Of a stretch of DNA of 64,000 nucleotides, positions 1-64,000 are shown piece by piece (positions within the stretch are counted from its first letter, which is position 1; each line of letters begins with the position of its first letter). Below the pieces are notes generated by a model. It had not been told where the DNA came from. It ran no database searches and worked only from the letters and a program-made list of their open reading frames with translations. Origin of the DNA: a virus; the IMG/VR virus record IMGVR_UViG_3300010413_000010, positions 1-64,000 of that record; one strand, written 5' to 3'. Both the position numbers and the translations under genes were made by a program.

Positions 1-373
1 AACCGAAACGAGACCGGCGGGAAATCGACCAAGCCCCATAATACAGAATATAGAACCGGGAAGACTCCCGGCTCCGGCCTACCGTCTGCGGATTTCCTGA
101 AAAGTAGACTAAATTTCCCTTTAGTCTACTCCCAGGGCTGCCTGAAAGTTAGGGGAGGCGAAGCAAGTTAGTCGCCCCTAAACAACGCTTTCGCTAACTG
201 GACCCCGGAATTTTTTAATAATTTTGGACTCCCTACGGGCCGTTTTTTTAAAAAGGAGTAGAGGCCCACCGGTTTGGCATTAGTACTTCTGTGTTCATAC
301 TGACTATCTTACCCTAAAATTTTTTATAAGTAAATTCCTCTCTCTTTTGGGGTTTTCTGGTATACTTCTTTTT
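1..373. other. Structured non-coding region
   Basis: No credible ORF. Seen directly: an 11-bp perfect inverted repeat at 103-113/120-130 with a 6-nt loop; CCGGG/CCCGG near 56-72; TTAGGGG (149-155) with CCCCTAA (175-181); and AGTTAG (166-171) with CTAACT (194-199). The last two pairings interleave, so an H-type pseudoknot is possible. A T-run lies at 245-251. This could be a structured RNA, the 3' end of a transcript cut by the window edge, or a replication or packaging site. No tRNA T-arm was found. Confidence 0.5.
361..373 (+). promoter_or_regulatory. Extended -10 promoter, leaderless start for 374
   Basis: TGG-TATACT (hexamer 361-366) stands 7 nt before the ATG at 374, so transcription should begin at or next to the A of the start codon. 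There is no good -35 box at 16-18 nt; the TGN extension may compensate. There is no Shine-Dalgarno. Confidence 0.6.
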
Positions 374-544
374 ATGAACGAAGTTAAAAACGCCGTCATA
401 CAGATGCAGAATGTTCAGCCTATTGAACATATTGATTGCCCTTACTGTGATGAACCACTGCTGGTAGGAACTGAGACCGTGATCGCTGTAGTCACCTGCT
501 CTCATTGTGGGTTAACCTTTTCGTTCTGCAGGGATAGTGTATGA
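374..544 (+). CDS. Small zinc-ribbon protein, leaderless
   Basis: 56 aa of unknown function. Two CxxC pairs (CPYC about residues 23-26, CSHC about 43-46) form a single zinc ribbon, a common nucleic-acid or protein-binding fold in small phage proteins. The ATG at 374 was preferred over an in-frame TTG at 347 because a TATACT -10 box lies between them and would leave the TTG untranscribed. The stop overlaps the next start (ATGA), so translation of 541 is probably coupled. Confidence 0.7.
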   Translation: MNEVKNAVIQMQNVQPIEHIDCPYCDEPLLVGTETVIAVVTCSHCGLTFSFCRDSV

Positions 545-807
545 ACGAAATCACATTACCCCAGGATTTGTCGACTCTTGGGAACCGTTACTTTTATGAA
601 CATGCCGATGAGAATGGTCTTTCTCTTCTGACTCCTGAATACGAGATTGCCCTTTCTAAAACTGATCCTGTACTGGGGCAGAAGATTGTTGATATCTGCT
701 GGACTGCTGACCGGGACGGGGAGATGTTCAAGATTGAGATGGATAATGGAAAACAGATCGAGGTCTACTTAAACGCTGACGGAAAGATTGAGATCAGTAG
801 CGATTAG
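541..807 (+). CDS. Hypothetical acidic small protein
   Basis: 88 aa, acidic, no recognised domain. The C-terminal half alternates short beta-prone stretches (FKIEMDNGKQIEVYL), suggesting a small beta-rich fold. The start overlaps the stop of the zinc-ribbon gene by ATGA and no separate promoter is visible, so it is likely translated by coupling from the leaderless message starting at 374. Confidence 0.65.
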   Translation: MNEITLPQDLSTLGNRYFYEHADENGLSLLTPEYEIALSKTDPVLGQKIVDICWTADRDGEMFKIEMDNGKQIEVYLNADGKIEISSD

Positions 808-832
808 ATTTACCTCCTCCAGTCCTCCGTGG

Positions 833-866
833 TATACTACTGGAGCAATTAAACAAACGGAGGATA
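833..866 (+). promoter_or_regulatory. Promoter and ribosome site for gene 871
   Basis: TGG-TATACT (833-838) followed by GGAGGA (about 860-865) and ATG at 871. This copy of the -10 motif has an ordinary short leader with a strong Shine-Dalgarno, in contrast to its leaderless neighbours. Confidence 0.6.
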
Positions 867-870
867 AAAA

Positions 871-1245
871 ATGGAAGTTAGAATTTCAGAAACCTTTATA
901 CCGGATTATGGAGTATTGTGCTGCGCCAGTTGTGGTAGCCCTTTTCTTCACCATATTCGAGCGGAAGCTTTCTCTCGGATGGAAGACAGTGAAACAGGTT
1001 TTCATATCCGAACCCAGAATCTCACAAAAGTGAATTCTCCTGAAGGAGAGGTTTTTAATGAAGTTACTACCGACTGGGAGGCTTCGATTGATATGAACAT
1101 GGCCGGGAATCCGAGTGCGCGCCGTTCTGGAGTCTTGATCACTTTTTACTGTGAAGAATGTGAAGACTTAACTGTTCTTTCTATCTTCCAGCATAAGGGG
1201 AATACTCTATTAGAAACTGAAGTGCTGAAGAAAGACCGGTCATAG
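871..1245 (+). CDS. Hypothetical protein with two CxxC pairs
   Basis: 124 aa. CASC near residue 18 and CEEC near residue 92 probably bind one zinc ion, with about 70 residues inserted between the knuckles. ACGGAGGATAAAAA before the ATG is a good ribosome site. It stands alone with its own promoter. No family recognised. It belongs with the many cysteine-pair proteins of this phage. Confidence 0.7.
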   Translation: MEVRISETFIPDYGVLCCASCGSPFLHHIRAEAFSRMEDSETGFHIRTQNLTKVNSPEGEVFNEVTTDWEASIDMNMAGNPSARRSGVLITFYCEECEDLTVLSIFQHKGNTLLETEVLKKDRS

Positions 1246-1294
1246 AATGGGTCCTTCTGTTGTTCGTTCCCCTTACCAATGGAGTAATTTACCT

Positions 1295-1582
1295 ATGAGT
1301 GACCAAACTTGTATACACTGCAGGAAACTTTTTGAAGGGAGTAAAAACCGGAAACCAAAGGGGAGCTATCTCCCCGAGGGTTTTCTCTGTAAAGATTGCA
1401 TGGAGTTGAAGATCGATGTATGGCGGGTAGTAGTGGGTGGTGCTTCTCTGTGCGGTAAGACCAAAGAAGAAGCTCTGATTGTTGTGGATCACTTGATGGA
1501 TAAAGTCGGTCCGGCAGTGTCTGTGCAGCATGTTCTTATGCCAGCGCTTGACTACTACTCTTTAGACGACTTGACGGGATAG
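1295..1582 (+). CDS. Zinc-ribbon protein, paralogue of 8832-9107
   Basis: 95 aa. N-terminal knuckles CIHC and CKDC, then a conserved core starting DVWRVVVG and ending with an aromatic-rich DYYSLDDL. The same core occurs in the gene at 8832 (TVWRVLVG ... DFYKIEDL), so the two form a phage-specific family of unknown function. ATG 1295 was chosen over an upstream in-frame start at 1247 because GGAG lies 8-9 nt before it and the zinc motif then begins at residue 6, as in the paralogue. Confidence 0.7.
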   Translation: MSDQTCIHCRKLFEGSKNRKPKGSYLPEGFLCKDCMELKIDVWRVVVGGASLCGKTKEEALIVVDHLMDKVGPAVSVQHVLMPALDYYSLDDLTG

Positions 1583-1636
1583 TTTTCCCTGTACTCTCTC
1601 CTTTTTATAAAACTACCCCTTAATACCAGTCTCTGA

Positions 1637-1649
1637 TATACTGCTGATT
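1637..1649 (+). promoter_or_regulatory. Extended -10 promoter, leaderless start for 1650
   Basis: TGA-TATACT (hexamer 1637-1642), then 7 nt, then ATG at 1650. There is no Shine-Dalgarno. The geometry is the same as at 361-373. Confidence 0.6.
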
Positions 1650-2069
1650 ATGAAGAAGCGAAAAGAGACTGTTAGACTAGTTGATCCTAAAACCGGGGAA
1701 CCCGTACATGATGCCACGAAAACATTTAACGGGGTGGATTTCCATTGGTGCGCTCCAGGGCATCTCCCTCCACTGGATCACACCTTGATGGTATTTAGGC
1801 CAATGGAATTTGAAAACAAAGCCGATGGTGGGAGTGTTGTAGCTGCTGAAGAGTATCTTGTAGAGCTGTGGTATGTAGAGCCTGGAATCGCCTGTACCTA
1901 TTATGCGCTGAAGGACTACGATAGCGATTTGGATTTCCACCCACAGGCGGAGGGGCTTTTCTACGCTGTAGTTGACAGAGAGACGGTGTTAAAATTCACT
2001 ACCGAAGGGCAGTATGAGCATTTTCTAGACTTGAAGAGGGAGGATGAGAGACAGTATGAACCCCAATAA
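1650..2069 (+). CDS. Hypothetical protein, leaderless
   Basis: 139 aa, soluble, rich in aromatic residues and in acidic residues towards the C terminus. No known motif. The start sits 7 nt after an extended -10 box. The end overlaps the following membrane protein, so the two are probably expressed together. Confidence 0.7.
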   Translation: MKKRKETVRLVDPKTGEPVHDATKTFNGVDFHWCAPGHLPPLDHTLMVFRPMEFENKADGGSVVAAEEYLVELWYVEPGIACTYYALKDYDSDLDFHPQAEGLFYAVVDRETVLKFTTEGQYEHFLDLKREDERQYEPQ

Positions 2070-2238
2070 AAAAGTTCTATTACTGGGTGCGGTTATTTTT
2101 GATTGCGTTGTTATTGCATATTACCTGGGTTCTCTACGGCTTCCGGCATTCTGGATGAAGGTAACACTTGGTGTTGGTTTTGCTGTCAGTGTTGGAGCTC
2201 TTGTGCCTTTTATCGTTAGGAAGATCGATAAGCTTTAA
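2056..2238 (+). CDS. Small two-helix membrane protein
   Basis: 60 aa from ATG 2056 (64 aa if the in-frame ATG at 2044 is used). AGGGAGG ends directly at 2043, too close to serve 2044, so 2056 is preferred. Two hydrophobic helices (about residues 6-24 and 35-53) with a basic C-terminal tail suggest an inner-membrane hairpin. It overlaps the 3' end of 1650-2069 and converges on the minus-strand gene at 2235 with a 4-nt overlap. Confidence 0.55.
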   Translation: MNPNKKVLLLGAVIFDCVVIAYYLGSLRLPAFWMKVTLGVGFAVSVGALVPFIVRKIDKL

Positions 2239-2465
2239 CTCCTCTCCCGATACTCCCGATTATAAGCATCGACATGCTCTTTGTTTTCTCGTCTCCACCT
2301 GCGGTTATACTCTCTGCAGTGTTCGATATTTTTATCTCTCCATGCTTTTTTAGCGATCCTTTTACAGTCTTTACAACGGCTGTCTTTTCCGTACCGGCCG
2401 AGCCGACTTTTGGAGAAGTATTCCAGAGGTTTTTCGATGTGGCAAATCGTACAAGTTTTTTTCAT
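2235..2465 (-). CDS. Zinc-finger protein resembling the N-terminus of phage HNH endonucleases
   Basis: 76 aa. CTIC-x-CKDC zinc knuckles with the KPLEYFSKS signature, then repeats of Asn-Glu/Lys-His-Tyr-Asn-Arg that recall the DNA-binding linker of many phage HNH proteins. The catalytic HNH part is absent, so this is either a truncated endonuclease or a stand-alone DNA-binding module. It overlaps the upstream gene (2462) by 4 nt (ATGA). Confidence 0.6.
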   Translation of the reverse strand: MKKTCTICHIEKPLEYFSKSRLGRYGKDSRCKDCKRIAKKAWRDKNIEHCREYNRRWRRENKEHVDAYNREYRERS

Positions 2466-2866
2466 AGGTAACTTTTTTCCTTATGGCCGTCGCTTATTAT
2501 GAGGACGGTCACCGTCGACTTTAAATAGCGTACAGGGCTACCCACAAATGAGGCTGAGTTGATATCTTTCTTTATCGGTTTTACCCAGATGTGCGTGTCA
2601 TCTTCTTGGAAGAAAATACCGATAGAATCGTGGTCCTGGGGCTCAGAATAGGTGTCTTTGATCTCCTCTTTTAGCTTAATGTGGAGGAGTGTTGGTTGGA
2701 GTTGTTCGATCAGTGCTTCCATCTGATCGACTATGGTGGTTGTGTCCTCAGTGCTTTTGGCAGCAGCATCAAGCGCGGCGTGTATGGACTTATAGGTTCG
2801 CCGTATTCTTAGTAAAGCAAAGGTACTGAAGGTGAGAGCTGAAAAGGAGAAAATCAGAGTTATCAT
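2462..2866 (-). CDS. Membrane-anchored hypothetical protein
   Basis: 134 aa. One N-terminal transmembrane helix (about residues 2-20), a basic stop-transfer patch (RIRR), an alpha-helical stretch, then a soluble C-terminal domain. The function is unknown. Upstream, TAGACT lies 7 nt before the ATG, a weak version of the leaderless arrangement seen for neighbours. Confidence 0.6.
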   Translation of the reverse strand: MITLIFSFSALTFSTFALLRIRRTYKSIHAALDAAAKSTEDTTTIVDQMEALIEQLQPTLLHIKLKEEIKDTYSEPQDHDSIGIFFQEDDTHIWVKPIKKDINSASFVGSPVRYLKSTVTVLIISDGHKEKSYL

Positions 2867-2911
2867 GTACTTTAGTCTATACCTATAAGAAGGGAGGTGT
2901 AAAGTTGTTTT

Positions 2912-3235
2912 CTATGTGTCTTGAAAGCCACCTTCTTCAAATTCCAGACACTCTTCGGTTGTTCTCTGCCATAGCTGGAAGTAGTACATGAACCGCTGTT
3001 GGGGCTTTGTGAAGGTTCCGCCATTGTTGGCGAAGACTAAAATGTAGGGGATGTCTACAATCCCGCCCATTGCCCCCATAGGGATTCCTTCAATTTCTCG
3101 TTGGTAAGGGGAACAATTATTTCCGGGAGAGGCTTTCATGGCGAAGATGAAAGGAGAGTCGGTTTCTATGATGTTGTACTGGGCTCTTTCCTCTGCGTAG
3201 GCCAGGGCGTTCTTAATGTATTCTACAAAGTTCAT
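2912..3235 (-). CDS. Hypothetical protein
   Basis: 107 aa, soluble. A glycine-rich middle (GIPMGAMGGIVDIPYI) is followed by an aromatic C-terminal helix. No recognised family. It follows the YggL-like gene directly (stop 3236, next start 3235), so the two belong to one operon with the methyltransferase-fold gene 3589-4275. Confidence 0.6.
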   Translation of the reverse strand: MNFVEYIKNALAYAEERAQYNIIETDSPFIFAMKASPGNNCSPYQREIEGIPMGAMGGIVDIPYILVFANNGGTFTKPQQRFMYYFQLWQRTTEECLEFEEGGFQDT

Positions 3236-3592
3236 CTAATTCTCCCACCAGCCGGTCAGAGAGTTGCGGAGGTCTTCGCTCTCATGGAGTGGCCCCCACA
3301 CATCTTCTAAAGAGAGAAAAAGAGATCGCTGGACTTCCGGGTGTTCTTTTACCCAGGCTTGAACTGCAGCTCTCTTCTCTATTGGGTTATCAGAGGCAAG
3401 ACCACAGTCAAGAAAACCGTCAACAAGGCGCTCATTCATAGTGCAGGAGGTACGGCAATTATGTTTCTCTACAACTGATATCCAGTCATCCAGCAATTTG
3501 TCGCGGTCAGTGGTGTCAAAAGTGAAGGCGAACCAGCAGCCGAGTTCTAAGTATTCACCCTTATGCAGTTTCTTTCTCAGTCTTTTCTTCAT
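3236..3592 (-). CDS. YggL-like (DUF469) protein
   Basis: 118 aa. The N-terminal half carries the hallmark of the YggL family (RLRKKLHKGEYLELGCWFAF, then residues matching the DGFLD region). In Enterobacteria YggL is reported to bind the 50S ribosomal subunit. Here a C-terminal extension of about 45 residues is added. Overlap of 4 nt with the upstream methyltransferase-fold gene indicates co-translation. Inference: it may act on host ribosomes during infection. Assignment rests on the N-terminal motif only. Confidence 0.55.
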   Translation of the reverse strand: MKKRLRKKLHKGEYLELGCWFAFTFDTTDRDKLLDDWISVVEKHNCRTSCTMNERLVDGFLDCGLASDNPIEKRAAVQAWVKEHPEVQRSLFLSLEDVWGPLHESEDLRNSLTGWWEN

Positions 3593-4275
3593 CTGTTTTT
3601 CCTGTAGATATAGAGATTATCATGAATCCCCCACCAGGAGGGGAGATGTACTACGTCTACTTCTTCACAGTTTTCATCAAGGTACGAGTGGAAGTCGTCA
3701 TCTGCGGTACAGCCACCTCTGCCTTCTCCGACATAGAAAACTACTCGCCCAGGCTGTAGAGCCTGGATAACCTCATGTGCCCAGGTCTCATCGTAGGAAG
3801 GCCAACTGATGAATAAGTCGCGTTCCGGGTATTTCTCGACAGCTTCTACCCCCTGCAATTCCTCTATACGGTCAAAATGAGACCATACCCATTTCTCAGG
3901 ATTGATGTCAGTGGCGATGATATCAGCACCTTTTACCTGGAGGGTCCTTTCAAGGAAACCGGTTCCGGCGCCGACAGATAGAAGTTTTGTTGAGATCGAT
4001 AGTACCTTCTCTGTTGCCTCATTGCTCCATAAAGGGAATCCGTAACGGCGAATGTATTTACGCCGTACCATATGAGAGAAGGGGCTGAAATTCATGGAAA
4101 AGAAGTTCCGTTCGAGGTAGGTTTTGTCAGTGAGGGATAAGATGAGTTTATCCCAGTCGCCGGTTTTCTTAATTTCGTCGCAGAGGTCCTCAAGGAGATT
4201 CGCCTCCTCGTTCAGAAATTCTGCTAACCGGGGAAGGTCTTTCATCAAGTCAAGTTCAGCTTGAAGGTTATCCAT
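3589..4275 (-). CDS. SAM-dependent methyltransferase-fold protein
   Basis: 228 aa. Motif I LLSVGAGTGFLER about residue 93, the acidic ribose-binding DINPE about residue 119, and a following FISWPSYDETWA motif give a class I Rossmann methyltransferase. The target is not evident. The N-terminal 90 residues are helical and may bind substrate. First gene of the operon with YggL-like 3236-3592. The start is leaderless: TAAAAT lies 6 nt upstream. Confidence 0.7.
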   Translation of the reverse strand: MDNLQAELDLMKDLPRLAEFLNEEANLLEDLCDEIKKTGDWDKLILSLTDKTYLERNFFSMNFSPFSHMVRRKYIRRYGFPLWSNEATEKVLSISTKLLSVGAGTGFLERTLQVKGADIIATDINPEKWVWSHFDRIEELQGVEAVEKYPERDLFISWPSYDETWAHEVIQALQPGRVVFYVGEGRGGCTADDDFHSYLDENCEEVDVVHLPSWWGIHDNLYIYRKNR

Positions 4276-4310
4276 GGGGGTATTTTACTTTAAAAGAGAT
4301 ATTAAGTAAA
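4276..4310 (-). promoter_or_regulatory. Leaderless promoter for 4275
   Basis: On the minus strand TTTACT, a 17-nt spacer, then TAAAAT (4282-4287) and 6 nt before the ATG at 4275. There is no ribosome site. Confidence 0.6.
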
Positions 4311-4339
4311 TTCTTTCTCTTTAGGGGTGTCGCTGCTTT

Positions 4340-4861
4340 TTAGTCTTCTGCGCTATTTCCCCATTTCTCCGCTTCTTTACGGGCTGCTTCCATTAGAGGT
4401 AAACCTTGAATTACCATTTCACATCTTTCAACCATTTTTTTGTAGCGTTCATACGTCTGTTGAAGTTTTTCAGGATCGTAGCGCCTTAAAACTCTGATTC
4501 CCCCAACAATTGAATTACAGGGGCGACAATAGTAGGACGTTCCTCCCTGCTTACTTCCTTTCTTTGTTGCCCGATTTTCATCGGTTAAGACAACTCCGCA
4601 GATTGAACATTTGCGGACAAGGTTTTTCTGCTCTGGCGGGGTGTAACGAAAGAGTTCAACGCGGTGGTAAACTCGGTGTATTCCGCCAGGGAAAAGGACT
4701 CTAAGTTTAAGATTCTCAGAGTGCGTAACAGTTCCGATGTTTCCTGCTTCGTTATAGAGAACGGGGAATCCTCGATCCTCTCTATATCTTTTCGGTCGTA
4801 TTTTGACTTGTTCACCGACATTGATCTTGTAGAGTTGGGAATATGAACGTTTCTTTTTCAT
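4340..4861 (-). CDS. Hypothetical zinc-knuckle protein, leaderless
   Basis: 173 aa, basic. The N-terminal half has an SH3/KOW-like beta pattern around GNIGTVTHSENLKLRVLFPG. The middle has CSIC and CRPC zinc pairs with a GTSYYCRPC loop similar to HNH-type treble clefs. The C-terminal third is helical. No catalytic His/Asn triad is obvious. It has its own promoter with a leaderless start. Confidence 0.6.
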   Translation of the reverse strand: MKKKRSYSQLYKINVGEQVKIRPKRYREDRGFPVLYNEAGNIGTVTHSENLKLRVLFPGGIHRVYHRVELFRYTPPEQKNLVRKCSICGVVLTDENRATKKGSKQGGTSYYCRPCNSIVGGIRVLRRYDPEKLQQTYERYKKMVERCEMVIQGLPLMEAARKEAEKWGNSAED

Positions 4862-4896
4862 GTAATTAAATTATTACAGAAAAAAACAAGTGTCAA
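4862..4896 (-). promoter_or_regulatory. Consensus -35 leaderless promoter for 4861
   Basis: Minus strand: TTGACA (4891-4896), spacer of exactly 17 nt, TAATTT (4868-4873), 6 nt, ATG at 4861. A full sigma-70-type promoter placed so that +1 is at the start codon. Confidence 0.7.
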
Positions 4897-4901
4897 TCCG
4901 T

Positions 4902-5081
4902 TTATGACAACCTCATGTAGACGATATTTAAGAGTTCGTGATCTTGATCAATCAGCCCCATGTATTTCTTAAAAGCTTCAGGGGGCTGAAATTCAGTAAG
5001 AAGTTTTGGGTACTCGTCCAGGAGCTCTTTGATCTCAGTACGGAGCTTTTCGCGGGCAGCTGAGACTTCATAGAGGTTCAT
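4902..5081 (-). CDS. Small helical protein, paralogue of 9938-10117
   Basis: 59 aa. Helical, with a conserved C-terminal half (FQPPEAFKKYMGLIDQDHEL). The gene at 9938-10117 encodes a protein of the same length with MEPPDVWEKYMSLVDQKQ at the same place. ATG 5081 was preferred over GTG 5093 because the length then equals the paralogue. It overlaps the upstream gene 5068-5376. Unknown function, possibly a small binding protein. Confidence 0.6.
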   Translation of the reverse strand: MNLYEVSAAREKLRTEIKELLDEYPKLLTEFQPPEAFKKYMGLIDQDHELLNIVYMRLS

Positions 5082-5376
5082 TGATTTTTCCACTTTCCTT
5101 TTCCATCCATTTCTGGCCCAAGAGAAAGCCTAACCAGGCACTGTTGATGTTATCATCACTGAAAAACTTTCCGTCGAACTGAATATGTTCAGAAACAAGA
5201 AATTGAAGCTCAAAAGCTTTCTTTGCACGTTGGATAAACGGGCCGTCGGTAAATACAGCTTCTGTATCAACCATACGGTTTATTTCAGCAATCAGCATCT
5301 TCCTGAAGTGTAGGCTACTGTCATCTTGGGTTTTCCAGATAAAGTCTTTCAATTCGTGTGCTTCTTTTTCAGTCAT
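5068..5376 (-). CDS. Hypothetical protein, leaderless
   Basis: 102 aa, soluble, helical. The last third includes WLGFLLGQKWMEKESG, a pattern often seen at the end of small phage early proteins. No known domain. It is driven by its own leaderless promoter and coupled to the downstream paralogue-family gene by overlap. Confidence 0.6.
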   Translation of the reverse strand: MTEKEAHELKDFIWKTQDDSSLHFRKMLIAEINRMVDTEAVFTDGPFIQRAKKAFELQFLVSEHIQFDGKFFSDDNINSAWLGFLLGQKWMEKESGKINEPL

Positions 5377-5391
5377 ACAGAGAGTGTACCA
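5377..5391 (-). promoter_or_regulatory. Extended -10 leaderless promoter for 5376
   Basis: Minus strand TGG-TACACT (hexamer 5383-5388), 6 nt, ATG at 5376. Same geometry as the other early genes. Confidence 0.55.
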
Positions 5392-5412
5392 GAAGGTCGT
5401 AGTTTTGTAAAT

Positions 5413-5985
5413 TTAAGCCCTCTTCTCGACTGCTACTGCAGGATCGATGAAGTAGAAGTCGCGGTTTGGCCCCTGGTTCCTCCCATTGTTTAAGAAGTTA
5501 CGGATGCACTTGGTGGATACTCCAGCGAATTTGGCAGCTTCTGTCATCGTCTTGAAGTGTCGAATTACTCCTGTCCCAGCGATAAGTACATCGACAGGGC
5601 GGGGTTTGTTTTGATTCTTGTTGCCTTTCATCGAATTGAGCCCCGTTTCCCTGGCGTGACGGGCGTTTTCCTTCTCTGTAACCCACTCAAGGTTGGTGGC
5701 ACTGTTGTCGTATTTATCACCGTTTTTGTGGTTTACACAGGGCTTATTCTCTGGGTTCGGGACGAAAGCCAGGGCAACAAGCTTATGAATAAATGTTGCC
5801 CACTCGTGGGGGTTGCTCTTCAGCCGGATTCTGTAGTAGCCGGTGTTATTGGTTTTGTCCGGTTTCATGAAGTTCCCTCTACGGGTGTTTTTTACTCTTC
5901 CAAGAGAAGAAACGTGGTAGTGCTCATAGTGTTCGGCTGGGACGGGTCTCCATTCTTCTGGTTTTAAAATGCTTTTAGTTTCCAC
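5413..5985 (-). CDS. HNH homing endonuclease with NUMOD4 and NUMOD1-like parts
   Basis: 190 aa. From the N terminus: a NUMOD4-like segment (EEWRPVP ... YHVSSLGRVKN), an HNH core (VNHKNGDKYDNSATNLEWV), then a NUMOD1-like DNA-recognition helix (EAAKFAGVSTKCIRNFL). It is a free-standing selfish endonuclease, not inside another gene. Start: GTG 5985 has AAGGAGG 5 nt before it. An ATG at 6069 in the same frame lacks a ribosome site. The long leader upstream contains a terminator-like hairpin (6087-6127). Confidence 0.85.
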   Translation of the reverse strand: METKSILKPEEWRPVPAEHYEHYHVSSLGRVKNTRRGNFMKPDKTNNTGYYRIRLKSNPHEWATFIHKLVALAFVPNPENKPCVNHKNGDKYDNSATNLEWVTEKENARHARETGLNSMKGNKNQNKPRPVDVLIAGTGVIRHFKTMTEAAKFAGVSTKCIRNFLNNGRNQGPNRDFYFIDPAVAVEKRA

Positions 5986-6086
5986 CTCTTCCTCCTTAAA
6001 ACCACCCCTGAGATGGAGGTGGCCTTTAAGCCGGGTGAGGTGGTTTAGTTGTGAGATTGTTTTGCCCAACGTGGGGCCTGATAGTG

Positions 6087-6127
6087 TAAAAAAAGAGACC
6101 TCTCGCCGGGTATGGCAAAAGGTCTCT
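6087..6127 (-). terminator. Intrinsic terminator inside the HNH leader
   Basis: On the minus strand AGAGACC, a 20-nt loop, GGTCTCT and then a run of seven or more T. It lies about 10 nt after the predicted start of transcription from the 6143-6171 promoter and about 100 nt before the HNH start codon, so it is either an attenuator or the end of a very short RNA. Confidence 0.6.
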
Positions 6128-6142
6128 GGTAAATGTATTTTT

Positions 6143-6171
6143 AGGTTACTCCAAAACCTCTAATATGTCAA
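6143..6171 (-). promoter_or_regulatory. Minus-strand promoter ahead of the HNH gene
   Basis: TTGACA (6166-6171), 17-nt spacer, TAACCT (6143-6148). The -35 box is perfect and the -10 box is weak. Predicted start of transcription is near 6136. Confidence 0.5.
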
Positions 6172-6205
6172 CATTTTTTTGTCGAACTTTTCGTCCCTTT
6201 TTTCG

Positions 6206-6223
6206 TATAATAAGGTGGAGGTG
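6206..6223 (+). promoter_or_regulatory. TATAAT box and ribosome site for 6228
   Basis: TATAAT at 6206-6211, then GGTGGAGGTG (about 6214-6223) before ATG 6228. The -35 is poor (TTGTCG at a 21-nt spacing). If this -10 box is used, the ribosome site would lie at the very 5' end of the message. Confidence 0.4.
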
Positions 6224-6227
6224 AAAA

Positions 6228-6404
6228 ATGTATCATTGCCCGTTTGGTAAAGGCTATGTGGAGCTCTTCCCCTACTTAGAGGAGAGCCTCTGTAACATAG
6301 GGTTGTTCTGTGAGGCAGAGTGTCCCTATTCGTATGACCACGAGAAAGAGGAGGAGTTCTACACCTGGCTATGGGACGGAGTTATAGAAGGGGATTTCGG
6401 TTGA
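6228..6404 (+). CDS. Small cysteine-rich protein
   Basis: 58 aa with four cysteines spaced over residues 4-31 (HCPFG, LCN, FCE, ECPYSYDHE) and an acidic C-terminal helix; probably a single metal site. GGAGGTG 4 nt before the ATG is a strong ribosome site. The stop codon lies inside the -35 box (TTGAAA) of the promoter for the next gene. Unknown function. Confidence 0.65.
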   Translation: MYHCPFGKGYVELFPYLEESLCNIGLFCEAECPYSYDHEKEEEFYTWLWDGVIEGDFG

Positions 6405-6435
6405 AAACCTAGTGTATTTTGGTATACTGATAAGC
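6401..6435 (+). promoter_or_regulatory. Leaderless promoter for 6436
   Basis: TTGAAA (6401-6406), 16-nt spacer, TGG-TATACT (hexamer 6423-6428), then 7 nt to ATG 6436. There is no ribosome site. Confidence 0.7.
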
Positions 6436-7179
6436 ATGAATGAAAAAATCAACATTGATCCTGTAGATGGTGTAAGAATAGTTGAGTCTGTGAGTGAGTT
6501 TGATTTCTATGAGAAGGAACCAAAATCGTTTCAGGGATGGTTTTATGAGCACCATCCGAATCTGTATCAATTTCTAATATTCCAGATTCCAGGATACCTG
6601 CGGGAAGTGCAGTACTTGTTACAGCGTTGGTTTCGTCGGCATCATATGAGTGATAACCAGCTCTACGGGTTTGGACCTTACATGGCAAAAATACTCTTGC
6701 CAAAACTCAAGACACTAAGAGCCCTGGAAGTTAGTCAAATTCCTCCCGATTTCTATGAACTGGCCGAGCTACCTATGGTGACGTTAGAGCAGTATGAAAA
6801 AGCTCGTGCCGAAGGCAAAATTCTTGGAACAGGGAAAGTGGGCTGGTTAGAAACTATTGAAGAAATGATTTATGCTTTTGAGTTCTTACTGTACCATGAG
6901 TCGGGTGATAAGAAACAAGAGGCTTTTTATAAGAAGTATGGGCTGGTAGACCCCTACGCAGAAGTAGAAGATAATGCCTTCTGGAGCTATCACTGCACCA
7001 ACCCAACCGGGGACTACGTCGGATGTGGACCAAGCGACTACGAGAGAGTAAAGAATGATTCAAGATACGTTATTCATGGTAAAACCAAAGAATACTGTAA
7101 TCTCAAGGCAATTAGGCAGAACTGGATGCGGGCGACGAAGGGGCTACAGCTTTTTGGGAAGTACTTTTGGGCTCTGTAG
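6436..7179 (+). CDS. Hypothetical protein, leaderless
   Basis: 247 aa. The N-terminal two thirds are helical and aromatic-rich (LYQFLIFQIPGYLREVQYLLQ is amphipathic rather than membrane-spanning). The C-terminal part carries YHCTNPTGDYVGCGPSDYERV, a patterned Cys/His/Gly segment that may form a site. No recognised family. ATG 6436 was chosen over an in-frame codon at 6412 because the promoter -10 box lies between them. Confidence 0.65.
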   Translation: MNEKINIDPVDGVRIVESVSEFDFYEKEPKSFQGWFYEHHPNLYQFLIFQIPGYLREVQYLLQRWFRRHHMSDNQLYGFGPYMAKILLPKLKTLRALEVSQIPPDFYELAELPMVTLEQYEKARAEGKILGTGKVGWLETIEEMIYAFEFLLYHESGDKKQEAFYKKYGLVDPYAEVEDNAFWSYHCTNPTGDYVGCGPSDYERVKNDSRYVIHGKTKEYCNLKAIRQNWMRATKGLQLFGKYFWAL

Positions 7180-7196
7180 GTTGATTAGGGGAGACT

Positions 7197-7460
7197 ATGA
7201 CGTGTGCTAATTGTGGAAGAGAATGTGGGGGAGCTCCTGCCGGATTTTACACCGACAGCCATTACTACTGTATGGCATGTGAGTCTGCAGCACTGCAGCG
7301 CCGGATGTTTGAACGTTCCTTCGGGAGACCGAAGAATTACTTCAAGTTATCTTATGAAACTCAATGGGACATCGATGATAAACTCGGTATCTTGGACTGG
7401 GACGAAAAGATTCTGACTCCAGAGGATCGAAAAAGGTTCGATGAGCATTATGATAAATAG
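7197..7460 (+). CDS. Zinc-binding small protein
   Basis: 87 aa. CANC-x-C near the N terminus and CMAC about residue 27 form a treble-clef or ribbon. The C-terminal part ends DRKRFDEHYDK, similar to the first residues of the minus-strand protein at 9726-9935 (MDRKRFDEHVHY). GGGGAGA precedes the ATG. The last 20 bases overlap the macro-domain gene, indicating coupling. Confidence 0.6.
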   Translation: MTCANCGRECGGAPAGFYTDSHYYCMACESAALQRRMFERSFGRPKNYFKLSYETQWDIDDKLGILDWDEKILTPEDRKRFDEHYDK

Positions 7461-7902
7461 CGAAGTAACTGGAGACCTCTTAAAGTGTGCTGAAGAAGGC
7501 CGATACGATCTGATAGTTCATGGCTGTAACTGCTTTCATACTATGGGGGCCGGGATCGCAAAGCAGATCAAAAAGCAATATCCTGGAGCGTACTTGGTGG
7601 ACATAAGTCATACCATTAAAAGTGATAGTTCCAAGCTTGGGTTTTATACTTTCTATGATACTGGGTATTTCCTAATTGTAAATGCGTACACTCAGTACGA
7701 TTTCAGAGGACGTAACAATGTTGATTACCGGGCGATCCGAACAGTGTTTGCACGGCTGAACCGGGATTACGCCGGTAAGATGGCCGGAATTCCCATGATC
7801 GGCGCCGGACTCGCCGGGGGAGATTGGGGTAGGATTGCGGCCATCATCAACCAAGTTACCCCTGATCTGAGTATAGAATTGGTGCGGTACAGGAGCGCAT
7901 GA
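7450..7902 (+). CDS. Macro-domain protein (first copy)
   Basis: 150 aa, a whole single macro domain. HGCNCFHTMGAGIAKQIKK is the ADP-ribose-binding loop of the Appr-1''-processing family, and GIPMIGAGLAGGDWGRI is the second phosphate-binding loop. Known members bind or hydrolyse ADP-ribose, its phosphate, or ADP-ribosyl groups on proteins and DNA. Start: ATG 7450 aligns residue for residue with the second copy (9147). ATG 7441 has a better ribosome site (AAAGG) and would add three residues. Inference: it could remove ADP-ribose marks made by host defence. Confidence 0.85.
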   Translation: MINSEVTGDLLKCAEEGRYDLIVHGCNCFHTMGAGIAKQIKKQYPGAYLVDISHTIKSDSSKLGFYTFYDTGYFLIVNAYTQYDFRGRNNVDYRAIRTVFARLNRDYAGKMAGIPMIGAGLAGGDWGRIAAIINQVTPDLSIELVRYRSA

Positions 7903-7933
7903 ATTCGGGTTTCTCATAAAGTGCGGTTTGTGG

Positions 7934-7945
7934 TATCATGTCTGT
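7934..7945 (+). promoter_or_regulatory. Leaderless promoter for 7946
   Basis: TGG-TATCAT (hexamer 7934-7939), 6 nt, ATG at 7946. No ribosome site and no clear -35 box. Confidence 0.5.
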
Positions 7946-8128
7946 ATGGTTAAAATAGAAAAGTCTGTTCGTGATTTTCTTTTCAGCGTAGCCTACATTT
8001 TTGCTTTAAGCGTACTTGGTACTCTCATTTGGATCATACCGAAACCTGTGGCAATTGGCTTGCTTATTGTAGGATTTGTCGCCGGTGGTCTGGTTCTTCA
8101 CCGGATAATTGATAGGAAGAGAAAATGA
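7946..8128 (+). CDS. Small membrane protein, leaderless
   Basis: 60 aa with two hydrophobic helices (about residues 12-30 and 34-52) and a basic tail (HRIIDRKRK). The stop overlaps the next start (ATGA). The following protein has the same size and topology, so the pair may form a membrane complex. Unknown function. Confidence 0.6.
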   Translation: MVKIEKSVRDFLFSVAYIFALSVLGTLIWIIPKPVAIGLLIVGFVAGGLVLHRIIDRKRK

Positions 8129-8310
8129 AGAAAAAGCAAATGCTGATCTTTCTAGCTTTTTTACCAATACAAACAACTATTGTGATACTTATAACACAGA
8201 GAATTGGGAATCTGTGGATTACAGCTCCGCTGTCTGGCTTGATTGGGTTTTCATTCGGGTTTGTGATTCATAGGGTAGTACGTAAAACAGTTCAGCAAAC
8301 AGAGGAGTAA
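8125..8310 (+). CDS. Small membrane protein
   Basis: 61 aa, two hydrophobic helices (about 6-25 and 31-49), a basic start (MKKKQ) and a tail with charged residues (HRVVRKTVQQTEE). It resembles the preceding gene product in size and layout but shows little sequence identity. Coupled to it by the ATGA overlap. Confidence 0.6.
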   Translation: MKKKQMLIFLAFLPIQTTIVILITQRIGNLWITAPLSGLIGFSFGFVIHRVVRKTVQQTEE

Positions 8311-8312
8311 AA

Positions 8313-8831
8313 ATGGAACACACACATGGGAACTACAAAGGTAAGGTTCTAAACCAGATAAACTTTTATTATGATGATGAAGAAAACCTTCCGTGGCTGG
8401 TCTGCCGGAAGAACGATTCTGGGTATGTGCTTGCTGAGGTATATCTAGGAGGAGAGGAGGAGCCGAAGGGGGTAGGAACAGAATCAATTACAGCGGCTGC
8501 TGCGTGGCTTCTGAAAACGTATGACTACAAGGTAATTAAAGACATTATGCCAATTAGTGCCTTTATTACCGTAAGTACCTACGAGCAGGGAAGAGAATTC
8601 GACCTCTGCCCTGTGTGTCGAAACAATACCGAAATGCCCCTCATGCGAGTACGTCTATGGAGTGACACTTTTACTGAAAAGCTAATAGCGGGAAAAATTG
8701 AGCTGAAAGATGTGAAACCAAGAGATTTCCATTCGGAGATACACACTGTAATTGGTGACAATCTGGTGATGTATATTCGACAGTACGTCGACGGCGAGAG
8801 CATGACGGCTGATAAATGGAAGAAGAAATAA
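8313..8831 (+). CDS. Hypothetical zinc-knuckle protein
   Basis: 172 aa. A beta-rich N-terminal half precedes a CPVC knuckle at about residue 98. Only one CxxC is present, so the metal site, if any, needs other ligands or dimerisation. GAGGAG stands 6 nt before the ATG. The next gene starts directly after the stop codon (TAA-ATG), giving one translational unit. Confidence 0.6.
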   Translation: MEHTHGNYKGKVLNQINFYYDDEENLPWLVCRKNDSGYVLAEVYLGGEEEPKGVGTESITAAAAWLLKTYDYKVIKDIMPISAFITVSTYEQGREFDLCPVCRNNTEMPLMRVRLWSDTFTEKLIAGKIELKDVKPRDFHSEIHTVIGDNLVMYIRQYVDGESMTADKWKKK

Positions 8832-9107
8832 ATGGAGTGCCTCCACTGCCAACGTGAGATAGATGAAAACGGATCGAGTTATTCGCTGGAATGGGGAGGG
8901 TATATATGTGCTCAGTGCAGTGACTTGGAGATGACCGTCTGGAGAGTTTTGGTAGGTAAAACCACTTTGATCGTTGCAAGTAAAGGGGAGGCGATGGAGA
9001 TTTTAGAGCGCCTCCCAGAAGCTGAAAAAGCCACTACAATCATTGAGCCTGTTTATATGAGCGTTATAGATTTCTATAAGATAGAGGACCTCTTTGAGGA
9101 GGAATAA
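8832..9107 (+). CDS. Zinc-ribbon protein, paralogue of 1295-1582
   Basis: 91 aa. CLHC and CAQC pairs at residues 3-6 and 28-31, then TVWRVLVG and a C-terminal DFYKIEDLFEEE. The order and spacing match the gene at 1295, so both derive from one duplicated ancestor. It lies immediately upstream of the second macro-domain gene and 3' of the unit beginning at 8313. Confidence 0.7.
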   Translation: MECLHCQREIDENGSSYSLEWGGYICAQCSDLEMTVWRVLVGKTTLIVASKGEAMEILERLPEAEKATTIIEPVYMSVIDFYKIEDLFEEE

Positions 9108-9111
9108 ATTC

Positions 9112-9146
9112 TCGACATGTGAGAATAGGGACGGTATAATGCCCAC
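9112..9146 (+). promoter_or_regulatory. Leaderless promoter for the second macro gene
   Basis: TCGACA (9112-9117), 17-nt spacer, TATAAT (9135-9140), 6 nt, ATG at 9147. This is the best-formed of the leaderless plus-strand promoters. Confidence 0.7.
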
Positions 9147-9641
9147 ATGATTAAAAACATTATAAAAGGTGATTTAATTGAGTATGCAGAGAAGGGACGT
9201 TACGACATGATTGTGCATGGATGTAACTGTTTTCACAACATGGAAGCCGGTTTTGCGAGGCAGTTAATAACACGATATCCAGGCGTGTTCCGGGCCGACT
9301 GTGAGCAAACCAATAGCGGAGATCGAAAAAAGCTTGGGCGTCATACCAAGTTTCACACAGGGAAATTTCTAATAATTAACGCTTACACTCAATTTTCTTA
9401 TGGCGGAGAACGGGACATATACTACCCGGCACTGTCTAGAGTGTTTTATGACTTAAACCATCAGTATCCGGGTACAAAGGTGGGAATCCCGAAAATAGGG
9501 ACGGGCATAGCCGGTGGGGATTGGGACATTATTTCCGAACTAATAAATGCTACTACCTCCAACCTCGATATCGAAGTAATTGAGCCACGGGTGAAGAAGT
9601 CAAAGCTTATGGAGAGTATGGCTTCCTTAGTGGGGGGTTAA
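9147..9641 (+). CDS. Macro-domain protein (second copy), leaderless
   Basis: 164 aa. The macro fold is clear: VHGCNCFHNMEAGFARQL and GIPKIGTGIAGGDWDIISEL. In the first loop the usual Met-Gly-Ala-Gly-Ile is Met-Glu-Ala-Gly-Phe, a change in the part that contacts the distal ribose, so activity or ligand may differ from the copy at 7450. A basic C-terminal tail of about 20 residues is extra. Independently promoted and leaderless. Inference: functional divergence after duplication. Confidence 0.85.
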   Translation: MIKNIIKGDLIEYAEKGRYDMIVHGCNCFHNMEAGFARQLITRYPGVFRADCEQTNSGDRKKLGRHTKFHTGKFLIINAYTQFSYGGERDIYYPALSRVFYDLNHQYPGTKVGIPKIGTGIAGGDWDIISELINATTSNLDIEVIEPRVKKSKLMESMASLVGG

Positions 9642-9723
9642 TACCCTACAGGGGATAATCAGGAAGTATACCCGACAGGGTATGAAACTGACTGATACTC
9701 CCTGAGTGTACCCGTCCGGGTAT
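9641..9723. repeat. Cluster of four short palindromes
   Basis: Between convergent genes lie ATACCC-taca-GGGGAT (9641-9656), ATACCC-gaca-GGGTAT (9668-9683), ATACTC-cct-GAGTGT (9695-9709) and TACCC-gtcc-GGGTA (9709-9722). Stems are 5-6 bp with 3-4-nt loops and no T-runs, so they are not ordinary terminators. They could be protein-binding half-sites or RNA hairpins protecting the 3' ends. Confidence 0.6.
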
Positions 9724-9725
9724 GG

Positions 9726-9935
9726 TTATAAATCCTTATTGTTCCAGGGACCGAGGCATGTGCAACTTTTGAATTCTGGGGCATCAGGGCCGATGAACAA
9801 TCCATCCCAGTCCCAGCAGAAATGATACCCTTGAGCGTGTTCTTCTTTGGTGTACCATTCTTTTGGTTTTGGGGCACCCCCTTTTCCGCCGTACATACTG
9901 TAGTGGACGTGTTCATCGAATCGCTTTCTGTCCAT
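9726..9935 (-). CDS. Hypothetical small protein
   Basis: 69 aa. It starts MDRKRFDEH, similar to the end of the protein at 7197-7460, and carries CTCLGPWN near the C terminus. Trp- and Gly-rich middle. Directly downstream of 9938-10117 on the same strand and presumably on its message. Confidence 0.5.
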   Translation of the reverse strand: MDRKRFDEHVHYSMYGGKGGAPKPKEWYTKEEHAQGYHFCWDWDGLFIGPDAPEFKSCTCLGPWNNKDL

Positions 9936-9937
9936 TC

Positions 9938-10117
9938 CTACCTCAAATTTTTCAGAATGTTTTCGAGGATAATCTGTTTCTGATCAACGAGGCTCATGTA
10001 TTTCTCCCAGACGTCAGGCGGTTCCATTTTCTCTAGAAGGCTGGAGTATTGCTGTAATAGCGCATCAATCTCACTCTGAATCTTCGTTTTCTGTTCCTGG
10101 AGATTACCATTGTCCAT
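9938..10117 (-). CDS. Small helical protein, paralogue of 4902-5081, leaderless
   Basis: 59 aa (start ATG 10117, stop TAG). Two helices joined by MEPPDVWEKYMSLVDQKQ, which matches FQPPEAFKKYMGLIDQDH in the protein at 4902-5081; both proteins have the same length. Driven by an extended -10 box 6 nt upstream. Unknown function; duplication within the early region is clear. Confidence 0.65.
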   Translation of the reverse strand: MDNGNLQEQKTKIQSEIDALLQQYSSLLEKMEPPDVWEKYMSLVDQKQIILENILKNLR

Positions 10118-10132
10118 GGAAAGAGTATATCA
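10118..10132 (-). promoter_or_regulatory. Extended -10 leaderless promoter for 10117
   Basis: Minus strand TGA-TATACT (hexamer 10124-10129), 6 nt, ATG at 10117. Confidence 0.6.
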
Positions 10133-10146
10133 TAGAAAAAACTGTG

Positions 10147-10175
10147 TTGTAGCAAATACTACTATTCGCTATAGT
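10147..10175 (+). promoter_or_regulatory. Promoter for 10240-11307
   Basis: TTGTAG (10147-10152), 17-nt spacer, TATAGT (10170-10175). It diverges from the 10124-10129 promoter and leaves a leader of about 55-60 nt. Confidence 0.5.
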
Positions 10176-10239
10176 GTATACAATCTGAAAATGGTGCTAT
10201 TTAAGTAAAGTTTTAGTTCAAATTCGAGTGGGTAAAACT

Positions 10240-10806
10240 ATGTACAGTTGGATGCACCTCGATACTGATAACTTCCTGGAGGAGGTCGGAAGGCCTCGCC
10301 TCGGGCGAAAGTACCATGTACACTATTGCCCTGAAAGGAGACTGTTGTTTCGTATCGCTGAAGGACCCTTTGATTCTGATTATGTGGACCGTGTAGGAAT
10401 GGTTTACAGGGATATGGAACATGCCGCTGTGGATGCGGATTTTGAGCCAGTGATTGAAATAATACAGCACCGGAATCAGGCTGCGTATATTGGAGATGCA
10501 GCGGAAAAACACCGGCGCTTTATATTAAGTCGAAAAGACACAGCCTTATTTGTTGGTGGTACAATTTTCGTTTTTGAGCCAACTTGTACTACGTTGTTGA
10601 GCTATGTGACGGCATATCTCCAGGCACTGCAAAGTCATGGGGTTTATGTGAGTGTCCAGCCTTCTATTGATCGAGCAGTCGAATATGCGACAGTTTTACG
10701 GAATAGGATTCGGGGGAAACGAGGTCTACCCCCGGTTATAGTAGGAGAAAATCAAAAAGAAGAACCTAAGATATGTGAAATCTTAGATGAAGTACACACG
10801 ACATAA
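10240..10806 (+). CDS. SpoIIAA/STAS-like alpha-beta protein (first of two)
   Basis: 188 aa. The pattern resembles small STAS/SpoIIAA-type proteins: a beta strand before GPFDSDYVDRVG, an alternating beta-alpha middle, then a strand before AVEYATVLRNR. The next gene has the same order (GPFGPKTV ... AAVRRVKS), so the two are probably distant paralogues. Start: ATG 10240; GTG 10228 in frame is the alternative. Neither has a strong ribosome site. Function not known. Confidence 0.5.
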   Translation: MYSWMHLDTDNFLEEVGRPRLGRKYHVHYCPERRLLFRIAEGPFDSDYVDRVGMVYRDMEHAAVDADFEPVIEIIQHRNQAAYIGDAAEKHRRFILSRKDTALFVGGTIFVFEPTCTTLLSYVTAYLQALQSHGVYVSVQPSIDRAVEYATVLRNRIRGKRGLPPVIVGENQKEEPKICEILDEVHTT

Positions 10807-10818
10807 TGGGAGACAACC

Positions 10819-11307
10819 GTGAGCCTCTTTATTGATGATACAAACAGTTTTGAAAAATACTTCAAGAATGCACCGGACGGGGAACTGTCTTTTACTGCTA
10901 CAGACCAAAGAGTTGGTTATAGACTTTACACGATGGATGGCCCTTTTGGGCCTAAAACAGTCTCGGTCCACAGTCAAATTGGGGGAGAACACTTAGAAGA
11001 GTGTACCAGGGATGGACACCCGTATGTTGTCATTGTACTCTTTACGAAGATAGCTGCTGTTAAAAAAGGAGGTCTCCCTCTTGTAGAAGCTTGGGCCGCG
11101 AGAGGTGTTCGATTGAGGAAGAGTTATCCTCACATTTTATTTGTCTTTTCGAAAGATTGTTTAGTTGACGGGGCATTCATGAAAGAGGTGGGCACGGCTG
11201 TGAAAAAATACGGATACTTGATTGAACTTTACACTTCGACAACTGCGGCTGTTAGAAGAGTAAAGTCAATACGGCGTGAATGGAGGGAGTTCACCGAGGT
11301 CTCTTAA
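10819..11307 (+). CDS. SpoIIAA/STAS-like alpha-beta protein (second of two)
   Basis: 162 aa from GTG 10819 with GGGAGA 5 nt before it. Alpha-beta alternation with hydrophobic strands YVVIVLF and ILFVFS and a basic C-terminal helix. Co-directional with and 12 nt after the previous gene. If related to SpoIIAA-like proteins it would act by protein-protein contact. This fold call is tentative. Confidence 0.5.
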   Translation: MSLFIDDTNSFEKYFKNAPDGELSFTATDQRVGYRLYTMDGPFGPKTVSVHSQIGGEHLEECTRDGHPYVVIVLFTKIAAVKKGGLPLVEAWAARGVRLRKSYPHILFVFSKDCLVDGAFMKEVGTAVKKYGYLIELYTSTTAAVRRVKSIRREWREFTEVS

Positions 11308-11316
11308 AAGCTGAGA

Positions 11317-11345
11317 TTGACGTGAGCAAAATTGTCTGGTATAAT
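11317..11345 (+). promoter_or_regulatory. Strong promoter of a short transcript
   Basis: TTGACG (11317-11322), exactly 17 nt, TGG-TATAAT (hexamer 11340-11345). It is followed after about 35 nt by an intrinsic terminator, with no gene between. Confidence 0.75.
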
Positions 11346-11351
11346 TACACA

Positions 11352-11418
11352 AAAGTCCTTTATGGCCTTTTTGTTGTTTTAACCGCCGGAGTGTTACTCT
11401 GGCGGTTATTTTTTTATT
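11352..11418 (+). ncRNA. Candidate small RNA or attenuated leader
   Basis: Predicted RNA of about 65 nt from the promoter at 11317-11345 to the T-run after the AACCGCC/GGCGGTT hairpin. It contains a possible six-codon ORF, MAFLLF (11363-11383), whose stop abuts the hairpin and which has no ribosome site. It could be a regulatory RNA or a leader that lets some transcription through into the MazEF-like gene. Confidence 0.45.
11381..11418 (+). terminator. Intrinsic terminator
   Basis: AACCGCC (11381-11387), 13-nt loop, GGCGGTT (11401-11407), then ATTTTTTTATT. It separates the STAS-like genes and the short transcript from the MazEF-like gene. Confidence 0.8.
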
Positions 11419-11422
11419 CTTC

Positions 11423-11456
11423 TTGCAATTGGAATATAATTATAATATAATTATAT
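11423..11456 (+). promoter_or_regulatory. Promoter with 23-bp palindromic operator
   Basis: TTGCAA (11423-11428), 17 nt, TATAAT (11446-11451). A perfect palindrome (11-bp arms ATATAATTATA / TATAATTATAT around one base) covers 11434-11456, including the whole -10 box. Its position is that of an operator for the MazE/AbrB-type domain encoded 24 nt downstream, as expected for autoregulation. Confidence 0.7.
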
Positions 11457-11479
11457 CTGAGCGAGAATGTGGAGGTATG

Positions 11480-11959
11480 ATGGAAACGTTTGAAGTAACG
11501 CTGCGTAAATGGGGAGATTCTCTAGGGATGACTCTCCCATTCTCACTACGAGAGTCCCTGGGCCTGTCGGCTGGGGACAAACTCATTCTTACCGCTACGG
11601 ATGAAGGCTTTACTGTTGCTACAGTAAAGGGTGAGTGGCTGGACGATTACAGGACAAGTGACCCGATTGTAGATGTAGATACAGGTGATTACATAAATGT
11701 CGGGGGGTCCCAGTACATGGTGTTATCAGCTAAAACCTACCATAGTCAGACTGGTCGAGCCCTTTGTGCTCCAATAGTTGGACAGGCAGGAAAGAAACCT
11801 GCACTAGCTGACGGCGCCGGACAGTTTATTCTTTTGGATGAGATTGAGACAGTTGGGCTAGGGCCAACATCTGAGAAGATTAAAAAACTAAAAATGAAGT
11901 GTAACCGAGCGGTTTTAAAGGAGGTATTAAACAGAGTTTCAGAAATCATTGCTCGGTAG
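11480..11959 (+). CDS. MazE-MazF-like fusion protein
   Basis: 159 aa. Residues about 1-48 are a MazE/AbrB swapped-hairpin domain (TLRKWGDSLGMTLPFSLRES, then LSAGDKLIL). Residues about 60-155 follow the MazF/PemK fold: DTGDYINV, then YMVLSAKTYHSQTGRALCAPI, ILLDEIETV and a C-terminal helix. MazF is an endoribonuclease and MazE its antitoxin and DNA-binding partner, normally separate. The MazF beta1-beta2 loop with the catalytic arginine is shortened, and the usual Pro-x-Thr is Pro-Ile-Val, so the RNase may be inactive. Start at ATG 11480 (GGAGG 4 nt away); ATG 11477 is too close. Confidence 0.75.
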   Translation: METFEVTLRKWGDSLGMTLPFSLRESLGLSAGDKLILTATDEGFTVATVKGEWLDDYRTSDPIVDVDTGDYINVGGSQYMVLSAKTYHSQTGRALCAPIVGQAGKKPALADGAGQFILLDEIETVGLGPTSEKIKKLKMKCNRAVLKEVLNRVSEIIAR

Positions 11960-11985
11960 TACCTCATCGATAAAGGGGGAAATAA

Positions 11986-12885
11986 TTGTTTATCGAATAT
12001 ACAACAAAAAGGTTTAACAGATCGTCGTTGGAAATAATTGACCACGCCAACGAGATCATCGCTGATTATGACAATCGGGGGCTGATGCTGACGCTACGAC
12101 AGCTTTATTATCAGTTCGTCGCGCGGGGCTACATTGAGAATACGGAACGATCTTACAAGCGGATCGGGAACATCATCAGTGACGCTCGGTTGGCTGGACT
12201 GCTATCGTGGACAGCTATAGAAGATCGTACTCGAAATTTGAGTCGGGTTTCTACATGGGATTCTCCCAGCCACATCATGGGTGCGGTCATCAAGCAGTTC
12301 AAACTGGATAAGTGGGCCAACCAGCCGAACATGGTCGAGGTCTGGGTTGAGAAGGAAGCTCTCTCCGGGGTTGTCGAACAGGCCTGTCGTCCATACCAGA
12401 CTCCCTATTTTGCTTGCCGTGGCTACGTGTCACAGTCCGAAATGTGGAGAGCTGCCGAGAGGTTTTACCGGTACGCTAAAGAAGGGAAGGACGTTTACGT
12501 TCTCCACTTAGGCGACCATGACCCGTCCGGGATAGACATGACCCGCGACATTATGGACCGGCTGGAGACCTTTGAAGATTTTTCGACTTTAGTTGAGAGA
12601 GAGGCCCTGAACTTTAATCAAATCGAAGAGCTTCAGCCCCCTCCCAATCCTGCAAAGACCACTGACAGTCGTTTCAAGGATTATAAGGCGAAGTACGGGG
12701 AAGAGAGCTGGGAGCTCGATGCATTGGACCCTCAATATCTTATTGATCTCATTCAGAACTACATCGACAACCTTCTGGACCGTGACCTCTGGAATGAAGG
12801 ATTGGAACAGGAGAAAAAAGCCATTGCGACTCTGGAGGACGTTGAGGCAAGTATTGATGAAGACTGGGAGGCCGATGATGAGTGA
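11986..12885 (+). CDS. TOPRIM protein related to topoisomerase VI subunit A / Spo11
   Basis: 299 aa. The N-terminal part has a winged-helix pattern with LMLTLRQLYYQFVARGYI, which carries a tyrosine where Spo11/TopoVIA have the catalytic one. A TOPRIM domain follows: the glutamate in WVEKEALSG (about residue 119) and the LGDHDPSGIDM metal-binding motif (about 178-188). Such proteins occur in phages without TopoVIB; their role is unproven. Start TTG 11986 with AAGGGGGA 5 nt upstream. It overlaps the next gene. Confidence 0.75.
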   Translation: MFIEYTTKRFNRSSLEIIDHANEIIADYDNRGLMLTLRQLYYQFVARGYIENTERSYKRIGNIISDARLAGLLSWTAIEDRTRNLSRVSTWDSPSHIMGAVIKQFKLDKWANQPNMVEVWVEKEALSGVVEQACRPYQTPYFACRGYVSQSEMWRAAERFYRYAKEGKDVYVLHLGDHDPSGIDMTRDIMDRLETFEDFSTLVEREALNFNQIEELQPPPNPAKTTDSRFKDYKAKYGEESWELDALDPQYLIDLIQNYIDNLLDRDLWNEGLEQEKKAIATLEDVEASIDEDWEADDE

Positions 12886-13321
12886 TGAATCTCGACCTGT
12901 TGGCGTCAAGATTGAAGAGTCCCACTGCAATGTTTGTGGGAAGGCCTTAACCGAATACACTTCGATTAAGTTCGGAATCGGCCCCGTCTGCAGGGCCAAG
13001 ATGGGGATTAAGAATAATCCTTCAGGATCGCAACGGGAGATGTTTATGGGAAGTTTTGAAGCACAGTTTGATTCTTTTGTACGAGATGGGGTCTTGGCCG
13101 TGATTGACACCGGTTGGAAAGAATCCCGGTCCGTAACAAACGACGTAGAGAATGTCGTAATCAAACTGAATGAGGAGTACGGGGACCTGACTCAATTCAA
13201 GAGGATCATATACCGGGATTCCGAAAAAGAGTGGGATCGTATTGTGGTGGATGAAAAGAGCCAGTTCCAAGCCTTTGCCCCATGCAAAGACCGTGGCAAT
13301 GGAGATTTTGGAGAAAATTGA
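12878..13321 (+). CDS. Zinc-knuckle protein, DUF6011-like N-terminus
   Basis: 147 aa. The N-terminal CNVCGKALTEYTSIKFGIGP followed by a cysteine matches the short zinc motif found at the N terminus of many phage and actinobacterial proteins (DUF6011-like). The rest is unknown, with a C-terminal VVDEKSQFQAFAP strand pair. ATG 12878 sits 6 nt after GGGAGG. It begins inside the 3' end of the TOPRIM gene, suggesting functional coupling. Confidence 0.6.
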   Translation: MSDESRPVGVKIEESHCNVCGKALTEYTSIKFGIGPVCRAKMGIKNNPSGSQREMFMGSFEAQFDSFVRDGVLAVIDTGWKESRSVTNDVENVVIKLNEEYGDLTQFKRIIYRDSEKEWDRIVVDEKSQFQAFAPCKDRGNGDFGEN

Positions 13322-13330
13322 TATTTGGGG

Positions 13331-13359
13331 TTGACTCTGATAGGGATTCGTGATATGAT
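13331..13359 (+). promoter_or_regulatory. Promoter for the 13510-14391 set
   Basis: TTGACT (13331-13336), 17 nt, TGA-TATGAT (hexamer 13354-13359). It gives a leader of about 145 nt. Confidence 0.7.
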
Positions 13360-13363
13360 ACAG

Positions 13364-13509
13364 CATACGGTAAAACACCGTCACAAATCCCCTACATTTC
13401 CAGCGCACACGACTTGCTACGTGAAACACACCTGCGGTGGAACTGTCTCTTCATAGCAACCCTATTTAAATCCTCATCCTGTGGTGCGCTGGTCCTGGAG
13501 AACAAGCGT
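13364..13509 (+). other. Long structured leader
   Basis: No gene. CCAGCGCAC (13400-13408) pairs perfectly with GTGCGCTGG (13484-13492), closing a domain of 93 nt that ends 17 nt before the start codon. ACGG/CCGT flank a small hairpin at the 5' side. The shape (closing helix near the ribosome site) is riboswitch- or protein-operator-like, but no known class was recognised. Confidence 0.45.
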
Positions 13510-13764
13510 ATGCACAACGATGTGTTCGTCAAATTAGAACGAATCAATAATGCCACCCTCTCATGGGAGGGTAGCTCCCCTGACTATGTTGTCGGGGTGC
13601 GGTATCTGCCTCGGGATGAAATCCCTCGGGTAGTTGAACTGACGGTTGCTGGCAAAACTGAGTCGCGGAACGGAGAACTCGATCTTGAGAAGGTTGATAC
13701 TTACCGGGCAGCGACAAAGACCTTTGAACTGCTGTTTGCGTTAAGACGCAGTTTGGAGGAGTGA
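13510..13764 (+). CDS. Hypothetical protein
   Basis: 84 aa from ATG 13510. The longer in-frame ORF from 13414 reads through the structured leader and is not supported. Beta-rich N-terminal half (FVKLERINNATLSWEG), helical C-terminal half. The gene overlaps the next at its stop (GTGATGG). No family recognised. Confidence 0.6.
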   Translation: MHNDVFVKLERINNATLSWEGSSPDYVVGVRYLPRDEIPRVVELTVAGKTESRNGELDLEKVDTYRAATKTFELLFALRRSLEE

Positions 13765-13961
13765 TGGCAATTCATTTATTTGGTGCCTATGATGAGGCAC
13801 AGCTCATTTGCGATGAGTGTGGAGAAGAGCTAATCTTTTTCGATAAGGAGGAGGCTGTGGAATTCAAAAAGAGTTCCGATTGGACTTCTTTCCGGCTGAA
13901 AGATGGTTTTCTTGATCTTTGCCCGAGTTGCACTGAGCTCTATAAACGGAGACACGGATGA
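13764..13961 (+). CDS. Zinc-ribbon protein
   Basis: 65 aa. CDEC about residue 17 and CPSC about residue 53 with intervening EEAVEFKKSSDWTSFR. Such CDxC-CPxC proteins are common small phage proteins of unknown role. The ATG lies 3 nt after GGAGGA; the GTG one codon earlier is possible. Its stop overlaps the next start (ATGA). Confidence 0.65.
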   Translation: MAIHLFGAYDEAQLICDECGEELIFFDKEEAVEFKKSSDWTSFRLKDGFLDLCPSCTELYKRRHG

Positions 13962-14215
13962 TAATAGTAGGATGGCTTTTAGCTTTGTATTTTGCTGTCG
14001 GCGCGGTTGTAGCGGTTGGGTTCCATTTTTTGATGGAGTTCACAGTCAAATACTATGACGAGGACTCCCCGACTTACAAGGCGATGGAGGCGATGATGCA
14101 GAGATCAGGCCACTTTCTGCTTTTACTGAGTGTTGTACTTACTTGGCCCCGTGATATTCGCGGGGTCATCATAGCCTGGAAAAAACTAGTTAAAGTGATG
14201 CGTGAGGACAAATGA
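13958..14215 (+). CDS. Small membrane protein
   Basis: 85 aa. Transmembrane helix about 2-24, then an acidic and charged loop, then a second hydrophobic stretch about 52-65 and a basic tail. Overlaps its neighbours by ATGA on both sides, so it is translated with the zinc-ribbon genes. Role unknown. Confidence 0.6.
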   Translation: MIIVGWLLALYFAVGAVVAVGFHFLMEFTVKYYDEDSPTYKAMEAMMQRSGHFLLLLSVVLTWPRDIRGVIIAWKKLVKVMREDK

Positions 14216-14391
14216 TGCCCATTTACGATCTTCAATGTGAAAGATGTAAAAAAGTGGTCGAGGTCATAGTCTCTCGACCGGAAGACAGGCCCACGCACTG
14301 CCAGTGCGGAGGGCCTTTTTTTATGCTCTATTCTCCTCCGAATGTTGTATTCAAGGGGAAGGGGTTTTATTCAACCGATAATCGGCGGTAG
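14215..14391 (+). CDS. FmdB-family zinc ribbon
   Basis: 58 aa. It begins MPIYDLQCERCKKV and has a second knuckle CQCGG, then FKGKGFYSTDNRR, the order that defines the FmdB/CxxC_CxxC_SSSS regulatory-protein ribbon. Family members are small metal-binding proteins of uncertain function. ATG 14215 gives the family's canonical start and is 6 nt from GAGGA; ATG 14212 overlaps the previous stop. Confidence 0.75.
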   Translation: MPIYDLQCERCKKVVEVIVSRPEDRPTHCQCGGPFFMLYSPPNVVFKGKGFYSTDNRR

Positions 14392-14422
14392 ACAGGGAGA
14401 CACGACGAAACCCTGAAAATGA

Positions 14423-14451
14423 TATAATACCGATTATATTTTGCGCAGGAG
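14423..14451 (+). promoter_or_regulatory. Late-region promoter and ribosome site ahead of terminase
   Basis: TGA-TATAAT (hexamer 14423-14428); GCAGGAG (14445-14451) 5 nt before ATG 14457. No consensus -35. Confidence 0.55.
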
Positions 14452-14456
14452 TACAT

Positions 14457-15152
14457 ATGGCAATCAATGCTAAAGAACTTCTGGGCTTAGATGAGGATTC
14501 CGGCTCCGCCTTGGAGCGGATTGCACGACAATACAGACTCACTGATCTCCAGAAGAATTACGTTAAATACTACGTTGCAAACAACGGGAACCGCACAAAA
14601 GCAATGCTGGCGGCCGGTTACCAAGCAGACCATAAAGACATGATCCTGGATCGGACAAATAAATCCGATGCAGCCCAGAAAGCAAGGACAACTCTTTCGG
14701 TGACCGGAGTACAACTTATGAAAAATAAGAAGATACTCAAGGCTATCGGAGAGTACAAGGACTGTTACGTTTCTGAACGGCGCGGTGACATTGAAGAGAA
14801 TGTCTATAGAATCGCACAACTCCGAGCGAGTTATGACATCCGCGACATTGTTGACACCATTATCGGGTATTCCCCGGAAGAAATCGCTCAAAAAGTAAAA
14901 GCTCTCCCTGAAGACCTCGCTCTTTGCGTCGATAGCATTCAGTTTAAATACTGGGGCAAGGACGCAGACAGGTTTACTGTCGACATCAAGTTTGCTGACA
15001 GACAGAAAAACATTGAGTTCCTTTCTAAACTCACCGGAATGATGGTGGACAAGAAGGAAGTCAAAAATGTTGGGAACCAGATGCCGACCATCAACATCGG
15101 TATCATGAATTCCGACGGAAACACAGAAAAAGTAATAGTTGAGGAAAAGTAA
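14457..15152 (+). CDS. terS: Terminase small subunit
   Basis: 231 aa. The N-terminal part has the pattern of Terminase_2-type small subunits: LTDLQKNYVKYYVANNGNRT, then KAMLAAGYQ, a helix-turn-helix that recognises the packaging site. The C-terminal half would oligomerise and contact the large subunit. Position just ahead of the large terminase, separated by two small genes, supports the call. The stop overlaps the next start (TAATG). Confidence 0.8.
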   Translation: MAINAKELLGLDEDSGSALERIARQYRLTDLQKNYVKYYVANNGNRTKAMLAAGYQADHKDMILDRTNKSDAAQKARTTLSVTGVQLMKNKKILKAIGEYKDCYVSERRGDIEENVYRIAQLRASYDIRDIVDTIIGYSPEEIAQKVKALPEDLALCVDSIQFKYWGKDADRFTVDIKFADRQKNIEFLSKLTGMMVDKKEVKNVGNQMPTINIGIMNSDGNTEKVIVEEK

Positions 15153-15487
15153 TGAAAATTAAATTAACTGAGGCCTATCAGATCGCCAATCAGATCAGAC
15201 AGATGGGCGATCTACAGCTCCCATACCAAACATGGAAGACACTCCACAATTTCGCAGCCGCGACGGATGAAGAAATTCAAACAATCACTGCTTACCTGAA
15301 GGAGCAAGGAGTTGAGGGAGCTGGGCTGACTACGAAATTAAATGAGGAAGCCGTGAACGTAGAGATTGCTGTCGATAAGTACAGAACTCTCACAGAAGAG
15401 AATTTCAGCCAACTCAAGCTTACCGGCTCACAGTTTTCTGTTCTGAGTTTTTTCTTGAAAGAAAAAATGAAGGAAAAGAAAAAGTAA
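15152..15487 (+). CDS. Hypothetical protein in the terminase operon
   Basis: 111 aa, mostly helical, starting MKIKLTEAYQIANQIRQ. The last 15 residues are strongly basic (KEKMKEKKK). No family recognised. Translationally coupled to the small terminase gene. Confidence 0.6.
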   Translation: MKIKLTEAYQIANQIRQMGDLQLPYQTWKTLHNFAAATDEEIQTITAYLKEQGVEGAGLTTKLNEEAVNVEIAVDKYRTLTEENFSQLKLTGSQFSVLSFFLKEKMKEKKK

Positions 15488-15518
15488 CCTCGTTTAAAAA
15501 ATATATTACGGAGCAAGC

Positions 15519-16376
15519 ATGGAAGCCTTGATGACCACACTCGCAGGGCTGTTCCCCGAATTTTTCTTATATGTTCTATTTCTCATCGTAGCCATCCTCA
15601 TAATTGTTAAGGTAACAAAGGAAGGGACTCTGAGCTTCGGAAAAGCGAAACTAACTTTCAAAAACCGAGACGATGGTGCTATCAGGCAGGAGCTGTTTCA
15701 GGAAGGGCTGGCGTACCGGGAGTACACAGCAAAACTGGAAAAAGAAGTTTACGTGATAGCTTACCAAGAAAAACCACAACGTGCTGAACAGATTAGAAAG
15801 GAGATGGTCGCTACCTACGTCGCAGAAGTAAGCCGTCGATTTATCACGACTCTTGAGGCTAAAGCGAAAGAAAAAGGTGCAAACGACACAGAACTACAGA
15901 GAGATATCAACCGGGTACAGCTCGTAACAAAACTCATGGATTATGTCGTACGGGACAAACTCACGGAAGTCACCGTGAAGAACCACTTTGCCCGAGGAAA
16001 TGATGCTGAGTACGAGAAGAAAATTGCCGAATGGCAAGCAGCTCTCGAAGCCGATCTTAGAATTGAGATCGACATGAATCACCCATATGACAACATCACG
16101 TTTACTGAGAGCCAGGAAATAAAGGCCAGCGTAAAAGAGCACTACATCAAAATTCTAACTGATTTGATGCGACGGAGCCGCGCTGCTGCCCTGGACTCAA
16201 ACGAACGAATAGGCGCACTCAGAAAGGCGATAGAGTTGATCGACCGGGCTTACGCTGAAGGAACACCTATCAGGGCCAAAACCTTGAATGACTGGAAACA
16301 GGCTGGGTGGGACGGTTGGCGTGAAGAAATTGTAAAAAATAAAAACTTAATCTACGAGGTTGAAGCTTTAATTTAG
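15519..16376 (+). CDS. Membrane-anchored coiled-coil-like protein
   Basis: 285 aa. One N-terminal transmembrane helix (about residues 13-34), a short basic segment, then some 240 residues of long charged helices with high Lys, Glu and Arg. Unusual to find between the two terminase subunits. CGGAG lies 8 nt before the ATG. Function not recognised; a membrane-tethered role in assembly or packaging is only a guess. Confidence 0.6.
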   Translation: MEALMTTLAGLFPEFFLYVLFLIVAILIIVKVTKEGTLSFGKAKLTFKNRDDGAIRQELFQEGLAYREYTAKLEKEVYVIAYQEKPQRAEQIRKEMVATYVAEVSRRFITTLEAKAKEKGANDTELQRDINRVQLVTKLMDYVVRDKLTEVTVKNHFARGNDAEYEKKIAEWQAALEADLRIEIDMNHPYDNITFTESQEIKASVKEHYIKILTDLMRRSRAAALDSNERIGALRKAIELIDRAYAEGTPIRAKTLNDWKQAGWDGWREEIVKNKNLIYEVEALI

Positions 16377-16397
16377 CCTCACACGAACAAAACAATT

Positions 16398-17936
16398 ATG
16401 GACATTAAATTTTTCCCAACGCAATACGAAGCGTTAACAACGGAGGGAAATGAAGTTTTCTTCGGCGGAGCAGTCGGTGGCGGAAAATCTTTTTTGCTTA
16501 GATATGCCGCTATTTTGTTTGCTTTATACATACCGGGGCTACAAGTAGTCCTCGTGAGGCGGCGCTATCGTGATTTAAATTTAAATCACCTACACGGACC
16601 AGAAGGCCTCCTAGCTATTCTGGAACCTTTTACGAAGGCAGGGTTATGTAAGATTAACCTGTCAGACCTTCGCGTGGACTTCCCTCACCCAGGTGATAAA
16701 ACAAGTCAAATACATTTGAAGCATTATCAACATGAGAAAGATTATGTAGGGTTTCAGGGACAAGAAATCCATCTTTTACTCATAGATGAGCTAACTCACC
16801 TTACAGAGAAAATGTATACATATCTGCTTACTCGTCTTCGCCTCGGTTCTTTTGAGATTGATTACGAGGAAGTGCGGAAACATCTTCCTTTTGTATATGA
16901 TGACTTCTTCCCACGAATTCTTGCAGGATCAAACCCTGGTTCCATAGGGGCACGGTTTGTAAAACGGAGATGGATTGATCCGGCGCCGCCGAAGAAAGTC
17001 TGGAAAGCTCCTGCAGCCGAAGGCGGAATGAATCGCGTCTTCATTCCATCCAAAATCACAGACAACGTTTACATAATGAAAGAGGACCCTGGATACATTA
17101 ACCGTGTAAGAGCCGTTGGCGGTGCTACCGCTGATGCTCTGCTGAATGGTAAATGGGACATCACAGAAGGTGCAGCCCTCGGTGATATCTGGGACGAAGA
17201 TATTCATGTAATCCCTCCTCTCAAAATACCCGACAATGCCACAATCTACCGGAGTATGGACTGGGGAACTTTTCATCCCTCTGTTGTTCTATACACCATG
17301 GAGACTGCAGGGGAGGAATTAGAAACGGTTACTGGCGAGAAACTTATCTTTCCGCCCCGTTCTCTTATTGTCATCCATGAAATCTATAACTGGGACGGCC
17401 AAGACGAAAACGCCGGTAACCGTCTTCCTGCAACTGAAGTAGGAAGACAGATGGCCGACTTTGAAGCGGCCGTACCTTGGCGAGACAATATCCGGGTTGG
17501 ACCTGCTGATGTGCAGATTTTTCAGCAGCGTGGGGGGTCTCACGTCACCATCGATGACCTTCTACGCGAAGGGTACAACGCAAGAATGCAGGAGATCGCC
17601 CGAAACGATTCAACTTATAAGTGGCGGTATGACGCTCATGTTCTTTTTGAGAAGGCAGATCAGTCCTCCGGGTCGCGCGTAACAGGCCTAGGTCTAATGC
17701 GTGATTTTATGCAGGGCTCTATTGACTACTTCCACAAGGGAGAGGAATGGAGAGGTCTATATTTTGTTAACACCGCCCGACACTGCATTGCCACAATACC
17801 TGACCTTCCTCGGTCAGAAACGAAACCGGAGGATGTTGAAACCAAAGATGTTCCTGATCACGCATATGACGCCATTAGATACATGGTGATGTCTCAGGCT
17901 GGTGAGTTTCAACAACTCGAAGTACGAGGTTTATAA
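16398..17936 (+). CDS. terL: Terminase large subunit
   Basis: 512 aa. Walker A variant FFGGAVGGGKSF near residue 21, Walker B LLLIDELTHLT near residue 127, then a C-terminal RNase H-like nuclease domain (MDWGTFHPSVV about residue 289; DHAYDAIRYMV about residue 494 supplies acidic residues). It drives DNA into the prohead and cuts the concatemer. There is no clear ribosome site before ATG 16398. The stop overlaps the portal start. Confidence 0.93.
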   Translation: MDIKFFPTQYEALTTEGNEVFFGGAVGGGKSFLLRYAAILFALYIPGLQVVLVRRRYRDLNLNHLHGPEGLLAILEPFTKAGLCKINLSDLRVDFPHPGDKTSQIHLKHYQHEKDYVGFQGQEIHLLLIDELTHLTEKMYTYLLTRLRLGSFEIDYEEVRKHLPFVYDDFFPRILAGSNPGSIGARFVKRRWIDPAPPKKVWKAPAAEGGMNRVFIPSKITDNVYIMKEDPGYINRVRAVGGATADALLNGKWDITEGAALGDIWDEDIHVIPPLKIPDNATIYRSMDWGTFHPSVVLYTMETAGEELETVTGEKLIFPPRSLIVIHEIYNWDGQDENAGNRLPATEVGRQMADFEAAVPWRDNIRVGPADVQIFQQRGGSHVTIDDLLREGYNARMQEIARNDSTYKWRYDAHVLFEKADQSSGSRVTGLGLMRDFMQGSIDYFHKGEEWRGLYFVNTARHCIATIPDLPRSETKPEDVETKDVPDHAYDAIRYMVMSQAGEFQQLEVRGL

Positions 17937-19636
17937 TGGGTCTTGAATTACTAGACAATTTGAAAGTTGGAGATGAGGTAGACTTCGACATATGGGCAGT
18001 TCACCCTGATTACAGCGATATGGCAGATGAATGGCAGAAATGCCGGGACTGCTATATCGGAGAACGGGCTGTTAAGGCAGCCAAGCTAGACGACAACAGC
18101 CTCCCAGGAACACGGTATCTACCTTCTTTAACCGAACAGACTACGGCTGAATATAATGCTTATCGAGATCGTGCGCAGTGGTACGGGGCCACCTCACGTA
18201 CAGTTGATGCTTACTTAGGTATGATTTTCAGGAAGCCGGTGAGCTTCAGAGCCCGGCACGACGACAACGAAGACAAAGAGCTGGATAAATTCATCGAAAA
18301 GTACCTCGACTCAATGGCAGTCGATGGGAAGAACATGAATGAATTCAGCCATGAGGTAACAGAAGAAATCATTGTTACCAATCGAGTAGGTATTTTAATT
18401 GACGCCCCTGAAAGCGGAGATTTGCCTCCGACTCTGGCAGAAATTGAAGCTAAGGGGATTTTCCCTCGTTTATCTCTCTACAAGACGGAATCGATTATTA
18501 ACTGGCATATCGTTCAGGAAAAGGGGAAAGATATTCCTGTCCTCTTTGTTCTGTACGAGCCAGAGGAGATGTTCGAAACCGATACGTTACGGACAACTCT
18601 GATTGATTCATTTCGGGTACTGTACTTGGAGAACTGGGAAACTCCTGGATTACGACGGTACAAACAGATACGGTTTCGTGTCCTTTCCGACAGGCATGGC
18701 CGGAAAGAAAAGTTAGAGGTCAGCTCAGTTGCTTATCCCTCTGTACTGGGAAAACCACTGGACCATATTCCGTTTTATATTTTGACCGATCAAGGGCTTG
18801 ATTACAAGCGGATTAGGCCACCGATGATATCCCCGCTTTCTACTGTGAATATTGGCCATTATCGCAACTCAGCTGACCTCGAACACGAGTGTCATATGGT
18901 GGCCCTGAAAACTCTAGTTTTCCCTGGCTGGGACAGGAAGACCTATGGGAACCCGAAAGTTGGTGGAGCGATGGCTGTCCCGAAAGACTGCGTTGTGCAA
19001 CTTTTAGAGCCTTCTAGTGATTCGTCGATCAGAGACGAGATGGTGTTGAAGGAAGCCAGGCTCGCGGTTCTAGGAGCCGAACGTATATCACAGAAACAAA
19101 GATACCTACCTTCAGCTAGTGTTGCTGAGATTACCGCTTCTGCCGAAGCCTCAGTAATTCAGAACTTCCTGACATCCTTAAATCTCGCCATGAATACTGT
19201 GGTCACTGCTGCCATTGCATGGGCGAAACCTACATGGCCGGAATGGGAAGATGGTGAGCTGAATGTTCAGTGCATTATTAACACCGACCTTGCGGACAAT
19301 GCGCTCACAGGGGCCGACTTAGTTAACTTCATCAAAGCCTACCAGCAGGGCGGTATCAGCCTAGATACTCTCTACTACAACTTGGAACGCCGGGAAATCT
19401 ATCCCGCCGGTTGGAGCAAAGAGAAGGAAATTGAGAGTCTCCATAAGACCAGAGACCTTATTCTGGATGCAGCTATGGAGAAAATTGTCAACGGAGAAAC
19501 TGAAAATCCCTATTTCCCCCAGACAGAGACTGATGATAAATCAAGCTCCGGGGACAAGCAAACCTCTTCGGAGGGAAGAGGGGATGACCAGTCCGTTCAG
19601 GCTATCGGTACGAAGGCCAGAGTTAGGCGGTCATAA
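17936..19636 (+). CDS. Portal protein (DUF4055 type)
   Basis: 566 aa. Full-length DUF4055-family portal: TVDAYLGMIFRKPV near the start, the domain stretch EIIVTNRVGILIDAP, and a C-terminal helical crown. It forms the dodecameric ring through which DNA enters. A polar, Ser/Gly/Asp-rich tail of about 40 residues is at the C terminus. Overlaps terminase and minor head genes by one to a few bases. Confidence 0.88.
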   Translation: MGLELLDNLKVGDEVDFDIWAVHPDYSDMADEWQKCRDCYIGERAVKAAKLDDNSLPGTRYLPSLTEQTTAEYNAYRDRAQWYGATSRTVDAYLGMIFRKPVSFRARHDDNEDKELDKFIEKYLDSMAVDGKNMNEFSHEVTEEIIVTNRVGILIDAPESGDLPPTLAEIEAKGIFPRLSLYKTESIINWHIVQEKGKDIPVLFVLYEPEEMFETDTLRTTLIDSFRVLYLENWETPGLRRYKQIRFRVLSDRHGRKEKLEVSSVAYPSVLGKPLDHIPFYILTDQGLDYKRIRPPMISPLSTVNIGHYRNSADLEHECHMVALKTLVFPGWDRKTYGNPKVGGAMAVPKDCVVQLLEPSSDSSIRDEMVLKEARLAVLGAERISQKQRYLPSASVAEITASAEASVIQNFLTSLNLAMNTVVTAAIAWAKPTWPEWEDGELNVQCIINTDLADNALTGADLVNFIKAYQQGGISLDTLYYNLERREIYPAGWSKEKEIESLHKTRDLILDAAMEKIVNGETENPYFPQTETDDKSSSGDKQTSSEGRGDDQSVQAIGTKARVRRS

Positions 19637-20604
19637 TGACTAAAACCGAGGAGCTACTTGAGAAGACAATAGCCCTCGATGTTCTACGAGACCAAGTGTC
19701 TGAAGATTTCTATCAGACACTTCTTGTAGCGTATCAGCGGTTAATCAGGCGGGTTTCTCGGATATTATCCCCCGAGTTCGGGGTTGAGTTGACGTTATCC
19801 GAGAGACGGATAATCAAGAAAGAAGTCGCTGAAGAGATCAAACTTTACCGGGAAGAGCTTACTTATTTGGCAGAAAGCAACTTGGAGGAATTCGTCGGCA
19901 CTTTCTACGGGACCGAAAAGAGTATTGCTAATGAGGTAAAAGAAGAAGACTACAAGGACAAAGCTGGTCTGTTCACTGGCTTCCTTACTAAATACCACGC
20001 TATAGAACGCGGAAAAGTTGTGCAGATTGAGGCATTACTAAAAGCGCATATTGCGCTCCTCACCAGCGATCTTGAACAATTGATCAATAGGACTGGGGTG
20101 GTTGTAGAAGATGAACCTGTGGTCAAGACCTACTTTTCCCAGGCAGCTTTAAAAAATCAGAACAACCTCAATTCTATTGCACTGACTGCTGTTGCTATGG
20201 CAGCGGCTCATGCAAGACAGATGTTCCTGAAAGCGAATAAGAAGTATTTTCGCGGGTATCAATGGGTCAGTATTTTGGATGGGAAAACGTCTGACTACTG
20301 TCAGTTCCGGCACCTTAAAGTTTGGTACTGGGATGATCCAGAAAAATCTACTCTCCCTGCTGAAGAGTATCCTCCAGGGCATTACCGTTGTCGATCTGGC
20401 ACGGCTTCCATCTTCAAGGGAGAGGAGGCTGTACAGACTCCGACCTATGCCGAGTGGCTCGAAAGACAACCGGAAGAGCTCCAGAAAGAAATTTTAGGTG
20501 TTCGCCGGTTTGCGCTCTATAAAGCAGGGAAACTCGATTTGGCGGATTTACATACTGTTTCAGGGCAGCGCCGGACTATTTCGGACTTAAAAAAGCTGTT
20601 TTGA
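19636..20604 (+). CDS. Minor head protein (SPP1 gp7 / Mu F-like)
   Basis: 322 aa. The C-terminal signature DGKTSDYCQFRHLKVWYW and YPPGHYRCRSGTASIF is the gp7/GpF head-morphogenesis motif with conserved Cys and His. Such proteins associate with the portal and take part in early DNA ejection or head assembly. It directly follows the portal gene, as in SPP1. Confidence 0.85.
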   Translation: MTKTEELLEKTIALDVLRDQVSEDFYQTLLVAYQRLIRRVSRILSPEFGVELTLSERRIIKKEVAEEIKLYREELTYLAESNLEEFVGTFYGTEKSIANEVKEEDYKDKAGLFTGFLTKYHAIERGKVVQIEALLKAHIALLTSDLEQLINRTGVVVEDEPVVKTYFSQAALKNQNNLNSIALTAVAMAAAHARQMFLKANKKYFRGYQWVSILDGKTSDYCQFRHLKVWYWDDPEKSTLPAEEYPPGHYRCRSGTASIFKGEEAVQTPTYAEWLERQPEELQKEILGVRRFALYKAGKLDLADLHTVSGQRRTISDLKKLF

Positions 20605-20772
20605 ACAGGGTGTCACGCGCAAAATGAGAAAATGTTATAATTCGTTTCAGTTTATAACTATACACATCTAACGCCTCTTTTCATGTGTCGGTGACCGTGA
20701 TCTGCAGGTAACACTACCCCGGCCCGAGGCCGGAAATCCAACTTACATATTTACCAGAGGTAAAGACCTACT
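20604..20772 (+). other. Intergenic region with promoter box and hairpin
   Basis: About 165 nt without a gene. TGT-TATAAT (hexamer 20636-20641) is a candidate promoter for the scaffold-capsid genes; no consensus -35. CCGGCC-cgag-GGCCGG near 20719-20734 forms a GC hairpin without a T-run. AGAGG precedes ATG 20773. Confidence 0.5.
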
Positions 20773-21540
20773 ATGACTCTTGACGAATTGAGAGCACTGA
20801 TACGTGCTCAGATTGAAAAATCCATCTCAGAAGAGGCGGAAATCTCTTGGGGCGAGATTGATTCGGCGATAAAAAAAGTCGTTGACGCATCGATCTCAGG
20901 TGTAATCGAAAATCGGGACAAGATTCTCGGAGAGAAGAAAACCCTTAAAGAGAAAACCGATGAGCTTGAAGCAAAAGTGAAAGCCATCGAGGATGCCGGT
21001 ATTACCGTAGAATCCTATAACGAACTTAAAGCAAAAGTCGAAGCCGGAGGTTCCAGTGGAGACGCTGATCACCCCGACATTATTGCGGTTCAAAAAGAAT
21101 ATTACGAGAAAGGCCGGAAGGCAATGGAGCAGGAGCTCAAGCCGACCATCCAGGCTCTTACTACCGAGAAAGATAGTCTCGAAAAGACTACAACCGAACT
21201 TAAAACCAAGCATGTCAATTCACTCAAGGACTCGGAGCTCAACCGAGCAATTAGTGAGCTTCGTGTAGAAGCTGATCCTTTTTGGTTCAAAGGCTTCGCT
21301 GCTTCCGCTTCTGTGGAATACAACGAAATCGAGGACCGAGTTGATATTGAACTTCCCAACCCCATTGACCCGTCTCAGCGTGTCCCTCTGAAAGACTGGA
21401 AGAAACTCTTCAAAGTCTCCGACGAAGGAAAAAAGCGCATCCGGGTGGATATTTCTGGTGGTGGAGCTGGGGGGTCAAACGGAAAGGGTGGACAGAAATC
21501 CCAGACATTAGCTCAGGAAATCAACTCAATGTTCACCTAA
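20773..21540 (+). CDS. Capsid scaffold protein
   Basis: 255 aa, acidic and helical. A long Lys/Glu coiled-coil stretch (about residues 45-165) precedes a conserved-looking C-terminal part ending in SLAQEINSMFT-like helix. Position directly before the major capsid gene, composition and length fit a scaffolding protein that guides prohead assembly and is then removed. No protease motif was seen. Confidence 0.75.
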   Translation: MTLDELRALIRAQIEKSISEEAEISWGEIDSAIKKVVDASISGVIENRDKILGEKKTLKEKTDELEAKVKAIEDAGITVESYNELKAKVEAGGSSGDADHPDIIAVQKEYYEKGRKAMEQELKPTIQALTTEKDSLEKTTTELKTKHVNSLKDSELNRAISELRVEADPFWFKGFAASASVEYNEIEDRVDIELPNPIDPSQRVPLKDWKKLFKVSDEGKKRIRVDISGGGAGGSNGKGGQKSQTLAQEINSMFT

Positions 21541-21572
21541 GAAACTAACCCTTACCATTTTGGAGGAAATCT

Positions 21573-22550
21573 ATGTCTCTCAAAAATACCTTTAGAGAGC
21601 TTGCGATTGCTAACGCTGACAAACAGCGTGATATCGTAGACCCCATTCTTGAAGAGGCTCCCATCCTGGGCTTTACCCCCATGCAGGAGACCTCCGCTGG
21701 TCTGAACCACAACTTTGAAAGGCTGCTCTCCGTGACCGGCCCCGGCGTGGTTGACCTGGACGCCGAACTTCCTCAGATCGGCTCCGAAACTGAGCTGGAC
21801 AGTGTAACTCTCCAGTTAATCGGTGGACTGATTGAAGCCGGTGAGGATAAACTAAGAACATTAGGCATGACTCCCGGCGAATACTTCGCCAACAAAATCC
21901 AACCGGCTATCAAGTACTCTGCAATGAGTTCGGAACAGGCCATGCTCTATAATGTCCTTCGGGCTGGCGCGATCCAGGCTCGTACCGACGCAGTTCTCCC
22001 CGAGGCTGCTGATCATGCGCTTGACGCTGGTGGTGATGCTACTGCAAATAAGTATAGCATTATCGCTGTCAAGTGGGAACGCGACAACTGTCAGGGGCTC
22101 TATAACCCCTCCGGCTGGAGCAATGGAAAGATGTTTGACATTTCCCCCATTAACGGCGGAAACAAATACTTCCTGAAGGAGTCTGCCGGTAAAGTTCTTG
22201 GATACGGTATGCGTGTGAAATCTGACATCGGGTTTCTGCTTGCTAATCCCCGGAATGTTGCGACCATCGTTAACATAGACATGTCTGATGCTGATCCTGC
22301 GAACTGGAAGATTCCTACTCGCTACCAGCTCGACGATGTTCTGGCCGCGATTCGTGCCAACATGGGGGGTAACACTATGCTACTTATGCACCCCAAAGTC
22401 AAAGGCGCTCTCACTGCTATGAAGGAAGAGAAAGTGACTCTTTCTCTCGGTGATAACAACATCGATTATACCTTCGATGCCTGGAACGGTGTCCCGATGA
22501 TCACATCCTACAACTTCCTGCAGGGTGCTGAAGCCCAGGTGACCTTCTAA
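21573..22550 (+). CDS. Major capsid protein
   Basis: 325 aa. Preceded by TTTGGAGGAA, a strong ribosome site, as expected for the most abundant virion protein. Features include ASVPQ-free N-terminus with EEAPILGFTPMQ and later LLMHPKVKGALTA and GVPMITSYNF, typical of HK97-fold capsid proteins of this size (N-arm, E-loop, P- and A-domains). Scaffold before and decoration protein after support the call. Confidence 0.88.
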   Translation: MSLKNTFRELAIANADKQRDIVDPILEEAPILGFTPMQETSAGLNHNFERLLSVTGPGVVDLDAELPQIGSETELDSVTLQLIGGLIEAGEDKLRTLGMTPGEYFANKIQPAIKYSAMSSEQAMLYNVLRAGAIQARTDAVLPEAADHALDAGGDATANKYSIIAVKWERDNCQGLYNPSGWSNGKMFDISPINGGNKYFLKESAGKVLGYGMRVKSDIGFLLANPRNVATIVNIDMSDADPANWKIPTRYQLDDVLAAIRANMGGNTMLLMHPKVKGALTAMKEEKVTLSLGDNNIDYTFDAWNGVPMITSYNFLQGAEAQVTF

Positions 22551-22568
22551 GGGCACTTGCCATCAATA

Positions 22569-22587
22569 GCCCCGGCTTGACCGGGGC
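22569..22587 (+). terminator. GC-rich hairpin after the major capsid gene
   Basis: GCCCCGG-cttga-CCGGGGC. There is no T-run, so it may be a partial terminator or mRNA-stabilising stem that keeps capsid message abundant. Confidence 0.5.
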
Positions 22588-22619
22588 AACCCTTTAATCC
22601 AATAACTAGGAGATTAACC

Positions 22620-22997
22620 ATGTCTAAAGACATCGCTACTCGGCTCTTCAAAGAGCCTTATAGGTCCGCCCAGGATATGATTTTCGACGGTGTAACCGTA
22701 CCTGACGGCGCTGCTGTAACCAGTGAAGCCGTCCTTGTCGGTAAAACCCTCGCTGGTCTTGAGCTGGACTTTCTCGCCGATGCTGCCGTTGCTGGTGACA
22801 TCACCATTGCCATCTCCGGGGACGACTTTACCACTTCCCTGGTTGTGTTCGACAATACCGTCGCGGCTGCGGCCGATGATGTATTCGCTCGGGTAATCCT
22901 GCCCAATGACCTTCCCAGTGAGCTCAAAGTTCGTGTAACTGGATCGGTCGGCGCTACCGGAACTTTTTCCGCCTACCCTGTTTACATCGCTGAGTAA
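22620..22997 (+). CDS. Head decoration-like protein
   Basis: 125 aa, rich in Ala, Val, Thr and Asp with alternating strands, low in Cys and Trp. It has a good ribosome site (TAGGAGAT) and lies right after the capsid gene, as do capsid decoration or stabilisation proteins in many siphophages. The call rests on position and composition, not on a motif. Confidence 0.6.
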   Translation: MSKDIATRLFKEPYRSAQDMIFDGVTVPDGAAVTSEAVLVGKTLAGLELDFLADAAVAGDITIAISGDDFTTSLVVFDNTVAAAADDVFARVILPNDLPSELKVRVTGSVGATGTFSAYPVYIAE

Positions 22998-23009
22998 GAG
23001 AGGCCGTAG

Positions 23010-23306
23010 ATGAGTACCTTTCTGGACATACAAACCGGAAGGTTCTTTAACACTCGTGCCGAGCTCTTGGCATTTCAGAGAGGGGAGGCTAAAGCTTCCC
23101 CTCTTTCTGTCTCTGAGGAAAAGGTCGAGGTTAAAGAACCCGAAGAGAAGAAAGAAGTCAAAGTTGATGAAACTGGGACTATTACTGTAACTCTCTCCGT
23201 GGAGGAGATGAAAGCACGGTTGAAAGAAATCGGTGTAGACGGGCGAAGCCTTGGTAAGAAAGATGACGAAGGCATCGCCAAGATGTACGCAGCGAAGTTC
23301 AGTTAA
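23010..23306 (+). CDS. Hypothetical head-region protein
   Basis: 98 aa. A short N-terminal part (FLDIQTGRFFNTRAELLAF) is followed by a Lys/Glu/Val linker and a C-terminal helix-loop motif (EMKARLKEIGVDGRSLG) that recalls LEM/HeH-type mini-domains used for protein or DNA contact. Between decoration and connector genes; probably virion-associated. Confidence 0.55.
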   Translation: MSTFLDIQTGRFFNTRAELLAFQRGEAKASPLSVSEEKVEVKEPEEKKEVKVDETGTITVTLSVEEMKARLKEIGVDGRSLGKKDDEGIAKMYAAKFS

Positions 23307-23319
23307 GTGAGGGTAGGTT

Positions 23320-23859
23320 ATGCCAGCGTTCGCACATGAAGACGGAACTGGATTAGCTACGGCGAATTCATATGTCGACCTTGATACATTCAAAGATTTT
23401 GCGGACACGTTTGGCTATGACTACTCATCCCTGACGGATACGCAAATTGAAACTCTTTTAATACGAGCGACAATGGTACTTGATGCCAAGTATCGCTCTG
23501 ACTTCCCCGGCGAACGGCAGGTCGTAGGTCAAGCATTAGAATGGCCTCGATCTAACGCGGTCTATGTAGACGGGGAGGAGATCGCTGAGAGCATTGTACC
23601 GAAAGAAGTACAGATAGCTTTGACTGAGATGTTCTATGTGATCCAATCTGGACAAACTGTCCAGCCAATCATTAGCTCTACAGGCTCCTTAGAACTTGAA
23701 CGAGTTCGTATTGAAGGTGCTGTGGAGGAAGAAAAAAGATACAGTTCTTCTGGTGCTGTCCGAGATATTTACACAACTGTCACTGACGCACTGTCCCGTA
23801 TCACCGGAGGGATGGAAGGTTATTACGACCTTAAAATCATCCGAGTCGGAGGTGGTTAA
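23320..23859 (+). CDS. Head-tail connector (DnaT-like head completion) protein
   Basis: 179 aa. ATANSYVDLDTFKDFADTFG at the start and DAKYRSDFPGERQVVGQALE in the middle match the phage head-completion family annotated as a putative DnaT-like protein. It would bind under the portal as an adaptor. The next gene starts at its stop (TAATG). Confidence 0.75.
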   Translation: MPAFAHEDGTGLATANSYVDLDTFKDFADTFGYDYSSLTDTQIETLLIRATMVLDAKYRSDFPGERQVVGQALEWPRSNAVYVDGEEIAESIVPKEVQIALTEMFYVIQSGQTVQPIISSTGSLELERVRIEGAVEEEKRYSSSGAVRDIYTTVTDALSRITGGMEGYYDLKIIRVGGG

Positions 23860-24275
23860 TGGCGTACGATTATGCCCGTCTTCGGGACGAGGTTGCACAA
23901 CCACTTATTGAGAACTACGGGACAGCACTTCTATTACACCGTATTGAAGATACAACTGAATATGTGAAGCATTACGATCCAGTCACAATGACCTACTACT
24001 GGGAAGAAGTGAGTACTGGAGATCGAATTGATACGGAACCTCTCCCTGTTCAACAAACATACACGGGCTCCTGCGTTATCCAGAGATACCGCACTGACCA
24101 GATAGATGGTGTTATTGTACAGGCTGACGATTTACGCCTTGTAGCTGCCGGGATACCGAAGCCACAGGAAGGTGATGTTTATACCGTCGCTGGGGTTGAT
24201 TACCAGTTCGTTCGTGTTGATGCCGTCTCACCAGGCGCCGTAGATTTGATCTACAAGATACAGGTGAGGGTGTAA
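23859..24275 (+). CDS. Neck / head-closure protein
   Basis: 138 aa, beta-rich. It has the features of a head-closure or stopper protein: order after the connector, size, and a C-terminal beta-barrel-like GDVYTVAGVDYQFVRVDAV. No sharper motif is visible. Coupled to both neighbours by single-base overlaps. Confidence 0.6.
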   Translation: MAYDYARLRDEVAQPLIENYGTALLLHRIEDTTEYVKHYDPVTMTYYWEEVSTGDRIDTEPLPVQQTYTGSCVIQRYRTDQIDGVIVQADDLRLVAAGIPKPQEGDVYTVAGVDYQFVRVDAVSPGAVDLIYKIQVRV

Positions 24276-24793
24276 TGGATGCCAACGAAGAAGCAATTAG
24301 AACTATTGACTTATTCATCGACTCTACAATGAAGCGATACAAATCGATCTTCAAGGCTTCTGCTAAGAAGATATCGATATACATAATCGATAATACGCCG
24401 ATCTACTTCGAAGAAGTAGACACCGCAGGTCGCACAAAAGCCAACTGGAACATCGCCCTGGATTCTCCCGACCTCTCTAATAACTTAGAGATGACAGACA
24501 GAACCGGTGATACGACAAAATCGAAAATACGCTCTGCAGTTCAGAGTATGAAATTGTCAAATGATTCCACCATCTACTTGGCGAATACAACACCGTGGAT
24601 TCTGATGCTGGAGTACGGGATGTACCCGAATCCTTCAAAGGGCTCTAGGAACCCTGTCACAGGGGATTTGGAAGTGCGTACAATTAACGGTTACTCCAAA
24701 CAAGCTCCTTATGGAATGGTCAGAATTAACGCTGCCCGTTGGCAGGAAATTGTAAGAGAAGAGGCTGCGCGAAAAGGCACCATTGTAGAATAA
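24275..24793 (+). CDS. HK97 gp10-like tail-completion protein
   Basis: 172 aa. Pattern typical of this family: N-terminal helix, FEEVDTAGRTKANWN, then IYLANTTPWILMLEYGMYP and a C-terminal MVRINAARWQEIV. Expected at the head-tail joint. It is followed by a hairpin that covers the ribosome site of the next gene. Confidence 0.75.
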   Translation: MDANEEAIRTIDLFIDSTMKRYKSIFKASAKKISIYIIDNTPIYFEEVDTAGRTKANWNIALDSPDLSNNLEMTDRTGDTTKSKIRSAVQSMKLSNDSTIYLANTTPWILMLEYGMYPNPSKGSRNPVTGDLEVRTINGYSKQAPYGMVRINAARWQEIVREEAARKGTIVE

Positions 24794-24805
24794 ATCACAT
24801 ATGAC

Positions 24806-24831
24806 ATCTCCAATTTCTTATTGGAGATTTT
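24806..24831 (+). promoter_or_regulatory. Hairpin sequestering a ribosome site
   Basis: ATCTCCAAT (24806-24814), loop ttctt, ATTGGAGAT (24820-24828). The right arm contains TTGGAG, the only ribosome site for ATG 24832. The fold would keep tail-terminator translation low unless opened. Confidence 0.6.
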
Positions 24832-25260
24832 ATGACAGCATTTGAGATCGAAAAGGCTTTAAATGCCCAACTAGTGCGGTATGCCACAGAGATTGCCAAT
24901 TCTATCGGTGTTGATAACATCGCTTGGGCAAACCACACCTACACCCCCGTCATTGATACTCCTTACATCATCCCCGATTTTATCGCAGCCATGACCCGTT
25001 CTGTCGGAGTAGGGCTGGGTACTCCGAACAGGGTGACTGGGTTTTATCAGCTTGACGTATTCACCCCCTCGAATCAGGGGAAGGGTGATCTTTTGAAAAT
25101 CGTAGATGATCTCCACGAGTACTTCAAACGTGGAACTTCTATCACACATGACGGCACGGAGGTGCGGATTACTAAGTTCCGGCCTGGACCCTCCTTTGAC
25201 AGAGAGGCATGGTTTGTTCAGACAATCCAGATCGATTTTCGTGCTGATCTCGAAAACTAA
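24832..25260 (+). CDS. Tail terminator protein
   Basis: 142 aa. DUF4128-type pattern: short N-terminal helix, PYIIPDFIAAM, GFYQLDVFTPSNQGKGDLL, and a C-terminal EAWFVQTIQIDFRAD strand pair. Caps the tail tube and joins it to the head. Its ribosome site is buried in a hairpin, which may set its low stoichiometry. Confidence 0.75.
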   Translation: MTAFEIEKALNAQLVRYATEIANSIGVDNIAWANHTYTPVIDTPYIIPDFIAAMTRSVGVGLGTPNRVTGFYQLDVFTPSNQGKGDLLKIVDDLHEYFKRGTSITHDGTEVRITKFRPGPSFDREAWFVQTIQIDFRADLEN

Positions 25261-25275
25261 ATTTGGAGGATTCTA

Positions 25276-26727
25276 ATGGCTTCTGGATCAAATCGATTCC
25301 TACAATATGCCAAACAGACCACTCCCCGAGAGCTCCCGACCCCTGCTACTTTTAAGCGGCTCAGGACTACCGGCGGCTCTGGTCTGGTCAATTCTCGGAC
25401 AAATATTACGTCCAATGAGATACGCTCTGACCGACAGATAGTTGAATCCCGCCTTGGGCAGAACCAGCCCGACGTTTCCATCCCGTTTGAGCTCTCCTTT
25501 GATTCGTTCGATGAACTTATCCAGGGGGCTATGGGTGGTGAATGGCAGGGCGGATACACTGTCGTAGGGAATGCTACTGCTACTGCTACCGGTCAGCTCA
25601 CAAAGACCACCGGGAACTGGACTGACGAAAAGATCGCTGTTGGTGATTATGTCCTGGTCAATGGTGGTACCGAATCCAACCTAGTCGGCGTCGTTGCCAG
25701 CGTTGTGACCAACGTACTGCAGATCAACGACCTGGGGGGTGGAGGTCTCACTATGTCTGCAGAGACTGCAGACTACACCCTGGTAACCGGGCATTACGCT
25801 GAAGCGGTTGCAACCACCCTCGATGTCGTAGCCTCGGCTGGGACTATTACTCGTGGTGCTGGAAGCTGGCTTACTCTCGGAGTAGAAGTGGGTGACAAAA
25901 TTATGTTCACCGGTTTCTCCTCGGGAGGTAATAACGGTTGGAAAGAAGTCACTGCAGTAGAGGCCCTTGTTCTTACCGTAGCTGAAACGATGGTAGATGA
26001 AAGTGCTGTAGCTGACGCTGTTACACTCATCACCTCCACTGGGTTTATCACTGTCGGAACTGGTCTTGATTACTTTGCAGTAGAAGAGGGCTTTACCGAT
26101 ATTACCACCGGCGTGGATATTGACGGACAAGCAATCGCTGCTGGAGCTTTCCATAACATCCTTGGGTGCTATGTTGGCTCTATGGCGCTGAACATCCAGC
26201 CTGACGCTGTATTAACCGGTGAGTTCGGTATGCAAGGTCTGGTCTACAGTGGTTTCAAAAATGCTACCGTTGCTACCGGCGTAGAAGAGTCTAATGTCAA
26301 TGGGGTCCTCGACTCCTTCACTGGAAATCTCTTTATACCCGATGCCCCTGAGATTCAGGGAGTTGTTACCGGTATGAATCTTACCTTGGACAATGGTCTT
26401 ACAAGACGCTTTGCTCTTATGGACCAGAATGCCCTCTCCATCGGGGACGGCCGTTCCAATGTAAACGGTACTCTGAACTGCTACTTTATGGACGCCTCTG
26501 TTTCTAACCTCTTCGAGAAAGAGCAGGAGTTTTCTCTTGCAATCAGAACTGAGGACCTTTCCGGTAACAGTTACACTTTCGGTTTCCCGAGAGTAAAACT
26601 GACCAGTGACGGTCGTGATGTAACCGAAAACGACGTGACACAGAATGTTGGATTCCAGGCGTTAGGTGGTGCGGCCACCGATGCTAAGAAAACCCTGTAC
26701 ATCCTACGTCAGCCTGTCGTCGGATAA
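25276..26727 (+). CDS. Major tail (tube) protein
   Basis: 483 aa, beta-rich, Thr/Val/Gly-rich. The N-terminal third (SNEIRSDRQIVESRLGQNQP) and the C-terminal third (LTLDNGLTRRFALMDQNAL) match the phage tail-tube family. The middle (about residues 95-270) is an inserted pair of similar beta modules (VGDYVLVNG..., VGDKIMFTG...), which makes the protein longer than the usual 200-300 aa. A strong ribosome site (TTTGGAGGAT) fits high expression. A terminator follows. Confidence 0.82.
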   Translation: MASGSNRFLQYAKQTTPRELPTPATFKRLRTTGGSGLVNSRTNITSNEIRSDRQIVESRLGQNQPDVSIPFELSFDSFDELIQGAMGGEWQGGYTVVGNATATATGQLTKTTGNWTDEKIAVGDYVLVNGGTESNLVGVVASVVTNVLQINDLGGGGLTMSAETADYTLVTGHYAEAVATTLDVVASAGTITRGAGSWLTLGVEVGDKIMFTGFSSGGNNGWKEVTAVEALVLTVAETMVDESAVADAVTLITSTGFITVGTGLDYFAVEEGFTDITTGVDIDGQAIAAGAFHNILGCYVGSMALNIQPDAVLTGEFGMQGLVYSGFKNATVATGVEESNVNGVLDSFTGNLFIPDAPEIQGVVTGMNLTLDNGLTRRFALMDQNALSIGDGRSNVNGTLNCYFMDASVSNLFEKEQEFSLAIRTEDLSGNSYTFGFPRVKLTSDGRDVTENDVTQNVGFQALGGAATDAKKTLYILRQPVVG

Positions 26728-26745
26728 AACAACCAGGCACAATAA

Positions 26746-26775
26746 CAGCCCCTCAGACCGAGGGGCTGACTTTTC
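26746..26775 (+). terminator. Terminator after the tail tube gene
   Basis: CAGCCCCTC-agacc-GAGGGGCTG (9-bp stem), then ACTTTTC. Probably partial, lowering expression of the genes downstream relative to the tube protein. Confidence 0.7.
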
Positions 26776-26805
26776 AATAAATCCACAAACGTAGAGGAGA
26801 TAAGA

Positions 26806-27213
26806 ATGGATTTTAAGAATTTCGATACTAAGAAGACTTCGGACGAAGGGCGCTGGTGCCCTATCTATTCCCCTGATGGTACTCAGTTAGTGGCTGAGAT
26901 TTTAATGGCCGGAAGGGACTCTAAGATTCTGAAAAGACGGCAGCAGGAGCTTGCCAAAAAGAATCAGAGTAAAAAGAAAATCACTCCTGCCGAGGAAGAG
27001 CAGGACACCCTGATTACCCTCGCCACCTGCACTCTGAATTGGAGGATGATAGACGAGGACGGCAAAAAAGGAAAGGACGGAATCTTTATCGATGCCGGTG
27101 AAGAGCTGAAGTGCTCCTTTGATGTAGCCAAGGATTTTTACGAACGGTACACATTCGTGGCCGAACAGGTCGTCGAGTTCATGGCGGATCGTGCCAATTT
27201 TTTGCTGAGATAG
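26806..27213 (+). CDS. Tail assembly chaperone (G-like)
   Basis: 135 aa. It lies between tube and tape-measure genes, the place of lambda G. Lys-rich and charged. Near its 3' end the reading frame crosses T-TTT-TTG (27198-27204) just before the TAG stop, where a fraction of ribosomes should slip back by one base to make the GT-like fusion. These chaperones load the tape measure protein and are absent from the virion. Confidence 0.82.
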   Translation: MDFKNFDTKKTSDEGRWCPIYSPDGTQLVAEILMAGRDSKILKRRQQELAKKNQSKKKITPAEEEQDTLITLATCTLNWRMIDEDGKKGKDGIFIDAGEELKCSFDVAKDFYERYTFVAEQVVEFMADRANFLLR

Positions 27214-27578
27214 CCGAGAGGTTTGCGGAAGCAATACATAAAGAGTTCTCCCTGGAATGGGAGAACGATGAGGGTGTATCTGCCCGATCCCGGCTAGAAC
27301 AAGTGTGGACACAAACAGGGATCAGACCCCCTGAATTGGAAATAGAACCGCTTCCCGTGGAGCTTCAATACCTACGGGAAGTTTTCTGGGACTTATGGAG
27401 CTCCGATGGTTGGAGCTGGGGTGAGTTCAAAGCTTATCAAGACTTGATGGGCATGGACTTCAACCTCGCTGAGATCACGACATTACGAGCCGCTCATGGG
27501 CGTTGTTCGAAATTCGTTAGAGACAAAATTAAAGCCAAGAATACTCCGAAGTCCAAGAAGTCGCCGGGGAGAAAATAA
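27204..27578 (+). CDS. Tail assembly chaperone T-part, made by -1 frameshift
   Basis: About 125 codons in the -1 frame with no start codon of its own near the site: AEIAERFAEAIHKEFSLE and onward to a Lys/Pro-rich end. It is joined to the first chaperone through the slippery heptamer at 27198-27204 (fusion 26806-27578, about 257 aa). A GTG at 27303 is in frame but lacks a ribosome site. The arrangement equals lambda G/GT. Confidence 0.8.
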   Translation, partial: AEIAERFAEAIHKEFSLEWENDEGVSARSRLEQVWTQTGIRPPELEIEPLPVELQYLREVFWDLWSSDGWSWGEFKAYQDLMGMDFNLAEITTLRAAHGRCSKFVRDKIKAKNTPKSKKSPGRK

Positions 27579-30500
27579 ATGAGTGCTGATTTTGCACAAC
27601 TCATATTAGCGATAAAAGCTGAAGGTGCTGAAACCGCGAAGAGAGCGGCCGCTTCTGTAAGACAGGAGATGGTTGGGCTGAAAGATGCCATCGAAAAAAA
27701 CACCAAGGCTATGGAGCAGAACGGCAGAGCTACCAAAAAGGGAGCCAAAGATACCGATACTGCTGCAAAATCGCAAAGGGATCTTCAGAAACAATTAACA
27801 GCATCCTCGGGCCGGTTGAAAGTTCTGGGCCGGGATATCAACAAGTATCTCACCATTCCGATGATGGCATTTTCTGGTGCCTCAATTAAGATGGCGAACA
27901 ACCTCAACAAGGGGATGGGGAATGTCTCAGCCCTGATCGCTGGACAGACTGATCGAGTCAACGAACTCAAAGATTCTGTTCGGGATATGTCGGCTGACAC
28001 CGGTAAAAATTTTCAGGATTTAACCGATGGGCTCTATCGCACTATAAGTGTGTTTCAGGATAATGCTGATACAGTAAGCCGGTTGAACACTGCTGTGAAG
28101 ATGGGTATTGCCGGTTATGCGACTACAGCTGAGTCTGTCCAACTTTTGTCTTCTGTGACAAGAGCGTATGGAGATACATCGGCGGCCGCCGTAGAAAAAG
28201 TGGCTTCGTTGTCTTTCGAGGCAGTGAGGCTCGGAGATACGACAATACCCGCACTCAGTGGAGCTATGCAGGTGGCAACTGACCGTGCAGTGCGTCTTGG
28301 GATTTCTCAGGAAGAACTCTTTGCAACTATGGCGACACTTACTGGAATCACAGGCGACGCTTCAATGGTTGCCACGCAGTTTCGCTCGGCGATGGACTCC
28401 TTACTTAATCCTACCGAAGCTCTTCAGGACTTACTGAAGAAGCTTGGATACGAGTCAGCAGAAGCTGCTATCGAAGAAGAGGGGCTCCTCGGGGTCCTGA
28501 CCAAGATTAAGGCTGCCGCTGATGCAACTGGTCAGCCCTTACAGGATTTCATCACCAGGAAAGAAGGTATCACCCTTGCCAGTAGGTTAGCTGGTGAGCA
28601 GATGGATGACTTTGTGTTTAAGCTCGGGGAGATCACTAAAAATACCGGAGCGGCAACAGACGCCTACAACGAAGTAACTGGAGGCGTTAACAAGTTCGGG
28701 ATAGAGCTTGGTAAAGCCAAACAACGACTTGCTTCAGCTTTATCTGTCATCGGAGATAATTTCCTTCCAATGATCGTCGATTTAGCACACGGTCTTGCTT
28801 TGGTGGTTGAAGCCTTTTCTCTTCTACCTAGTCCCATACAAAAATCGATTTTAGCGTTGACAGGGCTGGTAAGTGTTTTGGGTATTTACTTCCAGATTTC
28901 TGGTGCTATTAAAGGTATGAAGCTTGCTGGTGTATTTGTAAAGACGGCGACTGGAGCGGGAACTGCAACTACCGCAGTAACCGGACTTAATACTGCTTTG
29001 GGTGTAACTGGTTTGCTTCTTGGAGGTATTGCACTGGTTGCTGTCGCTGTTGGTGTTGCGTTTGCTAAACACCAACGAATGATTGAGCAGTCAGCGAAAG
29101 ACATGGAGACCCGATTAAAGAATCTTAAAGGGCTCCAAGAAGACATTATGAATTCCGGTGTAAACGACAATGCCTATAACGCTATGAAAGCTGCGTACAC
29201 GAGTAAGTACACAGCAGCAGGAGCGGTCCCGATTTTTACTAGTGACATGTCTGGTCGGACTGGTGCATTGAACAGTGGACAGACGATGACCATCAAAGAA
29301 ATGTCTACTGATGAGATCAAGGCACAGATGGCACAGTATGAACGAGAAATGCAAACTTTACGAGAGAACTTCATTGACGTTACAACTGAAGAGCTTGATA
29401 AGATGAAAATAGCAGCTCATGTCGCTATTGCTAATTTCCAGAAGGAGTTCGTTACACCCCATGAAGGGGTTGAAGGTGGTTTTGAGAAATTTCTTGCTGA
29501 AACCTTTATCATCGCTACTCCGAGTGAAATGGCTGACATAAAAACAAAGTTCTCGGACGAAGTGAAAGACTTTGAAGCTCTCTATGACTTAACCTCGGAA
29601 CAATTAGCCAATGCTCTTGATTATAAAATGAAGGCAGATAAGGGCGGGATGCTCTACGGCCCCGAACTTGAAGAGGCAATCGAAAACCTTAGAAATCTTA
29701 AAGATAAGCTGAAGACTGTCATGGATAACAAGCTAAACTGGGAGATGGCAGAGGGAGAGAATGCCACTTATATGCAACAGCTTGCTGATATAGAAGGCGC
29801 GTATGAGGCTCTCAGTTTAGCTGAGAAAGGAGTCTTCACTGCTCCTGATCCTGATAAAGACAAAATGAAAACATGGCAGGAATGGTTTGCAGCCATTACT
29901 GATGTGGACTCTGTTGTTAAGGGGATGAGTGGTATAGACGCTGCGAAAGAATACGCTAAGTCCATGGAAGATGCTTTCAACCTGGAATTGGACTTATCGG
30001 CAGCTCTCGGACTGACACCCGATAAACAGGCTCTTGTTGAGGATCAGCTCGGGAAGATAGAAGACGACATCAGGGAACTCCTTACTGGGGTCCCCTTCGA
30101 CGAAATCGATGATCCTTTCAAACTTACGGATTACCTCATGCAAGCTGATCCCGGTCTTGTTAATCAGTACAAAGAAGAGGTCAGTAAACTCGCTGGAACC
30201 GTTGCAGATACTCTCGCAGAATCCTGGAATAAAGCGGATGCTGCCGGTCAAGAATTCAACAAGACGATTGAAGCCAACGGTCTTCGACTCGAAAAGACTG
30301 AACTTACATACGACGAATTAGCTGACCGTCTTGCAATTGTCCAAGAAGAAATGGACAGGATGAAGCTCCTCAACAAAGACATCGATTTCAACGATGAAGG
30401 TTTCCGAAAGCTCTTAGAGCTGTATGACGAACTCATCGCAAAAATGAAAGAGATGAAACCTGCCTATCAGGAAGCGATGGAGCAAGTCAAAGACTTTGGC

Positions 30501-31220
30501 CAGGCTTCGAGAGAGGCAACCTACGATTGGATAGCCGATAAATTACAGCCTGAGACTGTTCAGACCTGGGCTGCAGCTATCGCAGTGGGTGTAGATCAGC
30601 TTTTCAACCTGGCTGGAGCTCTAGGTGACAGTCTTATGGCTGGTTTTGAAGATTTTGGAAAAGCTCTTTCTGAGACAGGGGATTTTGCTGCTGCTTTTGA
30701 TGAAGCTCTGACTTCTATGGTAGATAGCATCATCAATGCCTTACCGACTCTTCTTCTGAATGCAGGTATCCAACTTCTTGGGACTCCGGCGTGGCCGTTG
30801 GGTCTAGCCCTAATTGCATCTTCTGCTGGGGCTGCGATGCTGAAAGGGTTCTGGAATGCTGAGAAGAGTGCTGCCGAAGAGGGTACATCTACGGATGCTT
30901 TCGCGTCTGGTGGAGTCATCAATACCCCCGTAACATTTTCTAATGCTGGCCGCCGGTCTCTTGCCGGAGAAGCCGGATGGGAAGGAATCCTTCCTTTAAC
31001 TAGGAATGCTAATGGAGAGCTCGGTGTTAAAGCCCAGAGTGGGGGAGACACTGAAGTCAATATCAGTATTCAGAACTACGCAGGGGTCGAAGTTGAGCAG
31101 AGTACCGATGCAAATGGCAATATTGAGATAATTCTCAAGAAAACCCTCAAAGGTATGGTCGCTAAAGGCACTCTGGATAAAGAAATGAGAGGCCGGTACG
31201 GTCTCAGAGCAGGATATTAA
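27579..31220 (+). CDS. Tape measure protein
   Basis: 1213 aa, the longest helical protein of the tail genes. N-terminal coiled coil, then TP901-type core (about residues 85-330: DSVRDMSADTGKNFQDLTDG, ITGDASMVATQFRSAMDSLL), hydrophobic helices about residues 395-490, a long helical rod and a C-terminal Gly/Ala part. Its length sets tail length (roughly 0.15 nm per residue by general rule). It starts directly after the chaperone stop. Confidence 0.92.
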   Translation: MSADFAQLILAIKAEGAETAKRAAASVRQEMVGLKDAIEKNTKAMEQNGRATKKGAKDTDTAAKSQRDLQKQLTASSGRLKVLGRDINKYLTIPMMAFSGASIKMANNLNKGMGNVSALIAGQTDRVNELKDSVRDMSADTGKNFQDLTDGLYRTISVFQDNADTVSRLNTAVKMGIAGYATTAESVQLLSSVTRAYGDTSAAAVEKVASLSFEAVRLGDTTIPALSGAMQVATDRAVRLGISQEELFATMATLTGITGDASMVATQFRSAMDSLLNPTEALQDLLKKLGYESAEAAIEEEGLLGVLTKIKAAADATGQPLQDFITRKEGITLASRLAGEQMDDFVFKLGEITKNTGAATDAYNEVTGGVNKFGIELGKAKQRLASALSVIGDNFLPMIVDLAHGLALVVEAFSLLPSPIQKSILALTGLVSVLGIYFQISGAIKGMKLAGVFVKTATGAGTATTAVTGLNTALGVTGLLLGGIALVAVAVGVAFAKHQRMIEQSAKDMETRLKNLKGLQEDIMNSGVNDNAYNAMKAAYTSKYTAAGAVPIFTSDMSGRTGALNSGQTMTIKEMSTDEIKAQMAQYEREMQTLRENFIDVTTEELDKMKIAAHVAIANFQKEFVTPHEGVEGGFEKFLAETFIIATPSEMADIKTKFSDEVKDFEALYDLTSEQLANALDYKMKADKGGMLYGPELEEAIENLRNLKDKLKTVMDNKLNWEMAEGENATYMQQLADIEGAYEALSLAEKGVFTAPDPDKDKMKTWQEWFAAITDVDSVVKGMSGIDAAKEYAKSMEDAFNLELDLSAALGLTPDKQALVEDQLGKIEDDIRELLTGVPFDEIDDPFKLTDYLMQADPGLVNQYKEEVSKLAGTVADTLAESWNKADAAGQEFNKTIEANGLRLEKTELTYDELADRLAIVQEEMDRMKLLNKDIDFNDEGFRKLLELYDELIAKMKEMKPAYQEAMEQVKDFGQASREATYDWIADKLQPETVQTWAAAIAVGVDQLFNLAGALGDSLMAGFEDFGKALSETGDFAAAFDEALTSMVDSIINALPTLLLNAGIQLLGTPAWPLGLALIASSAGAAMLKGFWNAEKSAAEEGTSTDAFASGGVINTPVTFSNAGRRSLAGEAGWEGILPLTRNANGELGVKAQSGGDTEVNISIQNYAGVEVEQSTDANGNIEIILKKTLKGMVAKGTLDKEMRGRYGLRAGY

Positions 31221-31222
31221 AT

Positions 31223-31645
31223 ATGACAGTAGTTAACTGGCCTTCAGAACTACCTCAACAGGTGTTACAGGACGGTTTTTCGGACACCCCAGGAAATGGG
31301 GTGATCCGAAGTGATACTGATACCGGGTATCCATTCATACGGCGCCGTTTTACGGCTACTGTGGATACCTACAACATCGCAATGGCGATGACTTTTGATC
31401 AGTACCTCATCTTTCGGAACTTCGTTAAGAATACCCCGAACCACCCCACATTACCCGGCATTGCCGGAGGAAGTGTCAGGATCAATTTCCCTGACCCGGT
31501 GTGGATTCCTGGTGACGGTGAGACCGAAGATGACCGGCCGTTAATCGAAGTACGACTCGTGACAGACTCATCCCCCTACACGGCAACGCCGCTAGGACAG
31601 AGTACTGAGATGCGGGTCACTTTTAAATTGGAGAAAACCCCATAA
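31223..31645 (+). CDS. Tail-tip protein, lambda M-like position
   Basis: 140 aa, beta-rich. The pattern WPSELPQQVLQDGFSD ... MTFDQYLIFRNFV occurs in tail proteins placed directly after the tape measure gene. Likely part of the baseplate hub. It overlaps the next gene by one base. Confidence 0.65.
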   Translation: MTVVNWPSELPQQVLQDGFSDTPGNGVIRSDTDTGYPFIRRRFTATVDTYNIAMAMTFDQYLIFRNFVKNTPNHPTLPGIAGGSVRINFPDPVWIPGDGETEDDRPLIEVRLVTDSSPYTATPLGQSTEMRVTFKLEKTP

Positions 31646-32130
31646 TGTCTAGAACAGTATCAAGTACTGTTCGGTCTGAAATTCAAGCTTCGGAAACATA
31701 TTTAGTCCCTCTTGTTGTGTTAACTATTGACCACCCGAATATGGCTGAACCCGTCCGGGTGGTCAACAATAATGAGGACATTGTTTTTGAAACCAACACT
31801 TACAAGGCAGCTTCGTTTAAGTTCACCCCTCCTTCACAGGAAGGGTCAGAACTGAGTGGCGCAACAATTACTATCGCAAATATCGATAGAAGCCTTATGT
31901 CGATTTTAAGAGCTGTGACCGACCCGCCTACCATCGAGGCGGTCATTGTTCTTGTAGGTGATACCGGCGTGGAGAGGGAAGCCGGACCCTGGACTTTCGA
32001 CTTAGCCGGTATTCAGTATGACAAGGATAAGATCACCGGCCAACTTACTTATAACTTCAGACCGAAACAATCGCTTTCGACCATAAAGGTCACCCTTCGA
32101 GATTTTCCCTCCCTTATTGTCTACCAATAG
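31645..32130 (+). CDS. Tail-tip protein, DUF1833 / lambda L-like
   Basis: 161 aa. DUF1833-type features: an N-terminal ASETYLVPLVVLTIDHPNM and a central EGSELSGATITIANIDRSL. Lambda L, at this place, binds an iron-sulfur cluster, but no cysteine cluster is present here, so only the positional analogy holds. It ends one base into the NlpC/P60 gene. Confidence 0.7.
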   Translation: MSRTVSSTVRSEIQASETYLVPLVVLTIDHPNMAEPVRVVNNNEDIVFETNTYKAASFKFTPPSQEGSELSGATITIANIDRSLMSILRAVTDPPTIEAVIVLVGDTGVEREAGPWTFDLAGIQYDKDKITGQLTYNFRPKQSLSTIKVTLRDFPSLIVYQ

Positions 32131-32516
32131 TGGACATCAGTAAATACATCGGCATCCCGTACCAGTCTCATGGTAGAAGCTTTGACGGCTGCGACTGCTA
32201 TGGGCTTGCTCGATTAGTGCTTAAAGAAGAATTCGGAAAAACACTCCCAGACATATGGAATTACACATCTGCAGGTCACCTGCCTTCAGTAACAAGGGCC
32301 TTCAAAGAGAATGCCCCCATCCTTGCAGATCGGGTCAAGACCCCAAAACCAGGAGATGTGATTCTTTACAGGTTCTTCGGCTACACCTCCCATATGGGGG
32401 TGTATGTGGGTGATGGAAAGGTTTTGCACATTACGGCAAACACCCACTCGGTTTGTGTTCCTGTAGATTCCGGGATTCTTCGTGGCCGTAGAGAAGGATA
32501 CTATGAAATCAGATAA
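32130..32516 (+). CDS. NlpC/P60 tail hydrolase, lambda K-like
   Basis: 128 aa from GTG 32130. NlpC/P60 papain-like fold: catalytic cysteine in FDGCDCYGLARLVL (about residue 18), histidine in SHMGVYVGDGKVLHI (about residue 88). It cuts peptidoglycan stem peptides, probably locally during DNA entry. It lacks the separate JAMM domain of lambda K. Confidence 0.85.
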   Translation: MDISKYIGIPYQSHGRSFDGCDCYGLARLVLKEEFGKTLPDIWNYTSAGHLPSVTRAFKENAPILADRVKTPKPGDVILYRFFGYTSHMGVYVGDGKVLHITANTHSVCVPVDSGILRGRREGYYEIR

Positions 32517-35500
32517 CATTACGCTGATTGTCTCTGACAATCCGTTTACTACAGACAAAGAAATATACAGTGTCGAACGGAAGACCTACCGGGAACTCTT
32601 TGATGAGTACACCCGTGGAAAGTACCCGATCTCTCAGGCTGTTATTTATGACACAGATATCAGGATAGAGGATTTCGATACCACCCCGGAATCGGATAAC
32701 GTCATTATTCGAATTGTTCCGGCGTACACTGGCGGTTCCGGCAATGCTGGTTCTGATATGGGTAAAGCTGGAAACATGACGCTCTTAACCACTATAGCTG
32801 TAGGAATAGCTATTTTTGCTGCGGGTGTGATGACTGGAGGTGTTGCTTGGGGCGTCATGGCCGGTGTTTTTATCGGTGGTGGTCTTGTCGGTGGTATTGC
32901 TGTCCTCGGTGGGTATGCACTCGATAAACTGGCGGCGAGTATGGACGGCTTGGATACTGGTGGAGGAGACAGCCTCAACGGTATTCGAGGCGGGGAGAAC
33001 CGCAGGAACGTTGGGGGGAGAATCCCCCTCCTTCTGGGAAGACATCTCATTTACCCTGATAGGGCAGCGAACCCATACCTCACTGGGATTGATGGGACAA
33101 GTGAAACTGAAATACATCTTCTCTATATCCTTGGGTATGAGAATGTCCGACCTATAGCCGGAACTTATAAGTTTGGGGATCAACTCGCGTCTGAAGTTAC
33201 TGACATTGCAAACAATTTGGATGTTGATATCGGAACCACGGGGCAACACCCTCAGTATCCTATTAGTGTTTTGAGCACTTACCCAGGGAAGGTTGTTTAC
33301 CTTGATCGTGATGATATTGAGGGGTACACCCCCCGTTCCCCCTTAGAAGATAACCTTGTTTTAACAACCCCTACAGGGACCGGTGATATTGAGATCGGGC
33401 TACAGTTTCCTCAAGGACTTTATACTCGTCTTGACAACGGGAGCGTTTCATACACAACGTACCCTTTAACAATAGAAATTGCCTCTGTTGAAGACCCGGA
33501 CACAAAGTATAAATACCGCTATGACAGTGGTGTCCCTATAGCCGGAGTAGGTAAAGCAACATTCACAGGTGACGTTGAGTTTGCATCTCTACCTTCAGAT
33601 GACACAAAAATCGGTGTTTCAGCCTACGAATATGGGCATGATTACACAAAGCTATCTTCAAAATCTCAAAGTGGGCGTCGTATCGCAGCTTCAATTGACT
33701 TTGATTTAGCAAGTAATCCAGTTCACAGTCCGTCAGGGCAATATATAATAACGGTACGTCAATATTACGCTATGGGTGATCCTGATGGGAAAATGATGGT
33801 GATGGCTGTGGAGTACGTAAACTTCACTTCGTCCAGCACTACATATCCTATAGCAACAGACATCAAAGATGATCTAACTACTATAGGTATCACCGTTCCA
33901 TCTACAGAGAGCAGTCAATCCCTGTCCGCTTTCAACTGTGAGGCCCAGCTTTATACCCGCGATTATTCTGGTTCAGGAACTGGAGCGTCTGCATGGACTG
34001 CCGGAATAGCGACAAGTAATCCCGCCTCGATGTTTCTATATCTTCTCACTGATCCTTTAGTGAATAAAGATGCTACAAAAAATGAAGCACGGATTGATTG
34101 GCCAGCTTTAGAAAACTGGTGGGCTTTCTGTGAAAATGGAGGAAGTGTAGCTGGAGACCCCTTGGAATGTAATATGACATTCCCGGATGTTACGACAACT
34201 GAGGAAGCACTCACAGCGGTCTGTAGAACGGGTCGTGCGGTCTGGACAATTGTTGACGGATTGATAACCGTCATAATTGACGAAGAAAAACCGGTCGTGA
34301 CCCAATATTTCACACCACGTAACAGTTTCAACTTCAGTGGGTCTAAACCGTATGCAACCCCCGTCTCAGAGCTTCGGGTTACCTACATCAATAAAGAGAC
34401 ATGGACGGAAGATGAACTCATAATTGATAATCCGTGGGCTACTGGGGATAGTTTCGAGGAAATTCGTGCATCAGGGATGACTTCTTATTCAGAGGCATAT
34501 CGCTACGGGCTTTATCTTCTGGCTGCCAGGACATTACGTCCTGAGACATTCACCTTCACGGCCTACATGGACTCCATTGTTTGTACGATTGGGGATCGAG
34601 TGCGGCTGTCCCATGATGTCCCCTTAATAGGGGCAGGAGTAGCTGGACGGATTACCGGGCTGGTGACTGATGGGGGAGGGCTCGTAACTCAAATATGGGT
34701 TGATGAGCAGTTTACCTTCACCGACGGGGAAACTCACCGGTTATTACTCCGGCCGTTAGACCCAACCGAAACTTTTGAGAGTGTTGAAAATTCTCTGATG
34801 GTTGAAGTTGTTACTCCAGCGTCCCTTACAAATGAAGTCTATGTTGATGGAGAGACCTATTACAGGTTCGATTTAACAACTCCCACGGATGAAACCAAGT
34901 TTGCAATTGATCAGCTCTTCATGCCTGGCATCTCTGGACAGGAGACCTTGGACCTTCTTATTGATTCAATTCAAGTCGTTGATGAGCAGTCCGTTGAAAT
35001 CACTGCGATACCTTACTCTGAGGCAATTTATTCCATTGATGAGAGTGGAATACCTGCTTATGTTGCAAACATAACTCTTCCTCCTGCCGGTTTGAACGAA
35101 CCGAACTTCTCCGGCATCTATGATCTCGCAGCTCAGATGGCTGCTTTAGAAGAAGCCAAAGCCGAATTATATGGCAAAGTCGGGTTTAGTCAGATAGTTG
35201 ACGGATATATTCCTGCTGGAGATATGTCCACTCTGGACCCTCCTTCTGCAGCGCTTACTTCACAAGGCCGAACCATATCGATGGCGATAGCGTTACCTTC
35301 AGGACTAGTTTCTGCAACCTTGGTGACTGAAGCACAGATATCGGATGATGGTGCGACTTGGTACTCTATGCAGGACGGTAGTGATCCGGCTGGTGATACA
35401 AGCTGGATGACTTCTTGGCAAGGCACACTCGATGATGTAACTGCTTTTACTGGACTGCAGTATGTTTTAAACCGAATACCCTTCGGCGGAACCGAAGGTA

Positions 35501-38178
35501 TTCCGACGGAGAAGACTTACTATTTTAGGTTCCGGTTTGTAACTGGATATTCAGCTAGAGTAGAGACAGCATGGTCGGCTACTTATTCGATAGCTGTGAA
35601 ACCCCTCACAACGATAGACATCGAAGGGGGGAAGATCACTACCGAAAAGATTCAAGCTGACGCGATTACTGCTGATTTGATTGCAACCGGTGCTGTGACT
35701 GCAGACGCTATCGATGTTGATGATCTTTTCGCACAGACGATAACAATCCCGGCAGGCGGTTCGTTAACGGCCGGTGATGTGGAACTTTCCAGTACAGGAC
35801 TTACAGGTCCCGGTTTTGCTATTACGGCTTCCGGTATAGCTGCTGATCAGGGGACTATTGGTGGGTTCAATATTGGAGCAACCAGACTTTTCTCCGGTGC
35901 CGCTGCAGGTGACGGCGCACGGATACAGCTCGATGTAACTCAGAATCGGTTTGCCATCTATGACGCATCGAACATTGCTAAGGTAGCTTTGGGTTATCTC
36001 GGAGGGATCGAGTCTTTCAACAGTAATCAGTACGGCCTTTATATTGCCGACGGTAACGTCGCACGATTTGAAGGTGGCGCGGAACTCGTAGGTAACGACT
36101 ACACAATTGCCCAGGATGGTGCCCTCGTTATTGAGAACGCTGACGGTGCTGCAGTTGCACGGTTCGGTTCTGTAGGCACCGGAGAAATTGGGATGATCCT
36201 TGGTTTTGCTGACCAGGGTGGTGGCACGTTAGACTCTCCTCAAGATTGTGACCGACGTATTTACATCGATGCGGATGAGTTGGGTTTAGAGCAATGGACA
36301 AATGCCGCGTGGTCGACTGTTAACAGTGTTCGGATCGGTGGTGCAGATGAGAACGGGAACTTCACACCCTATTTTTTTGGCCGGGGGCTCCGCAGCTCGT
36401 TGGCAGATGCCACAATGGGGAATTATATTCCGACGGCAGATACTGCGGTATGGAACGCCGAAGACGCCTCGAACCGATTGATATCGAACCAGGGCAAGGA
36501 ATTAACATACGTGCAGTATTTTCTTACTGGTGAGAGTTATCAGAAGTTCGGTACAGCTGGATTTCGTATTAACGCAAACGCAATGGACCGGTACGGGTAC
36601 ATTAAAGCACCGCTAGGTATTTCGGTTTTCTCCCAGTCGTTTCTTGCTGGGGTTTGGATGCGAATCGATAGTGGCTATATAGACGATTCACGTGTGTTCC
36701 TGCAAGTTGGGGATACATCCAGTACCGTTGCAGATAATTTTTATAGCTTTACTGCATATTACGACACGAATACACTCACATTAAAATCCAGTGTTACTGA
36801 TCCATTAGCAACGAAGTCTGAACAGTTGCCGTTGGATACATTTTTCTTTCTTGGGTTGTTTTATGATGAACCAAACTCAAAGATTTATGCAATACAGAAT
36901 GATACCATATTGTTTGAAGCGGATGCGTCTACTTTTACGTCGTTAAACTCTGACGGGACCGTGTTCGTGTATGGGAGAGAAGTAGACCTGTATTTTGATG
37001 ATCTCTTTTATTCTCCGGGTTTCGATTCTATTGATGCGGTGCTACAGTATGTTCAGCGGAATGAGGCGTGGGATATATCGGGAACCCTCCGAGATTTGTT
37101 TATTACTCCCGCTGCTGGTGGGGTTGTTCGTGTTATAGGTGGGATTAGCTTTGAGGGGCCTCTTGGCTTTACCGGTTATGATCCACTTGTACCTGTAGAA
37201 CGTAATCATCAGATATGGCTGAAAGGTGATGTCATTAAGTTTCAGGAGTATACCAACAACGGTTGGACCTCCGTCAACTCGATTATTATCGGCGGGGTAG
37301 ATGATAATGACATATTCATCCCTCTAGTCGGTAGTCGCGGTGGCTATAACGTAATGGGTGGACCTCCTGCGGGTGAGCCGTTCCCGAGTGAAGAGTTCAA
37401 ATTATTTAACTTTGAGAATGGTTTTGTAGACCAGAATGGCGAAGAAGCCTACTCGATGGCACGGGTAACTACGACAACTACATGGTCGAAGTTCGGCACG
37501 TACTCTCTGGCGTGTGATACTACCAACTCGTACGGTACACTTCACCCCGACTGGCGATCATGGACTTTTGGCGAAGACCAAGCGTTTGCTGCTTATTTTT
37601 GGCAGGATAATATTGATGGCGGCGGAGCTACATTCTTCCAGATACGTGATGGATCAATAGATAACGTTTTTCTGATCGGCTCCATGAACTCTACTGAAAT
37701 ACAAATCAGAGTTATTAAAGGGGGGGTAACCGAATATTCTGCAGCTATTGACGTAGGGGTCTCTACGGATGGAGAACACTTCATTGCAATGAGCTACGAC
37801 AGTACTGCAGATATTTTGTACTGGTGTTTCGACGATCAGGTTTTTAATACGGGGGTTATTGGAGGCACTTGGGATGAGGGTTCTGGATACTGTGAAGTAT
37901 CGGTTCAAAACCGCCCTACTAGCATAATCACGTATGCTGACGAAGTTCTGTTCGCCCCTGACCAGACCGTTCCTGTTGAAGTGTTTCTTCAACATTACCG
38001 CTCTGACCTTCCTTGGAACACGTCTTATTCAATTAAAGATTATGTTTTGCACCCCGCTCCTGGCGGGGTTGCTCGGACTATGGGAACTCACGTAGCTGAC
38101 GCATATCAGTTCCCGTATACAGATGCTCGAATAGAATACAACCCCGACACTGAAACCATCGATTTCGTTTTCACTTAA
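32503..38178 (+). CDS. Tail tip protein, I-J-like fusion with receptor-binding C-terminus
   Basis: 1891 aa from ATG 32503 (GAAGGA 4 nt upstream; GTG 32482 is weaker). The first 90 residues and the following Gly/Ala/Val hydrophobic pair of helices (about 85-140) resemble the lambda I tail-assembly protein. A J-like hub follows (about 150-1030) with an FnIII-like part near 900-1030. The last 640 residues contain two tandem similar units (each a TNxxW-VNS-IGG strand block, a LamG-like module and a C-terminal helix). It fixes host receptor contact. Confidence 0.85.
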   Translation: MKSDNITLIVSDNPFTTDKEIYSVERKTYRELFDEYTRGKYPISQAVIYDTDIRIEDFDTTPESDNVIIRIVPAYTGGSGNAGSDMGKAGNMTLLTTIAVGIAIFAAGVMTGGVAWGVMAGVFIGGGLVGGIAVLGGYALDKLAASMDGLDTGGGDSLNGIRGGENRRNVGGRIPLLLGRHLIYPDRAANPYLTGIDGTSETEIHLLYILGYENVRPIAGTYKFGDQLASEVTDIANNLDVDIGTTGQHPQYPISVLSTYPGKVVYLDRDDIEGYTPRSPLEDNLVLTTPTGTGDIEIGLQFPQGLYTRLDNGSVSYTTYPLTIEIASVEDPDTKYKYRYDSGVPIAGVGKATFTGDVEFASLPSDDTKIGVSAYEYGHDYTKLSSKSQSGRRIAASIDFDLASNPVHSPSGQYIITVRQYYAMGDPDGKMMVMAVEYVNFTSSSTTYPIATDIKDDLTTIGITVPSTESSQSLSAFNCEAQLYTRDYSGSGTGASAWTAGIATSNPASMFLYLLTDPLVNKDATKNEARIDWPALENWWAFCENGGSVAGDPLECNMTFPDVTTTEEALTAVCRTGRAVWTIVDGLITVIIDEEKPVVTQYFTPRNSFNFSGSKPYATPVSELRVTYINKETWTEDELIIDNPWATGDSFEEIRASGMTSYSEAYRYGLYLLAARTLRPETFTFTAYMDSIVCTIGDRVRLSHDVPLIGAGVAGRITGLVTDGGGLVTQIWVDEQFTFTDGETHRLLLRPLDPTETFESVENSLMVEVVTPASLTNEVYVDGETYYRFDLTTPTDETKFAIDQLFMPGISGQETLDLLIDSIQVVDEQSVEITAIPYSEAIYSIDESGIPAYVANITLPPAGLNEPNFSGIYDLAAQMAALEEAKAELYGKVGFSQIVDGYIPAGDMSTLDPPSAALTSQGRTISMAIALPSGLVSATLVTEAQISDDGATWYSMQDGSDPAGDTSWMTSWQGTLDDVTAFTGLQYVLNRIPFGGTEGIPTEKTYYFRFRFVTGYSARVETAWSATYSIAVKPLTTIDIEGGKITTEKIQADAITADLIATGAVTADAIDVDDLFAQTITIPAGGSLTAGDVELSSTGLTGPGFAITASGIAADQGTIGGFNIGATRLFSGAAAGDGARIQLDVTQNRFAIYDASNIAKVALGYLGGIESFNSNQYGLYIADGNVARFEGGAELVGNDYTIAQDGALVIENADGAAVARFGSVGTGEIGMILGFADQGGGTLDSPQDCDRRIYIDADELGLEQWTNAAWSTVNSVRIGGADENGNFTPYFFGRGLRSSLADATMGNYIPTADTAVWNAEDASNRLISNQGKELTYVQYFLTGESYQKFGTAGFRINANAMDRYGYIKAPLGISVFSQSFLAGVWMRIDSGYIDDSRVFLQVGDTSSTVADNFYSFTAYYDTNTLTLKSSVTDPLATKSEQLPLDTFFFLGLFYDEPNSKIYAIQNDTILFEADASTFTSLNSDGTVFVYGREVDLYFDDLFYSPGFDSIDAVLQYVQRNEAWDISGTLRDLFITPAAGGVVRVIGGISFEGPLGFTGYDPLVPVERNHQIWLKGDVIKFQEYTNNGWTSVNSIIIGGVDDNDIFIPLVGSRGGYNVMGGPPAGEPFPSEEFKLFNFENGFVDQNGEEAYSMARVTTTTTWSKFGTYSLACDTTNSYGTLHPDWRSWTFGEDQAFAAYFWQDNIDGGGATFFQIRDGSIDNVFLIGSMNSTEIQIRVIKGGVTEYSAAIDVGVSTDGEHFIAMSYDSTADILYWCFDDQVFNTGVIGGTWDEGSGYCEVSVQNRPTSIITYADEVLFAPDQTVPVEVFLQHYRSDLPWNTSYSIKDYVLHPAPGGVARTMGTHVADAYQFPYTDARIEYNPDTETIDFVFT

Positions 38179-38193
38179 AAGAAAAGAGTTATT

Positions 38194-41100
38194 ATGTCTT
38201 TAATATTTCACCTCCCTTTAAACGGGGATTTCACCGAACAGACGGGGGCGGGGCACACTGTTGTCCCGTCCAACGTCTCCTTTACAGAGTCCATATTTGG
38301 AGAGAACGCAGTCTTCGCCGGAACCGTCGATTCAAAGATTGACGTTACTCTGGAATCCCCGACAGATATCAAGTCGATTATGTTCTGGATTAGGACACGG
38401 CATGGGGCACGGCAGATTCGATCCACCGAAGATTCTCAACGTCAGTACTTCCCAACGATATTTCGAGTACCTGCAGTTGCAGGAATGATCTGTCTTAGTG
38501 CGTGGGCGGCGGGTTTAACTAACGAAACCGTCCATCTTTGGAATAATTCATATGCGACGGCAGTTACTCAAGAAATTGCTGAGGACGAAACTGCACATAT
38601 CGCTATGATTTGGAATGCAACAGATTCCCGGTATGATATTTTCATCAATGGACATTATGTAAATTCACATGACCGATCTGAAACTGGAGCTGCGGGGTTA
38701 CTTTCTTCGGTCTCAACATTTATCATTGGAACCGATAGTGCTGCTTATCACTATGACGGTCAGCTCTCCGACTTCCGAATCTATGACCATTCTCTGACTC
38801 CCGCCGAACTCAGGGATATTGCCAAGTATCCGAATAACGGACTTCTGGCTCATTATAAGTTTCAAGGGGATGACCGCGATTACTCTGGGAACGGGTACCA
38901 CGGCTCTGTCTACGCCGGAAAAGAGCAGGCCCATTTAGTCAATGAAATAAACATGAATGACTATGGGATGCTGGCTGTTAAGAACACCGCTACAAGTGCC
39001 TGGGATTCTGGTGCTCGGGCTTACCAGTCATTCCCTGCAACCGATGGTTCAGTTAGCTCCCCTGTATTCACAGAGTGGAAATACCATCTGGTTGACCCAA
39101 CATCTGATGCAGGGTCACATGCAGTTATGGCAGGAATCAGCAACACAGCCGACGCATCAACGGGAGCGTTCGGCCAGATTCAGTGGGCGCTGTACTGTTA
39201 CAATATGTCCCTGCATGTTTACTATAGTGGGACTTCTCAGGGATACACAGGATATCAGCATTATGTTGGTGCCACCTACCGGATGGAGTGGGATGGTACG
39301 TATCTCCGTATTTTACAAGATGGCAATGTAATCTGGACAGATACTCCAACAGTATCTGGTAATCTACGTTTTCGTATTGCTGTTCACAGTTACGGTCACT
39401 CGGATGGAGCTTATAATATTTATCAATCTCCCCGTTCCACGCGGGTCTCTTACTCGGATGTTTGGGACGATACGAAAGCAGTCCAGTTAAGATGGGCTGA
39501 TGATTCGTGGATTGTTGTTAACCATAACGGGGAAATGTCCCGGAAGGTGTTCGGGACAGAGCGATGCCATACTATTTCAGCTTGGATAAACCTAAGTTCT
39601 TGGTCTAATTATGGTTCGTTAATAAATAAGATGACCGGAGCCTCGTGGTCGAACACAACGAATGGTGTCTGGACCTATAGTGCAGGGATTCGTCACATAG
39701 CTGGGACAAATGAAGGAGGAAATCCCACTAACTCTGTAATAGCTGTAACGGAATCACCAACTCTAAACGAGTGGCATCACTTCTGCGCGGTGTCCCAAGG
39801 GAAGTTCGGGTTTTTATATATTGATGGCCAGTTCATCTCGATCTGTGATTATGATGTCCTGTACAAAGACCAAAGTGAGAACCAGCGAGAAATCTGCATC
39901 GGCCCTAGGTATTTACCATCTTCAGGCAGTGAAGGGTTCCCTGGCAAAATTTATGATTTGCGAATTTATTCAGAGCCGTTGAGTCCCAACATCATTCGTG
40001 CTTTAGCTCATTCTCCGTTCCCGACCAAGAAAACAGAGGAAATGATTTCCAACTCTAAATCCCTCATGTTGGATTTCAATTTTGCTGAACGGGCAGAGGT
40101 GACATACAACAACTATGTGAACAACGTAAAACGCGGCGACTATGAGGAGTTGGCGGTTGGTTCTGATGCTAATTTCACAACTGCTCAAGCCGGTGCAGGT
40201 AGTTATGTTGGTGTTGTTGACACTTTTGCTCACGAGGGTGAAAAGTCGTTACGGTTTGTTTCTGGAACTGATAGTTATAAACGGATTTACTACACACTAG
40301 GAGGTGTTTCTGCTGGCACCTGGATGTCTATCTCTGCCTGGGTCTACAATACTGATCCCAGCTTAAACGTGTATCTCCATATGGAAGCTAACGGTGGTGA
40401 CTACACATGGGGGATACCTCAAGATCGGAATTACCACCACGGGACCGGCTGGGAAAGGCTTTGGTGCCGGATCAATCCAGCCACGACATCCGTAACCGAC
40501 CTCTATATGTACATAAACAACAAGACAAGTGGGAATGAAATCTTTATAGATGAATTCCTGTGTGAATCAAACCCAATTGATCATGGTCACACGGTAGGAT
40601 ACTTTTCAAACAACGTAAGGGATTCCTCCGGCTGGCCGTTTAGTTTGAAAAACGATGACGGACTCGGGCGGCGTTCCCCTAAGTGGGTAGAAGAAGGCTA
40701 CAACTCGGTGGGAGCTATTGAGTTTCCGGCCTCAAATGCGACAGCTCAGACAAAGTGGAATAGCAGTAAGATTTCATTCGGTCCTGACCCAATTCTTACG
40801 GTAGCTTATGCTATAAAACGAACCGGCGACATCTCGTCAGGAAAGGCTACATGGGGTCTGGGCTCCCCAGGTTCTCGGTGTGCTCTCTCCAGCTATGTTA
40901 ATGCAGTGAACTCCATCGGGATTGATTACTACGGATCACCAACTTACAAAGCTGATTACACATGGCCTGTAAATGAGTGGATATATGTGGTGGTGGTCAA
41001 GAACCAGACGGGGCTCACCCACAAAGATGGGCACGAGATTTATATCGATGGAGTTAAGCAGGATATTACAGTTCTACGGAGTGGGGCATATCAACCCACC

Positions 41101-42777
41101 CTTTTAGAAGGGCTCTGCTTTGGGGGAATCCATTCAACTGAGACAAATTACTACGCAGAAAACTTCGTCTTAGGCGACTTCAAGGTTTTCCGAAAAGCAC
41201 TTTCCCATACAGAAATCCAGGAACTGACCGAGAAAATGGCGGCTGGTACAGCTACGACTCAGGTAGACAGGGAGGGGAACCTTTACATTGATAAACCTAT
41301 CGTCTCGAAAATGTTCTCACCGGCTCTGGCACTCAATCACCGAGAGTGGTGTGTATCCGAAAGAGGGTCACACACTTCTTGGGTTCGTAACGGAGATGCT
41401 ACTGAAAACTCAATTGTTAGAGGCCGGGACCCTTGGGGTAAGTTCACTCACATATGGGTATGTACACCTGATGCAAATAGTAATGGTGATGGGGGATGGA
41501 ATACTTTTTTCCCAATAGATAAAGACTACCATCATCGATTTTCAGTATGGATTCAGAAAGCGGGTAACGTGTTAGCAGGAAGTACTTACCTGGGCTGTTA
41601 CAATAATGCAAATTTCACGCAGGACCTTGCAGGGACGGGCCAGACAAATCACTACTTTATTGTAGGTGATCCACCGGCTTCAGACCAATGGTATCTCTAT
41701 GTTGGCTACATTCATAAAGCCGGTGCCACTTCTGATGCGTTTGGAGTGTCAGGCTATGTTTACGACACGGCGGGGAATATTGTTCAGACGCATACAAGAA
41801 CACGGGTACGTACAGTGGATGATATTCAGCGTTTTCGCTGCTATCTATATTATTGTACAGATACTTCCGTCCGTCAGTATATGTGTTATCCACGAGTCGA
41901 TAGGATCGACGGGACGGAGCCGGATATATCAGATTTGATCAACGGGCTTTCTTCCATGGAAGATGAGTTCATGAGCCGTTACCCTCATATCCTCCGTGAT
42001 GTCACTTTGGAAGACTCCATCGTTAACTTCGGGAAATTGAAAAACGAGATAGCAAATCTCGACATGAAGTTCAGTGGTGCCAATGGACTGAAAGGGCATT
42101 ACCCACTGCAGTATAATACCAACTTGTTTGCAGGGCAGTATCAACCTACGGTGCATAGTAACATCGCGTATGAGCTAGAAGATGGTTATCCTTGCGCTCA
42201 TTTCACAACACAGACCACTTCTAAGCTCAGTTTTGAAGAGATGTCATGTTCTTCCAGTGACCCTTGGTCTGCTTCAATTTGGGTCAAAGAACCGGCTTCA
42301 GCTGTAGATACCCAGAGGATTTTCCTTGGGTTAGAAGACGCATATGGCCCATACTTTCAGCTCTTAGATAATAATAAATTCCTTTTTAGGTTTTGGGAGA
42401 GCCCGTATGGTTATTATTATGTGTCGAATGCTATTGTTGATAGGACTCAATGGAATCAGTTTACGGTCACTTGGGGAGGTGCCTCTTCTCCAGTATTTAG
42501 AATTTACATTAACGGAGAATTAGACAACACACATGATGTGACGGGTGATACGCAGTATTATCCAAGCGCTCATTTTGATTGTATTGGCCCTGTCTATAAA
42601 CGTGCGGAAAATCATCCTGAATACGACTTCACGGGTTGGGTGAGGGACTTCCGTTTCTATACTGAAGAACTTTCTGCCCTGTATGTAAAACAGCTTCATC
42701 ATGCCACAGAAAGCCCCTTCTTGGGTCTTAACAACACCGGCATTATCACCGACGCTGAGGTCATCAAAGAAGTATAA
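38194..42777 (+). CDS. Giant tail fibre with repeated LamG and CBM-like modules
   Basis: 1527 aa. At least four concanavalin-like/LamG modules, each ending in a similar strand block (LSDFRIYDHSLTPAEL about 190, KIYDLRIYSEPLSP about 590, DFKVFRKALSHTEI about 1000, VRDFRFYTEELSAL about 1490), separated by CBM-like beta sandwiches and an SPRY-like stretch about 240-410. There is no collagen or chaperone domain. Such modules bind surface glycans, so this is probably a side fibre or receptor-binding protein. Confidence 0.85.
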   Translation: MSLIFHLPLNGDFTEQTGAGHTVVPSNVSFTESIFGENAVFAGTVDSKIDVTLESPTDIKSIMFWIRTRHGARQIRSTEDSQRQYFPTIFRVPAVAGMICLSAWAAGLTNETVHLWNNSYATAVTQEIAEDETAHIAMIWNATDSRYDIFINGHYVNSHDRSETGAAGLLSSVSTFIIGTDSAAYHYDGQLSDFRIYDHSLTPAELRDIAKYPNNGLLAHYKFQGDDRDYSGNGYHGSVYAGKEQAHLVNEINMNDYGMLAVKNTATSAWDSGARAYQSFPATDGSVSSPVFTEWKYHLVDPTSDAGSHAVMAGISNTADASTGAFGQIQWALYCYNMSLHVYYSGTSQGYTGYQHYVGATYRMEWDGTYLRILQDGNVIWTDTPTVSGNLRFRIAVHSYGHSDGAYNIYQSPRSTRVSYSDVWDDTKAVQLRWADDSWIVVNHNGEMSRKVFGTERCHTISAWINLSSWSNYGSLINKMTGASWSNTTNGVWTYSAGIRHIAGTNEGGNPTNSVIAVTESPTLNEWHHFCAVSQGKFGFLYIDGQFISICDYDVLYKDQSENQREICIGPRYLPSSGSEGFPGKIYDLRIYSEPLSPNIIRALAHSPFPTKKTEEMISNSKSLMLDFNFAERAEVTYNNYVNNVKRGDYEELAVGSDANFTTAQAGAGSYVGVVDTFAHEGEKSLRFVSGTDSYKRIYYTLGGVSAGTWMSISAWVYNTDPSLNVYLHMEANGGDYTWGIPQDRNYHHGTGWERLWCRINPATTSVTDLYMYINNKTSGNEIFIDEFLCESNPIDHGHTVGYFSNNVRDSSGWPFSLKNDDGLGRRSPKWVEEGYNSVGAIEFPASNATAQTKWNSSKISFGPDPILTVAYAIKRTGDISSGKATWGLGSPGSRCALSSYVNAVNSIGIDYYGSPTYKADYTWPVNEWIYVVVVKNQTGLTHKDGHEIYIDGVKQDITVLRSGAYQPTLLEGLCFGGIHSTETNYYAENFVLGDFKVFRKALSHTEIQELTEKMAAGTATTQVDREGNLYIDKPIVSKMFSPALALNHREWCVSERGSHTSWVRNGDATENSIVRGRDPWGKFTHIWVCTPDANSNGDGGWNTFFPIDKDYHHRFSVWIQKAGNVLAGSTYLGCYNNANFTQDLAGTGQTNHYFIVGDPPASDQWYLYVGYIHKAGATSDAFGVSGYVYDTAGNIVQTHTRTRVRTVDDIQRFRCYLYYCTDTSVRQYMCYPRVDRIDGTEPDISDLINGLSSMEDEFMSRYPHILRDVTLEDSIVNFGKLKNEIANLDMKFSGANGLKGHYPLQYNTNLFAGQYQPTVHSNIAYELEDGYPCAHFTTQTTSKLSFEEMSCSSSDPWSASIWVKEPASAVDTQRIFLGLEDAYGPYFQLLDNNKFLFRFWESPYGYYYVSNAIVDRTQWNQFTVTWGGASSPVFRIYINGELDNTHDVTGDTQYYPSAHFDCIGPVYKRAENHPEYDFTGWVRDFRFYTEELSALYVKQLHHATESPFLGLNNTGIITDAEVIKEV

Positions 42778-42783
42778 TCAATA

Positions 42784-42806
42784 GGCGGGGGTCTCCCGCC
42801 TTAAAT
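42784..42806 (+). terminator. Hairpin after the fibre gene
   Basis: GGCGGG-ggtct-CCCGCC followed by TTAAAT; a weak intrinsic terminator between the tail and lysis genes. Confidence 0.55.
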
Positions 42807-42818
42807 AAGGAACAGCAA

Positions 42819-43070
42819 ATGAAACTCACAAAAAACATAGCAGCGGTAGCGCTGCTGGTGCTCCTGTTGTCTATGGGGATTGTCTTCATGGTCCAGGACG
42901 CAGAGGGTGCAATCTGGAATGACTACTTTAATTTTGCAAAGTGGTATATCGGTGTCTTCTTCAGTGTGAAACTCTTGGGCGATACCGTAAAGTCTGTCTG
43001 GTATAGACCAGAACTTGACCCGAATAACACGAAGGCGCCGGACAAAGAAGCCAATGAAGAAGTTTGTTAA
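42819..43070 (+). CDS. Holin candidate
   Basis: 83 aa. A hydrophobic helix about residues 7-26, then a second amphipathic or transmembrane helix about 37-56 and a charged tail, as in small class II-like holins. AAGGAA precedes the ATG. It lies between the fibre and the spanin-like and endolysin genes, the usual place for a holin. No sequence signature beyond topology. It overlaps the next gene by 17 nt. Confidence 0.55.
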   Translation: MKLTKNIAAVALLVLLLSMGIVFMVQDAEGAIWNDYFNFAKWYIGVFFSVKLLGDTVKSVWYRPELDPNNTKAPDKEANEEVC

Positions 43071-43893
43071 CTGGATAAAGAAGTACGCGACTATCATCCT
43101 GCTCGGTATCATCTCGATACTGGGCGGGATAATCGCAATCATGAGTAGAGGAAGTAGAGATGAAGAAGATAGTACTGATCATAATGATCCTGACCTTATC
43201 AACCGCGATATTGCCAGCCATCGATCTACCGAATTACGGGATCGAACCAGACAGGTGGTACGAAGGATTTTTAATAATCGAGGCGTTGAACGAAATCCAG
43301 ACGCTGACGGAGACGGCAATAGAACAGGCAGTGGAGGAGACCAGCCAGGAGTACCTGGAGCGGCTGGAGAAAGCACTGCAAGCGGAACAGGAAGCAAAGC
43401 AGAAGGAACGAATGTGGATGGGTCTCGGTATCGGATCAGCGGTGACGGCAGTAGCCTCAATTCTAACATTGATCCTATCACAGTAGATGATGTAGGGTTT
43501 CTGGATTACCTGGAAGGCCCTACCATCAAACGCTACGGTGAGAAGCTCCTCACACTTCTGGCTCCGCTTCAGCTCCATTCGAGGAAACTCACCGCAAAAG
43601 AAATTGTTGAAATTTATAACCAGGGGAGGAAAGACCCATCCATTATGGATCGGCAGTGCCGTCTTGGTAAAAACGGATATTTAGTAACCTACCATGCCCG
43701 AAAGATTCTGGGCTTGTCCCACTACCTCACCGATGCTGGTGATAACTCAGACTTCCTCTTGCAAGGGTACAACTATGGGTCACGGTGCGGTTACATCATC
43801 AAGGATAAAGAGGGAAGGGTACTCTATGTCTCTTCCCCCTTACGAAAAACTGACACTTTATTTTCGGTAGACTGCTACCGGTGGGAGGAGTAA
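43054..43893 (+). CDS. Membrane-anchored protein of the lysis cassette, contains an overprinted gene
   Basis: 279 aa from ATG 43054 (an in-frame TTG at 43015 is less likely). N-terminal transmembrane helix about 11-31. Residues about 36-145, where a second gene (43160-43486) runs in the +1 frame, become Gly/Ser/Asp-rich and low-complexity. Residues about 146-279 form a soluble domain (KRYGEKLLTLLAPLQLH, YHARKILGLSHYL) with no known family. The N-terminal anchor and embedded partner recall Rz/Rz1, but the C-terminal domain is extra. Confidence 0.6.
   Translation: MKKFVNWIKKYATIILLGIISILGGIIAIMSRGSRDEEDSTDHNDPDLINRDIASHRSTELRDRTRQVVRRIFNNRGVERNPDADGDGNRTGSGGDQPGVPGAAGESTASGTGSKAEGTNVDGSRYRISGDGSSLNSNIDPITVDDVGFLDYLEGPTIKRYGEKLLTLLAPLQLHSRKLTAKEIVEIYNQGRKDPSIMDRQCRLGKNGYLVTYHARKILGLSHYLTDAGDNSDFLLQGYNYGSRCGYIIKDKEGRVLYVSSPLRKTDTLFSVDCYRWEE
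43160..43486 (+). CDS. Overprinted exported protein, Rz1-like position
   Basis: 108 aa, wholly inside 43054-43893 in the +1 frame. Signal peptide of about 19 residues (MKKIVLIIMILTLSTAILPA), a charged helical middle (EYLERLEKALQAEQEAKQKER) and a C-terminal transmembrane helix. There is no cysteine at all, so it cannot be a lipoprotein o-spanin in the usual sense. GAGGAAG lies 6 nt before the ATG. Likely a membrane-fusing lysis partner of unusual form. Confidence 0.65.
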   Translation: MKKIVLIIMILTLSTAILPAIDLPNYGIEPDRWYEGFLIIEALNEIQTLTETAIEQAVEETSQEYLERLEKALQAEQEAKQKERMWMGLGIGSAVTAVASILTLILSQ

Positions 43894-44432
43894 TGCTCCA
43901 CATAAACAAAAAGAGCCGCCCCGGAAAGAAGCGACTCTCTACTAAGAAAATTATCATTCATTATACTGGAGGGAATTACCGTAGCCTCGATGAGCTGGAA
44001 AAGTACCTGGCCGGAGAGCATAGATTTGGCGGTTATACCCTGGCGGTGGACGATGTAGGAATCCGGTTGTTTGCTCCGCTGGATGAGATGACTCCCCACG
44101 TTGGTGGGGAACTACTCGATGACTATGAGCGAATCTTCGGTCCTACCAAGATGATCGACGGCTACAGTATCCAGAACTGGCACACCCTCGGGATTTGTTA
44201 CATCCACCAGAACTGGACCGGTGAGCCCTCGAAGGAAACCTACGATGTTCTGGTCAATGTGGTTGCTTCGCTCTGCAGACAGTATGGCTTGTCGGAAAAC
44301 GATGTAGACCGGCATTTTGATGTAACCGGTAAGAAATGCCCGAAGTACTATTCAGAGTCTGGAGCTCTTTGGACACGGTTCCGTCAGGATGTACGAAAAG
44401 CCATCTTTGAAAGACGGCACTATGTGATATAA
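43893..44432 (+). CDS. Endolysin, N-acetylmuramoyl-L-alanine amidase (Amidase_2)
   Basis: 179 aa. KIIIHYTGG holds the first zinc histidine, LGICYIHQNWTG the central strand, and DRHFDVTGKKCPKYY the second zinc histidine and third ligand region of the PGRP/T7-lysozyme family. It cuts the amide bond between MurNAc and L-Ala. No signal peptide, so it needs the holin. ATG 43893 has GGAGGAG 3-4 nt upstream and overlaps the previous stop. It ends the late cassette at a terminator. Confidence 0.88.
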   Translation: MLHINKKSRPGKKRLSTKKIIIHYTGGNYRSLDELEKYLAGEHRFGGYTLAVDDVGIRLFAPLDEMTPHVGGELLDDYERIFGPTKMIDGYSIQNWHTLGICYIHQNWTGEPSKETYDVLVNVVASLCRQYGLSENDVDRHFDVTGKKCPKYYSESGALWTRFRQDVRKAIFERRHYVI

Positions 44433-44437
44433 AAGTG

Positions 44438-44463
44438 AAGCCTCCCTTTCGGGAGGCTTTTTG
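44438..44463 (+). terminator. Late-operon terminator
   Basis: AAGCCTCCC-tttc-GGGAGGCTT then TTTTG. It stands between convergent genes and may also stop the minus-strand transcript ending at 44467. Confidence 0.88.
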
Positions 44464-44466
44464 TAT

Positions 44467-45096
44467 TTATGCACCGCCAAGTCGTCTTCGGCGTTCCTCT
44501 TTAAGTTTCTCGTAAGTTGTATCTCTGTATTCAGAGAGGAAGGCTTTTAATTGTGCGAACTGCTCAGGTTCAAGTGTAATAGGGTCGTTGTAATATTGTA
44601 AAGTCAACTGACTGGAGTTCACAACGCTTTCGATAAAGCCGTCTGTATTTATAGGATACAGCCCAATCTGCTCCATCACTTCCCCGCCATATATGACATC
44701 TCGGGAAGGATTGTCATCAGTGAGTGTGGCAAGACCGCTGTCTGTTTTAAACTTCACTTCCCCACTCATAAATCGCCATCTAGGGCCTTTATAGATAATG
44801 CGGAGTGCAAGCATTTTACCGATCCCCTGCACTGGGGTTTCAAGCGTTACAATAGAGGCTTCAAGTTCAACATTCCAAGGAGCGCCCCAGTACCCACCTT
44901 CGAGCGTGAGTTCGTCCAATCTGACAATGTAAGATGACCGTTCAATGTCATCATTGAATTGGATGTAGGTCCGATACTCATACTTTGTTCCCGGCACCGG
45001 TTTTGTTTCATAACCGGTCGGCCCAATAAGCATCGACATGCAACCAGTTAAACTGATGATACACAGCACCAGACTTGCAATAAAAGGTCTTTTCAT
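44467..45096 (-). CDS. Phage lipoprotein
   Basis: 209 aa. A lipoprotein signal sequence with lipobox SLTGC (Cys about residue 19). The mature part is beta-rich with no known family. Phage lipoproteins of this kind often block superinfection at the cell surface; that role is an inference. It converges on the endolysin gene and lies at the end of the minus-strand small-gene block. Confidence 0.65.
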   Translation of the reverse strand: MKRPFIASLVLCIISLTGCMSMLIGPTGYETKPVPGTKYEYRTYIQFNDDIERSSYIVRLDELTLEGGYWGAPWNVELEASIVTLETPVQGIGKMLALRIIYKGPRWRFMSGEVKFKTDSGLATLTDDNPSRDVIYGGEVMEQIGLYPINTDGFIESVVNSSQLTLQYYNDPITLEPEQFAQLKAFLSEYRDTTYEKLKEERRRRLGGA

Positions 45097-45134
45097 ACTT
45101 CACTCTCCTCTTGAAATGCTCTATCTACAATTTT

Positions 45135-45557
45135 TCAGTTCAATGCTTCCTTAATCCCTTCTTCTAAATCAATTAACTTAGAACGTGCGTATCCGTAAAT
45201 CCAGCAGAGAGCTTCGGTAAGGAAAGAGTCATAGTAGTCATGTTCTACTGCTGTAATCCGATATATTATTCGGTGTATAGCTACTTTTTTAGTATCAGGC
45301 CAAAGGACCACAAAGTCCAGTCCCTTATGTAACGCAAACCCAGCAAGTAAACAAAAAGCATAAGAAAGCTTTCTTTTAACTCCTGCTTTAGCTTCTGCAC
45401 CGGCCATCGAACTTAAAACATGAGCGCCGACAAGAGCATCTACGGCTCTCATTACAATCTCATCGGGGTCAGGAGACGTTGATCCTCCCGCAGTGTTTTG
45501 GTGAAGCCATCTTTCATAAAGCTTTTCCTTCGGAAACTGAAGGCTTTTAATATCCAT
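45135..45557 (-). CDS. Helical protein, paralogue of 45590-46009
   Basis: 140 aa. Helical with a C-terminal conserved part IIYRITAVEHDYYDSFLTE, then WIYGYARSKL and DLEEGIKEAL. The upstream neighbour shows VIYRVAGVHEANHAYLIGE, FLYGFAIKRK and DIEAGIREL at the same spacing, so the two are tandem paralogues. Function unknown. Confidence 0.65.
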   Translation of the reverse strand: MDIKSLQFPKEKLYERWLHQNTAGGSTSPDPDEIVMRAVDALVGAHVLSSMAGAEAKAGVKRKLSYAFCLLAGFALHKGLDFVVLWPDTKKVAIHRIIYRITAVEHDYYDSFLTEALCWIYGYARSKLIDLEEGIKEALN

Positions 45558-45571
45558 CTATTTTCCCTTTT

Positions 45572-45597
45572 AAAATAAGACCAAAGGTCTTATTTTT
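45572..45597 (-). terminator. Terminator between tandem paralogues
   Basis: AAAATAAGACC-aaa-GGTCTTATTTT, an 11-bp perfect stem followed by T on either strand. The stop codon of 45590-46009 lies inside the stem. Confidence 0.8.
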
Positions 45598-46009
45598 TAA
45601 TCAGTTCCCGGATTCCGGCTTCTATATCTACTTTACGCTTGATGGCAAACCCGTAAAGAAAGTTTAAGGCTTCGCCTATAAGATAGGCGTGATTTGCTTC
45701 ATGTACTCCTGCGACCCTATAGATAACCTGTAGTATTTCTACTTCTTTTCCGGTCAACCAGTTAACTTTATCACTGATTCCGTATTCTCGCTGGACACCT
45801 ATTAAGAGGGCTACGGCCTGAGACAGCTCCCTGTACAGCATCCGCTCTGAATGGTCGCTCTCTACAGAGGAGAGTATACTCACTTTTGTCAGCCGCATAA
45901 TAACATCCATGAGTGTTTCGTTTATCATGGGTTTGTCATCACGGACAGTGGTGTAGTTTATACGCCACCAAGTATGAACTTTTTCATATGGAACATCTAG
46001 AGTATACAT
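45590..46009 (-). CDS. Helical protein, paralogue of 45135-45557
   Basis: 139 aa from ATG 46009 (AAGGTGGG upstream; an in-frame start at 46051 is not supported). See the paralogue for shared motifs. The N-terminal halves differ more than the C-terminal halves. The start overlaps the stop of 46009-46188 (TAATG). Unknown function. Confidence 0.65.
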   Translation of the reverse strand: MYTLDVPYEKVHTWWRINYTTVRDDKPMINETLMDVIMRLTKVSILSSVESDHSERMLYRELSQAVALLIGVQREYGISDKVNWLTGKEVEILQVIYRVAGVHEANHAYLIGEALNFLYGFAIKRKVDIEAGIRELIKK

Positions 46010-46188
46010 TATCCCACCTTCGGTATGTGAACTCTGCAGACACTGATCCACCGATCACAGCGTTGGCACTGCCTCTGCAGAGTTCCATGCTGACGGCCAA
46101 TCCCGTCGACTTCATTAGGTTCTATTCTACCATAATCATACTGATCGTAGGCATGGCCGAGTAGGGTACAGACTATTCTTTTTTTCAT
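46009..46188 (-). CDS. Small zinc-knuckle protein
   Basis: 59 aa. It starts MKKRIVCTLLGHAYDQYDYG and has CQRC near residue 45. The Cys-Leu-Leu-Gly-His motif with a later CxxC is typical of small phage zinc proteins modelled on mini treble clefs. GGAAGGA precedes ATG 46188. It overlaps both neighbours. Confidence 0.6.
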   Translation of the reverse strand: MKKRIVCTLLGHAYDQYDYGRIEPNEVDGIGRQHGTLQRQCQRCDRWISVCRVHIPKVG

Positions 46189-46361
46189 TCCTTCCCTTCG
46201 TAACACTTCGGTGGTGTTTCCCATAATGAAACAGGTGCGCCTTCTTCTCCCCACCACCTTCGTGCCGCTTGTTTTACTTGATCGGTGTAAGCCTCGGGGC
46301 ACTTGCTGAACTTACTACACCCCGTGTGAGGGCAGAAGGTTGTATCTCTGAAACACATCAT
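46185..46361 (-). CDS. Small cysteine-rich phage protein
   Basis: 58 aa. MCFRDTTFCPHTGCSKFSKC gives four cysteines in the first 20 residues, then RRWWGEEGAPVSLWETPP-KC. This Cys order with the Trp-Trp and Pro-rich end recurs in many unrelated phages, but no function is known. Overlaps the upstream gene by ATGA (start 46361, or 46358). Confidence 0.65.
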   Translation of the reverse strand: MMCFRDTTFCPHTGCSKFSKCPEAYTDQVKQAARRWWGEEGAPVSLWETPPKCYEGKE

Positions 46362-46537
46362 ATCTTTTCTTCGTCCTTGTTTGGGTTTGGATGAGGCGGG
46401 AACATCCATAGTTTTTCTTCTGGAATTTTACTTCGGCAATCTTCACAGTAGCAGGGGTAACCCACCTCGTCACCGAGGAACACACCACAGCGTTCGCAGA
46501 GTACACCGCGTAGAAGCATGTCAGCTATTTCACCCAT
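46358..46537 (-). CDS. Small treble-clef zinc protein
   Basis: 59 aa. MGEIADMLLRGVLCERCGVF begins a well-known but uncharacterised phage family; the second ligand set is CYCEDC. Likely binds nucleic acid or a host protein. ATG 46537 was chosen over TTG 46540. It overlaps the upstream 44-residue gene by 8 nt. Confidence 0.65.
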   Translation of the reverse strand: MGEIADMLLRGVLCERCGVFLGDEVGYPCYCEDCRSKIPEEKLWMFPPHPNPNKDEEKI

Positions 46538-46664
46538 CAACCCAGTCCTCAGCTAGTAGTGCGTAGCACTTCGGGCATTCGCCGTCGGAAGTCAGTTCAA
46601 CACCTTCTCCGGTCCAGCCACACTCAGGGCACTCAAATAGTTCGTGTTCTCTGGCATCTTTCAT
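46530..46664 (-). CDS. Mini zinc ribbon (44 aa)
   Basis: 44 aa, among the smallest genes called here. ECPECGWTGEGVEL then ECPKCYALLAED: a complete rubredoxin-like zinc ribbon and little else. GGAAGAGGA lies directly upstream of ATG 46664. It overlaps genes on both sides, which fits the tight packing of this block. Confidence 0.65.
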   Translation of the reverse strand: MKDAREHELFECPECGWTGEGVELTSDGECPKCYALLAEDWVDG

Positions 46665-47011
46665 TCCTCTTCCTTCCGAAAGATCACCCCGGTCTTCAGT
46701 TCATCGTCAACAATGACATTTGCTTTCTTATAGGTGATGTCTCTCACTTCTGGGTATCGGGTCTGAGCGGACCCAGTTGTTCTCATCAGTTGCTTATAGT
46801 CGGTGGCCCCGAACAGGACCATCTCTTCTCTAGGTCTTAGGGTAAGGAGCTTTGTTCTAAGAGATGCTCCACGGTTTCTTTTCAGCCTTTTCATCTCCGC
46901 ATCATGTTCAACTTCGATAGCATCGAGATACTTTATCAGTAATAAAGCATCTCTTTCATCTATCTTCATCGCACCGATAGCTTTCCTCATCAGCTTCCCA
47001 GCTTTACTCAT
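46661..47011 (-). CDS. Hypothetical basic protein
   Basis: 116 aa from ATG 47011 (GGAGGG 7 nt upstream). Helical N-terminal half rich in Lys and Arg, beta-prone C-terminal half (YKKANVIVDDELKTGVIF). May bind nucleic acid by charge. The start lies within the 3' end of the preceding gene. Confidence 0.55.
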   Translation of the reverse strand: MSKAGKLMRKAIGAMKIDERDALLLIKYLDAIEVEHDAEMKRLKRNRGASLRTKLLTLRPREEMVLFGATDYKQLMRTTGSAQTRYPEVRDITYKKANVIVDDELKTGVIFRKEEE

Positions 47012-47396
47012 CTTCGCCCTCCGCATCACTTTCTTCGGTCTTTGGGCTTTCAATAAGGTTAATCTTCCGTCCACAATACGGACAGTATGTAAAGTCCCAC
47101 TTTGTTTCAGGCATTATAGAGTCGGGTTTAAAGAGGCCGAAACCTCTTTTACCTGTTGTTCCAACACATCCGATATTGAAATTCAAATCAAAGACTCTTA
47201 CCCAGTCACAGGCGCTTTCGTCTTTCTTTAGTGCATGGAATTTCCCGTTCAGCTCCCGGAGAATCTTCTGGGCAATTCGATGGTTGAACTGATGACTATT
47301 GTCCATTAGTGGGTGCTGATCTCTCGTCACCATCGAAGACAGGTCTCCAAGAAGTTCTGGGATAGTCTTTTCTTTTAAGTTCTCACTCAACTTCAT
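47004..47396 (-). CDS. Hypothetical protein with zinc knuckle
   Basis: 130 aa from ATG 47396 (AAGGAGAT). CPYCGRKINLIE near residue 105 is the short zinc knuckle found at the end of many phage proteins that also carry a basic helical part. Acidic tail. Its ribosome site lies beside a nested hairpin at 47404-47451. Confidence 0.6.
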   Translation of the reverse strand: MKLSENLKEKTIPELLGDLSSMVTRDQHPLMDNSHQFNHRIAQKILRELNGKFHALKKDESACDWVRVFDLNFNIGCVGTTGKRGFGLFKPDSIMPETKWDFTYCPYCGRKINLIESPKTEESDAEGEDE

Positions 47397-47403
47397 TATC
47401 TCC

Positions 47404-47451
47404 TTGAACCGAATCGGTACAAAACACATGCTTTGTACCCAAAAGGTTCAA
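47404..47451 (-). promoter_or_regulatory. Nested intergenic hairpin
   Basis: TTGAACC (47404-47410) pairs with GGTTCAA (47445-47451), and inside it GGTACAAA (47416-47423) pairs with TTTGTACC (47432-47439). A two-part stem without a T-run just before the ribosome site of 47396; likely an RNA-processing or translational-control element. Confidence 0.6.
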
Positions 47452-47751
47452 TTACACTACCGGCATCGGAGTTGGGTAGCGCCAGTAGGAATACACTTGA
47501 TGTTCACCGGTCGGCCACACATCACAAACCCACTGATTGTGCATCTCCGGGATACAGACTTCCGTGGTCGTCCCTCTGGGAGGCCGAGCTTTCTTAGTTT
47601 TGATCCACCCATTCTCGTCCATGTAGTGTACCGATAGAATCGCCTTATAGTGCTCTTTCCAGAGAGGGTCTTCTTCCAACACTGGGGTTTCGTGGTGCTT
47701 TTTACAAATCCGTAAGTAATCGTCGCGGTATACGCTAAATGGTTTTTTCAT
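47452..47751 (-). CDS. Hypothetical protein
   Basis: 99 aa, rich in Trp, Tyr and His. It starts MKKPFSVYRDDYLRICKKHH and ends in a Pro-rich tail. CAGGAG lies upstream. No family recognised. Overlaps the transglutaminase-like lipoprotein gene by ATGA. Confidence 0.55.
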   Translation of the reverse strand: MKKPFSVYRDDYLRICKKHHETPVLEEDPLWKEHYKAILSVHYMDENGWIKTKKARPPRGTTTEVCIPEMHNQWVCDVWPTGEHQVYSYWRYPTPMPVV

Positions 47752-48248
47752 CTTAGCTCCTGTTCGTCTCCGTATTCGTTATGGAATATCTCGAAAGCAG
47801 ACTTCTGTAAATATTCTTCCAAGGTATATGTATTCTTGGGGATGTAAGGAGAAGGTATCTCGTTAAATGAAAAACCAATCGTTGGCTCATAAACACGTCC
47901 TTCTATAATAGCACACATATGATAGCGCTTAGTTTCCGTGTTGTAAAGAATTTGGAGATACCCTTCATAATGGAATTGTTCCACAGCAATCCAGAGAAGG
48001 AGTGCAGACATATCCTCACAATCCCCGGTTCGCAGAGTTAAAGTTTCTACGGGGTCTTGCCATTCATCATCCGGTTTTAAATCCCAGTCGCTGCTTCCGA
48101 TGTCCGAGACGTACTCAACGTTTTCGTAAATCCAGATATTTGCTTCGATAATCGAATCGAACTCAGGCATAATTACGAAGCCTAAATAAGGGTGACACCC
48201 TACATGCAGACCTATCGATAACACGGTAAGTAATAACAGTTTTTTCAT
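47748..48248 (-). CDS. Transglutaminase-like cysteine protease lipoprotein
   Basis: 166 aa. Lipoprotein signal with lipobox HVGC (Cys about residue 18). The mature part carries the bacterial transglutaminase-like triad: LRTGDCEDMSALLLWIA (Cys), RYHMCAIIEGRVYEPT (His, then Asp replaced by Glu-Pro-Thr). Some such proteins hydrolyse or cross-link proteins in the periplasm. Inference: it may act in surface modification or exclusion. Confidence 0.65.
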   Translation of the reverse strand: MKKLLLLTVLSIGLHVGCHPYLGFVIMPEFDSIIEANIWIYENVEYVSDIGSSDWDLKPDDEWQDPVETLTLRTGDCEDMSALLLWIAVEQFHYEGYLQILYNTETKRYHMCAIIEGRVYEPTIGFSFNEIPSPYIPKNTYTLEEYLQKSAFEIFHNEYGDEQELR

Positions 48249-48312
48249 ATTTACCTCATACGATTTTGTCTTACTGTCAGTCTAACACAGCACGTCGCAA
48301 TTTACAGCAAAT

Positions 48313-48477
48313 TTATCCTTGGCTACACATTGGACAGCTATGCTGCCAACTCCCGTCCCGGCCCTTAAAAGCCTTCCATCCTTCAATCTTCGCTTTATCT
48401 TTCACGATAAAGAGAGGTCCTTCATACTTCGTCTCTACCTTCTTACATACATCACAGAAATATACAGTGGAGACCAT
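48313..48477 (-). CDS. Small zinc protein (54 aa)
   Basis: 54 aa. FCDVCKKVETKYEGPLFIV then SCPMCSQG at the end: two CxxC pairs of a zinc ribbon. GGAGG precedes ATG 48477, which overlaps the upstream stop (TAATG). Continues the series of small zinc proteins. Confidence 0.65.
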   Translation of the reverse strand: MVSTVYFCDVCKKVETKYEGPLFIVKDKAKIEGWKAFKGRDGSWQHSCPMCSQG

Positions 48478-48731
48478 TACGAGGCCTCCTTCATGAAGCC
48501 CCAGTCATGGGCTTTTAAGAGAGCGTCTACTTGCTCTTCTAATGAAGCAGCCGTAGTCTTGTGCAGTTCTGTGAGCTCATCGATCTTGGCCTTGGCCTCC
48601 TCCAGGCTCTTAACCCCACGGGCTTCGAGCTGGTTCATAAGGCCTTGGAGCTCACCTTCAAATCTCGCCTTTGCCTCTCTGGACTGGGCGATCTCTTCTT
48701 TCATCTTGAGGAGTTTTTCTTCAGTAGTCAT
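48477..48731 (-). CDS. Coiled-coil protein
   Basis: 84 aa, almost wholly helical with heptad-like Leu/Ala spacing (about residues 3-75). Glu/Lys-rich. Probably forms a dimeric coiled coil. Overlaps both neighbours by a single base. Unknown role. Confidence 0.6.
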   Translation of the reverse strand: MTTEEKLLKMKEEIAQSREAKARFEGELQGLMNQLEARGVKSLEEAKAKIDELTELHKTTAASLEEQVDALLKAHDWGFMKEAS

Positions 48732-49042
48732 TAAGCGATCCCCCGCTGCACTTTACGCGCCTGTAAAGCCCGTTTGTTCTTGGCTCGGCGTTTAGCGATC
48801 TTCTTCGCCTTCATCACCTCTTTACCGAGATCAACGTTCTTGGACTTCATCGCCGCTCTTCTTTGAGCGCGATTAGTACCATCTGCAGAGGGGTAGCCGG
48901 TGACTCCTTTTCCCTCAAGGATTTTCCGCTCTCTCTTTGTGATCTTGCATCCTCGTGCCTGACGGCTCAGGATGACACTCTTCAATTCGTCTGTGTTACT
49001 CAATTTTCTGACTCCTTTGGGAGTCAGTCGCTCGGGATACAT
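48731..49042 (-). CDS. Highly basic small protein
   Basis: 103 aa with about 30 Lys/Arg, the last third nearly all basic (KKIAKRRAKNKRALQARK), so DNA or RNA binding is likely. It contains NRAQRRAAMKSK, a motif seen in many small phage proteins of unknown function. First gene after the promoter at 49153-49181. Confidence 0.6.
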   Translation of the reverse strand: MYPERLTPKGVRKLSNTDELKSVILSRQARGCKITKRERKILEGKGVTGYPSADGTNRAQRRAAMKSKNVDLGKEVMKAKKIAKRRAKNKRALQARKVQRGIA

Positions 49043-49152
49043 TATGACCAGTATCTATTGCGGGAAGACTCCCTTAAACACTGGTAAATGTATTGAGCTT
49101 AGTTCTTTTTCGGTAGGTATTGCCTAAGCTATTTGTATTAACGTTCAGAGAT

Positions 49153-49181
49153 ATTTTATCATGGAAACCCCAAAATGTCAA
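49153..49181 (-). promoter_or_regulatory. Consensus promoter of the 49-44 kb block
   Basis: Minus strand TTGACA (49176-49181), 17 nt, TGA-TAAAAT (hexamer 49153-49158). It drives the small-gene operon starting at 49042 with a leader of about 100 nt. Confidence 0.85.
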
Positions 49182-49205
49182 CTATCTCCACTCTAAAAAT
49201 CCCCT

Positions 49206-49264
49206 TGTAACATTTTATTTTTAAAGTAACTTTGATTTTGTTACAGTGAAATATTTATGTTACA
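49206..49264. repeat. Nested GTAAC half-site array
   Basis: TGTAACAT (49206-49213) and ATGTTACA (49257-49264) form an outer inverted repeat; GTAAC (49226-49230) and GTTAC (49240-49244) an inner one, in an AT-rich setting 25 nt upstream of the promoter -35. Spacing suggests a binding array for a regulator. No gene lies here. Confidence 0.55.
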
Positions 49265-49269
49265 TTGCC

Positions 49270-49512
49270 CTATTGTACCCACTCTCTGAACACATCAATG
49301 TTCATAGGGCCGGTTTTTCTATCGACTTCTTTCCCGCCAATAATCTTCACAAAGGTCGGAACGGTTCTTACACCGAACTCTTCCATCATAGCCACGTTGT
49401 CCTCTGCATCGATGTAGTGGATAACATGACCTTCTTCTCGCAGCTTCTCGACTACGAGCTTCATCATTTTACAGGGGTTGCACCACTTGGCCCCAAAGAA
49501 ATTTATGTGCAT
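49270..49512 (-). CDS. Thioredoxin-like protein
   Basis: 80 aa. Active site AKWCNPCKMM (residues 8-17) and the cis-proline in VRTVPTFVKI. Shorter than classical thioredoxin (about 105 aa), like phage NrdH/T4-type glutaredoxins. Likely reduces the NrdJ ribonucleotide reductase encoded upstream on the same strand. The ATG follows directly on the previous stop. Confidence 0.85.
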   Translation of the reverse strand: MHINFFGAKWCNPCKMMKLVVEKLREEGHVIHYIDAEDNVAMMEEFGVRTVPTFVKIIGGKEVDRKTGPMNIDVFREWVQ

Positions 49513-50499
49513 TTATGCGCTCCATTTTAGTAGGTTCTTGTTCTGTTCATACTTAGCGACACTGTTCTGAATGCGAACTTGGTTTTTCAGCCGCTTTTTT
49601 AGAAAATCTAACAACTCCATGTTTTTAAAGAAGCCGGGTTGGTTACACCAGGCGGCAATATCTTTGTAGAAATCTATGTGTTCACTTTCCCAGCAGGAAA
49701 TATCACGCATGACATAGGGGAGGATTTTCCGGTCCCGGAGGAATTCAATACGTTGTACAGTATCTGATAATGGCATCGCCGGATTGATGTAGACGAAAAA
49801 CTTTAACCCCCATGGCTTACACCAGGTGAGAAGTTCCAATTGCTTTTCGATGAGATTTCTATACTTCCAGTCGTCAAACGCAAACACGTATTCACGAGTG
49901 TATCGTATTTGCGATAGAAGAAGAGAATTCTCTTCATCAAGAAGACGTATGTCCAGCCCTTGATTGAATTCGCACCTTATCTTCGCATCGATGATTTCTT
50001 GGAGGATCGCTTTGTGATCTGGGTAAGCAAGGATGTTATTGTCAAGGAACTGTACTACCTTGTGTCGGACGATCTCCTGGAGGCTCTTATCTCTTCGTAT
50101 CATTCCTTCTTTTTGCGGAACAACACAGAAGCTACAATTACGGATGCACCCCCGAGTAAGAAACCCATAAGAGGTGTCATTGTCAGGGTACAGTGAATAA
50201 TCTGGCTCCAGATCATCGATCTCTTGTGGTAACACTTTTGTTAGAGAGTATCCGGTGCCGCCGAACTCGATACTGTCACCTTCGATGTAGTTAATTGACT
50301 TGTTATAGACAACTGAGCAATACACCTGGTCGTACTTCTCCGTGGGGATGTGTTTGATTTCTTTTCTTCTATGTGGAGAGTAGGGGATTTTCAGTTCTAA
50401 TAGTTCTACTGTATCCCCTTTACTCTTATGGTAAGTCGCCAATTTCATCAATGCTAAATTCGGAATAACCGAATCTGCATCGACAAGGAGAATACGCAT
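49513..50499 (-). CDS. Radical SAM protein with B12-binding-like N-terminus
   Basis: 328 aa. N-terminal Rossmann-like MRILLVDADSVIPNLALMKL resembles B12-binding domains in B12-radical SAM enzymes. The iron-sulfur motif is GCIRNCSFC (CxxxCxxC, about residue 118). A TIM-barrel-type helical pattern follows. Substrate unknown. Position between a cytosine methylase fragment and thioredoxin in the RNR cluster hints at nucleotide or DNA modification, but this is inference. Confidence 0.75.
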   Translation of the reverse strand: MRILLVDADSVIPNLALMKLATYHKSKGDTVELLELKIPYSPHRRKEIKHIPTEKYDQVYCSVVYNKSINYIEGDSIEFGGTGYSLTKVLPQEIDDLEPDYSLYPDNDTSYGFLTRGCIRNCSFCVVPQKEGMIRRDKSLQEIVRHKVVQFLDNNILAYPDHKAILQEIIDAKIRCEFNQGLDIRLLDEENSLLLSQIRYTREYVFAFDDWKYRNLIEKQLELLTWCKPWGLKFFVYINPAMPLSDTVQRIEFLRDRKILPYVMRDISCWESEHIDFYKDIAAWCNQPGFFKNMELLDFLKKRLKNQVRIQNSVAKYEQNKNLLKWSA

Positions 50500-50508
50500 T
50501 CTGCCCCC

Positions 50509-50712
50509 TCACTTTATCACCGGTGGTTCAATGTCCCAGGTTTGCCACTGGGTTACATCCCCCAATTGGATCGTATCTGGAAAGTTTTTCTGTGTAATTT
50601 GTATTGCGTATTTGTCAATTTCGGAAGCATAGTATTTTGTAACTGGAATACCCGCCCGTTGGAGTGCCACCTGACCAGCGGATATCCCGTCAAATAGACT
50701 GAGTACTATCAT
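50509..50712 (-). CDS. Truncated C5-cytosine methyltransferase, N-terminal fragment
   Basis: 67 aa from ATG 50712. Motif I SLFDGISAGQVALQRAG and motif II YYASEIDKYAIQI are those of Dcm-type methyltransferases, but the protein ends before the catalytic PCQ. No second fragment lies in the window. It may be a relic or a stand-alone SAM-binding protein, a fragment type seen in several phages. Confidence 0.7.
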   Translation of the reverse strand: MIVLSLFDGISAGQVALQRAGIPVTKYYASEIDKYAIQITQKNFPDTIQLGDVTQWQTWDIEPPVIK

Positions 50713-50722
50713 TTCTTTTCCT

Positions 50723-50962
50723 TTATAATTCGTCGCAGTAGATCGGAGTTCGTTCCCCGTAGTAGGCTCCGGCGATGTTGTAGTCGAAGTAGTCAATCGC
50801 GTTATCAATCCCCATGTCTTTCTCAAGCTGGGAGATTATTCTGTTGGAGGAGTAGATGAGCCTTTCATTTTGTATATCAACACCAATGATGGCATCGTCG
50901 CGCCCAGTAAGAAAAACGAAAGGAATTCCAGGGTAACGGTCTTTTACATCTTGGATTGTCAT
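50723..50962 (-). CDS. Hypothetical phage protein
   Basis: 79 aa. The C-terminal DYFDYNIAGAYYGERTPIYC matches a common small phage protein often found near nucleotide-metabolism genes and of unknown role. Start overlaps the ribonucleotide reductase stop (TAATG). Confidence 0.65.
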   Translation of the reverse strand: MTIQDVKDRYPGIPFVFLTGRDDAIIGVDIQNERLIYSSNRIISQLEKDMGIDNAIDYFDYNIAGAYYGERTPIYCDEL

Positions 50963-52122
50963 TAGGTTACCTCACACCCCCCGCCACCACAGGCAGCTTC
51001 GGCTTGGAGACTGGTTGTATCTGCATCTTCAATCACTTGGGTGAGATCAATCTGTTTAAGAACCTCGACGCGTTTTTCGAACTCTTCCTTAGAAATATCT
51101 TCAAAAGGAGCCTGAGTGTATGTCCCGCCATCATAAGGAAGAACAGAAATAGCAGTGAAGTCTTCCCGGTTATCCCACATCCACTCCGCTACTTCAGCCC
51201 ACTCGTCAGGCCGAACACTGATTGTGCAGGAGACGTTATTCCGGTTGTCACCTTCTACATGACCGGGCTTCACCCACTCCACGTTGAAACGCCGTACCCG
51301 GCGTAAGGTGCCCAAAGCGGTCTCAGTTCTCAGAACGGCATGATCAGGAGCCTTCTGAGGTACAGTGATGACGGCCATAGTCTCCGGCCGAAACTTCTCA
51401 TCCTCGACGAGCTCAGGGTGGAGGAGAGATAAGTAGCTGTAGATAGCTTCGTTCTTCCCGACCCGGATACGTCTGAGATAGTAATCATTGTGCCAAGCAT
51501 GGACCCCGGAGGAGGTTCCACATACCAACGAAGCAGTTCCTTCGGGCTTGATCGCTGTAGTTCTGGCAGCAGGATTGATGCCAATAGCATGAGCAGTAAG
51601 GGTGTTCATATCCTTTACTTCTTTTGCAACCGTAGCCAGGTCAAGGTTGTCTACCCGGCCGGAGGCGATGCCAGTCATGGATACGCCGATGAGGGCTTCC
51701 TCTTCTGTTGTCTCCTTCCACTTGGCTCCAAGATAATGGAAGTCAGTGTAGGATGCTTGAAGGGTCGCAATGAAGGATGCAGCCCGAGCTCGTTTATTGA
51801 GATCGTCCTGATCCTCAACATCGGAAGCATTGATGGTTACGAGATTGCAAAATTGATGGCTACGGAGAGAAATTTCCCCGCACGGATTAAGCCCCCAGTC
51901 CGTGTTGTCAGTGAACATCACACCAGGCTCTCCAGCACCAGAGGCTTTCACACGATCCCAGACTTTAAGGAATTCTTCCTGGGTGATCTTATTTCTCTCC
52001 ATCACAACGGTGTTGTTAGCTCGTCCACGGTGGGAGTGGAGTTCCCACCAGTTGCCGGACTTACAGGTCAACATCTCGTAATCGTCGAGAGAGAAGAGGG
52101 AGATCATTGCTGCTCTACGAAT
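50962..52122 (-). CDS. nrdJ: Ribonucleotide reductase class II (NrdJ), exon 2
   Basis: 387 codons including the stop, in phase 0. Joins exon 1 (53077-53799) to give 627 aa. It carries the active-site cysteine loop NPCGEISLRSHQFCN, then AIKPEGTASLVCGTSSG and the C-terminal redox pair ACGGGGCEV. Class II enzymes use adenosylcobalamin to reduce ribonucleoside (tri)phosphates. Length is shorter than the monomeric 739-residue Lactobacillus enzyme. Read alone it would start at ATG 52107, but the reading frame extends upstream to the intron edge. Confidence 0.9.
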   Translation of the reverse strand: MRRAAMISLFSLDDYEMLTCKSGNWWELHSHRGRANNTVVMERNKITQEEFLKVWDRVKASGAGEPGVMFTDNTDWGLNPCGEISLRSHQFCNLVTINASDVEDQDDLNKRARAASFIATLQASYTDFHYLGAKWKETTEEEALIGVSMTGIASGRVDNLDLATVAKEVKDMNTLTAHAIGINPAARTTAIKPEGTASLVCGTSSGVHAWHNDYYLRRIRVGKNEAIYSYLSLLHPELVEDEKFRPETMAVITVPQKAPDHAVLRTETALGTLRRVRRFNVEWVKPGHVEGDNRNNVSCTISVRPDEWAEVAEWMWDNREDFTAISVLPYDGGTYTQAPFEDISKEEFEKRVEVLKQIDLTQVIEDADTTSLQAEAACGGGGCEVT

Positions 52123-53076
52123 CGTTTACCCCTACGTTTCCATAGGGAACGGACTATCTCTTAACTCTTCTGAGCCTCGGATTTCTTGGAGAGGTTATTG
52201 TGTCGTCTACTCACTCTCTAGTCTCTGAACCTTCCTGTTACTTTTATGACGTTCACAGGAGTGGTAACGGATTGCCATATCGTTAGACTTAGGTTTCCCG
52301 TTTTAACCCGATTAGGTGGCCTTCGTAGTTTAGGCAGCAGGTTGGAGAGCGGCTTTGTATTCGTTCAGAAACATCGACGCTTTCCTTTGTTTTCTATGAT
52401 TGAATAATACAGAAGGCTCGGCATAGAGCCATTCGACAAACGCAGCAACCCGCGCCATGTTACCAAACTTCAAGTCGTAACAGGCTTCATCCCTACGAGG
52501 GCGCACGGTCGTAGCAATGTTTAGCTCCTCTTCCATAATCCTTTGTATAGAGGATAAGAACTCGAAGCTGCTGTGGGTGAATCCAATATTTGCCCAAAGC
52601 CGGTCCCGGTCTTTCCGGTGCCCATAACTTATATGACCGTCCGCATCGAAGAACCCACGGAGATAATGCCTCATCAGGTTCCGGGGGATATTCACAATCC
52701 TTCGGTCGTTTTTCAAACCCAACACACCATACTTATTGAAAAGAGGGGAAAATTTAGAACTAAAGGCTAGTGTTGCAGTTTTTTTCTCCGTCTTAATGTT
52801 GTACTTCTTGTTGATCGTTACTTTATAATTAACTGCTGTGTCGGGGCAGTATAAGCGCTGAAACATTTCAATAAGATATGTATCCACAGAACTCACACTG
52901 AGACGGGCTTTGCGTTTATGAGTAGGTTGATTAAAAATACCATCCCCGGCTAAGTAGCCGATGAGGTAGGCAGACTCTGGGTCGAGTTTGTCGAAAATAT
53001 TCAATCTGTATTTCTTTGCATTTATAAGATACTCTTTCATTTCTGATTTTCTCCTGTATTATGTTATTTAGAGCTG
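52123..53076 (-). other. Group I intron in nrdJ
   Basis: 954 nt. The 5' exon ends GGTGGT and the intron ends in G, as for group I introns. GCCACC (52315-52320, minus strand) can pair with GGUGGU to form P1 with a U.G pair at the splice site. GTTCAGAGACTA (52219-52230) and AAGAGATAGTCC (52151-52162) look like the R and S strands of P7. The endonuclease ORF fills the loop between the 5' splice site and the guide sequence. Exons join to ADAVLAGG-IRRAAMISLF, the conserved NrdJ sequence. Confidence 0.9.
52330..53040 (-). CDS. LAGLIDADG homing endonuclease in the intron
   Basis: 236 aa. Two LAGLIDADG motifs: AYLIGYLAGDGIF about residue 25 and HYLRGFFDADGHI about residue 129, each supplying a catalytic aspartate. 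Double-motif enzymes act as monomers. It presumably cuts intron-less nrdJ at the splice-junction sequence and so spreads the intron. The ORF ends 10 nt before the P1 guide sequence. Confidence 0.92.
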   Translation of the reverse strand: MKEYLINAKKYRLNIFDKLDPESAYLIGYLAGDGIFNQPTHKRKARLSVSSVDTYLIEMFQRLYCPDTAVNYKVTINKKYNIKTEKKTATLAFSSKFSPLFNKYGVLGLKNDRRIVNIPRNLMRHYLRGFFDADGHISYGHRKDRDRLWANIGFTHSSFEFLSSIQRIMEEELNIATTVRPRRDEACYDLKFGNMARVAAFVEWLYAEPSVLFNHRKQRKASMFLNEYKAALQPAA

Positions 53077-53799
53077 ACCACCAGCTAAGACGGCATCTGC
53101 CAGATGGCACTGGATGTCGTGGACCTCGATGGGTTTAAGTTTCGTTCCAGAACCTCGCTCCTGAAGGGCCGTCTCGAAAACATTTTTAACCTGAACTAAA
53201 GCTTCCCTGAGAGGTTCGGGGCCGGGTGCTTTCCCTCCCGAGGTTATGAGCTCGGCACCTTTCGGCCGGATAGATCGAAAATCGAAATCGATTTCATTCT
53301 TTCCATAAAAGTAGGATTCTACCAGGACACGAATAGCTTCGGCCCAGCCTTCAATGGAATCCGGGATGAGGTAACGCTTTCGTCGATTTTTGTTCACACC
53401 TTGAACAGTAGGCAGGGCTGCTACATGCTGCCGCTGTACCGAGTACCCAACGCCGGTTCCAGATAAAAGGAGGAACATCGTCTCCCAAAACACACTGGGG
53501 TCATCCGCGTTTCGGAATGAACAGTTATATAACCGCACAGGGTTAACCTCGATGGCCTGTCCAGCGAACTGGATCGATCTCATAGAAGGGAGGATTTTCT
53601 TTGGTCGGACATAGACCTCATAGGCCAAGTCGATTTCGTTTTCAAGTTTCGGGAATCGTTTCAAGTGCATCGCCTTGTTGCGATCCACGATTTCATCCCA
53701 GGTCTCTCGTCTTTTTTTAATTGGCAGGTATCGGGCATACTTCATGAATGCGGTTAAACCGCTGAGGATATCCCGAGCAAGCTGCTCCTGTGTAAGCAT
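53077..53799 (-). CDS. nrdJ: Ribonucleotide reductase class II (NrdJ), exon 1
   Basis: 241 codons. Start ATG 53799 with AAGGAG 6 nt upstream; an in-frame upstream ATG at 53952 has none. Includes PSMRSIQFAG, LYNCSFRNADDPSVFWE and LLLSGTGVGYSVQ, hallmarks of class II reductases. Unspliced RNA would add only two residues before TAA, giving an inactive fragment. Splicing joins GGT to ATT of exon 2. Confidence 0.92.
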
Positions 53800-53939
53800 A
53801 TTAGCTCCTTGTGAGTAAAATTGTGTATGTGTTTCCGTGGAATTCCCCGGAACGGGGAGTAGAGGAAAGGCTTGTATTGTATCACGAACGGAGTTCCATC
53901 CGTGTCTCCCTGTTTTTTTGGGAAAGGAGAAAAGAGGGG

Positions 53940-53968
53940 TTGACACCCGCAACGTTACAGGTTATATT
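53940..53968 (+). promoter_or_regulatory. Consensus promoter of the HigBA-like module
   Basis: TTGACA (53940-53945), 17 nt, TATATT (53963-53968). AAGGAGG (53990-53996) precedes ATG 54001. It lies divergent from nrdJ, so the 200-nt gap also holds the nrdJ leader. Confidence 0.85.
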
Positions 53969-54000
53969 TACCTTATCGCTGCTGCGAATAAGGAGGCTTA

Positions 54001-54285
54001 ATGATTGGAAACTTCAGCCATAAAGGTCTGAAGGCTTTCTATGAAAACAGTTCAGTTAAGGGGGTCGCCCCGGAGCATGTAGGTCGGATTGATAGGATTT
54101 TATCGATCTTAGATTCCGCGACAAGCCTACATGACATTCAAAGCTTCCAGAGTTTAGGGTGTCATAGATTGCAAAAGGGAGAACTGAGAGGTTTTTACGC
54201 TGTAAAAGTAACTGGGAGTTGGCGGATTGTCTTCCGGTTCGAACACGGGAAAGCCATCGACGTGGGGTACGTGCAGTACCACTGA
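54001..54285 (+). CDS. higB: HigB-type toxin (RelE/ParE fold)
   Basis: 94 aa. FSHKGLKAFYENSSVKGVAP start, CHRLQKGELRGFYAVKVTGS and WRIVFRFEHGKAIDVGYVQYH end: the standard HigB/plasmid-maintenance killer layout with its conserved Arg and His residues. HigB cleaves mRNA on the ribosome. Toxin-first order is typical of higBA. The coding sequence appears intact. Confidence 0.88.
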   Translation: MIGNFSHKGLKAFYENSSVKGVAPEHVGRIDRILSILDSATSLHDIQSFQSLGCHRLQKGELRGFYAVKVTGSWRIVFRFEHGKAIDVGYVQYH

Positions 54286-54308
54286 TCCGATTGGGAGAAC
54301 GGCGCGAT

Positions 54309-54326
54309 CCGGGGCTTCGGCCCCGG
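54309..54326 (+). terminator. UUCG-loop hairpin between toxin and antitoxin
   Basis: CCGGGGC-ttcg-GCCCCGG followed by AGTTCTT. A very stable stem with a weak T-run. If it stops transcription, the antitoxin would be made in lower amount than the toxin unless it has its own promoter (no clear one seen). Confidence 0.6.
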
Positions 54327-54377
54327 AGTTCTTATCCCGACTGAACTCTATAAGTAAAACTAATTAGGGGGTAAAAC

Positions 54378-54686
54378 ATGGCTAGGAGGAAACCGGAGCA
54401 TCCCGGTACTATTTTTAGGGAAGAGTTCCTTCAACCGCTGAAGATAACCGTCACTTCAGCTGCCGAACAATTGGGAGTTACACGTAAGACTCTCAGTGAA
54501 TTTCTGAATGAGAGGGCTGGCTGCTCTCCCGATATGGCTGTGCGTGTTGGACAGGCTACTGGGACTTCACCCCAGATGTGGCTGAACATGCAAACAAATC
54601 TTGACCTTTGGGTCTCTAGTCAAAAAGAAATAAATGTGATTCCTTTTGTACCGCATAATGAAAGTAGCATTATGTTAGAGGGATGA
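54378..54686 (+). CDS. higA: HigA-type antitoxin (HTH)
   Basis: 102 aa. HPGTIFREEFLQPLKITVTS, the helix-turn-helix SAAEQLGVTRKTLSEFLNER and MAVRVGQATGTSPQMWLNMQ match HigA. It binds HigB and represses the operon. TAGGGGGT lies before the ATG. The spacing to the toxin (92 nt) is longer than normal for a TA pair. Confidence 0.88.
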   Translation: MARRKPEHPGTIFREEFLQPLKITVTSAAEQLGVTRKTLSEFLNERAGCSPDMAVRVGQATGTSPQMWLNMQTNLDLWVSSQKEINVIPFVPHNESSIMLEG

Positions 54687-54709
54687 CCATCTCAGTGTGT
54701 GAAAGTTCC

Positions 54710-54742
54710 AACCCCTCGGCGCCGTCCGGGGGGTTTTCTTTT
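54710..54742 (+). terminator. Terminator after HigA
   Basis: AACCCC...GGGGTT with an inner CGG/CCG stem, followed by TTCTTTT. Confidence 0.7.
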
Positions 54743-54779
54743 ATAGTAACTCGGATTATAGTAACCCCCGTTACTATAA
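54741..54779. repeat. Triple TTATAGTAAC repeat
   Basis: TTATAGTAAC occurs at 54741-54750 and 54756-54765, and inverted (GTTACTATAA) at 54770-54779. The last two form a perfect 10-bp hairpin with a CCCC loop. It lies between convergent ends; could be a terminator stem, an operator, or a recombination scar. Confidence 0.6.
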
Positions 54780-54783
54780 CTGC

Positions 54784-55449
54784 TTATGGGAGAATCTGAA
54801 GATTGATAATCTTTGGATCGCAATCCTTGTCCCACGGAAACCTGTTGTCTTTATCCGGCCATACCAACTGTAACGCTGGGAACCTTTTTACTCCATCGTA
54901 ATAGACGTCTGCCTGACAGAGATATTTATCTTTTGTTTCGTCATTCAGTTTCCTGAAATAGACAGGCACTTCGTTTTGAAGTAAGTCAGTGTACCTGATT
55001 TCTGGCCGGAACGTTCGATTATCTTCGGCAATCATCTCTACAAGATCACAGATAAAGGTGTGAGCCATTTGAAAACTGATACCGAAAATAATAATCTCTG
55101 GGTGACGATAAGTTTCAAATAGTCCAATGGAGTAGGTAAAGCACGGAGAATCTTCATCTTCTCCAACACCGATACCTGCCCATCCATATTCTGCTATGAG
55201 ACTTTTAACATCGTCCGGTAGTGATTTACATTTCCCCTGCGCCTCTTCATAGGCAAGCCAGTGAGTTACTTCATCGACGAGCCAGCCTCGGGTCCCGGAG
55301 AAGATGTCGCACTCTTTGTCCATCTCTTCGATGTACCTTCGCTCGTAAGTTCCTTCTGAGAATCCGGTATGCTCAAAATAGTAAACGACTTTTTGGCCGT
55401 GCGCTGGTTTCCGGTCACTCATCTTGATAAAATCGTCGAGGTTGTATCC
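54784..55449 (-). CDS. DUF4262 protein with DUF551-like N-terminus
   Basis: 221 aa from ATG 55449 (ACGGAGGAAT). Residues about 10-85 resemble DUF551 (SDRKPAHGQKVVYYFE ... GWLVDEVTHWLAYE), and residues about 88-215 are DUF4262 (GWAGIGVGEDEDSPCFTYSI, then FPALQLVWPDKDNRFPWD). Both families are common in phages with no proven function. The fusion is noteworthy. Confidence 0.75.
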   Translation of the reverse strand, partial: GYNLDDFIKMSDRKPAHGQKVVYYFEHTGFSEGTYERRYIEEMDKECDIFSGTRGWLVDEVTHWLAYEEAQGKCKSLPDDVKSLIAEYGWAGIGVGEDEDSPCFTYSIGLFETYRHPEIIIFGISFQMAHTFICDLVEMIAEDNRTFRPEIRYTDLLQNEVPVYFRKLNDETKDKYLCQADVYYDGVKRFPALQLVWPDKDNRFPWDKDCDPKIINLQILP

Positions 55450-55454
55450 CATAA

Positions 55455-55637
55455 CTATTCCTCCGTCTTGTTGTATTTCCACGCAGCTTGAAATCCTGAC
55501 CATTTCGCCTTTATATCTCTGGCTACTTCTTCAAGTTGCGGGTCCTCTTCATAGTACATGTAATCTTCCCCATCAAAATCCAGGAAGTCGGGAACTTCAA
55601 AGAATGTTTCAAAGATACATTGACACTGTGATTTCAT
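55455..55637 (-). CDS. Hypothetical small acidic protein
   Basis: 60 aa from ATG 55637 (GTG 55646 possible; GAGGTG lies upstream). Very acidic, aromatic-rich middle (EVPDFLDFDGEDYMYYEEDP). No family known. Such acidic small proteins can act as DNA mimics, but nothing here proves it. Confidence 0.5.
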   Translation of the reverse strand: MKSQCQCIFETFFEVPDFLDFDGEDYMYYEEDPQLEEVARDIKAKWSGFQAAWKYNKTEE

Positions 55638-55684
55638 CTCTTGCACACCTCTTAGTAGACAGAATCCTGATTATATGAACCAGT

Positions 55685-55891
55685 TTACAGGTCCTTTCCG
55701 GCGTCTTTCCAGCCGTCCTCGGACCGTAGTTTGGCGCCTCCAATACGTAAGTCCAGTGCAATCTTCAGATAGTAATCTCTTTGGTCCTTATAGAAAAGAC
55801 CCAGACTTTCGGCATCTTCCAGGGCTTTCGACATATTGTCCATCTTAGAGGATAATTCAACCCGTTTTACCGCTCGTTCGATATCTGTCAT
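55685..55891 (-). CDS. Small helical protein
   Basis: 68 aa, helical; likely a short coiled coil in the first half. The C-terminal third is Gly/Lys-rich. Overlaps the previous gene at a single base (TAATG). Function unknown. Confidence 0.55.
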   Translation of the reverse strand: MTDIERAVKRVELSSKMDNMSKALEDAESLGLFYKDQRDYYLKIALDLRIGGAKLRSEDGWKDAGKDL

Positions 55892-56343
55892 TACGCCTCC
55901 TGTATTTTGGTCAAATCTATCGGATGTTTCCGGTTTACGATTTTCCCTTTCTTAATAATCTCTTTAGCATACAGTTGCTCTCCGGTGAATTTATAATGAA
56001 GGTACGCAACCCGGCAGTCAAACGTTTTGCAGAGCTTTGGTAAATTATCATGGATACCACATTTTCCGTCTTCCAGGTATACGCAGTCTCCGTTTTTGCG
56101 CTGTGGAATCAGCCACGTCTCAGGCTCTTCACAGATTTTCTTTTTGAGTGGATGGGCTTGAATATCATCGATGGCCGCAAAGATTGTCACAGCAGAGTGA
56201 CTACAGCAGAGGTTACAGTTCCCACAGAATTTCCCGTGATATTGGTACTGCAGATACATCGTCGGGTCTTTTGGGATAGACACTGGTAACCCGGTAATTC
56301 CTTCCGTAATTAGAATGATATCATCTTGGCTCGTGTCTATCAT
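55891..56343 (-). CDS. YkgJ-type CxxCxxxCC metal-binding protein
   Basis: 150 aa. CGNCNLCC about residue 40, CVYLEDGKCGIHDNLPKLCK about 88-107 and a final FDCR: the cysteine spacing of the YkgJ/DUF zinc- or iron-chelating family. Role in phages not known. Overlaps its neighbours on both sides. Confidence 0.75.
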   Translation of the reverse strand: MIDTSQDDIILITEGITGLPVSIPKDPTMYLQYQYHGKFCGNCNLCCSHSAVTIFAAIDDIQAHPLKKKICEEPETWLIPQRKNGDCVYLEDGKCGIHDNLPKLCKTFDCRVAYLHYKFTGEQLYAKEIIKKGKIVNRKHPIDLTKIQEA

Positions 56344-56645
56344 ACAGTCTCTGTCTCATCCTGATCGATCCAGCCAATAGTCAGGGACTCCCACGTATCG
56401 ACCGTTTTTTTATACACTAAGTAATCGCTTACTTTACGCAAAAGGATATAATTTAGGATCGCACTGCATAGTAGAAGAACATGCCAAATTGCAGTTGTTG
56501 GGGCGGAGCCTGTTTTTATCAGAAGAAATGCTGCAACAACTAAACGGCCTCCAGCCACCCCCATCAGTACTAAGCTACATGAAGAAAGGATCGAGGAAAC
56601 AAGAATTATTCTTCTGGTTTTCTTTGTCATCATCGTATTTTCCAT
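56340..56645 (-). CDS. Small membrane protein
   Basis: 101 aa, two or three transmembrane helices (about residues 12-30, 33-45 and 52-68) and an acidic tail. ATG 56645 lies one base after GGGGAGG and ATG 56633 lies 13 nt after it, so the start is unsure. Overlaps the next upstream gene's stop. Confidence 0.55.
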   Translation of the reverse strand: MENTMMTKKTRRIILVSSILSSCSLVLMGVAGGRLVVAAFLLIKTGSAPTTAIWHVLLLCSAILNYILLRKVSDYLVYKKTVDTWESLTIGWIDQDETETV

Positions 56646-57715
56646 ACCTCCCCAGATTCCCGCTCTGGCAGATGTGGAAGTCTGATTTGTGGTTCAATCC
56701 AAACGGGTTTCTTCACTTCACCCTTGATCCGGTTCCCCGCCTCGTCTTTCCGTTTCCCATACCAGTAGTAATTGAAGTGTCCAGCTACTCTGATCTGGTA
56801 CTTGTAATCCTTCTTGTACCCGGCTTCGGCAAGCTGTGCCTGGACGTATTTTTTATATTTTCCGCCGACATAACGAACAACATAATCAGCTTCTTCCTTT
56901 AGCTGCCGTTCGGCTCTTCGACGTTTTTTCGGATTGGAAATTTTCTTTATGTAATCATGCGTCCAATCAGGACCAACCTTCTCAACATCATCTTGCAGTT
57001 CAAGATAAGCTCCCAGTGTAAAAACAAGGTTGATAATAACGTCGCGCATCTTGAGGAAAACATCTTTGTATTCCTTAGTATTAAGGGTTTGGTCTTCGCC
57101 AACATACTGGTCGTTTCTCCGGTCCCGCAACACTTCCGCGAGGGCTTCATTGGAGAACTCATGATCCTTTCGAATTGTCATGAAGGTGTACCCACTGCAG
57201 TGAATATGTTCTGGCGGTGTCATCTTGTCCGAGGACCACTCCTTGACTACTGTCCTTAAATCGGCAATCCGCAACAAGTAGTGATCCCCTTTTTCATGCC
57301 ATTGAACATGAATGGCTTCGATCCTTTCAACCTGATCCATTTCCGGGTGCCCGATATCTGCATGAGAAATATTGGGGTACAAGATAAAAGAATTCGACGG
57401 AAAGGCATCTGCAGGGAAGACCCCCCTGTAGCTGGTATTTACCAAAGCAAGCGCCAGATCGCGCTCCAACATTAAGACAGTCTTGGATTTTTTAAACTCT
57501 TTTGCCATGTAAGCATGAACTGCCATGAGGTTGTCCCGGAGGTCCATCTCCACATCTTTACCGAGGAGAGTATCAGCAAGGGGACCAACCCATTCTGGAT
57601 GCCCTTGGTTTGCATGTCTAAACGTCTCAATAAGTTCTTCCCGAGTCTTGGTTTTTGCTTCTTCAAGGAACCCGTCGAGGATTTCGAAGTAGTAGTCATG
57701 CAACTGCTTTTTCAT
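56630..57715 (-). CDS. AcrVA2-like protein
   Basis: 361 aa. The C-terminal quarter has RVAGHFNYYWYGKRKDEAG then KKPVWIEPQIRLPHL, similar to the His-rich GHxRxxWYG ... WIxP ending of the widespread family that includes the anti-CRISPR AcrVA2. AcrVA2 is known to reduce Cas12a production. Other members have no proven role. The N-terminal part is unknown. Family call from motif only. Confidence 0.5.
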   Translation of the reverse strand: MKKQLHDYYFEILDGFLEEAKTKTREELIETFRHANQGHPEWVGPLADTLLGKDVEMDLRDNLMAVHAYMAKEFKKSKTVLMLERDLALALVNTSYRGVFPADAFPSNSFILYPNISHADIGHPEMDQVERIEAIHVQWHEKGDHYLLRIADLRTVVKEWSSDKMTPPEHIHCSGYTFMTIRKDHEFSNEALAEVLRDRRNDQYVGEDQTLNTKEYKDVFLKMRDVIINLVFTLGAYLELQDDVEKVGPDWTHDYIKKISNPKKRRRAERQLKEEADYVVRYVGGKYKKYVQAQLAEAGYKKDYKYQIRVAGHFNYYWYGKRKDEAGNRIKGEVKKPVWIEPQIRLPHLPERESGEVWKIR

Positions 57716-57752
57716 AACTGTCCTTAATTTTTAATATTGAACATAGAAAGTT

Positions 57753-57774
57753 CCGGGGCCAGAGGCGGCCCCGG
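57753..57774 (-). terminator. GC hairpin after the ParB-like gene
   Basis: CCGGGGCC-agaggc-GGCCCCGG (8-bp stem), no clear T-run; may attenuate transcription into 57715. Confidence 0.6.
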
Positions 57775-57791
57775 CATTTAAACAAATTCCT

Positions 57792-58817
57792 TTAACGGTA
57801 GGCAGGATTGTTGTACGATTGCTTTCTCTCACGTTGACGCATTGCAAACTCAATAGCAGGTTTTCGGCGCCAGTACTTTCTTCTCCCCCACTTCACGTCA
57901 GGGATTCCGCTGTTTGGTTGAAGGGTTTTCCCTGATATACGAATGGTCGCAAGAGAATATGGAGAGAAATCAGCGAACTCTTCCATGTCTACATACTCTT
58001 TACGAATGGCATCAGCCTCATCTTGGCACGTAACAACAGAACCATCAATAGCAATCTGATAATCAAAAGTAAGAGCTCCTGCTTTCGTCTTATTATAAGT
58101 CACAGCCAGGGCAGCAAGGTATTCTTCGCAGGAGTGGCATTGATCAAGGTCGAGCCCGTGACGCTCAAAGTTGGTCATAAATTTCTCTCGGTCGAATTTT
58201 GGATGTAGAATAAACATCAAAATTGCTTCGTTGAACGTAGCAGACCGATTATAGCCATCTCTGGTTATTGCGTAGCCTACCTCAAGGTATAGCTTCATGA
58301 GTGTATTATGTTCCTTTTCTCTTTCTGGGTTTTTTGCCCAGCGCCCAGCCTTGAAGTCTTTGTTCGCCCCTTTGTTCTCAACAAGGGCCTTCAGGGGATC
58401 AGGTCGCCAGAGATAGATTGATGGTAAAAGATTAACAGTATACTCATCCATGAATTCTTCTAAATAGAGGTACTGTTCCAGTTCCATCTTTGCATAGAGC
58501 TTTTGGTAATCCATCAGTGTCCAGCGAGACTGAGTAGTGTTCAATTTTGCGATAGCTGCTGGCAATTGTTTTTTCTGTAGGTCAGGAATCACCACTGCAG
58601 GTATTACCATTCCTTCTCGAACACCGGCGATGGCCCTGTGCTGTCCATCGAAGATTTCCCAACTCCCTCTGTGCTCTCGGACCGCAATAGGCATTAAAAA
58701 CCCAAACTGTCGTAGCGAATCTCTTAGCTTGTCAACCTGGTTTTCATCAATGTCGCGGTTGAACTCAAGGTACTTTAGTCTGTCGTAATCCTTCGGTGCA
58801 ATTGCAATCAAATTCAT
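57792..58817 (-). CDS. ParB/Srx-like nuclease-fold protein
   Basis: 341 aa. N-terminal ParB-N domain: DENQVDKLRDSLRQFGFLMP, then SWEIFDGQHRAIAG (the GxHR motif, about residue 57). The remaining 230 residues are phage-specific and helical, ending in a very basic tail. In phages ParB-N proteins can be NTP-binding DNA regulators or nucleases. GGGAGAG precedes the ATG. Confidence 0.75.
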   Translation of the reverse strand: MNLIAIAPKDYDRLKYLEFNRDIDENQVDKLRDSLRQFGFLMPIAVREHRGSWEIFDGQHRAIAGVREGMVIPAVVIPDLQKKQLPAAIAKLNTTQSRWTLMDYQKLYAKMELEQYLYLEEFMDEYTVNLLPSIYLWRPDPLKALVENKGANKDFKAGRWAKNPEREKEHNTLMKLYLEVGYAITRDGYNRSATFNEAILMFILHPKFDREKFMTNFERHGLDLDQCHSCEEYLAALAVTYNKTKAGALTFDYQIAIDGSVVTCQDEADAIRKEYVDMEEFADFSPYSLATIRISGKTLQPNSGIPDVKWGRRKYWRRKPAIEFAMRQRERKQSYNNPAYR

Positions 58818-58913
58818 TTTAACTCTCCCATAACTTTTGCATTTTCTGCGAGGTTATCCTAACATGATATGGCGAATTTGTACACAATTAAAAGTTTTTG
58901 ATTGATTACTTTC
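58818..58913 (-). promoter_or_regulatory. Promoter region of the ParB-like gene
   Basis: Minus strand TATCAT near 58863-58868 with TTTAAT at a 17-nt spacing; weak. The gap is otherwise empty. Confidence 0.35.
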
Positions 58914-59507
58914 CTACGAGTTTATCCCTTTTCGGTAGATTGCCAAGGCTCTTTCAAACGCAGCAGATTTGTGGTATCCGCACGTCTCATATTCATAGCA
59001 ATATCCTCGATATATACAATCGGGAACACAGACATCATATATATCTGGGTCTACTCGCGCGACTTCATCAAGCACTTTTACCCAAGCTTCTCTTGTCTCT
59101 TTTGAAGCTTGATTACACAATCGTTTCCTCGATATATTGATTAAAGCTTGAGCGTTAGCTTCAAACTCATGCTCTACAAGAGCCCCTTGAGGAATCGTAT
59201 CTCGATCAATACCTGTTCTATCTGACCTTTGAGTTCTGACCCAGTGAACAATTCCGAGCCAATGTCGCACAAAATGGGTCGAGACCCAATAAGGGAGATT
59301 TCTCCATTTCACCTTCACAATTAGCTGTCGGATTGGCGAGTGTTCCGCCAGAAGCATCCGGCGCCGCCACTGTCGGGACGGATCACTCCTCCCCGGTTCC
59401 CGGTGGATGGTGGTCCTGGCAGCATCAGCTACATCCCGCCAGGACCCTTTCAGTTTTATGGGCTCACAGTAGGTTTGCACTTTTTTATCCACGCACAAAC
59501 TCCACAT
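58914..59507 (-). CDS. thyX: ThyX-like flavin-dependent thymidylate synthase, divergent
   Basis: 197 aa. The central RHWLGIVHWVRTQRSDR corresponds to the ThyX motif RHRxxSxNxxSxR, but two of its serines are changed; phage ThyX-like proteins with this RH...TQRxDR form are known. Other conserved bits include EHSPIRQL before it. ThyX converts dUMP to dTMP with FAD and folate. Activity here is uncertain. GGAG lies 6 nt before ATG 59507. Confidence 0.75.
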   Translation of the reverse strand: MWSLCVDKKVQTYCEPIKLKGSWRDVADAARTTIHREPGRSDPSRQWRRRMLLAEHSPIRQLIVKVKWRNLPYWVSTHFVRHWLGIVHWVRTQRSDRTGIDRDTIPQGALVEHEFEANAQALINISRKRLCNQASKETREAWVKVLDEVARVDPDIYDVCVPDCIYRGYCYEYETCGYHKSAAFERALAIYRKGINS

Positions 59508-59694
59508 CTATAGCTCCGAGTTTTCCCTCAGATTCATTGATAATTACGCTGAGATAGTTCTTGCAGTCTTCATCCAAGGCAATAACAGTTTCATAATTCC
59601 CTTGGAGGTACTCTCGCTTGGTGCCATCGATACACTCAAACTCAGTGCCAGCGGGAATGACAATATCAGATTTTGTTCTAATCTTCACTCCCAT
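59485..59694 (-). CDS. Hypothetical small beta-rich protein
   Basis: 69 aa from ATG 59694 (GGAGG 6 nt before). Alternating strands (VKIRTKSDIVIPAGTEFECI), an SH3-like length and pattern. Overlaps the ThyX-like start and the previous gene's end. Confidence 0.55.
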   Translation of the reverse strand: MGVKIRTKSDIVIPAGTEFECIDGTKREYLQGNYETVIALDEDCKNYLSVIINESEGKLGAIDVEFVRG

Positions 59695-59929
59695 CTTGCA
59701 CCTCCAACGCCGCAATAGTTACAAGAAGCCCTTCCCCGTCGATATAGAAAAAGTCTCCATCAGTATCAATAAAACTAACGAACAATAATCTCTCGCTTCC
59801 TCTAAAAACCGATATCTCGTGCATAAGTTCAGCACCATCCTTTGCCTCGGAGAGGATAGTCGTGTCCACAGCAGTTCCGTCGGGCTTCTGTGCGTGGATC
59901 AAGTATTCTGTTAAACATTCTGTTTTCAT
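59678..59929 (-). CDS. Hypothetical acidic protein
   Basis: 83 aa, acidic, with a FIDTDGDFFYIDGEGLL calcium-loop-like Asp pattern that is probably coincidental. Coupled to the SbcC C-half by ATGA. Unknown. Confidence 0.55.
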   Translation of the reverse strand: MKTECLTEYLIHAQKPDGTAVDTTILSEAKDGAELMHEISVFRGSERLLFVSFIDTDGDFFYIDGEGLLVTIAALEVQDGSED

Positions 59930-60555
59930 TCTTTAATCACCTTTACCTTTGAAATGTAATCGTCTCCGCGAGAAACCCGGAAGACCTTGTCGGAGTGCTC
60001 GATAACATCGCTCTCCTTATTGTGCGTGATCATGATGATCTGGAGCTCAAGCTTTTTACTGAGCGTCGAGACCATCTCCATTACTGCTTCCTGAAGGTTT
60101 TCAGAAACATGTTTAAAAGGCTCATCCAAGATAAACGTTGATCTAGTCAGGGGAGTTGAGATATTCCACAAAGCCAGTCGAAGGGCAAAGGCTGCTACAT
60201 CGACAACACCAAACCCTGAAGAAGCAAGCGGTGAGAACCGAACCCCGTTCCGGGTAAAGTAAAGAGAACATTCGGTCTTGCCCCGTTTTACTTCAAAATC
60301 AACTTCAAAATCGTAAGCCTCGTGTTGGTATACGATATCCAGCGCAGAGGTGACTATTGGCTCGATGGAGAGTTTTAACTTCTCCTGTGTCGCCAGGGCA
60401 ACCTCTTGGACGACCAACTGCCCCGCCTCTATATCCAGATATTCCTCATCGACATCTCCAAGCTGCTGAGTGATCTCCCGCGACTGCCGTCGCAAGATGT
60501 CACGCTGTCCTACAAGTTGCGAGATTTCTGTACCCATGCGTTCCATGCTGAACAC
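59926..60555 (-). CDS. SbcC/Rad50 C-terminal half
   Basis: 209 aa from GTG 60555 (GGAGG 7 nt upstream). Coiled-coil end (about 5-60), then an ABC signature-like LASSGFGVVDVAAFALRLAL and Walker B STFILDEPFKHVSE, plus the His-switch IIMITHNKE. The N-terminal half is a separate gene at 61816-63018. Together with SbcD they would form a Mre11-Rad50 nuclease. Confidence 0.8.
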   Translation of the reverse strand: MFSMERMGTEISQLVGQRDILRRQSREITQQLGDVDEEYLDIEAGQLVVQEVALATQEKLKLSIEPIVTSALDIVYQHEAYDFEVDFEVKRGKTECSLYFTRNGVRFSPLASSGFGVVDVAAFALRLALWNISTPLTRSTFILDEPFKHVSENLQEAVMEMVSTLSKKLELQIIMITHNKESDVIEHSDKVFRVSRGDDYISKVKVIKE

Positions 60556-60707
60556 TCGGTAACCTCCTCATCGTCTTTGAGCAGTTCGCTTAATTGAGAG
60601 GCCTGGTTAACGGCACTTTCCATAAGCTGCTGCCGGGGTATTTTCAGCTCTTCTTTTCGAAGAAGCTCCGCATAAATCAGACCTGTTGCAAGTTCTTTAA
60701 ATGTCAT
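60510..60707 (-). CDS. Small helical protein in the SbcCD operon
   Basis: 65 aa. Starts at the SbcD stop (ATGA overlap) and ends within the SbcC C-half gene, a 46-nt overlap. Helical with an acidic C-terminal part. May be a linker or subunit of the complex; not recognised. Confidence 0.6.
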   Translation of the reverse strand: MTFKELATGLIYAELLRKEELKIPRQQLMESAVNQASQLSELLKDDEEVTECSAWNAWVQKSRNL

Positions 60708-61597
60708 TCAAGCCACCCCATAATTAATAGACCGATTCCATCGTCAACATCATTCGTTCGGATGTATTTAAGGAGATTGTCTCGATAGTCGAGAGTCAGA
60801 CCGCGCACCTCTGAAAACTTCTTCCCGAGCGCTTCCAGCCGTTGATCTCTCGCCTCTTCATATTCAATGTGGGAATCATCAAGGATATCCCACTCTATTG
60901 GAACTGAGACGGCTTCAAGCTTCTTTGTAGCCGCATCGAAGACGAATACATGCGGACAATGCTCTTTTTGAGCCGCAGTATCGCGCTTGAAGCTCCCTGG
61001 GTTGATCAGGACTCTTCCATCCATTTCTTCGACGAAACACTGGTGATTGTCGCCGGTCAAAATGATGTCGTACTCTGGGAATTCCTTTAGGAGGTCTCTC
61101 GCTATTTTGCCGTCCATATGAGGGTCAGGTTCTTGGGAGACATACCCATGCCAGACAGCGATTTGAGTAATTGTTTTCAGTGCCGGAACATGCTCTATAA
61201 TTTCTCCGTAGTTGTATCCATAGACACGTACAGGATCGACCCCCTCTTCTTCTGTCTCGAAGGTCGTAGGCTTATCAAGTCTCCTGAACCGGCCGGTCTT
61301 TTCAAGAAAACCAAGAGTTGTTTTTTTCCAGAGCTCTATGTTGTGGTGGAGCTCGTCATGGTTACCGTAAACTCCATGTAGTAAGGGGAGCTCGTCATCC
61401 AGATACGAGGCGAAGGTGAGAGGTTCAGCCCTTTCCCTTGAGCGATCCACGATGTCTCCAGCGCAAATCTGAACGTAGTATGGAAAGGTTTCTCTGAGCC
61501 ACTTAATCAGCTTCCCTTGAGTAGTGAAATAATCATCCTTCCGTGCTACTGGGACGGTTGATCGCAAATGAAGGTCTGCAGAAAATACGAACTTCAT
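60704..61597 (-). CDS. sbcD: SbcD/Mre11-type nuclease
   Basis: 297 aa. Metallophosphoesterase motifs in order: SADLHLR, AGDIVDRS, YGNHDE, VWHGYV, LTGDNHQC and NPGS. It is the 3'-5' exonuclease and endonuclease subunit that works with Rad50/SbcC on DNA ends and hairpins. A short capping domain (about 220-297) is shorter than in bacteria. Flanked by both SbcC halves. Confidence 0.88.
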   Translation of the reverse strand: MKFVFSADLHLRSTVPVARKDDYFTTQGKLIKWLRETFPYYVQICAGDIVDRSRERAEPLTFASYLDDELPLLHGVYGNHDELHHNIELWKKTTLGFLEKTGRFRRLDKPTTFETEEEGVDPVRVYGYNYGEIIEHVPALKTITQIAVWHGYVSQEPDPHMDGKIARDLLKEFPEYDIILTGDNHQCFVEEMDGRVLINPGSFKRDTAAQKEHCPHVFVFDAATKKLEAVSVPIEWDILDDSHIEYEEARDQRLEALGKKFSEVRGLTLDYRDNLLKYIRTNDVDDGIGLLIMGWLE

Positions 61598-61815
61598 TCA
61601 TCTTCCTCCATTTTAAATATCTTTTTAGCAGTTATAATTCCAACTACATAAAGAACTGTGACAGGCCAAAGGCAAGACATTATTAACGCTATGTCGTAAT
61701 CGTCTTCAACGTGGTCGTAGTGGGATACCCCGAAGTCCAGCTTCACGAAGACGCAGAAAGCGAGACCCCCGAGATACGCATACAGGGCGATGTAGAATAG
61801 GACTATTAAAAACAT
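61594..61815 (-). CDS. Small membrane protein between SbcD and SbcC
   Basis: 73 aa, two transmembrane helices (about 2-22 and 42-60) and an acidic tail. Odd location inside a DNA-repair operon; overlaps SbcD by ATGA and lies directly after the SbcC N-half stop. Unknown. Confidence 0.55.
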   Translation of the reverse strand: MFLIVLFYIALYAYLGGLAFCVFVKLDFGVSHYDHVEDDYDIALIMSCLWPVTVLYVVGIITAKKIFKMEEDE

Positions 61816-63018
61816 TTATTCTCCTAGGCGGTGGCCACAGAGAATGCAGGAGTCTCCCATGGCCTCATCGAATTCTTCTATTAACTGGTTAAGAGTTGCC
61901 TCTTCCATCTCAATACCTTCTTGCAGTCCCTTCGCCTCAACATACAGGTTTTTGAGAGACTCAAGACTGGTGGCCGTTGATGTCAGCCGCCCCTGCTTTC
62001 GGTCGATTCTCGCAAAATCAATGTCAGGGAGCATTCTGCCGAGAACCCGTTGGATTTCTTCAATATGGCGGACAGCCCCGTCCATTTCTGACTTGTCTAT
62101 GAAAAGTGCCGATTCTTTAGCACATAGAGAAAGGGTTGAATCGATCTTTTTCGAGAGCCCCTCGACATTCTTCGGCATCGCATATTGAATTTTCAAAATT
62201 TGTGCGTATATATAGAAGATTTCTGCTTTTTCCTCTATGAGCGGATCAATCTTTGAAAGAGTCTTTTCTGCCCTGGCTATCCGTTTTTCAAGACGGGAGG
62301 CATCCGGCAAAGCAGCTATTTTTTCTTGAAGGGTATCTATTTTGGTGACAAGGTCCTGTAGAACAGCAATCTCACTGCTGAGTTCCCCTACCCTATTCTC
62401 GTACTCTTGAGATTTTTCGTAGAGGTCTATCAGGGTGTCTAAGTATTCATATTCCTGCTCTTTCTTCTGATTCTCTTCAAGATTTTTGAGTAGCCGTTTC
62501 CGTTCAGCCCGGTTCTGCCTGACAGATCGCTCGGCGTTTACTAATACTTGGTCTATAAGGTCAAGGTTGGTGTATGAGTTGATTCTCCGAATCACCTCCC
62601 CCGCACTTTCCCCAAACAGGAAGAAGTTGTCCTCCTGCTTCTGGACGTTCAATTCTCCAATATTTAGAAACTCTTGCACTTCTGGTACAGAGCCCCTCCC
62701 GAATGCTTTATATTCAACCTTCTCACCATCGATTTCACTGCTATAGCTATTCTCTACACCCTTCGTTCGAGTGACGGTTCCTTCGTCGGTGGTGATATCG
62801 ACAACTGCATTTTCTGTGGGCTTTTTCTTGGCATCCCACGTCCAGGAGGAGACAAAGGCCGTGCCGTCCGGCTTATTCTCGTTGACAAGATTCAGAGCTC
62901 TCATCACTGAGGACTTTCCGTGATCACTTGTTCCTATAAAGACATTCACACCAGGACAGAATTCAACTTCCGTGTCTTTATGACTTTGAAAATTTCTTAA
63001 TCGCACTTTTCGGATCAT
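61816..63018 (-). CDS. SbcC/Rad50 N-terminal half with zinc hook
   Basis: 400 aa. Walker A variant FIGTSDHGKSSVMRAL about residue 30, Q-loop region, then a long coiled coil (about 170-380), ending with the zinc-hook CILCGHRLGE in the last ten residues. A Rad50 polypeptide would continue through a second coil to the signature and Walker B; here it stops right after the hook, and the rest is encoded at 59926-60555. Confidence 0.82.
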   Translation of the reverse strand: MIRKVRLRNFQSHKDTEVEFCPGVNVFIGTSDHGKSSVMRALNLVNENKPDGTAFVSSWTWDAKKKPTENAVVDITTDEGTVTRTKGVENSYSSEIDGEKVEYKAFGRGSVPEVQEFLNIGELNVQKQEDNFFLFGESAGEVIRRINSYTNLDLIDQVLVNAERSVRQNRAERKRLLKNLEENQKKEQEYEYLDTLIDLYEKSQEYENRVGELSSEIAVLQDLVTKIDTLQEKIAALPDASRLEKRIARAEKTLSKIDPLIEEKAEIFYIYAQILKIQYAMPKNVEGLSKKIDSTLSLCAKESALFIDKSEMDGAVRHIEEIQRVLGRMLPDIDFARIDRKQGRLTSTATSLESLKNLYVEAKGLQEGIEMEEATLNQLIEEFDEAMGDSCILCGHRLGE

Positions 63019-63518
63019 GGCAAACCTCGTCGATAATCTTCTATATAAAGGAGCGGATTTACTCTTTCTCCATTTATGAAGATTTCCAGGTGGAGATGTT
63101 CCCCGTCAGACTGACCGGTGTTTCCGATCCTGCCGATGACATCCCCTGCTTTTACAATTGTTCCTTCCCTGATATATGATTCTGAAAGATGAGCGTAGAG
63201 TGACTCGACACCGTTTTCGTGCCGGATGATGATTGCTCCTCCGTAAATAGGGTGTCCCTTGTAGTAATCGTCAGGTGGGGGCCATGAGTCTGTAACGACT
63301 CCATCGGCAACCGCTACAACCTGCGCTTTCCACACGGATGCAATATCTACTCCAGAGTGGCAGTGGATCGTTTCTGTCAGAGGACTAACTCTGACCCCAA
63401 AAGGGGAGGTGTATCTGCAATCCTCTTCAGCTATTGGGAATTTCAGTAAGATATGCTGCGCTGTTAAGTTCCACATACTGAGTACAAACAGCACACCTAT
63501 GATTTTCTTTCGAGTCAC
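63015..63518 (-). CDS. M23 peptidase (peptidoglycan endopeptidase), exported
   Basis: 167 aa. Signal peptide of about 20 residues. LytM/M23 core: HSGVDIA (zinc His and Asp), then YAHLS and HLHLEIFING (His-x-His). Cuts peptidoglycan cross-links from the periplasmic side. It is outside the lysis cassette, so it may act in entry, exclusion, or lysis timing. Overlaps SbcC N-half by ATGA. Confidence 0.82.
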   Translation of the reverse strand: MTRKKIIGVLFVLSMWNLTAQHILLKFPIAEEDCRYTSPFGVRVSPLTETIHCHSGVDIASVWKAQVVAVADGVVTDSWPPPDDYYKGHPIYGGAIIIRHENGVESLYAHLSESYIREGTIVKAGDVIGRIGNTGQSDGEHLHLEIFINGERVNPLLYIEDYRRGLP

Positions 63519-63529
63519 TCTCGCTCTCC

Positions 63530-63982
63530 TTAATTCTTAAAAAAGTAGGAAAAGAACCGTTTAAGATCGAGGATGGCGATAGGATTCATGCCGTTACGCT
63601 TATGAACAACAAGCCAGTCCCTCCCCCCCTCTGTGTTAGCTTTGGCCTGTTCTATAGTAGATTTCAGGTTAAAGCTCTCAACGTTCTTACATTCGATATC
63701 GAAAGGGATTTCATCCCGAGCCGGTCCTATGAGCAGAACATCTGTCCCGGAACCACCCATCATTCGGGGCTGTATCATTTCACTGTCGTAACCCCAAGCG
63801 TAGCCGGTATGGTGGCTCAAGATTTCGCAGACATCTTGTTGCAGTTTCCTACCTTTCGATTTTCTTGCTGATACCGAGATTGGTTTCAGCTCTTTGTTAA
63901 TCTTCTTAACCAGCCGTTGGGCCTCTTTGTCATCGAGAGGCTCCAACAAGCTGACAAGACTTTTTAGGTCTTTTCTATTCAC
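63530..63982 (-). CDS. PD-(D/E)XK nuclease / Holliday-junction-resolvase-like
   Basis: 150 aa. GGSGTDVLLIGPARD gives the catalytic Asp and PFDIECKNVE the E-x-K pair of the PD-(D/E)XK fold, as in phage VRR-NUC or RusA-unrelated resolvase-like enzymes. Probably a DNA nuclease for recombination or branch removal. Its start lies 18 nt from the window edge. Confidence 0.72.
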   Translation of the reverse strand: MNRKDLKSLVSLLEPLDDKEAQRLVKKINKELKPISVSARKSKGRKLQQDVCEILSHHTGYAWGYDSEMIQPRMMGGSGTDVLLIGPARDEIPFDIECKNVESFNLKSTIEQAKANTEGGRDWLVVHKRNGMNPIAILDLKRFFSYFFKN

Positions 63983-64000
63983 TGTATTCCTCGAAGTCGA

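What the first reader, a model, noticed from the sequence alone, without database searches (positions are those of the whole stretch)
361..10130. Array of leaderless promoters for the early genes, on both strands
At least nine gene starts (374, 1650, 6436, 7946, 9147 on plus; 4275, 4861, 5376, 10117 on minus) have a -10 hexamer (TATACT, TATAAT, TATCAT, TAAAAT, TAATTT or TACACT) exactly 6-7 nt before the ATG and no ribosome site. Most have the TGN extension. Genes at 541, 871, 6228 and 8313 in the same region use normal ribosome sites or coupling. The constant spacing argues for selection for leaderless mRNA. Leaderless messages can be read by 70S ribosomes when normal initiation is impaired.
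Basis: partly seen in the sequence, partly recalled or inferred. Interest (0 to 1): 0.75.

Follow-up and report, generated by a model that had tools for sequence, protein, structure and literature searches.

The report
Phage gene block with leaderless promoters
A 10-kb block of small genes in an uncultured bacterial virus has ten promoters placed so close to the start codon that the messages should begin exactly at the AUG, with no ribosome-binding leader, while the rest of the same genome uses ordinary leaders.

Summary
All nine gene starts have a -10 hexamer 6-7 nt before the ATG, and a tenth lies at 2866 on the minus strand. Each of the ten heads its own short operon. At a fixed score cut, 9 of 25 starts carry such a promoter; shuffled upstream sequence gives a mean of 0.08 (maximum 2). 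Three independent features not used to choose the sites agree. All ten have a pyrimidine just before the A of ATG (3 of 15 at the other starts). All four promoters lacking TGN have a -35 at 17-18 bp. Two paralogue pairs place the start codon at the leaderless ATG. Outside the block, 10 of 10 strong gene-proximal promoters of the same phage leave 23-80 nt before the start. The arrangement recurs in at least five environmental phages that share no block proteins with this one. Leaderless phage genes are known (lambda cI, Corndog); what is unusual is the number and their confinement to one block. "Early" timing and translation by 70S ribosomes when normal initiation is impaired are not shown. The host is unknown and no transcript 5' ends have been mapped.

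The parts
361..376 (+). leaderless promoter: TGG-TATACT (361-366), 7 nt, ATG at 374; heads operon 374-807 (56-aa zinc-ribbon-like protein, then coupled 541)
   Evidence: spacer is all pyrimidine, so A of ATG is the only purine in the start window
1637..1652 (+). leaderless promoter: TGA-TATACT (1637-1642), 7 nt, ATG at 1650; heads 1650-2238
   Evidence: no in-frame start upstream
   Evidence: no alternative start within 45 codons
4273..4310 (-). leaderless promoter: TTTACT (4310-4305), 17 bp, TAAAAT (4287-4282), 6 nt, ATG at 4275; heads 4275-2912 (SAM-methyltransferase-like protein, phrog_19090, then 3592 and 3235)
4859..4896 (-). leaderless promoter: TTGACA (4896-4891), 17 bp, TAATTT (4873-4868), 6 nt, ATG at 4861; single gene 4861-4340
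   Evidence: an overlapping TAATAA gives spacing 8, but the -35 at 17 selects TAATTT
5374..5411 (-). leaderless promoter: TTTACA (5411-5406), 17 bp, TGG-TACACT (5388-5383), 6 nt, ATG at 5376; heads 5376-4902
6401..6438 (+). leaderless promoter: TTGAAA (6401-6406), 16 bp, TGG-TATACT (6423-6428), 7 nt, ATG at 6436; heads 6436-7902 (last gene is a macrodomain protein)
7911..7948 (+). leaderless promoter: TTCTCA (7911-7916), 17 bp, TGG-TATCAT (7934-7939), 6 nt, ATG at 7946; heads 7946-9107
9112..9149 (+). leaderless promoter: TCGACA (9112-9117), 17 bp, TATAAT (9135-9140), 6 nt, ATG at 9147; single macrodomain gene 9147-9641
   Evidence: start codon matches the start of its paralogue at 7441/7450
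10115..10129 (-). leaderless promoter: TGA-TATACT (10129-10124), 6 nt, ATG at 10117; heads 10117-9659
   Evidence: start codon matches the start of its paralogue at 5081/5093
809..873 (+). leadered, SD-led promoter inside the block, for contrast: TGG-TATACT (833-838), 32 nt, ATG at 871
6207..6230 (+). short-leader, SD-led promoter inside the block: TATAAT (6207-6212), 16 nt from -10 to ATG at 6228

Best explanation
The block 361-10130 is an array of short, independently transcribed units of small accessory-type phage genes. Ten of them are driven by host-type (sigma70-family) promoters whose -10 element sits 6-7 nt before the ATG. The host RNA polymerase should start at the A of the start codon and make 5'-AUG mRNAs without a leader, which the host ribosome binds by the 5'-terminal AUG. 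Downstream genes of each unit are then reached by SD sites or coupling. Shown by sequence: promoter anatomy, fixed spacing, initiator signature, operon-head position, contrast with the rest of the genome. Inferred: the start site, leaderless translation, and the reason for the design. The reason I favour is that a promoter fused to an ATG is the most compact self-contained expression unit, suited to genes that are gained, duplicated and turned around singly on both strands in a host able to translate such messages. The confidence given is for the promoters being leaderless; for the cassette reason alone I would say about 0.4.
For: Geometry read directly at all ten starts. 9 of 25 starts against 0.08 in shuffles. 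Mean -35 score at 17/18 bp is 2.6, against -1.3 (sd 0.7, maximum 0.07) at shifted positions; the four promoters without TGN all have a -35. Pyrimidine at -1 in 10 of 10 leaderless starts against 3 of 15 others, p = 1e-4. Positive control: the same scan finds lambda cI, a known leaderless gene, as the only site at spacing 6-7 in lambda. Two paralogue pairs fix the start codon at the leaderless ATG: macrodomains 7441/9147, 49% identical, and 5093/10117. Outside the block, 10 of 10 strong gene-proximal promoters leave 23-80 nt, nearly all with an SD. The same geometry recurs in unrelated phages.
Against: No transcript data. The host is unknown, so its sigma factor and its ability to translate leaderless mRNA are assumed. 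No close relative carrying the block was found, so conservation of these particular sites could not be tested. Two units in the block (871, 6228) are leadered and SD-led. The cassette reason for the design is an inference from layout only.
Confidence: 0.88

Rival explanations
1. Host habit: the host makes many leaderless mRNAs, as Deinococcota and Actinobacteria do, and the phage genes simply follow the host's usual pattern without phage-specific selection.
For: In Deinococcus radiodurans the -10 motif lies about 6-7 bp before about a third of ORFs, TACACT is the commonest form, and an added -35 raises expression (PMC12340547): the same geometry as here.
Against: The same phage uses leaders at 10 of 10 strong promoters outside the block, so the host alone does not explain the confinement to one block. 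No host was found.
Confidence: 0.3
2. A timed promoter class: the block is expressed at its own time through extended -10 promoters after a phage factor disables -35 recognition, as gp39 does in Thermus phage P23-45.
For: Six of ten have TGN and three of these have no usable -35. P23-45 middle and late promoters are of the extended -10 class and are less affected by gp39 (PMC7403470). Three P23-45 genes show TATTAT-6-ATG or a close form in the part examined.
Against: At least five of ten have a clear -35 at 17-18 bp, including TTGACA at 4861. No gp39-like factor was looked for specifically.
Confidence: 0.12
3. A translational regulon: leaderless first genes keep being translated when SD-dependent initiation is impaired by stress, host defence or the phage itself.
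For: Leaderless mRNAs bind 70S ribosomes directly and depend less on initiation factors (review PMC9031893).
Against: Most block operons have second and third genes with SD sites or coupling. The MazF stress-ribosome model has not been reproduced by others (PMC9031893). No phage factor that would impair SD initiation was seen.
Confidence: 0.12
4. Chance: AT-rich upstream sequence yields -10-like hexamers near ATGs.
For: The -10 consensus is short and degenerate.
Against: Shuffles, shifted -35 control, -1 pyrimidine signature and the near-empty rest of the genome.
Confidence: 0.02

Closest known systems
lambda cI from PRM (leaderless phage gene)
   Same: -10 (TAGATT) 6 nt before ATG, pyrimidine at -1; found by the same scan
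   Different: one gene in lambda, the repressor; here ten operon heads on both strands
Cluster O mycobacteriophages (Corndog), promoters PL1, PR2, PL2
   Different: three such promoters, two of them divergent from one intergenic region; not an array of ten
Thermus phage P23-45 promoters
   Same: extended -10 class for middle and late promoters (PMC7403470); a TANNNT 6 nt before ATG at three of 77 minus-strand starts in the first 50 kb
   Different: there a temporal class resisting gp39; timing unknown here. That P23-45 middle and late transcripts are leaderless is from memory; the primary paper was not held
Deinococcus -10-motif genes (TANNNT 6-7 bp before the ORF)
   Same: same spacing, same kind of hexamer (TACACT commonest there), -35 optional (PMC12340547)
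   Different: chromosomal genes of a bacterial phylum; no link of this phage to Deinococcota was found
Unnamed IMG/VR phages L194, L162, L253, L168, L155
   Same: arrays of small genes, each with -35/-10 and 6-7 nt to ATG
   Different: in L162, L253, L168 and L194 the promoters resemble each other and share a strong -35; in the window they are not repeats. No shared block proteins

Membership tests
Leaderless (TA-led) bacterial-type genes | -10 element about 10 bp before the start codon (gap of 6-7 nt) | tested here: met
   ten starts
Leaderless (TA-led) bacterial-type genes | no SD in the would-be mRNA | tested here: met
   the -8.6 value at 9147 lies inside the promoter
Leaderless (TA-led) bacterial-type genes | AUG, not GUG or UUG, as start | tested here: met
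   10 of 10 ATG
Leaderless (TA-led) bacterial-type genes | mapped transcription start at the A of AUG | not testable with these tools
   only indirect: pyrimidine at -1 in 10 of 10
sigma70-family promoters | TTGACA-like -35 at 16-18 bp, or TGN extension | tested here: met
   six with TGN, the other four with a -35 at 17-18
P23-45-type extended -10 class | all members extended -10 and independent of -35 | tested here: not met
   four of ten lack TGN and have a -35
P23-45-type extended -10 class | temporal switch by a gp39-like RNAP-binding protein | not tested
   no gp39 search was made
Deinococcota -10-motif expression | host in Deinococcota | tested here: inconclusive
   no host relative found in genome contigs

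The most novel reading that the evidence does not exclude
Many unrelated phages carry a dedicated block of leaderless, individually promoted small genes that forms a translational class distinct from the SD-led core genome, so that the first protein of each unit can be made under ribosome states that exclude core genes.
Probability: 0.12. Interest if true: 0.8.

Novelty: new variant of a known kind. Interest (0 to 1): 0.5.

Why it matters
Leaderless phage genes are usually cited one at a time. Here ten operon heads in one block are leaderless while the rest of the genome is SD-led, and similar arrays turned up in at least five unrelated environmental phages. That gives a simple sequence signature for phage accessory-gene blocks, helps correct start codons in phage annotation (SD-based callers may miss or mis-start such genes), and makes a testable case for why a virus would use two initiation modes in one genome.

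Tried and rejected
Host identification: TerL, RecA and early-protein scans of viral contigs and two genome-contig scans found no host. Conservation in relatives: the close relatives L009/G001 and L097-L099/G002 share the replication module (Pol 54-55%, RecA 63-64%), but the fetched stretches do not carry this block, so site-by-site conservation could not be tested. More distant TerL relatives do not match the block proteins, apart from HNH-endonuclease hits. A first scan with a strict -10 cut and my own gene caller blurred the signal, because several leaderless genes (374, 4861, 7946) were not called. Shared operators or repeats between the ten promoters: none convincing. Defence role of the block proteins: PADLOC gave only a DarG-like macrodomain hit for 9147. 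Chance and mis-chosen start codons were rejected.

Full report
Where the window lies. The window is the first 64,000 bases of a 98,634-base IMG/VR virus record. It encodes terminase, portal, head, tail and tape-measure proteins. The rest of the record encodes a UDG-PolA fusion, a RecA-like protein, a helicase and an integrase. A 24-kb stretch of it has no megablast match in 50,697 named phage records.

The observation. Reading 50 nt upstream of each start confirms all nine sites with the hexamers and spacings given, and adds a tenth at minus 2866 (TTTACA-18-TAGACT-7-ATG). All ten are the first gene of a transcription unit, as judged from layout. The other starts in the block are mostly inside units and have SD sites or overlap the previous gene; 871 and 6228 head units with a leader and an SD.

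Chance. With a standard sigma70 score (-10, TGN, -35) and a fixed cut, 9 of 25 starts in the block have a promoter at spacing 6-7. In 400 dinucleotide shuffles the mean is 0.08 and the maximum 2. Counting all promoter-ATG pairs at spacings 0-40, the block has 9 of 14 at 6-7 and the other 88 kb has 1 of 52, an internal ATG (Fisher p = 5e-7). Ten of the twelve promoter-headed units I recognise in the block are leaderless. Outside it, all ten strong promoters near a gene start leave 23-80 nt between -10 and start.

Independent support. Its mean score at 17/18 bp is 2.6, against -1.3 (sd 0.7, maximum 0.07) at shifted positions, and the four promoters without TGN all have one: TTGACA, TTTACT, TTTACA, TCGACA. 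RNA polymerase prefers a pyrimidine before a purine start (established knowledge). The base before the A of ATG is a pyrimidine in 10 of 10 leaderless starts and 3 of 15 others (p = 1e-4). At 374 and 10117 the spacer is all pyrimidine, so the A of ATG is the only purine in the start window. Seven of the ten ATGs are the most upstream start the frame allows, and 2866 and 4861 have no alternative start within 45 codons. The macrodomain paralogues 7441 and 9147 (49% identical) begin at the same residue, taking the second ATG of 7441, and so do the small proteins 10117 and 5093/5081. In both pairs the leaderless copy is the first gene of its unit and the SD-led or coupled copy is internal, so the mode goes with position and not with gene family.

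Controls. The same scan on lambda returns cI as its only site at spacing 6-7. In Thermus phage P23-45 a simple TANNNT check finds three starts at spacing 6 among 77 minus-strand genes.

Other phages. No close relative carrying this block was found. Relatives of the replication module (L009; L097 and L099) mostly use TTGACA promoters with leaders and SD sites in the stretches seen. Sites beyond the selected one were then counted. L162, L253, L168, L155 and L194 each have 6-7 further leaderless sites in 8.5-15 kb. Over these five loci, spacings 6 and 7 hold 24 and 7 sites, against at most 6 at any other spacing from 3 to 30, and -1 is a pyrimidine in 26 of 31. The five were picked from the 120 because they had many such sites, so the count shows that arrays exist elsewhere, not how common they are. 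None shares proteins with the block. The array in the window is therefore not unique. Before that scan, no other locus of about 140 held more than 4 such sites in 10.4 kb.

Interpretation. That these are promoters placed for leaderless mRNA is strongly supported by sequence. The cause of the confinement to one block is open. Host habit alone fails, because the rest of the genome is leadered. A P23-45-like timed class is possible but not favoured, because at least half of the promoters have a good -35. A stress or 70S translational regulon is possible for first genes only. I favour compact, separately promoted cassettes, as inference: the genes are small, sit on both strands, include three diverged paralogue pairs and a homing-type HNH endonuclease. 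The label 'early' has no direct evidence.

Limits. My gene caller is simple, the promoter weights are approximate E. coli values, the host is unknown, and nothing here measures RNA. The leaderless status of P23-45 transcripts is from memory because the primary paper was not held.

Noticed in passing
window 11317-11416 (+): The highest-scoring promoter of the scan (TTGACG-17-TGG-TATAAT, -10 at 11340) is followed about 40 nt later by a GC-rich hairpin and a T run (CCGCCGGAGTGTTACTCTGGCGG TTATTTTTTT), with no ORF of size between: a candidate small RNA of about 70 nt.
   Followed up: no
window 7441-7902 and 9147-9641 (+): Two macrodomain proteins (phrog_335, 49% identical to each other); 9147 also matches the DarG model of PADLOC weakly (1.3e-6), so a DNA ADP-ribose eraser acting against DarT-like defence is possible.
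   Followed up: partly
L099 13904, 15338, 15905 (+): In a replication-module relative, three near-identical promoter-plus-SD cassettes (GGTGATATGGTATCTTGATTGTAGAGGAGA) head genes in a row: a leadered counterpart of the same one-promoter-per-unit layout.
   Followed up: no
L155 3464, 5475, 5714, 6108: Leaderless promoters preceded by a shared dyad of the form GTAGGACTACGGATGTCCTACC, which looks like an operator common to the array.
   Followed up: no
window 50962-53952 (-): A class II-type ribonucleotide reductase gene appears split by a group I intron (Rfam match 52130-52416) with a LAGLIDADG ORF at 52330-53040.
   Followed up: no
window 6094-6127 (-): A 14-bp hairpin followed by a T run lies upstream of the HNH endonuclease gene on its strand; a terminator or attenuator candidate.
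   Followed up: no

What the first reader, a model, noticed from the sequence alone, without database searches (positions are those of the whole stretch)
11423..11959. MazE-MazF-like fusion with a 23-bp palindrome over its own promoter
Antitoxin-type DNA-binding domain and toxin-type domain lie in one chain of 159 aa. The catalytic loop looks lost, so the MazF part may be a sensor or dimerisation unit. The perfect 11-1-11 palindrome covers the -10 box, as an autoregulatory operator would. This could be a phage repressor built from a TA module.
Basis: partly seen in the sequence, partly recalled or inferred. Interest (0 to 1): 0.65.

Follow-up and report, generated by a model that had tools for sequence, protein, structure and literature searches.

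The report
Dead toxin-antitoxin fusion, phage regulator
A phage carries one protein that joins an antitoxin's DNA-binding part to a toxin whose cutting site has been erased, and the DNA sign in front of its gene recurs in front of the phage's recombinase gene and one other small gene, so it is probably a gene switch made from a toxin-antitoxin pair.

Summary
Window 11480-11959 encodes a 159-aa protein: an N-terminal MazE/AbrB domain (Pfam E 8.7e-9) and a C-terminal MazF homologue. The MazF match is E 2.9e-9 against a 45-member MazF profile, above all shuffles, and an AlphaFold model matches MazF at Z about 11.9. The MazF half has lost every catalytic position (E24 deleted, R29->S, T52->V, R86->K) and the beta1-beta2 loop.

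The 23-bp palindrome is real. It consists of two 10-bp palindromes (TATAATTATA) centred 11 bp apart over the -10 box. In the whole 98.6-kb phage record, ATAATTAT pairs at 11-bp spacing occur exactly three times, against none in 300 shuffles. They lie over this gene's own promoter, over the promoter of a tyrosine recombinase (24/24 bp identical, same distance from -35), and before a 62-codon ORF.

Best reading: a domesticated, catalytically dead, single-chain MazEF acting as autorepressor and regulator of a small regulon in a phage with plasmid-like maintenance genes. DNA binding was not tested, and two invariant MazE DNA-contact residues are changed (N11->D, R16->T). The plasmid-borne inactive MtvT/MtvA pair is a two-protein precedent. 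No fused homologue was found.

The parts
11380..11415 (+). intrinsic terminator that insulates the gene from upstream transcription (13-bp stem, 3-nt loop, T run)
   Evidence: RNA fold z -5.9
11423..11428 (+). -35 box TTGCAA
11434..11456 (.). operator A: perfect 23-bp palindrome ATATAATTATA-A-TATAATTATAT; further copies at record 81815-81837 and 94248-94270, outside the window
11435..11444 (.). 10-bp palindromic sub-site 1 (TATAATTATA)
   Evidence: sequence
11446..11455 (.). 10-bp palindromic sub-site 2 (TATAATTATA), 11 bp from sub-site 1
   Evidence: sequence
11446..11451 (+). -10 box TATAAT (17-bp spacer), inside the operator
11471..11475 (+). Shine-Dalgarno GGAGG
11480..11959 (+). gene of the MazE-MazF single-chain protein, 159 aa (160 aa if ATG 11477 is the start)
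11492..11629 (+). MazE/AbrB swapped-hairpin domain (residues 6-51 in 160-aa numbering); contact residues W12 kept, N->D14, R->T19
11684..11956 (+). MazF-like domain (residues 70-160), beta1-beta2 loop deleted, catalytic residues lost, pI 9.4

Best explanation
The gene encodes a domesticated mazEF module: an antitoxin and a toxin joined in one chain, with the toxin's RNase site erased. Its MazE domain, as dimers, binds two 10-bp palindromes one helical turn apart. Its MazF-derived domain, which keeps the fold and is strongly basic, links or stabilises the dimers on DNA, as MazF does as co-repressor in MazEF. Bound over the -10 box it shuts off its own promoter and, through the other two operator copies, the phage's tyrosine recombinase and a small third gene. 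Shown here: fusion, MazF homology and fold, loss of the catalytic site, and three operator copies in the same record with fixed geometry. Inferred: that this protein is the one that binds, that binding represses, and that the MazF part supplies cooperativity. Covalent linkage would fix the antitoxin:toxin ratio and so remove the ratio sensing of ordinary TA autoregulation.
For: MazE domain (E 8.7e-9), the only MazE-type match in the record. MazF homology and fold. Catalytic positions conserved in 43-45 of 45 MazFs are all gone, while several fold residues are kept. Operator: 3 exact tandem pairs of ATAATTAT at 11 bp, 0 in 300 shuffles, and the only tandem palindromic 8-mer at 9-14 bp in the record. 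The own and recombinase promoters share 24 identical bp at the same offset from -35, with unrelated flanks. Operator-to-start-codon distance is 16-23 nt at all three sites. The only other match of a standard repressor type found is a HigA-like HTH_3 protein with its own HigB partner, not near any operator copy. Precedent: MtvT/MtvA (PMC11826091), and MazE/MazF autorepression over the -10 region (PMC4803016, PMC9477884).
Against: No binding or expression data. Two of the three E. coli MazE DNA-contact residues, invariant in 45 MazEs, are changed (N11->D, R16->T), so specificity has changed or binding is lost. Site C has a poor -35 box. No homologue exists in the collections searched, so neither protein nor operator conservation could be tested. 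An unrecognised DNA-binding protein of the phage could own the operator.
Confidence: 0.62

Rival explanations
1. Anti-toxin decoy: the dead MazF domain pairs with the host's MazF (mixed dimers) or with host MazE, and so dampens or triggers the host's mazEF during infection. DNA binding only controls its own dose.
For: Phage phi3T makes AimX and YosL, MazE mimics that bind MazF and steer lysis-lysogeny (PMC10769878). The MazF fold and C-terminal helix are kept. MazF is a dimer.
Against: It does not explain operator copies before the recombinase and the third gene. The host and its MazF are unknown.
Confidence: 0.12
2. The operator is real but belongs to another phage regulator. The fusion is only one of its three targets and has some other or no function.
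For: MazE contact residues N11 and R16 are replaced. Other DNA-binding proteins exist (ParB-like, HigA-like), and many phage proteins match no family.
Against: MazE-family proteins typically bind a palindrome over the -10 box of their own gene, as found here. HigA's own gene has no operator copy.
Confidence: 0.17
3. Decaying relic: an accidental fusion of a mazEF operon, on its way to loss.
For: No homologue found. Catalytic residues and loop lost; about a quarter identity to MazF.
Against: Intact frame, strong SD, insulated promoter, phage-like codon usage, fold residues kept while catalytic ones are selectively lost, operator kept exactly.
Confidence: 0.06
4. Active single-chain TA of the EzeT or CapRel kind: an autoinhibited toxin released by a trigger.
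For: Single-chain TAs exist (PMC4826407; PMC9712102).
Against: All MazF catalytic positions are missing.
Confidence: 0.03

Closest known systems
MtvT/MtvA of Pseudomonas plasmid pPAD8 (PMC11826091)
   Same: A MazE-type DNA-binding antitoxin with a toxin partner that has no toxicity, on a mobile element; autorepresses and binds palindromes at several other promoters; the complex binds DNA better than the antitoxin alone.
   Different: Two proteins, not one; different operator (TAACATTGTTA); conjugative plasmid and host targets, not a phage recombinase.
E. coli MazEF (PMC4803016; PDB 1ub4)
   Same: Same two domains in the same order; autorepression over the promoter with MazF as co-repressor.
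   Different: Here one chain, RNase site erased, changed DNA-contact residues, different operator, extra targets.
EzeT and CapRel, single-chain toxin-antitoxin proteins (PMC4826407, PMC9712102)
   Same: Toxin and antitoxin functions in one polypeptide; EzeT probably arose by fusion of a two-gene operon.
   Different: They keep an active toxin and control it in cis; other toxin families; no regulon.
AimX/YosL of phage phi3T (PMC10769878)
   Same: A phage makes MazEF-derived parts that act in its life-cycle decision.
   Different: These mimic MazE's C-terminal region and inhibit MazF; no DNA-binding MazE domain joined to a MazF fold.

Membership tests
MazE / SpoVT-AbrB swapped-hairpin DNA-binding domain (PF04014) | sequence match over the Pfam gathering score | tested here: met
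   35.6 bits against cut-off 24.7, residues 10-54
MazE / SpoVT-AbrB swapped-hairpin DNA-binding domain (PF04014) | DNA-contact residues W9, N11, R16 (E. coli numbering) | tested here: not met
   W kept; N->D and R->T, both invariant in 45 of 45 MazEs. The domain is a member; its DNA specificity is expected to differ
MazF / PemK toxin fold (PF02452) | homology and fold | tested here: met
   E 2.9e-9, above all shuffles; pLDDT 78, Z 11.9. The model used an alignment with MazF rows, so it is not independent of the sequence evidence; Pfam's own model does not ring
MazF endoribonuclease (function) | catalytic residues E24, R29, T52 and the beta1-beta2 loop | tested here: not met
   gap, S, V; R86 also K; loop about 11 residues shorter
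Type II toxin-antitoxin system | two separate genes, antitoxin and active toxin | tested here: not met
   one frame without a stop; no PemK match elsewhere in the record
Autorepressing TA-type regulator | palindromic operator over its own promoter | tested here: met
Autorepressing TA-type regulator | the protein binds the operator and represses | not testable with these tools
   needs EMSA, footprint or reporter
Phage-plasmid (lifestyle of the carrier) | plasmid replication and partition genes together with phage structural genes | tested here: inconclusive
   ParA, ParB-like, iteron-like repeats beside a 427-aa Rep-like protein that matches no family and no plasmid, terminase and portal. Circular replication not shown

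The most novel reading that the evidence does not exclude
The fused, dead MazEF is a central maintenance switch of a phage with plasmid-like genes, and its MazF-like part is a sensor that exchanges subunits with the host's own MazE or MazF, so that the state of the host's toxin-antitoxin system sets recombinase expression and the phage's life-cycle choice.
Probability: 0.12. Interest if true: 0.85.

Novelty: new variant of a known kind. Interest (0 to 1): 0.58.

Why it matters
Toxin-antitoxin modules are usually seen as addiction or defence devices. This would be a clean case of a whole module turned into a transcription factor by fusing the pair and erasing the enzyme. A covalent 1:1 chain with a two-site operator is a natural test of conditional cooperativity, since the ratio that normally tunes TA operons can no longer vary. 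It also gives an entry into how a phage with plasmid-like genes controls its recombinase.

Tried and rejected
Homologue searches: phages and plasmids by tblastn, viral contigs and genome contigs found no fusion. The two apparent full-length hits (L034, L081) are ordinary two-gene mazEF pairs lying in one frame across a stop; none of about 46 fetched mazEF pairs is fused. The operator was sought in viral contigs with two patterns, no match, and in all loci, where it occurs only in this record. Finding phage relatives through terminase or topoisomerase gave one 16.6-kb contig (L001) without the gene. Single-sequence AlphaFold was useless (pLDDT 35). Full-length alignments with MazE and MazF rows were misaligned by MAFFT, so only the C-terminal part was folded. 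I considered that the linker (residues 52-69) is a remnant of the MazE tail ending in VDTG before MazF's GD, which would place the fusion joint there; the resemblance is suggestive by eye but not significant (E 0.2), so it is not claimed.

Full report
What was checked. The window is the first 64,000 bases of a 98,634-base virus record. At the place named there is an open frame from TTG 11423 to 11959. The likely start is ATG 11480, 4 nt after the SD GGAGG (11471-11475), giving 159 aa; ATG 11477 gives 160 aa, and that numbering is used below. In-frame codon usage matches the phage's genes and the other five frames do not, so this is a gene, not a chance ORF.

N-terminal domain. Residues 10-54 match Pfam MazE_antitoxin (E 8.7e-9, above the cut-off), with weaker NCBIfam matches to addiction-module antidote and AbrB models. 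It is the only MazE-type match in the whole record. Of the residues by which E. coli MazE contacts DNA (W9, N11, R16; PMC4803016), W is kept but N is D and R is T. Both are invariant in 45 MazEs collected here. The fold is expected, but the DNA specificity should differ from that of ordinary MazE.

C-terminal domain. No library model recognises it. BLASTP against E. coli MazF aligns 76 columns at E 2e-5 as a single comparison. A profile from 28 MazFs scores it 17.4 bits against at most 6.9 in 5000 shuffles, and one from 45 MazFs gives 22.9 bits, E 2.9e-9, against at most 10.9. The match is colinear to the end of MazF. An AlphaFold model from an alignment with 17 MazF rows has pLDDT 78 and pTM 0.73 and matches MazF structures (Foldseek best E 2.8e-5; VIA-align Z 11.9, 92 residues). 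The MazF rows lean the model towards that fold, so it supports the sequence result but is not independent of it.

The toxin is dead. E24 (44 of 45), R29 (45 of 45), T52 (43 T and 2 S) and R86 (45 of 45) are deleted, S, V and K in this protein, and the beta1-beta2 loop that carries two of them is about 11 residues shorter. Several positions that serve the fold (G10, D11, V33, S35, Y39, P50, L74, D76) are kept. The roles of R29 and T52 follow PMC11394972. The MazF part is basic (pI 9.4), the MazE part acidic (4.7). In E. coli the basic flanks of the MazF dimer strengthen DNA binding (PMC4803016).

The operator. The perfect palindrome 11434-11456 is confirmed. It is two 10-bp palindromes, TATAATTATA, with centres 11 bp apart, about one helical turn. 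It covers the spacer and the -10 box of TTGCAA-17-TATAAT, just after a strong terminator (11380-11415). On its own this AT-rich palindrome could be chance at roughly 0.03-0.08% locally. The rest of the record settles the matter. ATAATTAT occurs six times in 98.6 kb, only as three pairs at exactly 11 bp. No other spacing from 9 to 29 bp has a pair with two mismatches or fewer. In 300 dinucleotide shuffles there was no pair, and no other palindromic 8-mer forms a tandem pair at 9-14 bp.

Site B (record 81815-81837) lies over the promoter of a 302-aa tyrosine recombinase (Phage_integrase E 1.9e-15). Read in the direction of transcription, its 24 bp are identical to site A, the -35 box TTGACT is at the same distance, and the flanks are unrelated. 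Site C (94248-94270) precedes a 62-codon ORF with SD GGAGGTG. There one sub-site is GATAATTATC, changed on both sides so that it stays a palindrome. Its -35 box is poor. Operator end to start codon is 16-23 nt in all three.

Who binds. The fusion is the best candidate: its gene carries site A over its own -10 box, as MazE-type regulators do. Among the 82 small and mid-sized phage proteins scanned (this one included), the only other standard repressor-type match shown was one HTH_3 protein, which sits beside a HigB-like toxin (54001-54683) without an operator copy. That table shows 25 of 36 families, and many proteins match nothing, so another binder is possible.

Mechanism proposed. Dimers through the MazE half occupy the two sub-sites on one face of the helix; the MazF halves join them or add contacts to DNA; RNA polymerase is kept from the -10 box of the fusion's own gene, of the recombinase and of the small ORF. 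In ordinary TA operons repression depends on the toxin:antitoxin ratio (PMC4803016); a single chain fixes that ratio. Steps shown: domains, dead active site, three operators. Steps inferred: binding, repression, role of the MazF half.

Setting. The record has terminase and portal genes, a family A DNA polymerase and DnaB helicase, a ParA ATPase, a ParB-like protein, and a 427-aa protein with iteron-like 21-bp repeats upstream. This suggests a phage maintained as a plasmid, but the Rep-like protein matches no family and no plasmid, so it stays a suggestion. Host unknown.

Comparison. The nearest precedent is MtvT/MtvA, an inactive plasmid TA pair whose MazE-type antitoxin autorepresses and binds palindromes at other promoters, better with its non-toxic partner (PMC11826091). 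EzeT and CapRel show that toxin and antitoxin can be one chain (PMC4826407; PMC9712102), but with an active toxin. AimX and YosL show phages using MazEF mimicry in lysis-lysogeny (PMC10769878). I found no report of a catalytically dead single-chain MazE-MazF regulator in the papers searched; subscription journals are mostly not held. No fused homologue turned up in any collection searched. Verdict: a new variant of a known kind, with solid anatomy and an untested function.

Noticed in passing
window 50962-53952 (-): A ribonucleotide reductase gene is split in two by a group I intron (Rfam RF00028, 52130-52416) with an endonuclease ORF (52330-53040).
   Followed up: partly
window 54001-54683 (+): A HigB-like toxin gene followed by an HTH_3 protein: an ordinary HigBA-type TA pair in the same phage.
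   Followed up: partly
window 11317-11416 (+): A strong promoter (TTGACG-17-TATAAT with TG) stands about 35 bp before the strong terminator, predicting a tiny transcript of about 65 nt just upstream of the fusion gene; it holds a 6-codon ORF (MAFLLF) without SD.
   Followed up: partly
record 81881-82018 and 83465-83760 (L030:17881-18018, 19465-19760): Three 15-bp repeats CTACCATTTGTTGTA between recombinase and Rep-like gene, and an iteron-like array with about 21-bp spacing upstream of the Rep-like gene.
   Followed up: no
window 7441-7902 and 9147-9641 (+): Two related macro-domain proteins close together.
   Followed up: no
window 5413-6069 (-): HNH homing endonuclease with NUMOD4 motif.
   Followed up: no
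record 94231 and 94360-94722 (L031): Operator C lies between a 62-codon ORF and a divergent DUF6876 gene with its own strong TTGACA/TATAGT promoter; neither function is known.
   Followed up: partly
window 11986-12885 (+): The next gene downstream is a topoisomerase-like protein (phrog_6247, E 3.2e-112), about 27 nt after the fusion gene and possibly co-transcribed with it.
   Followed up: no
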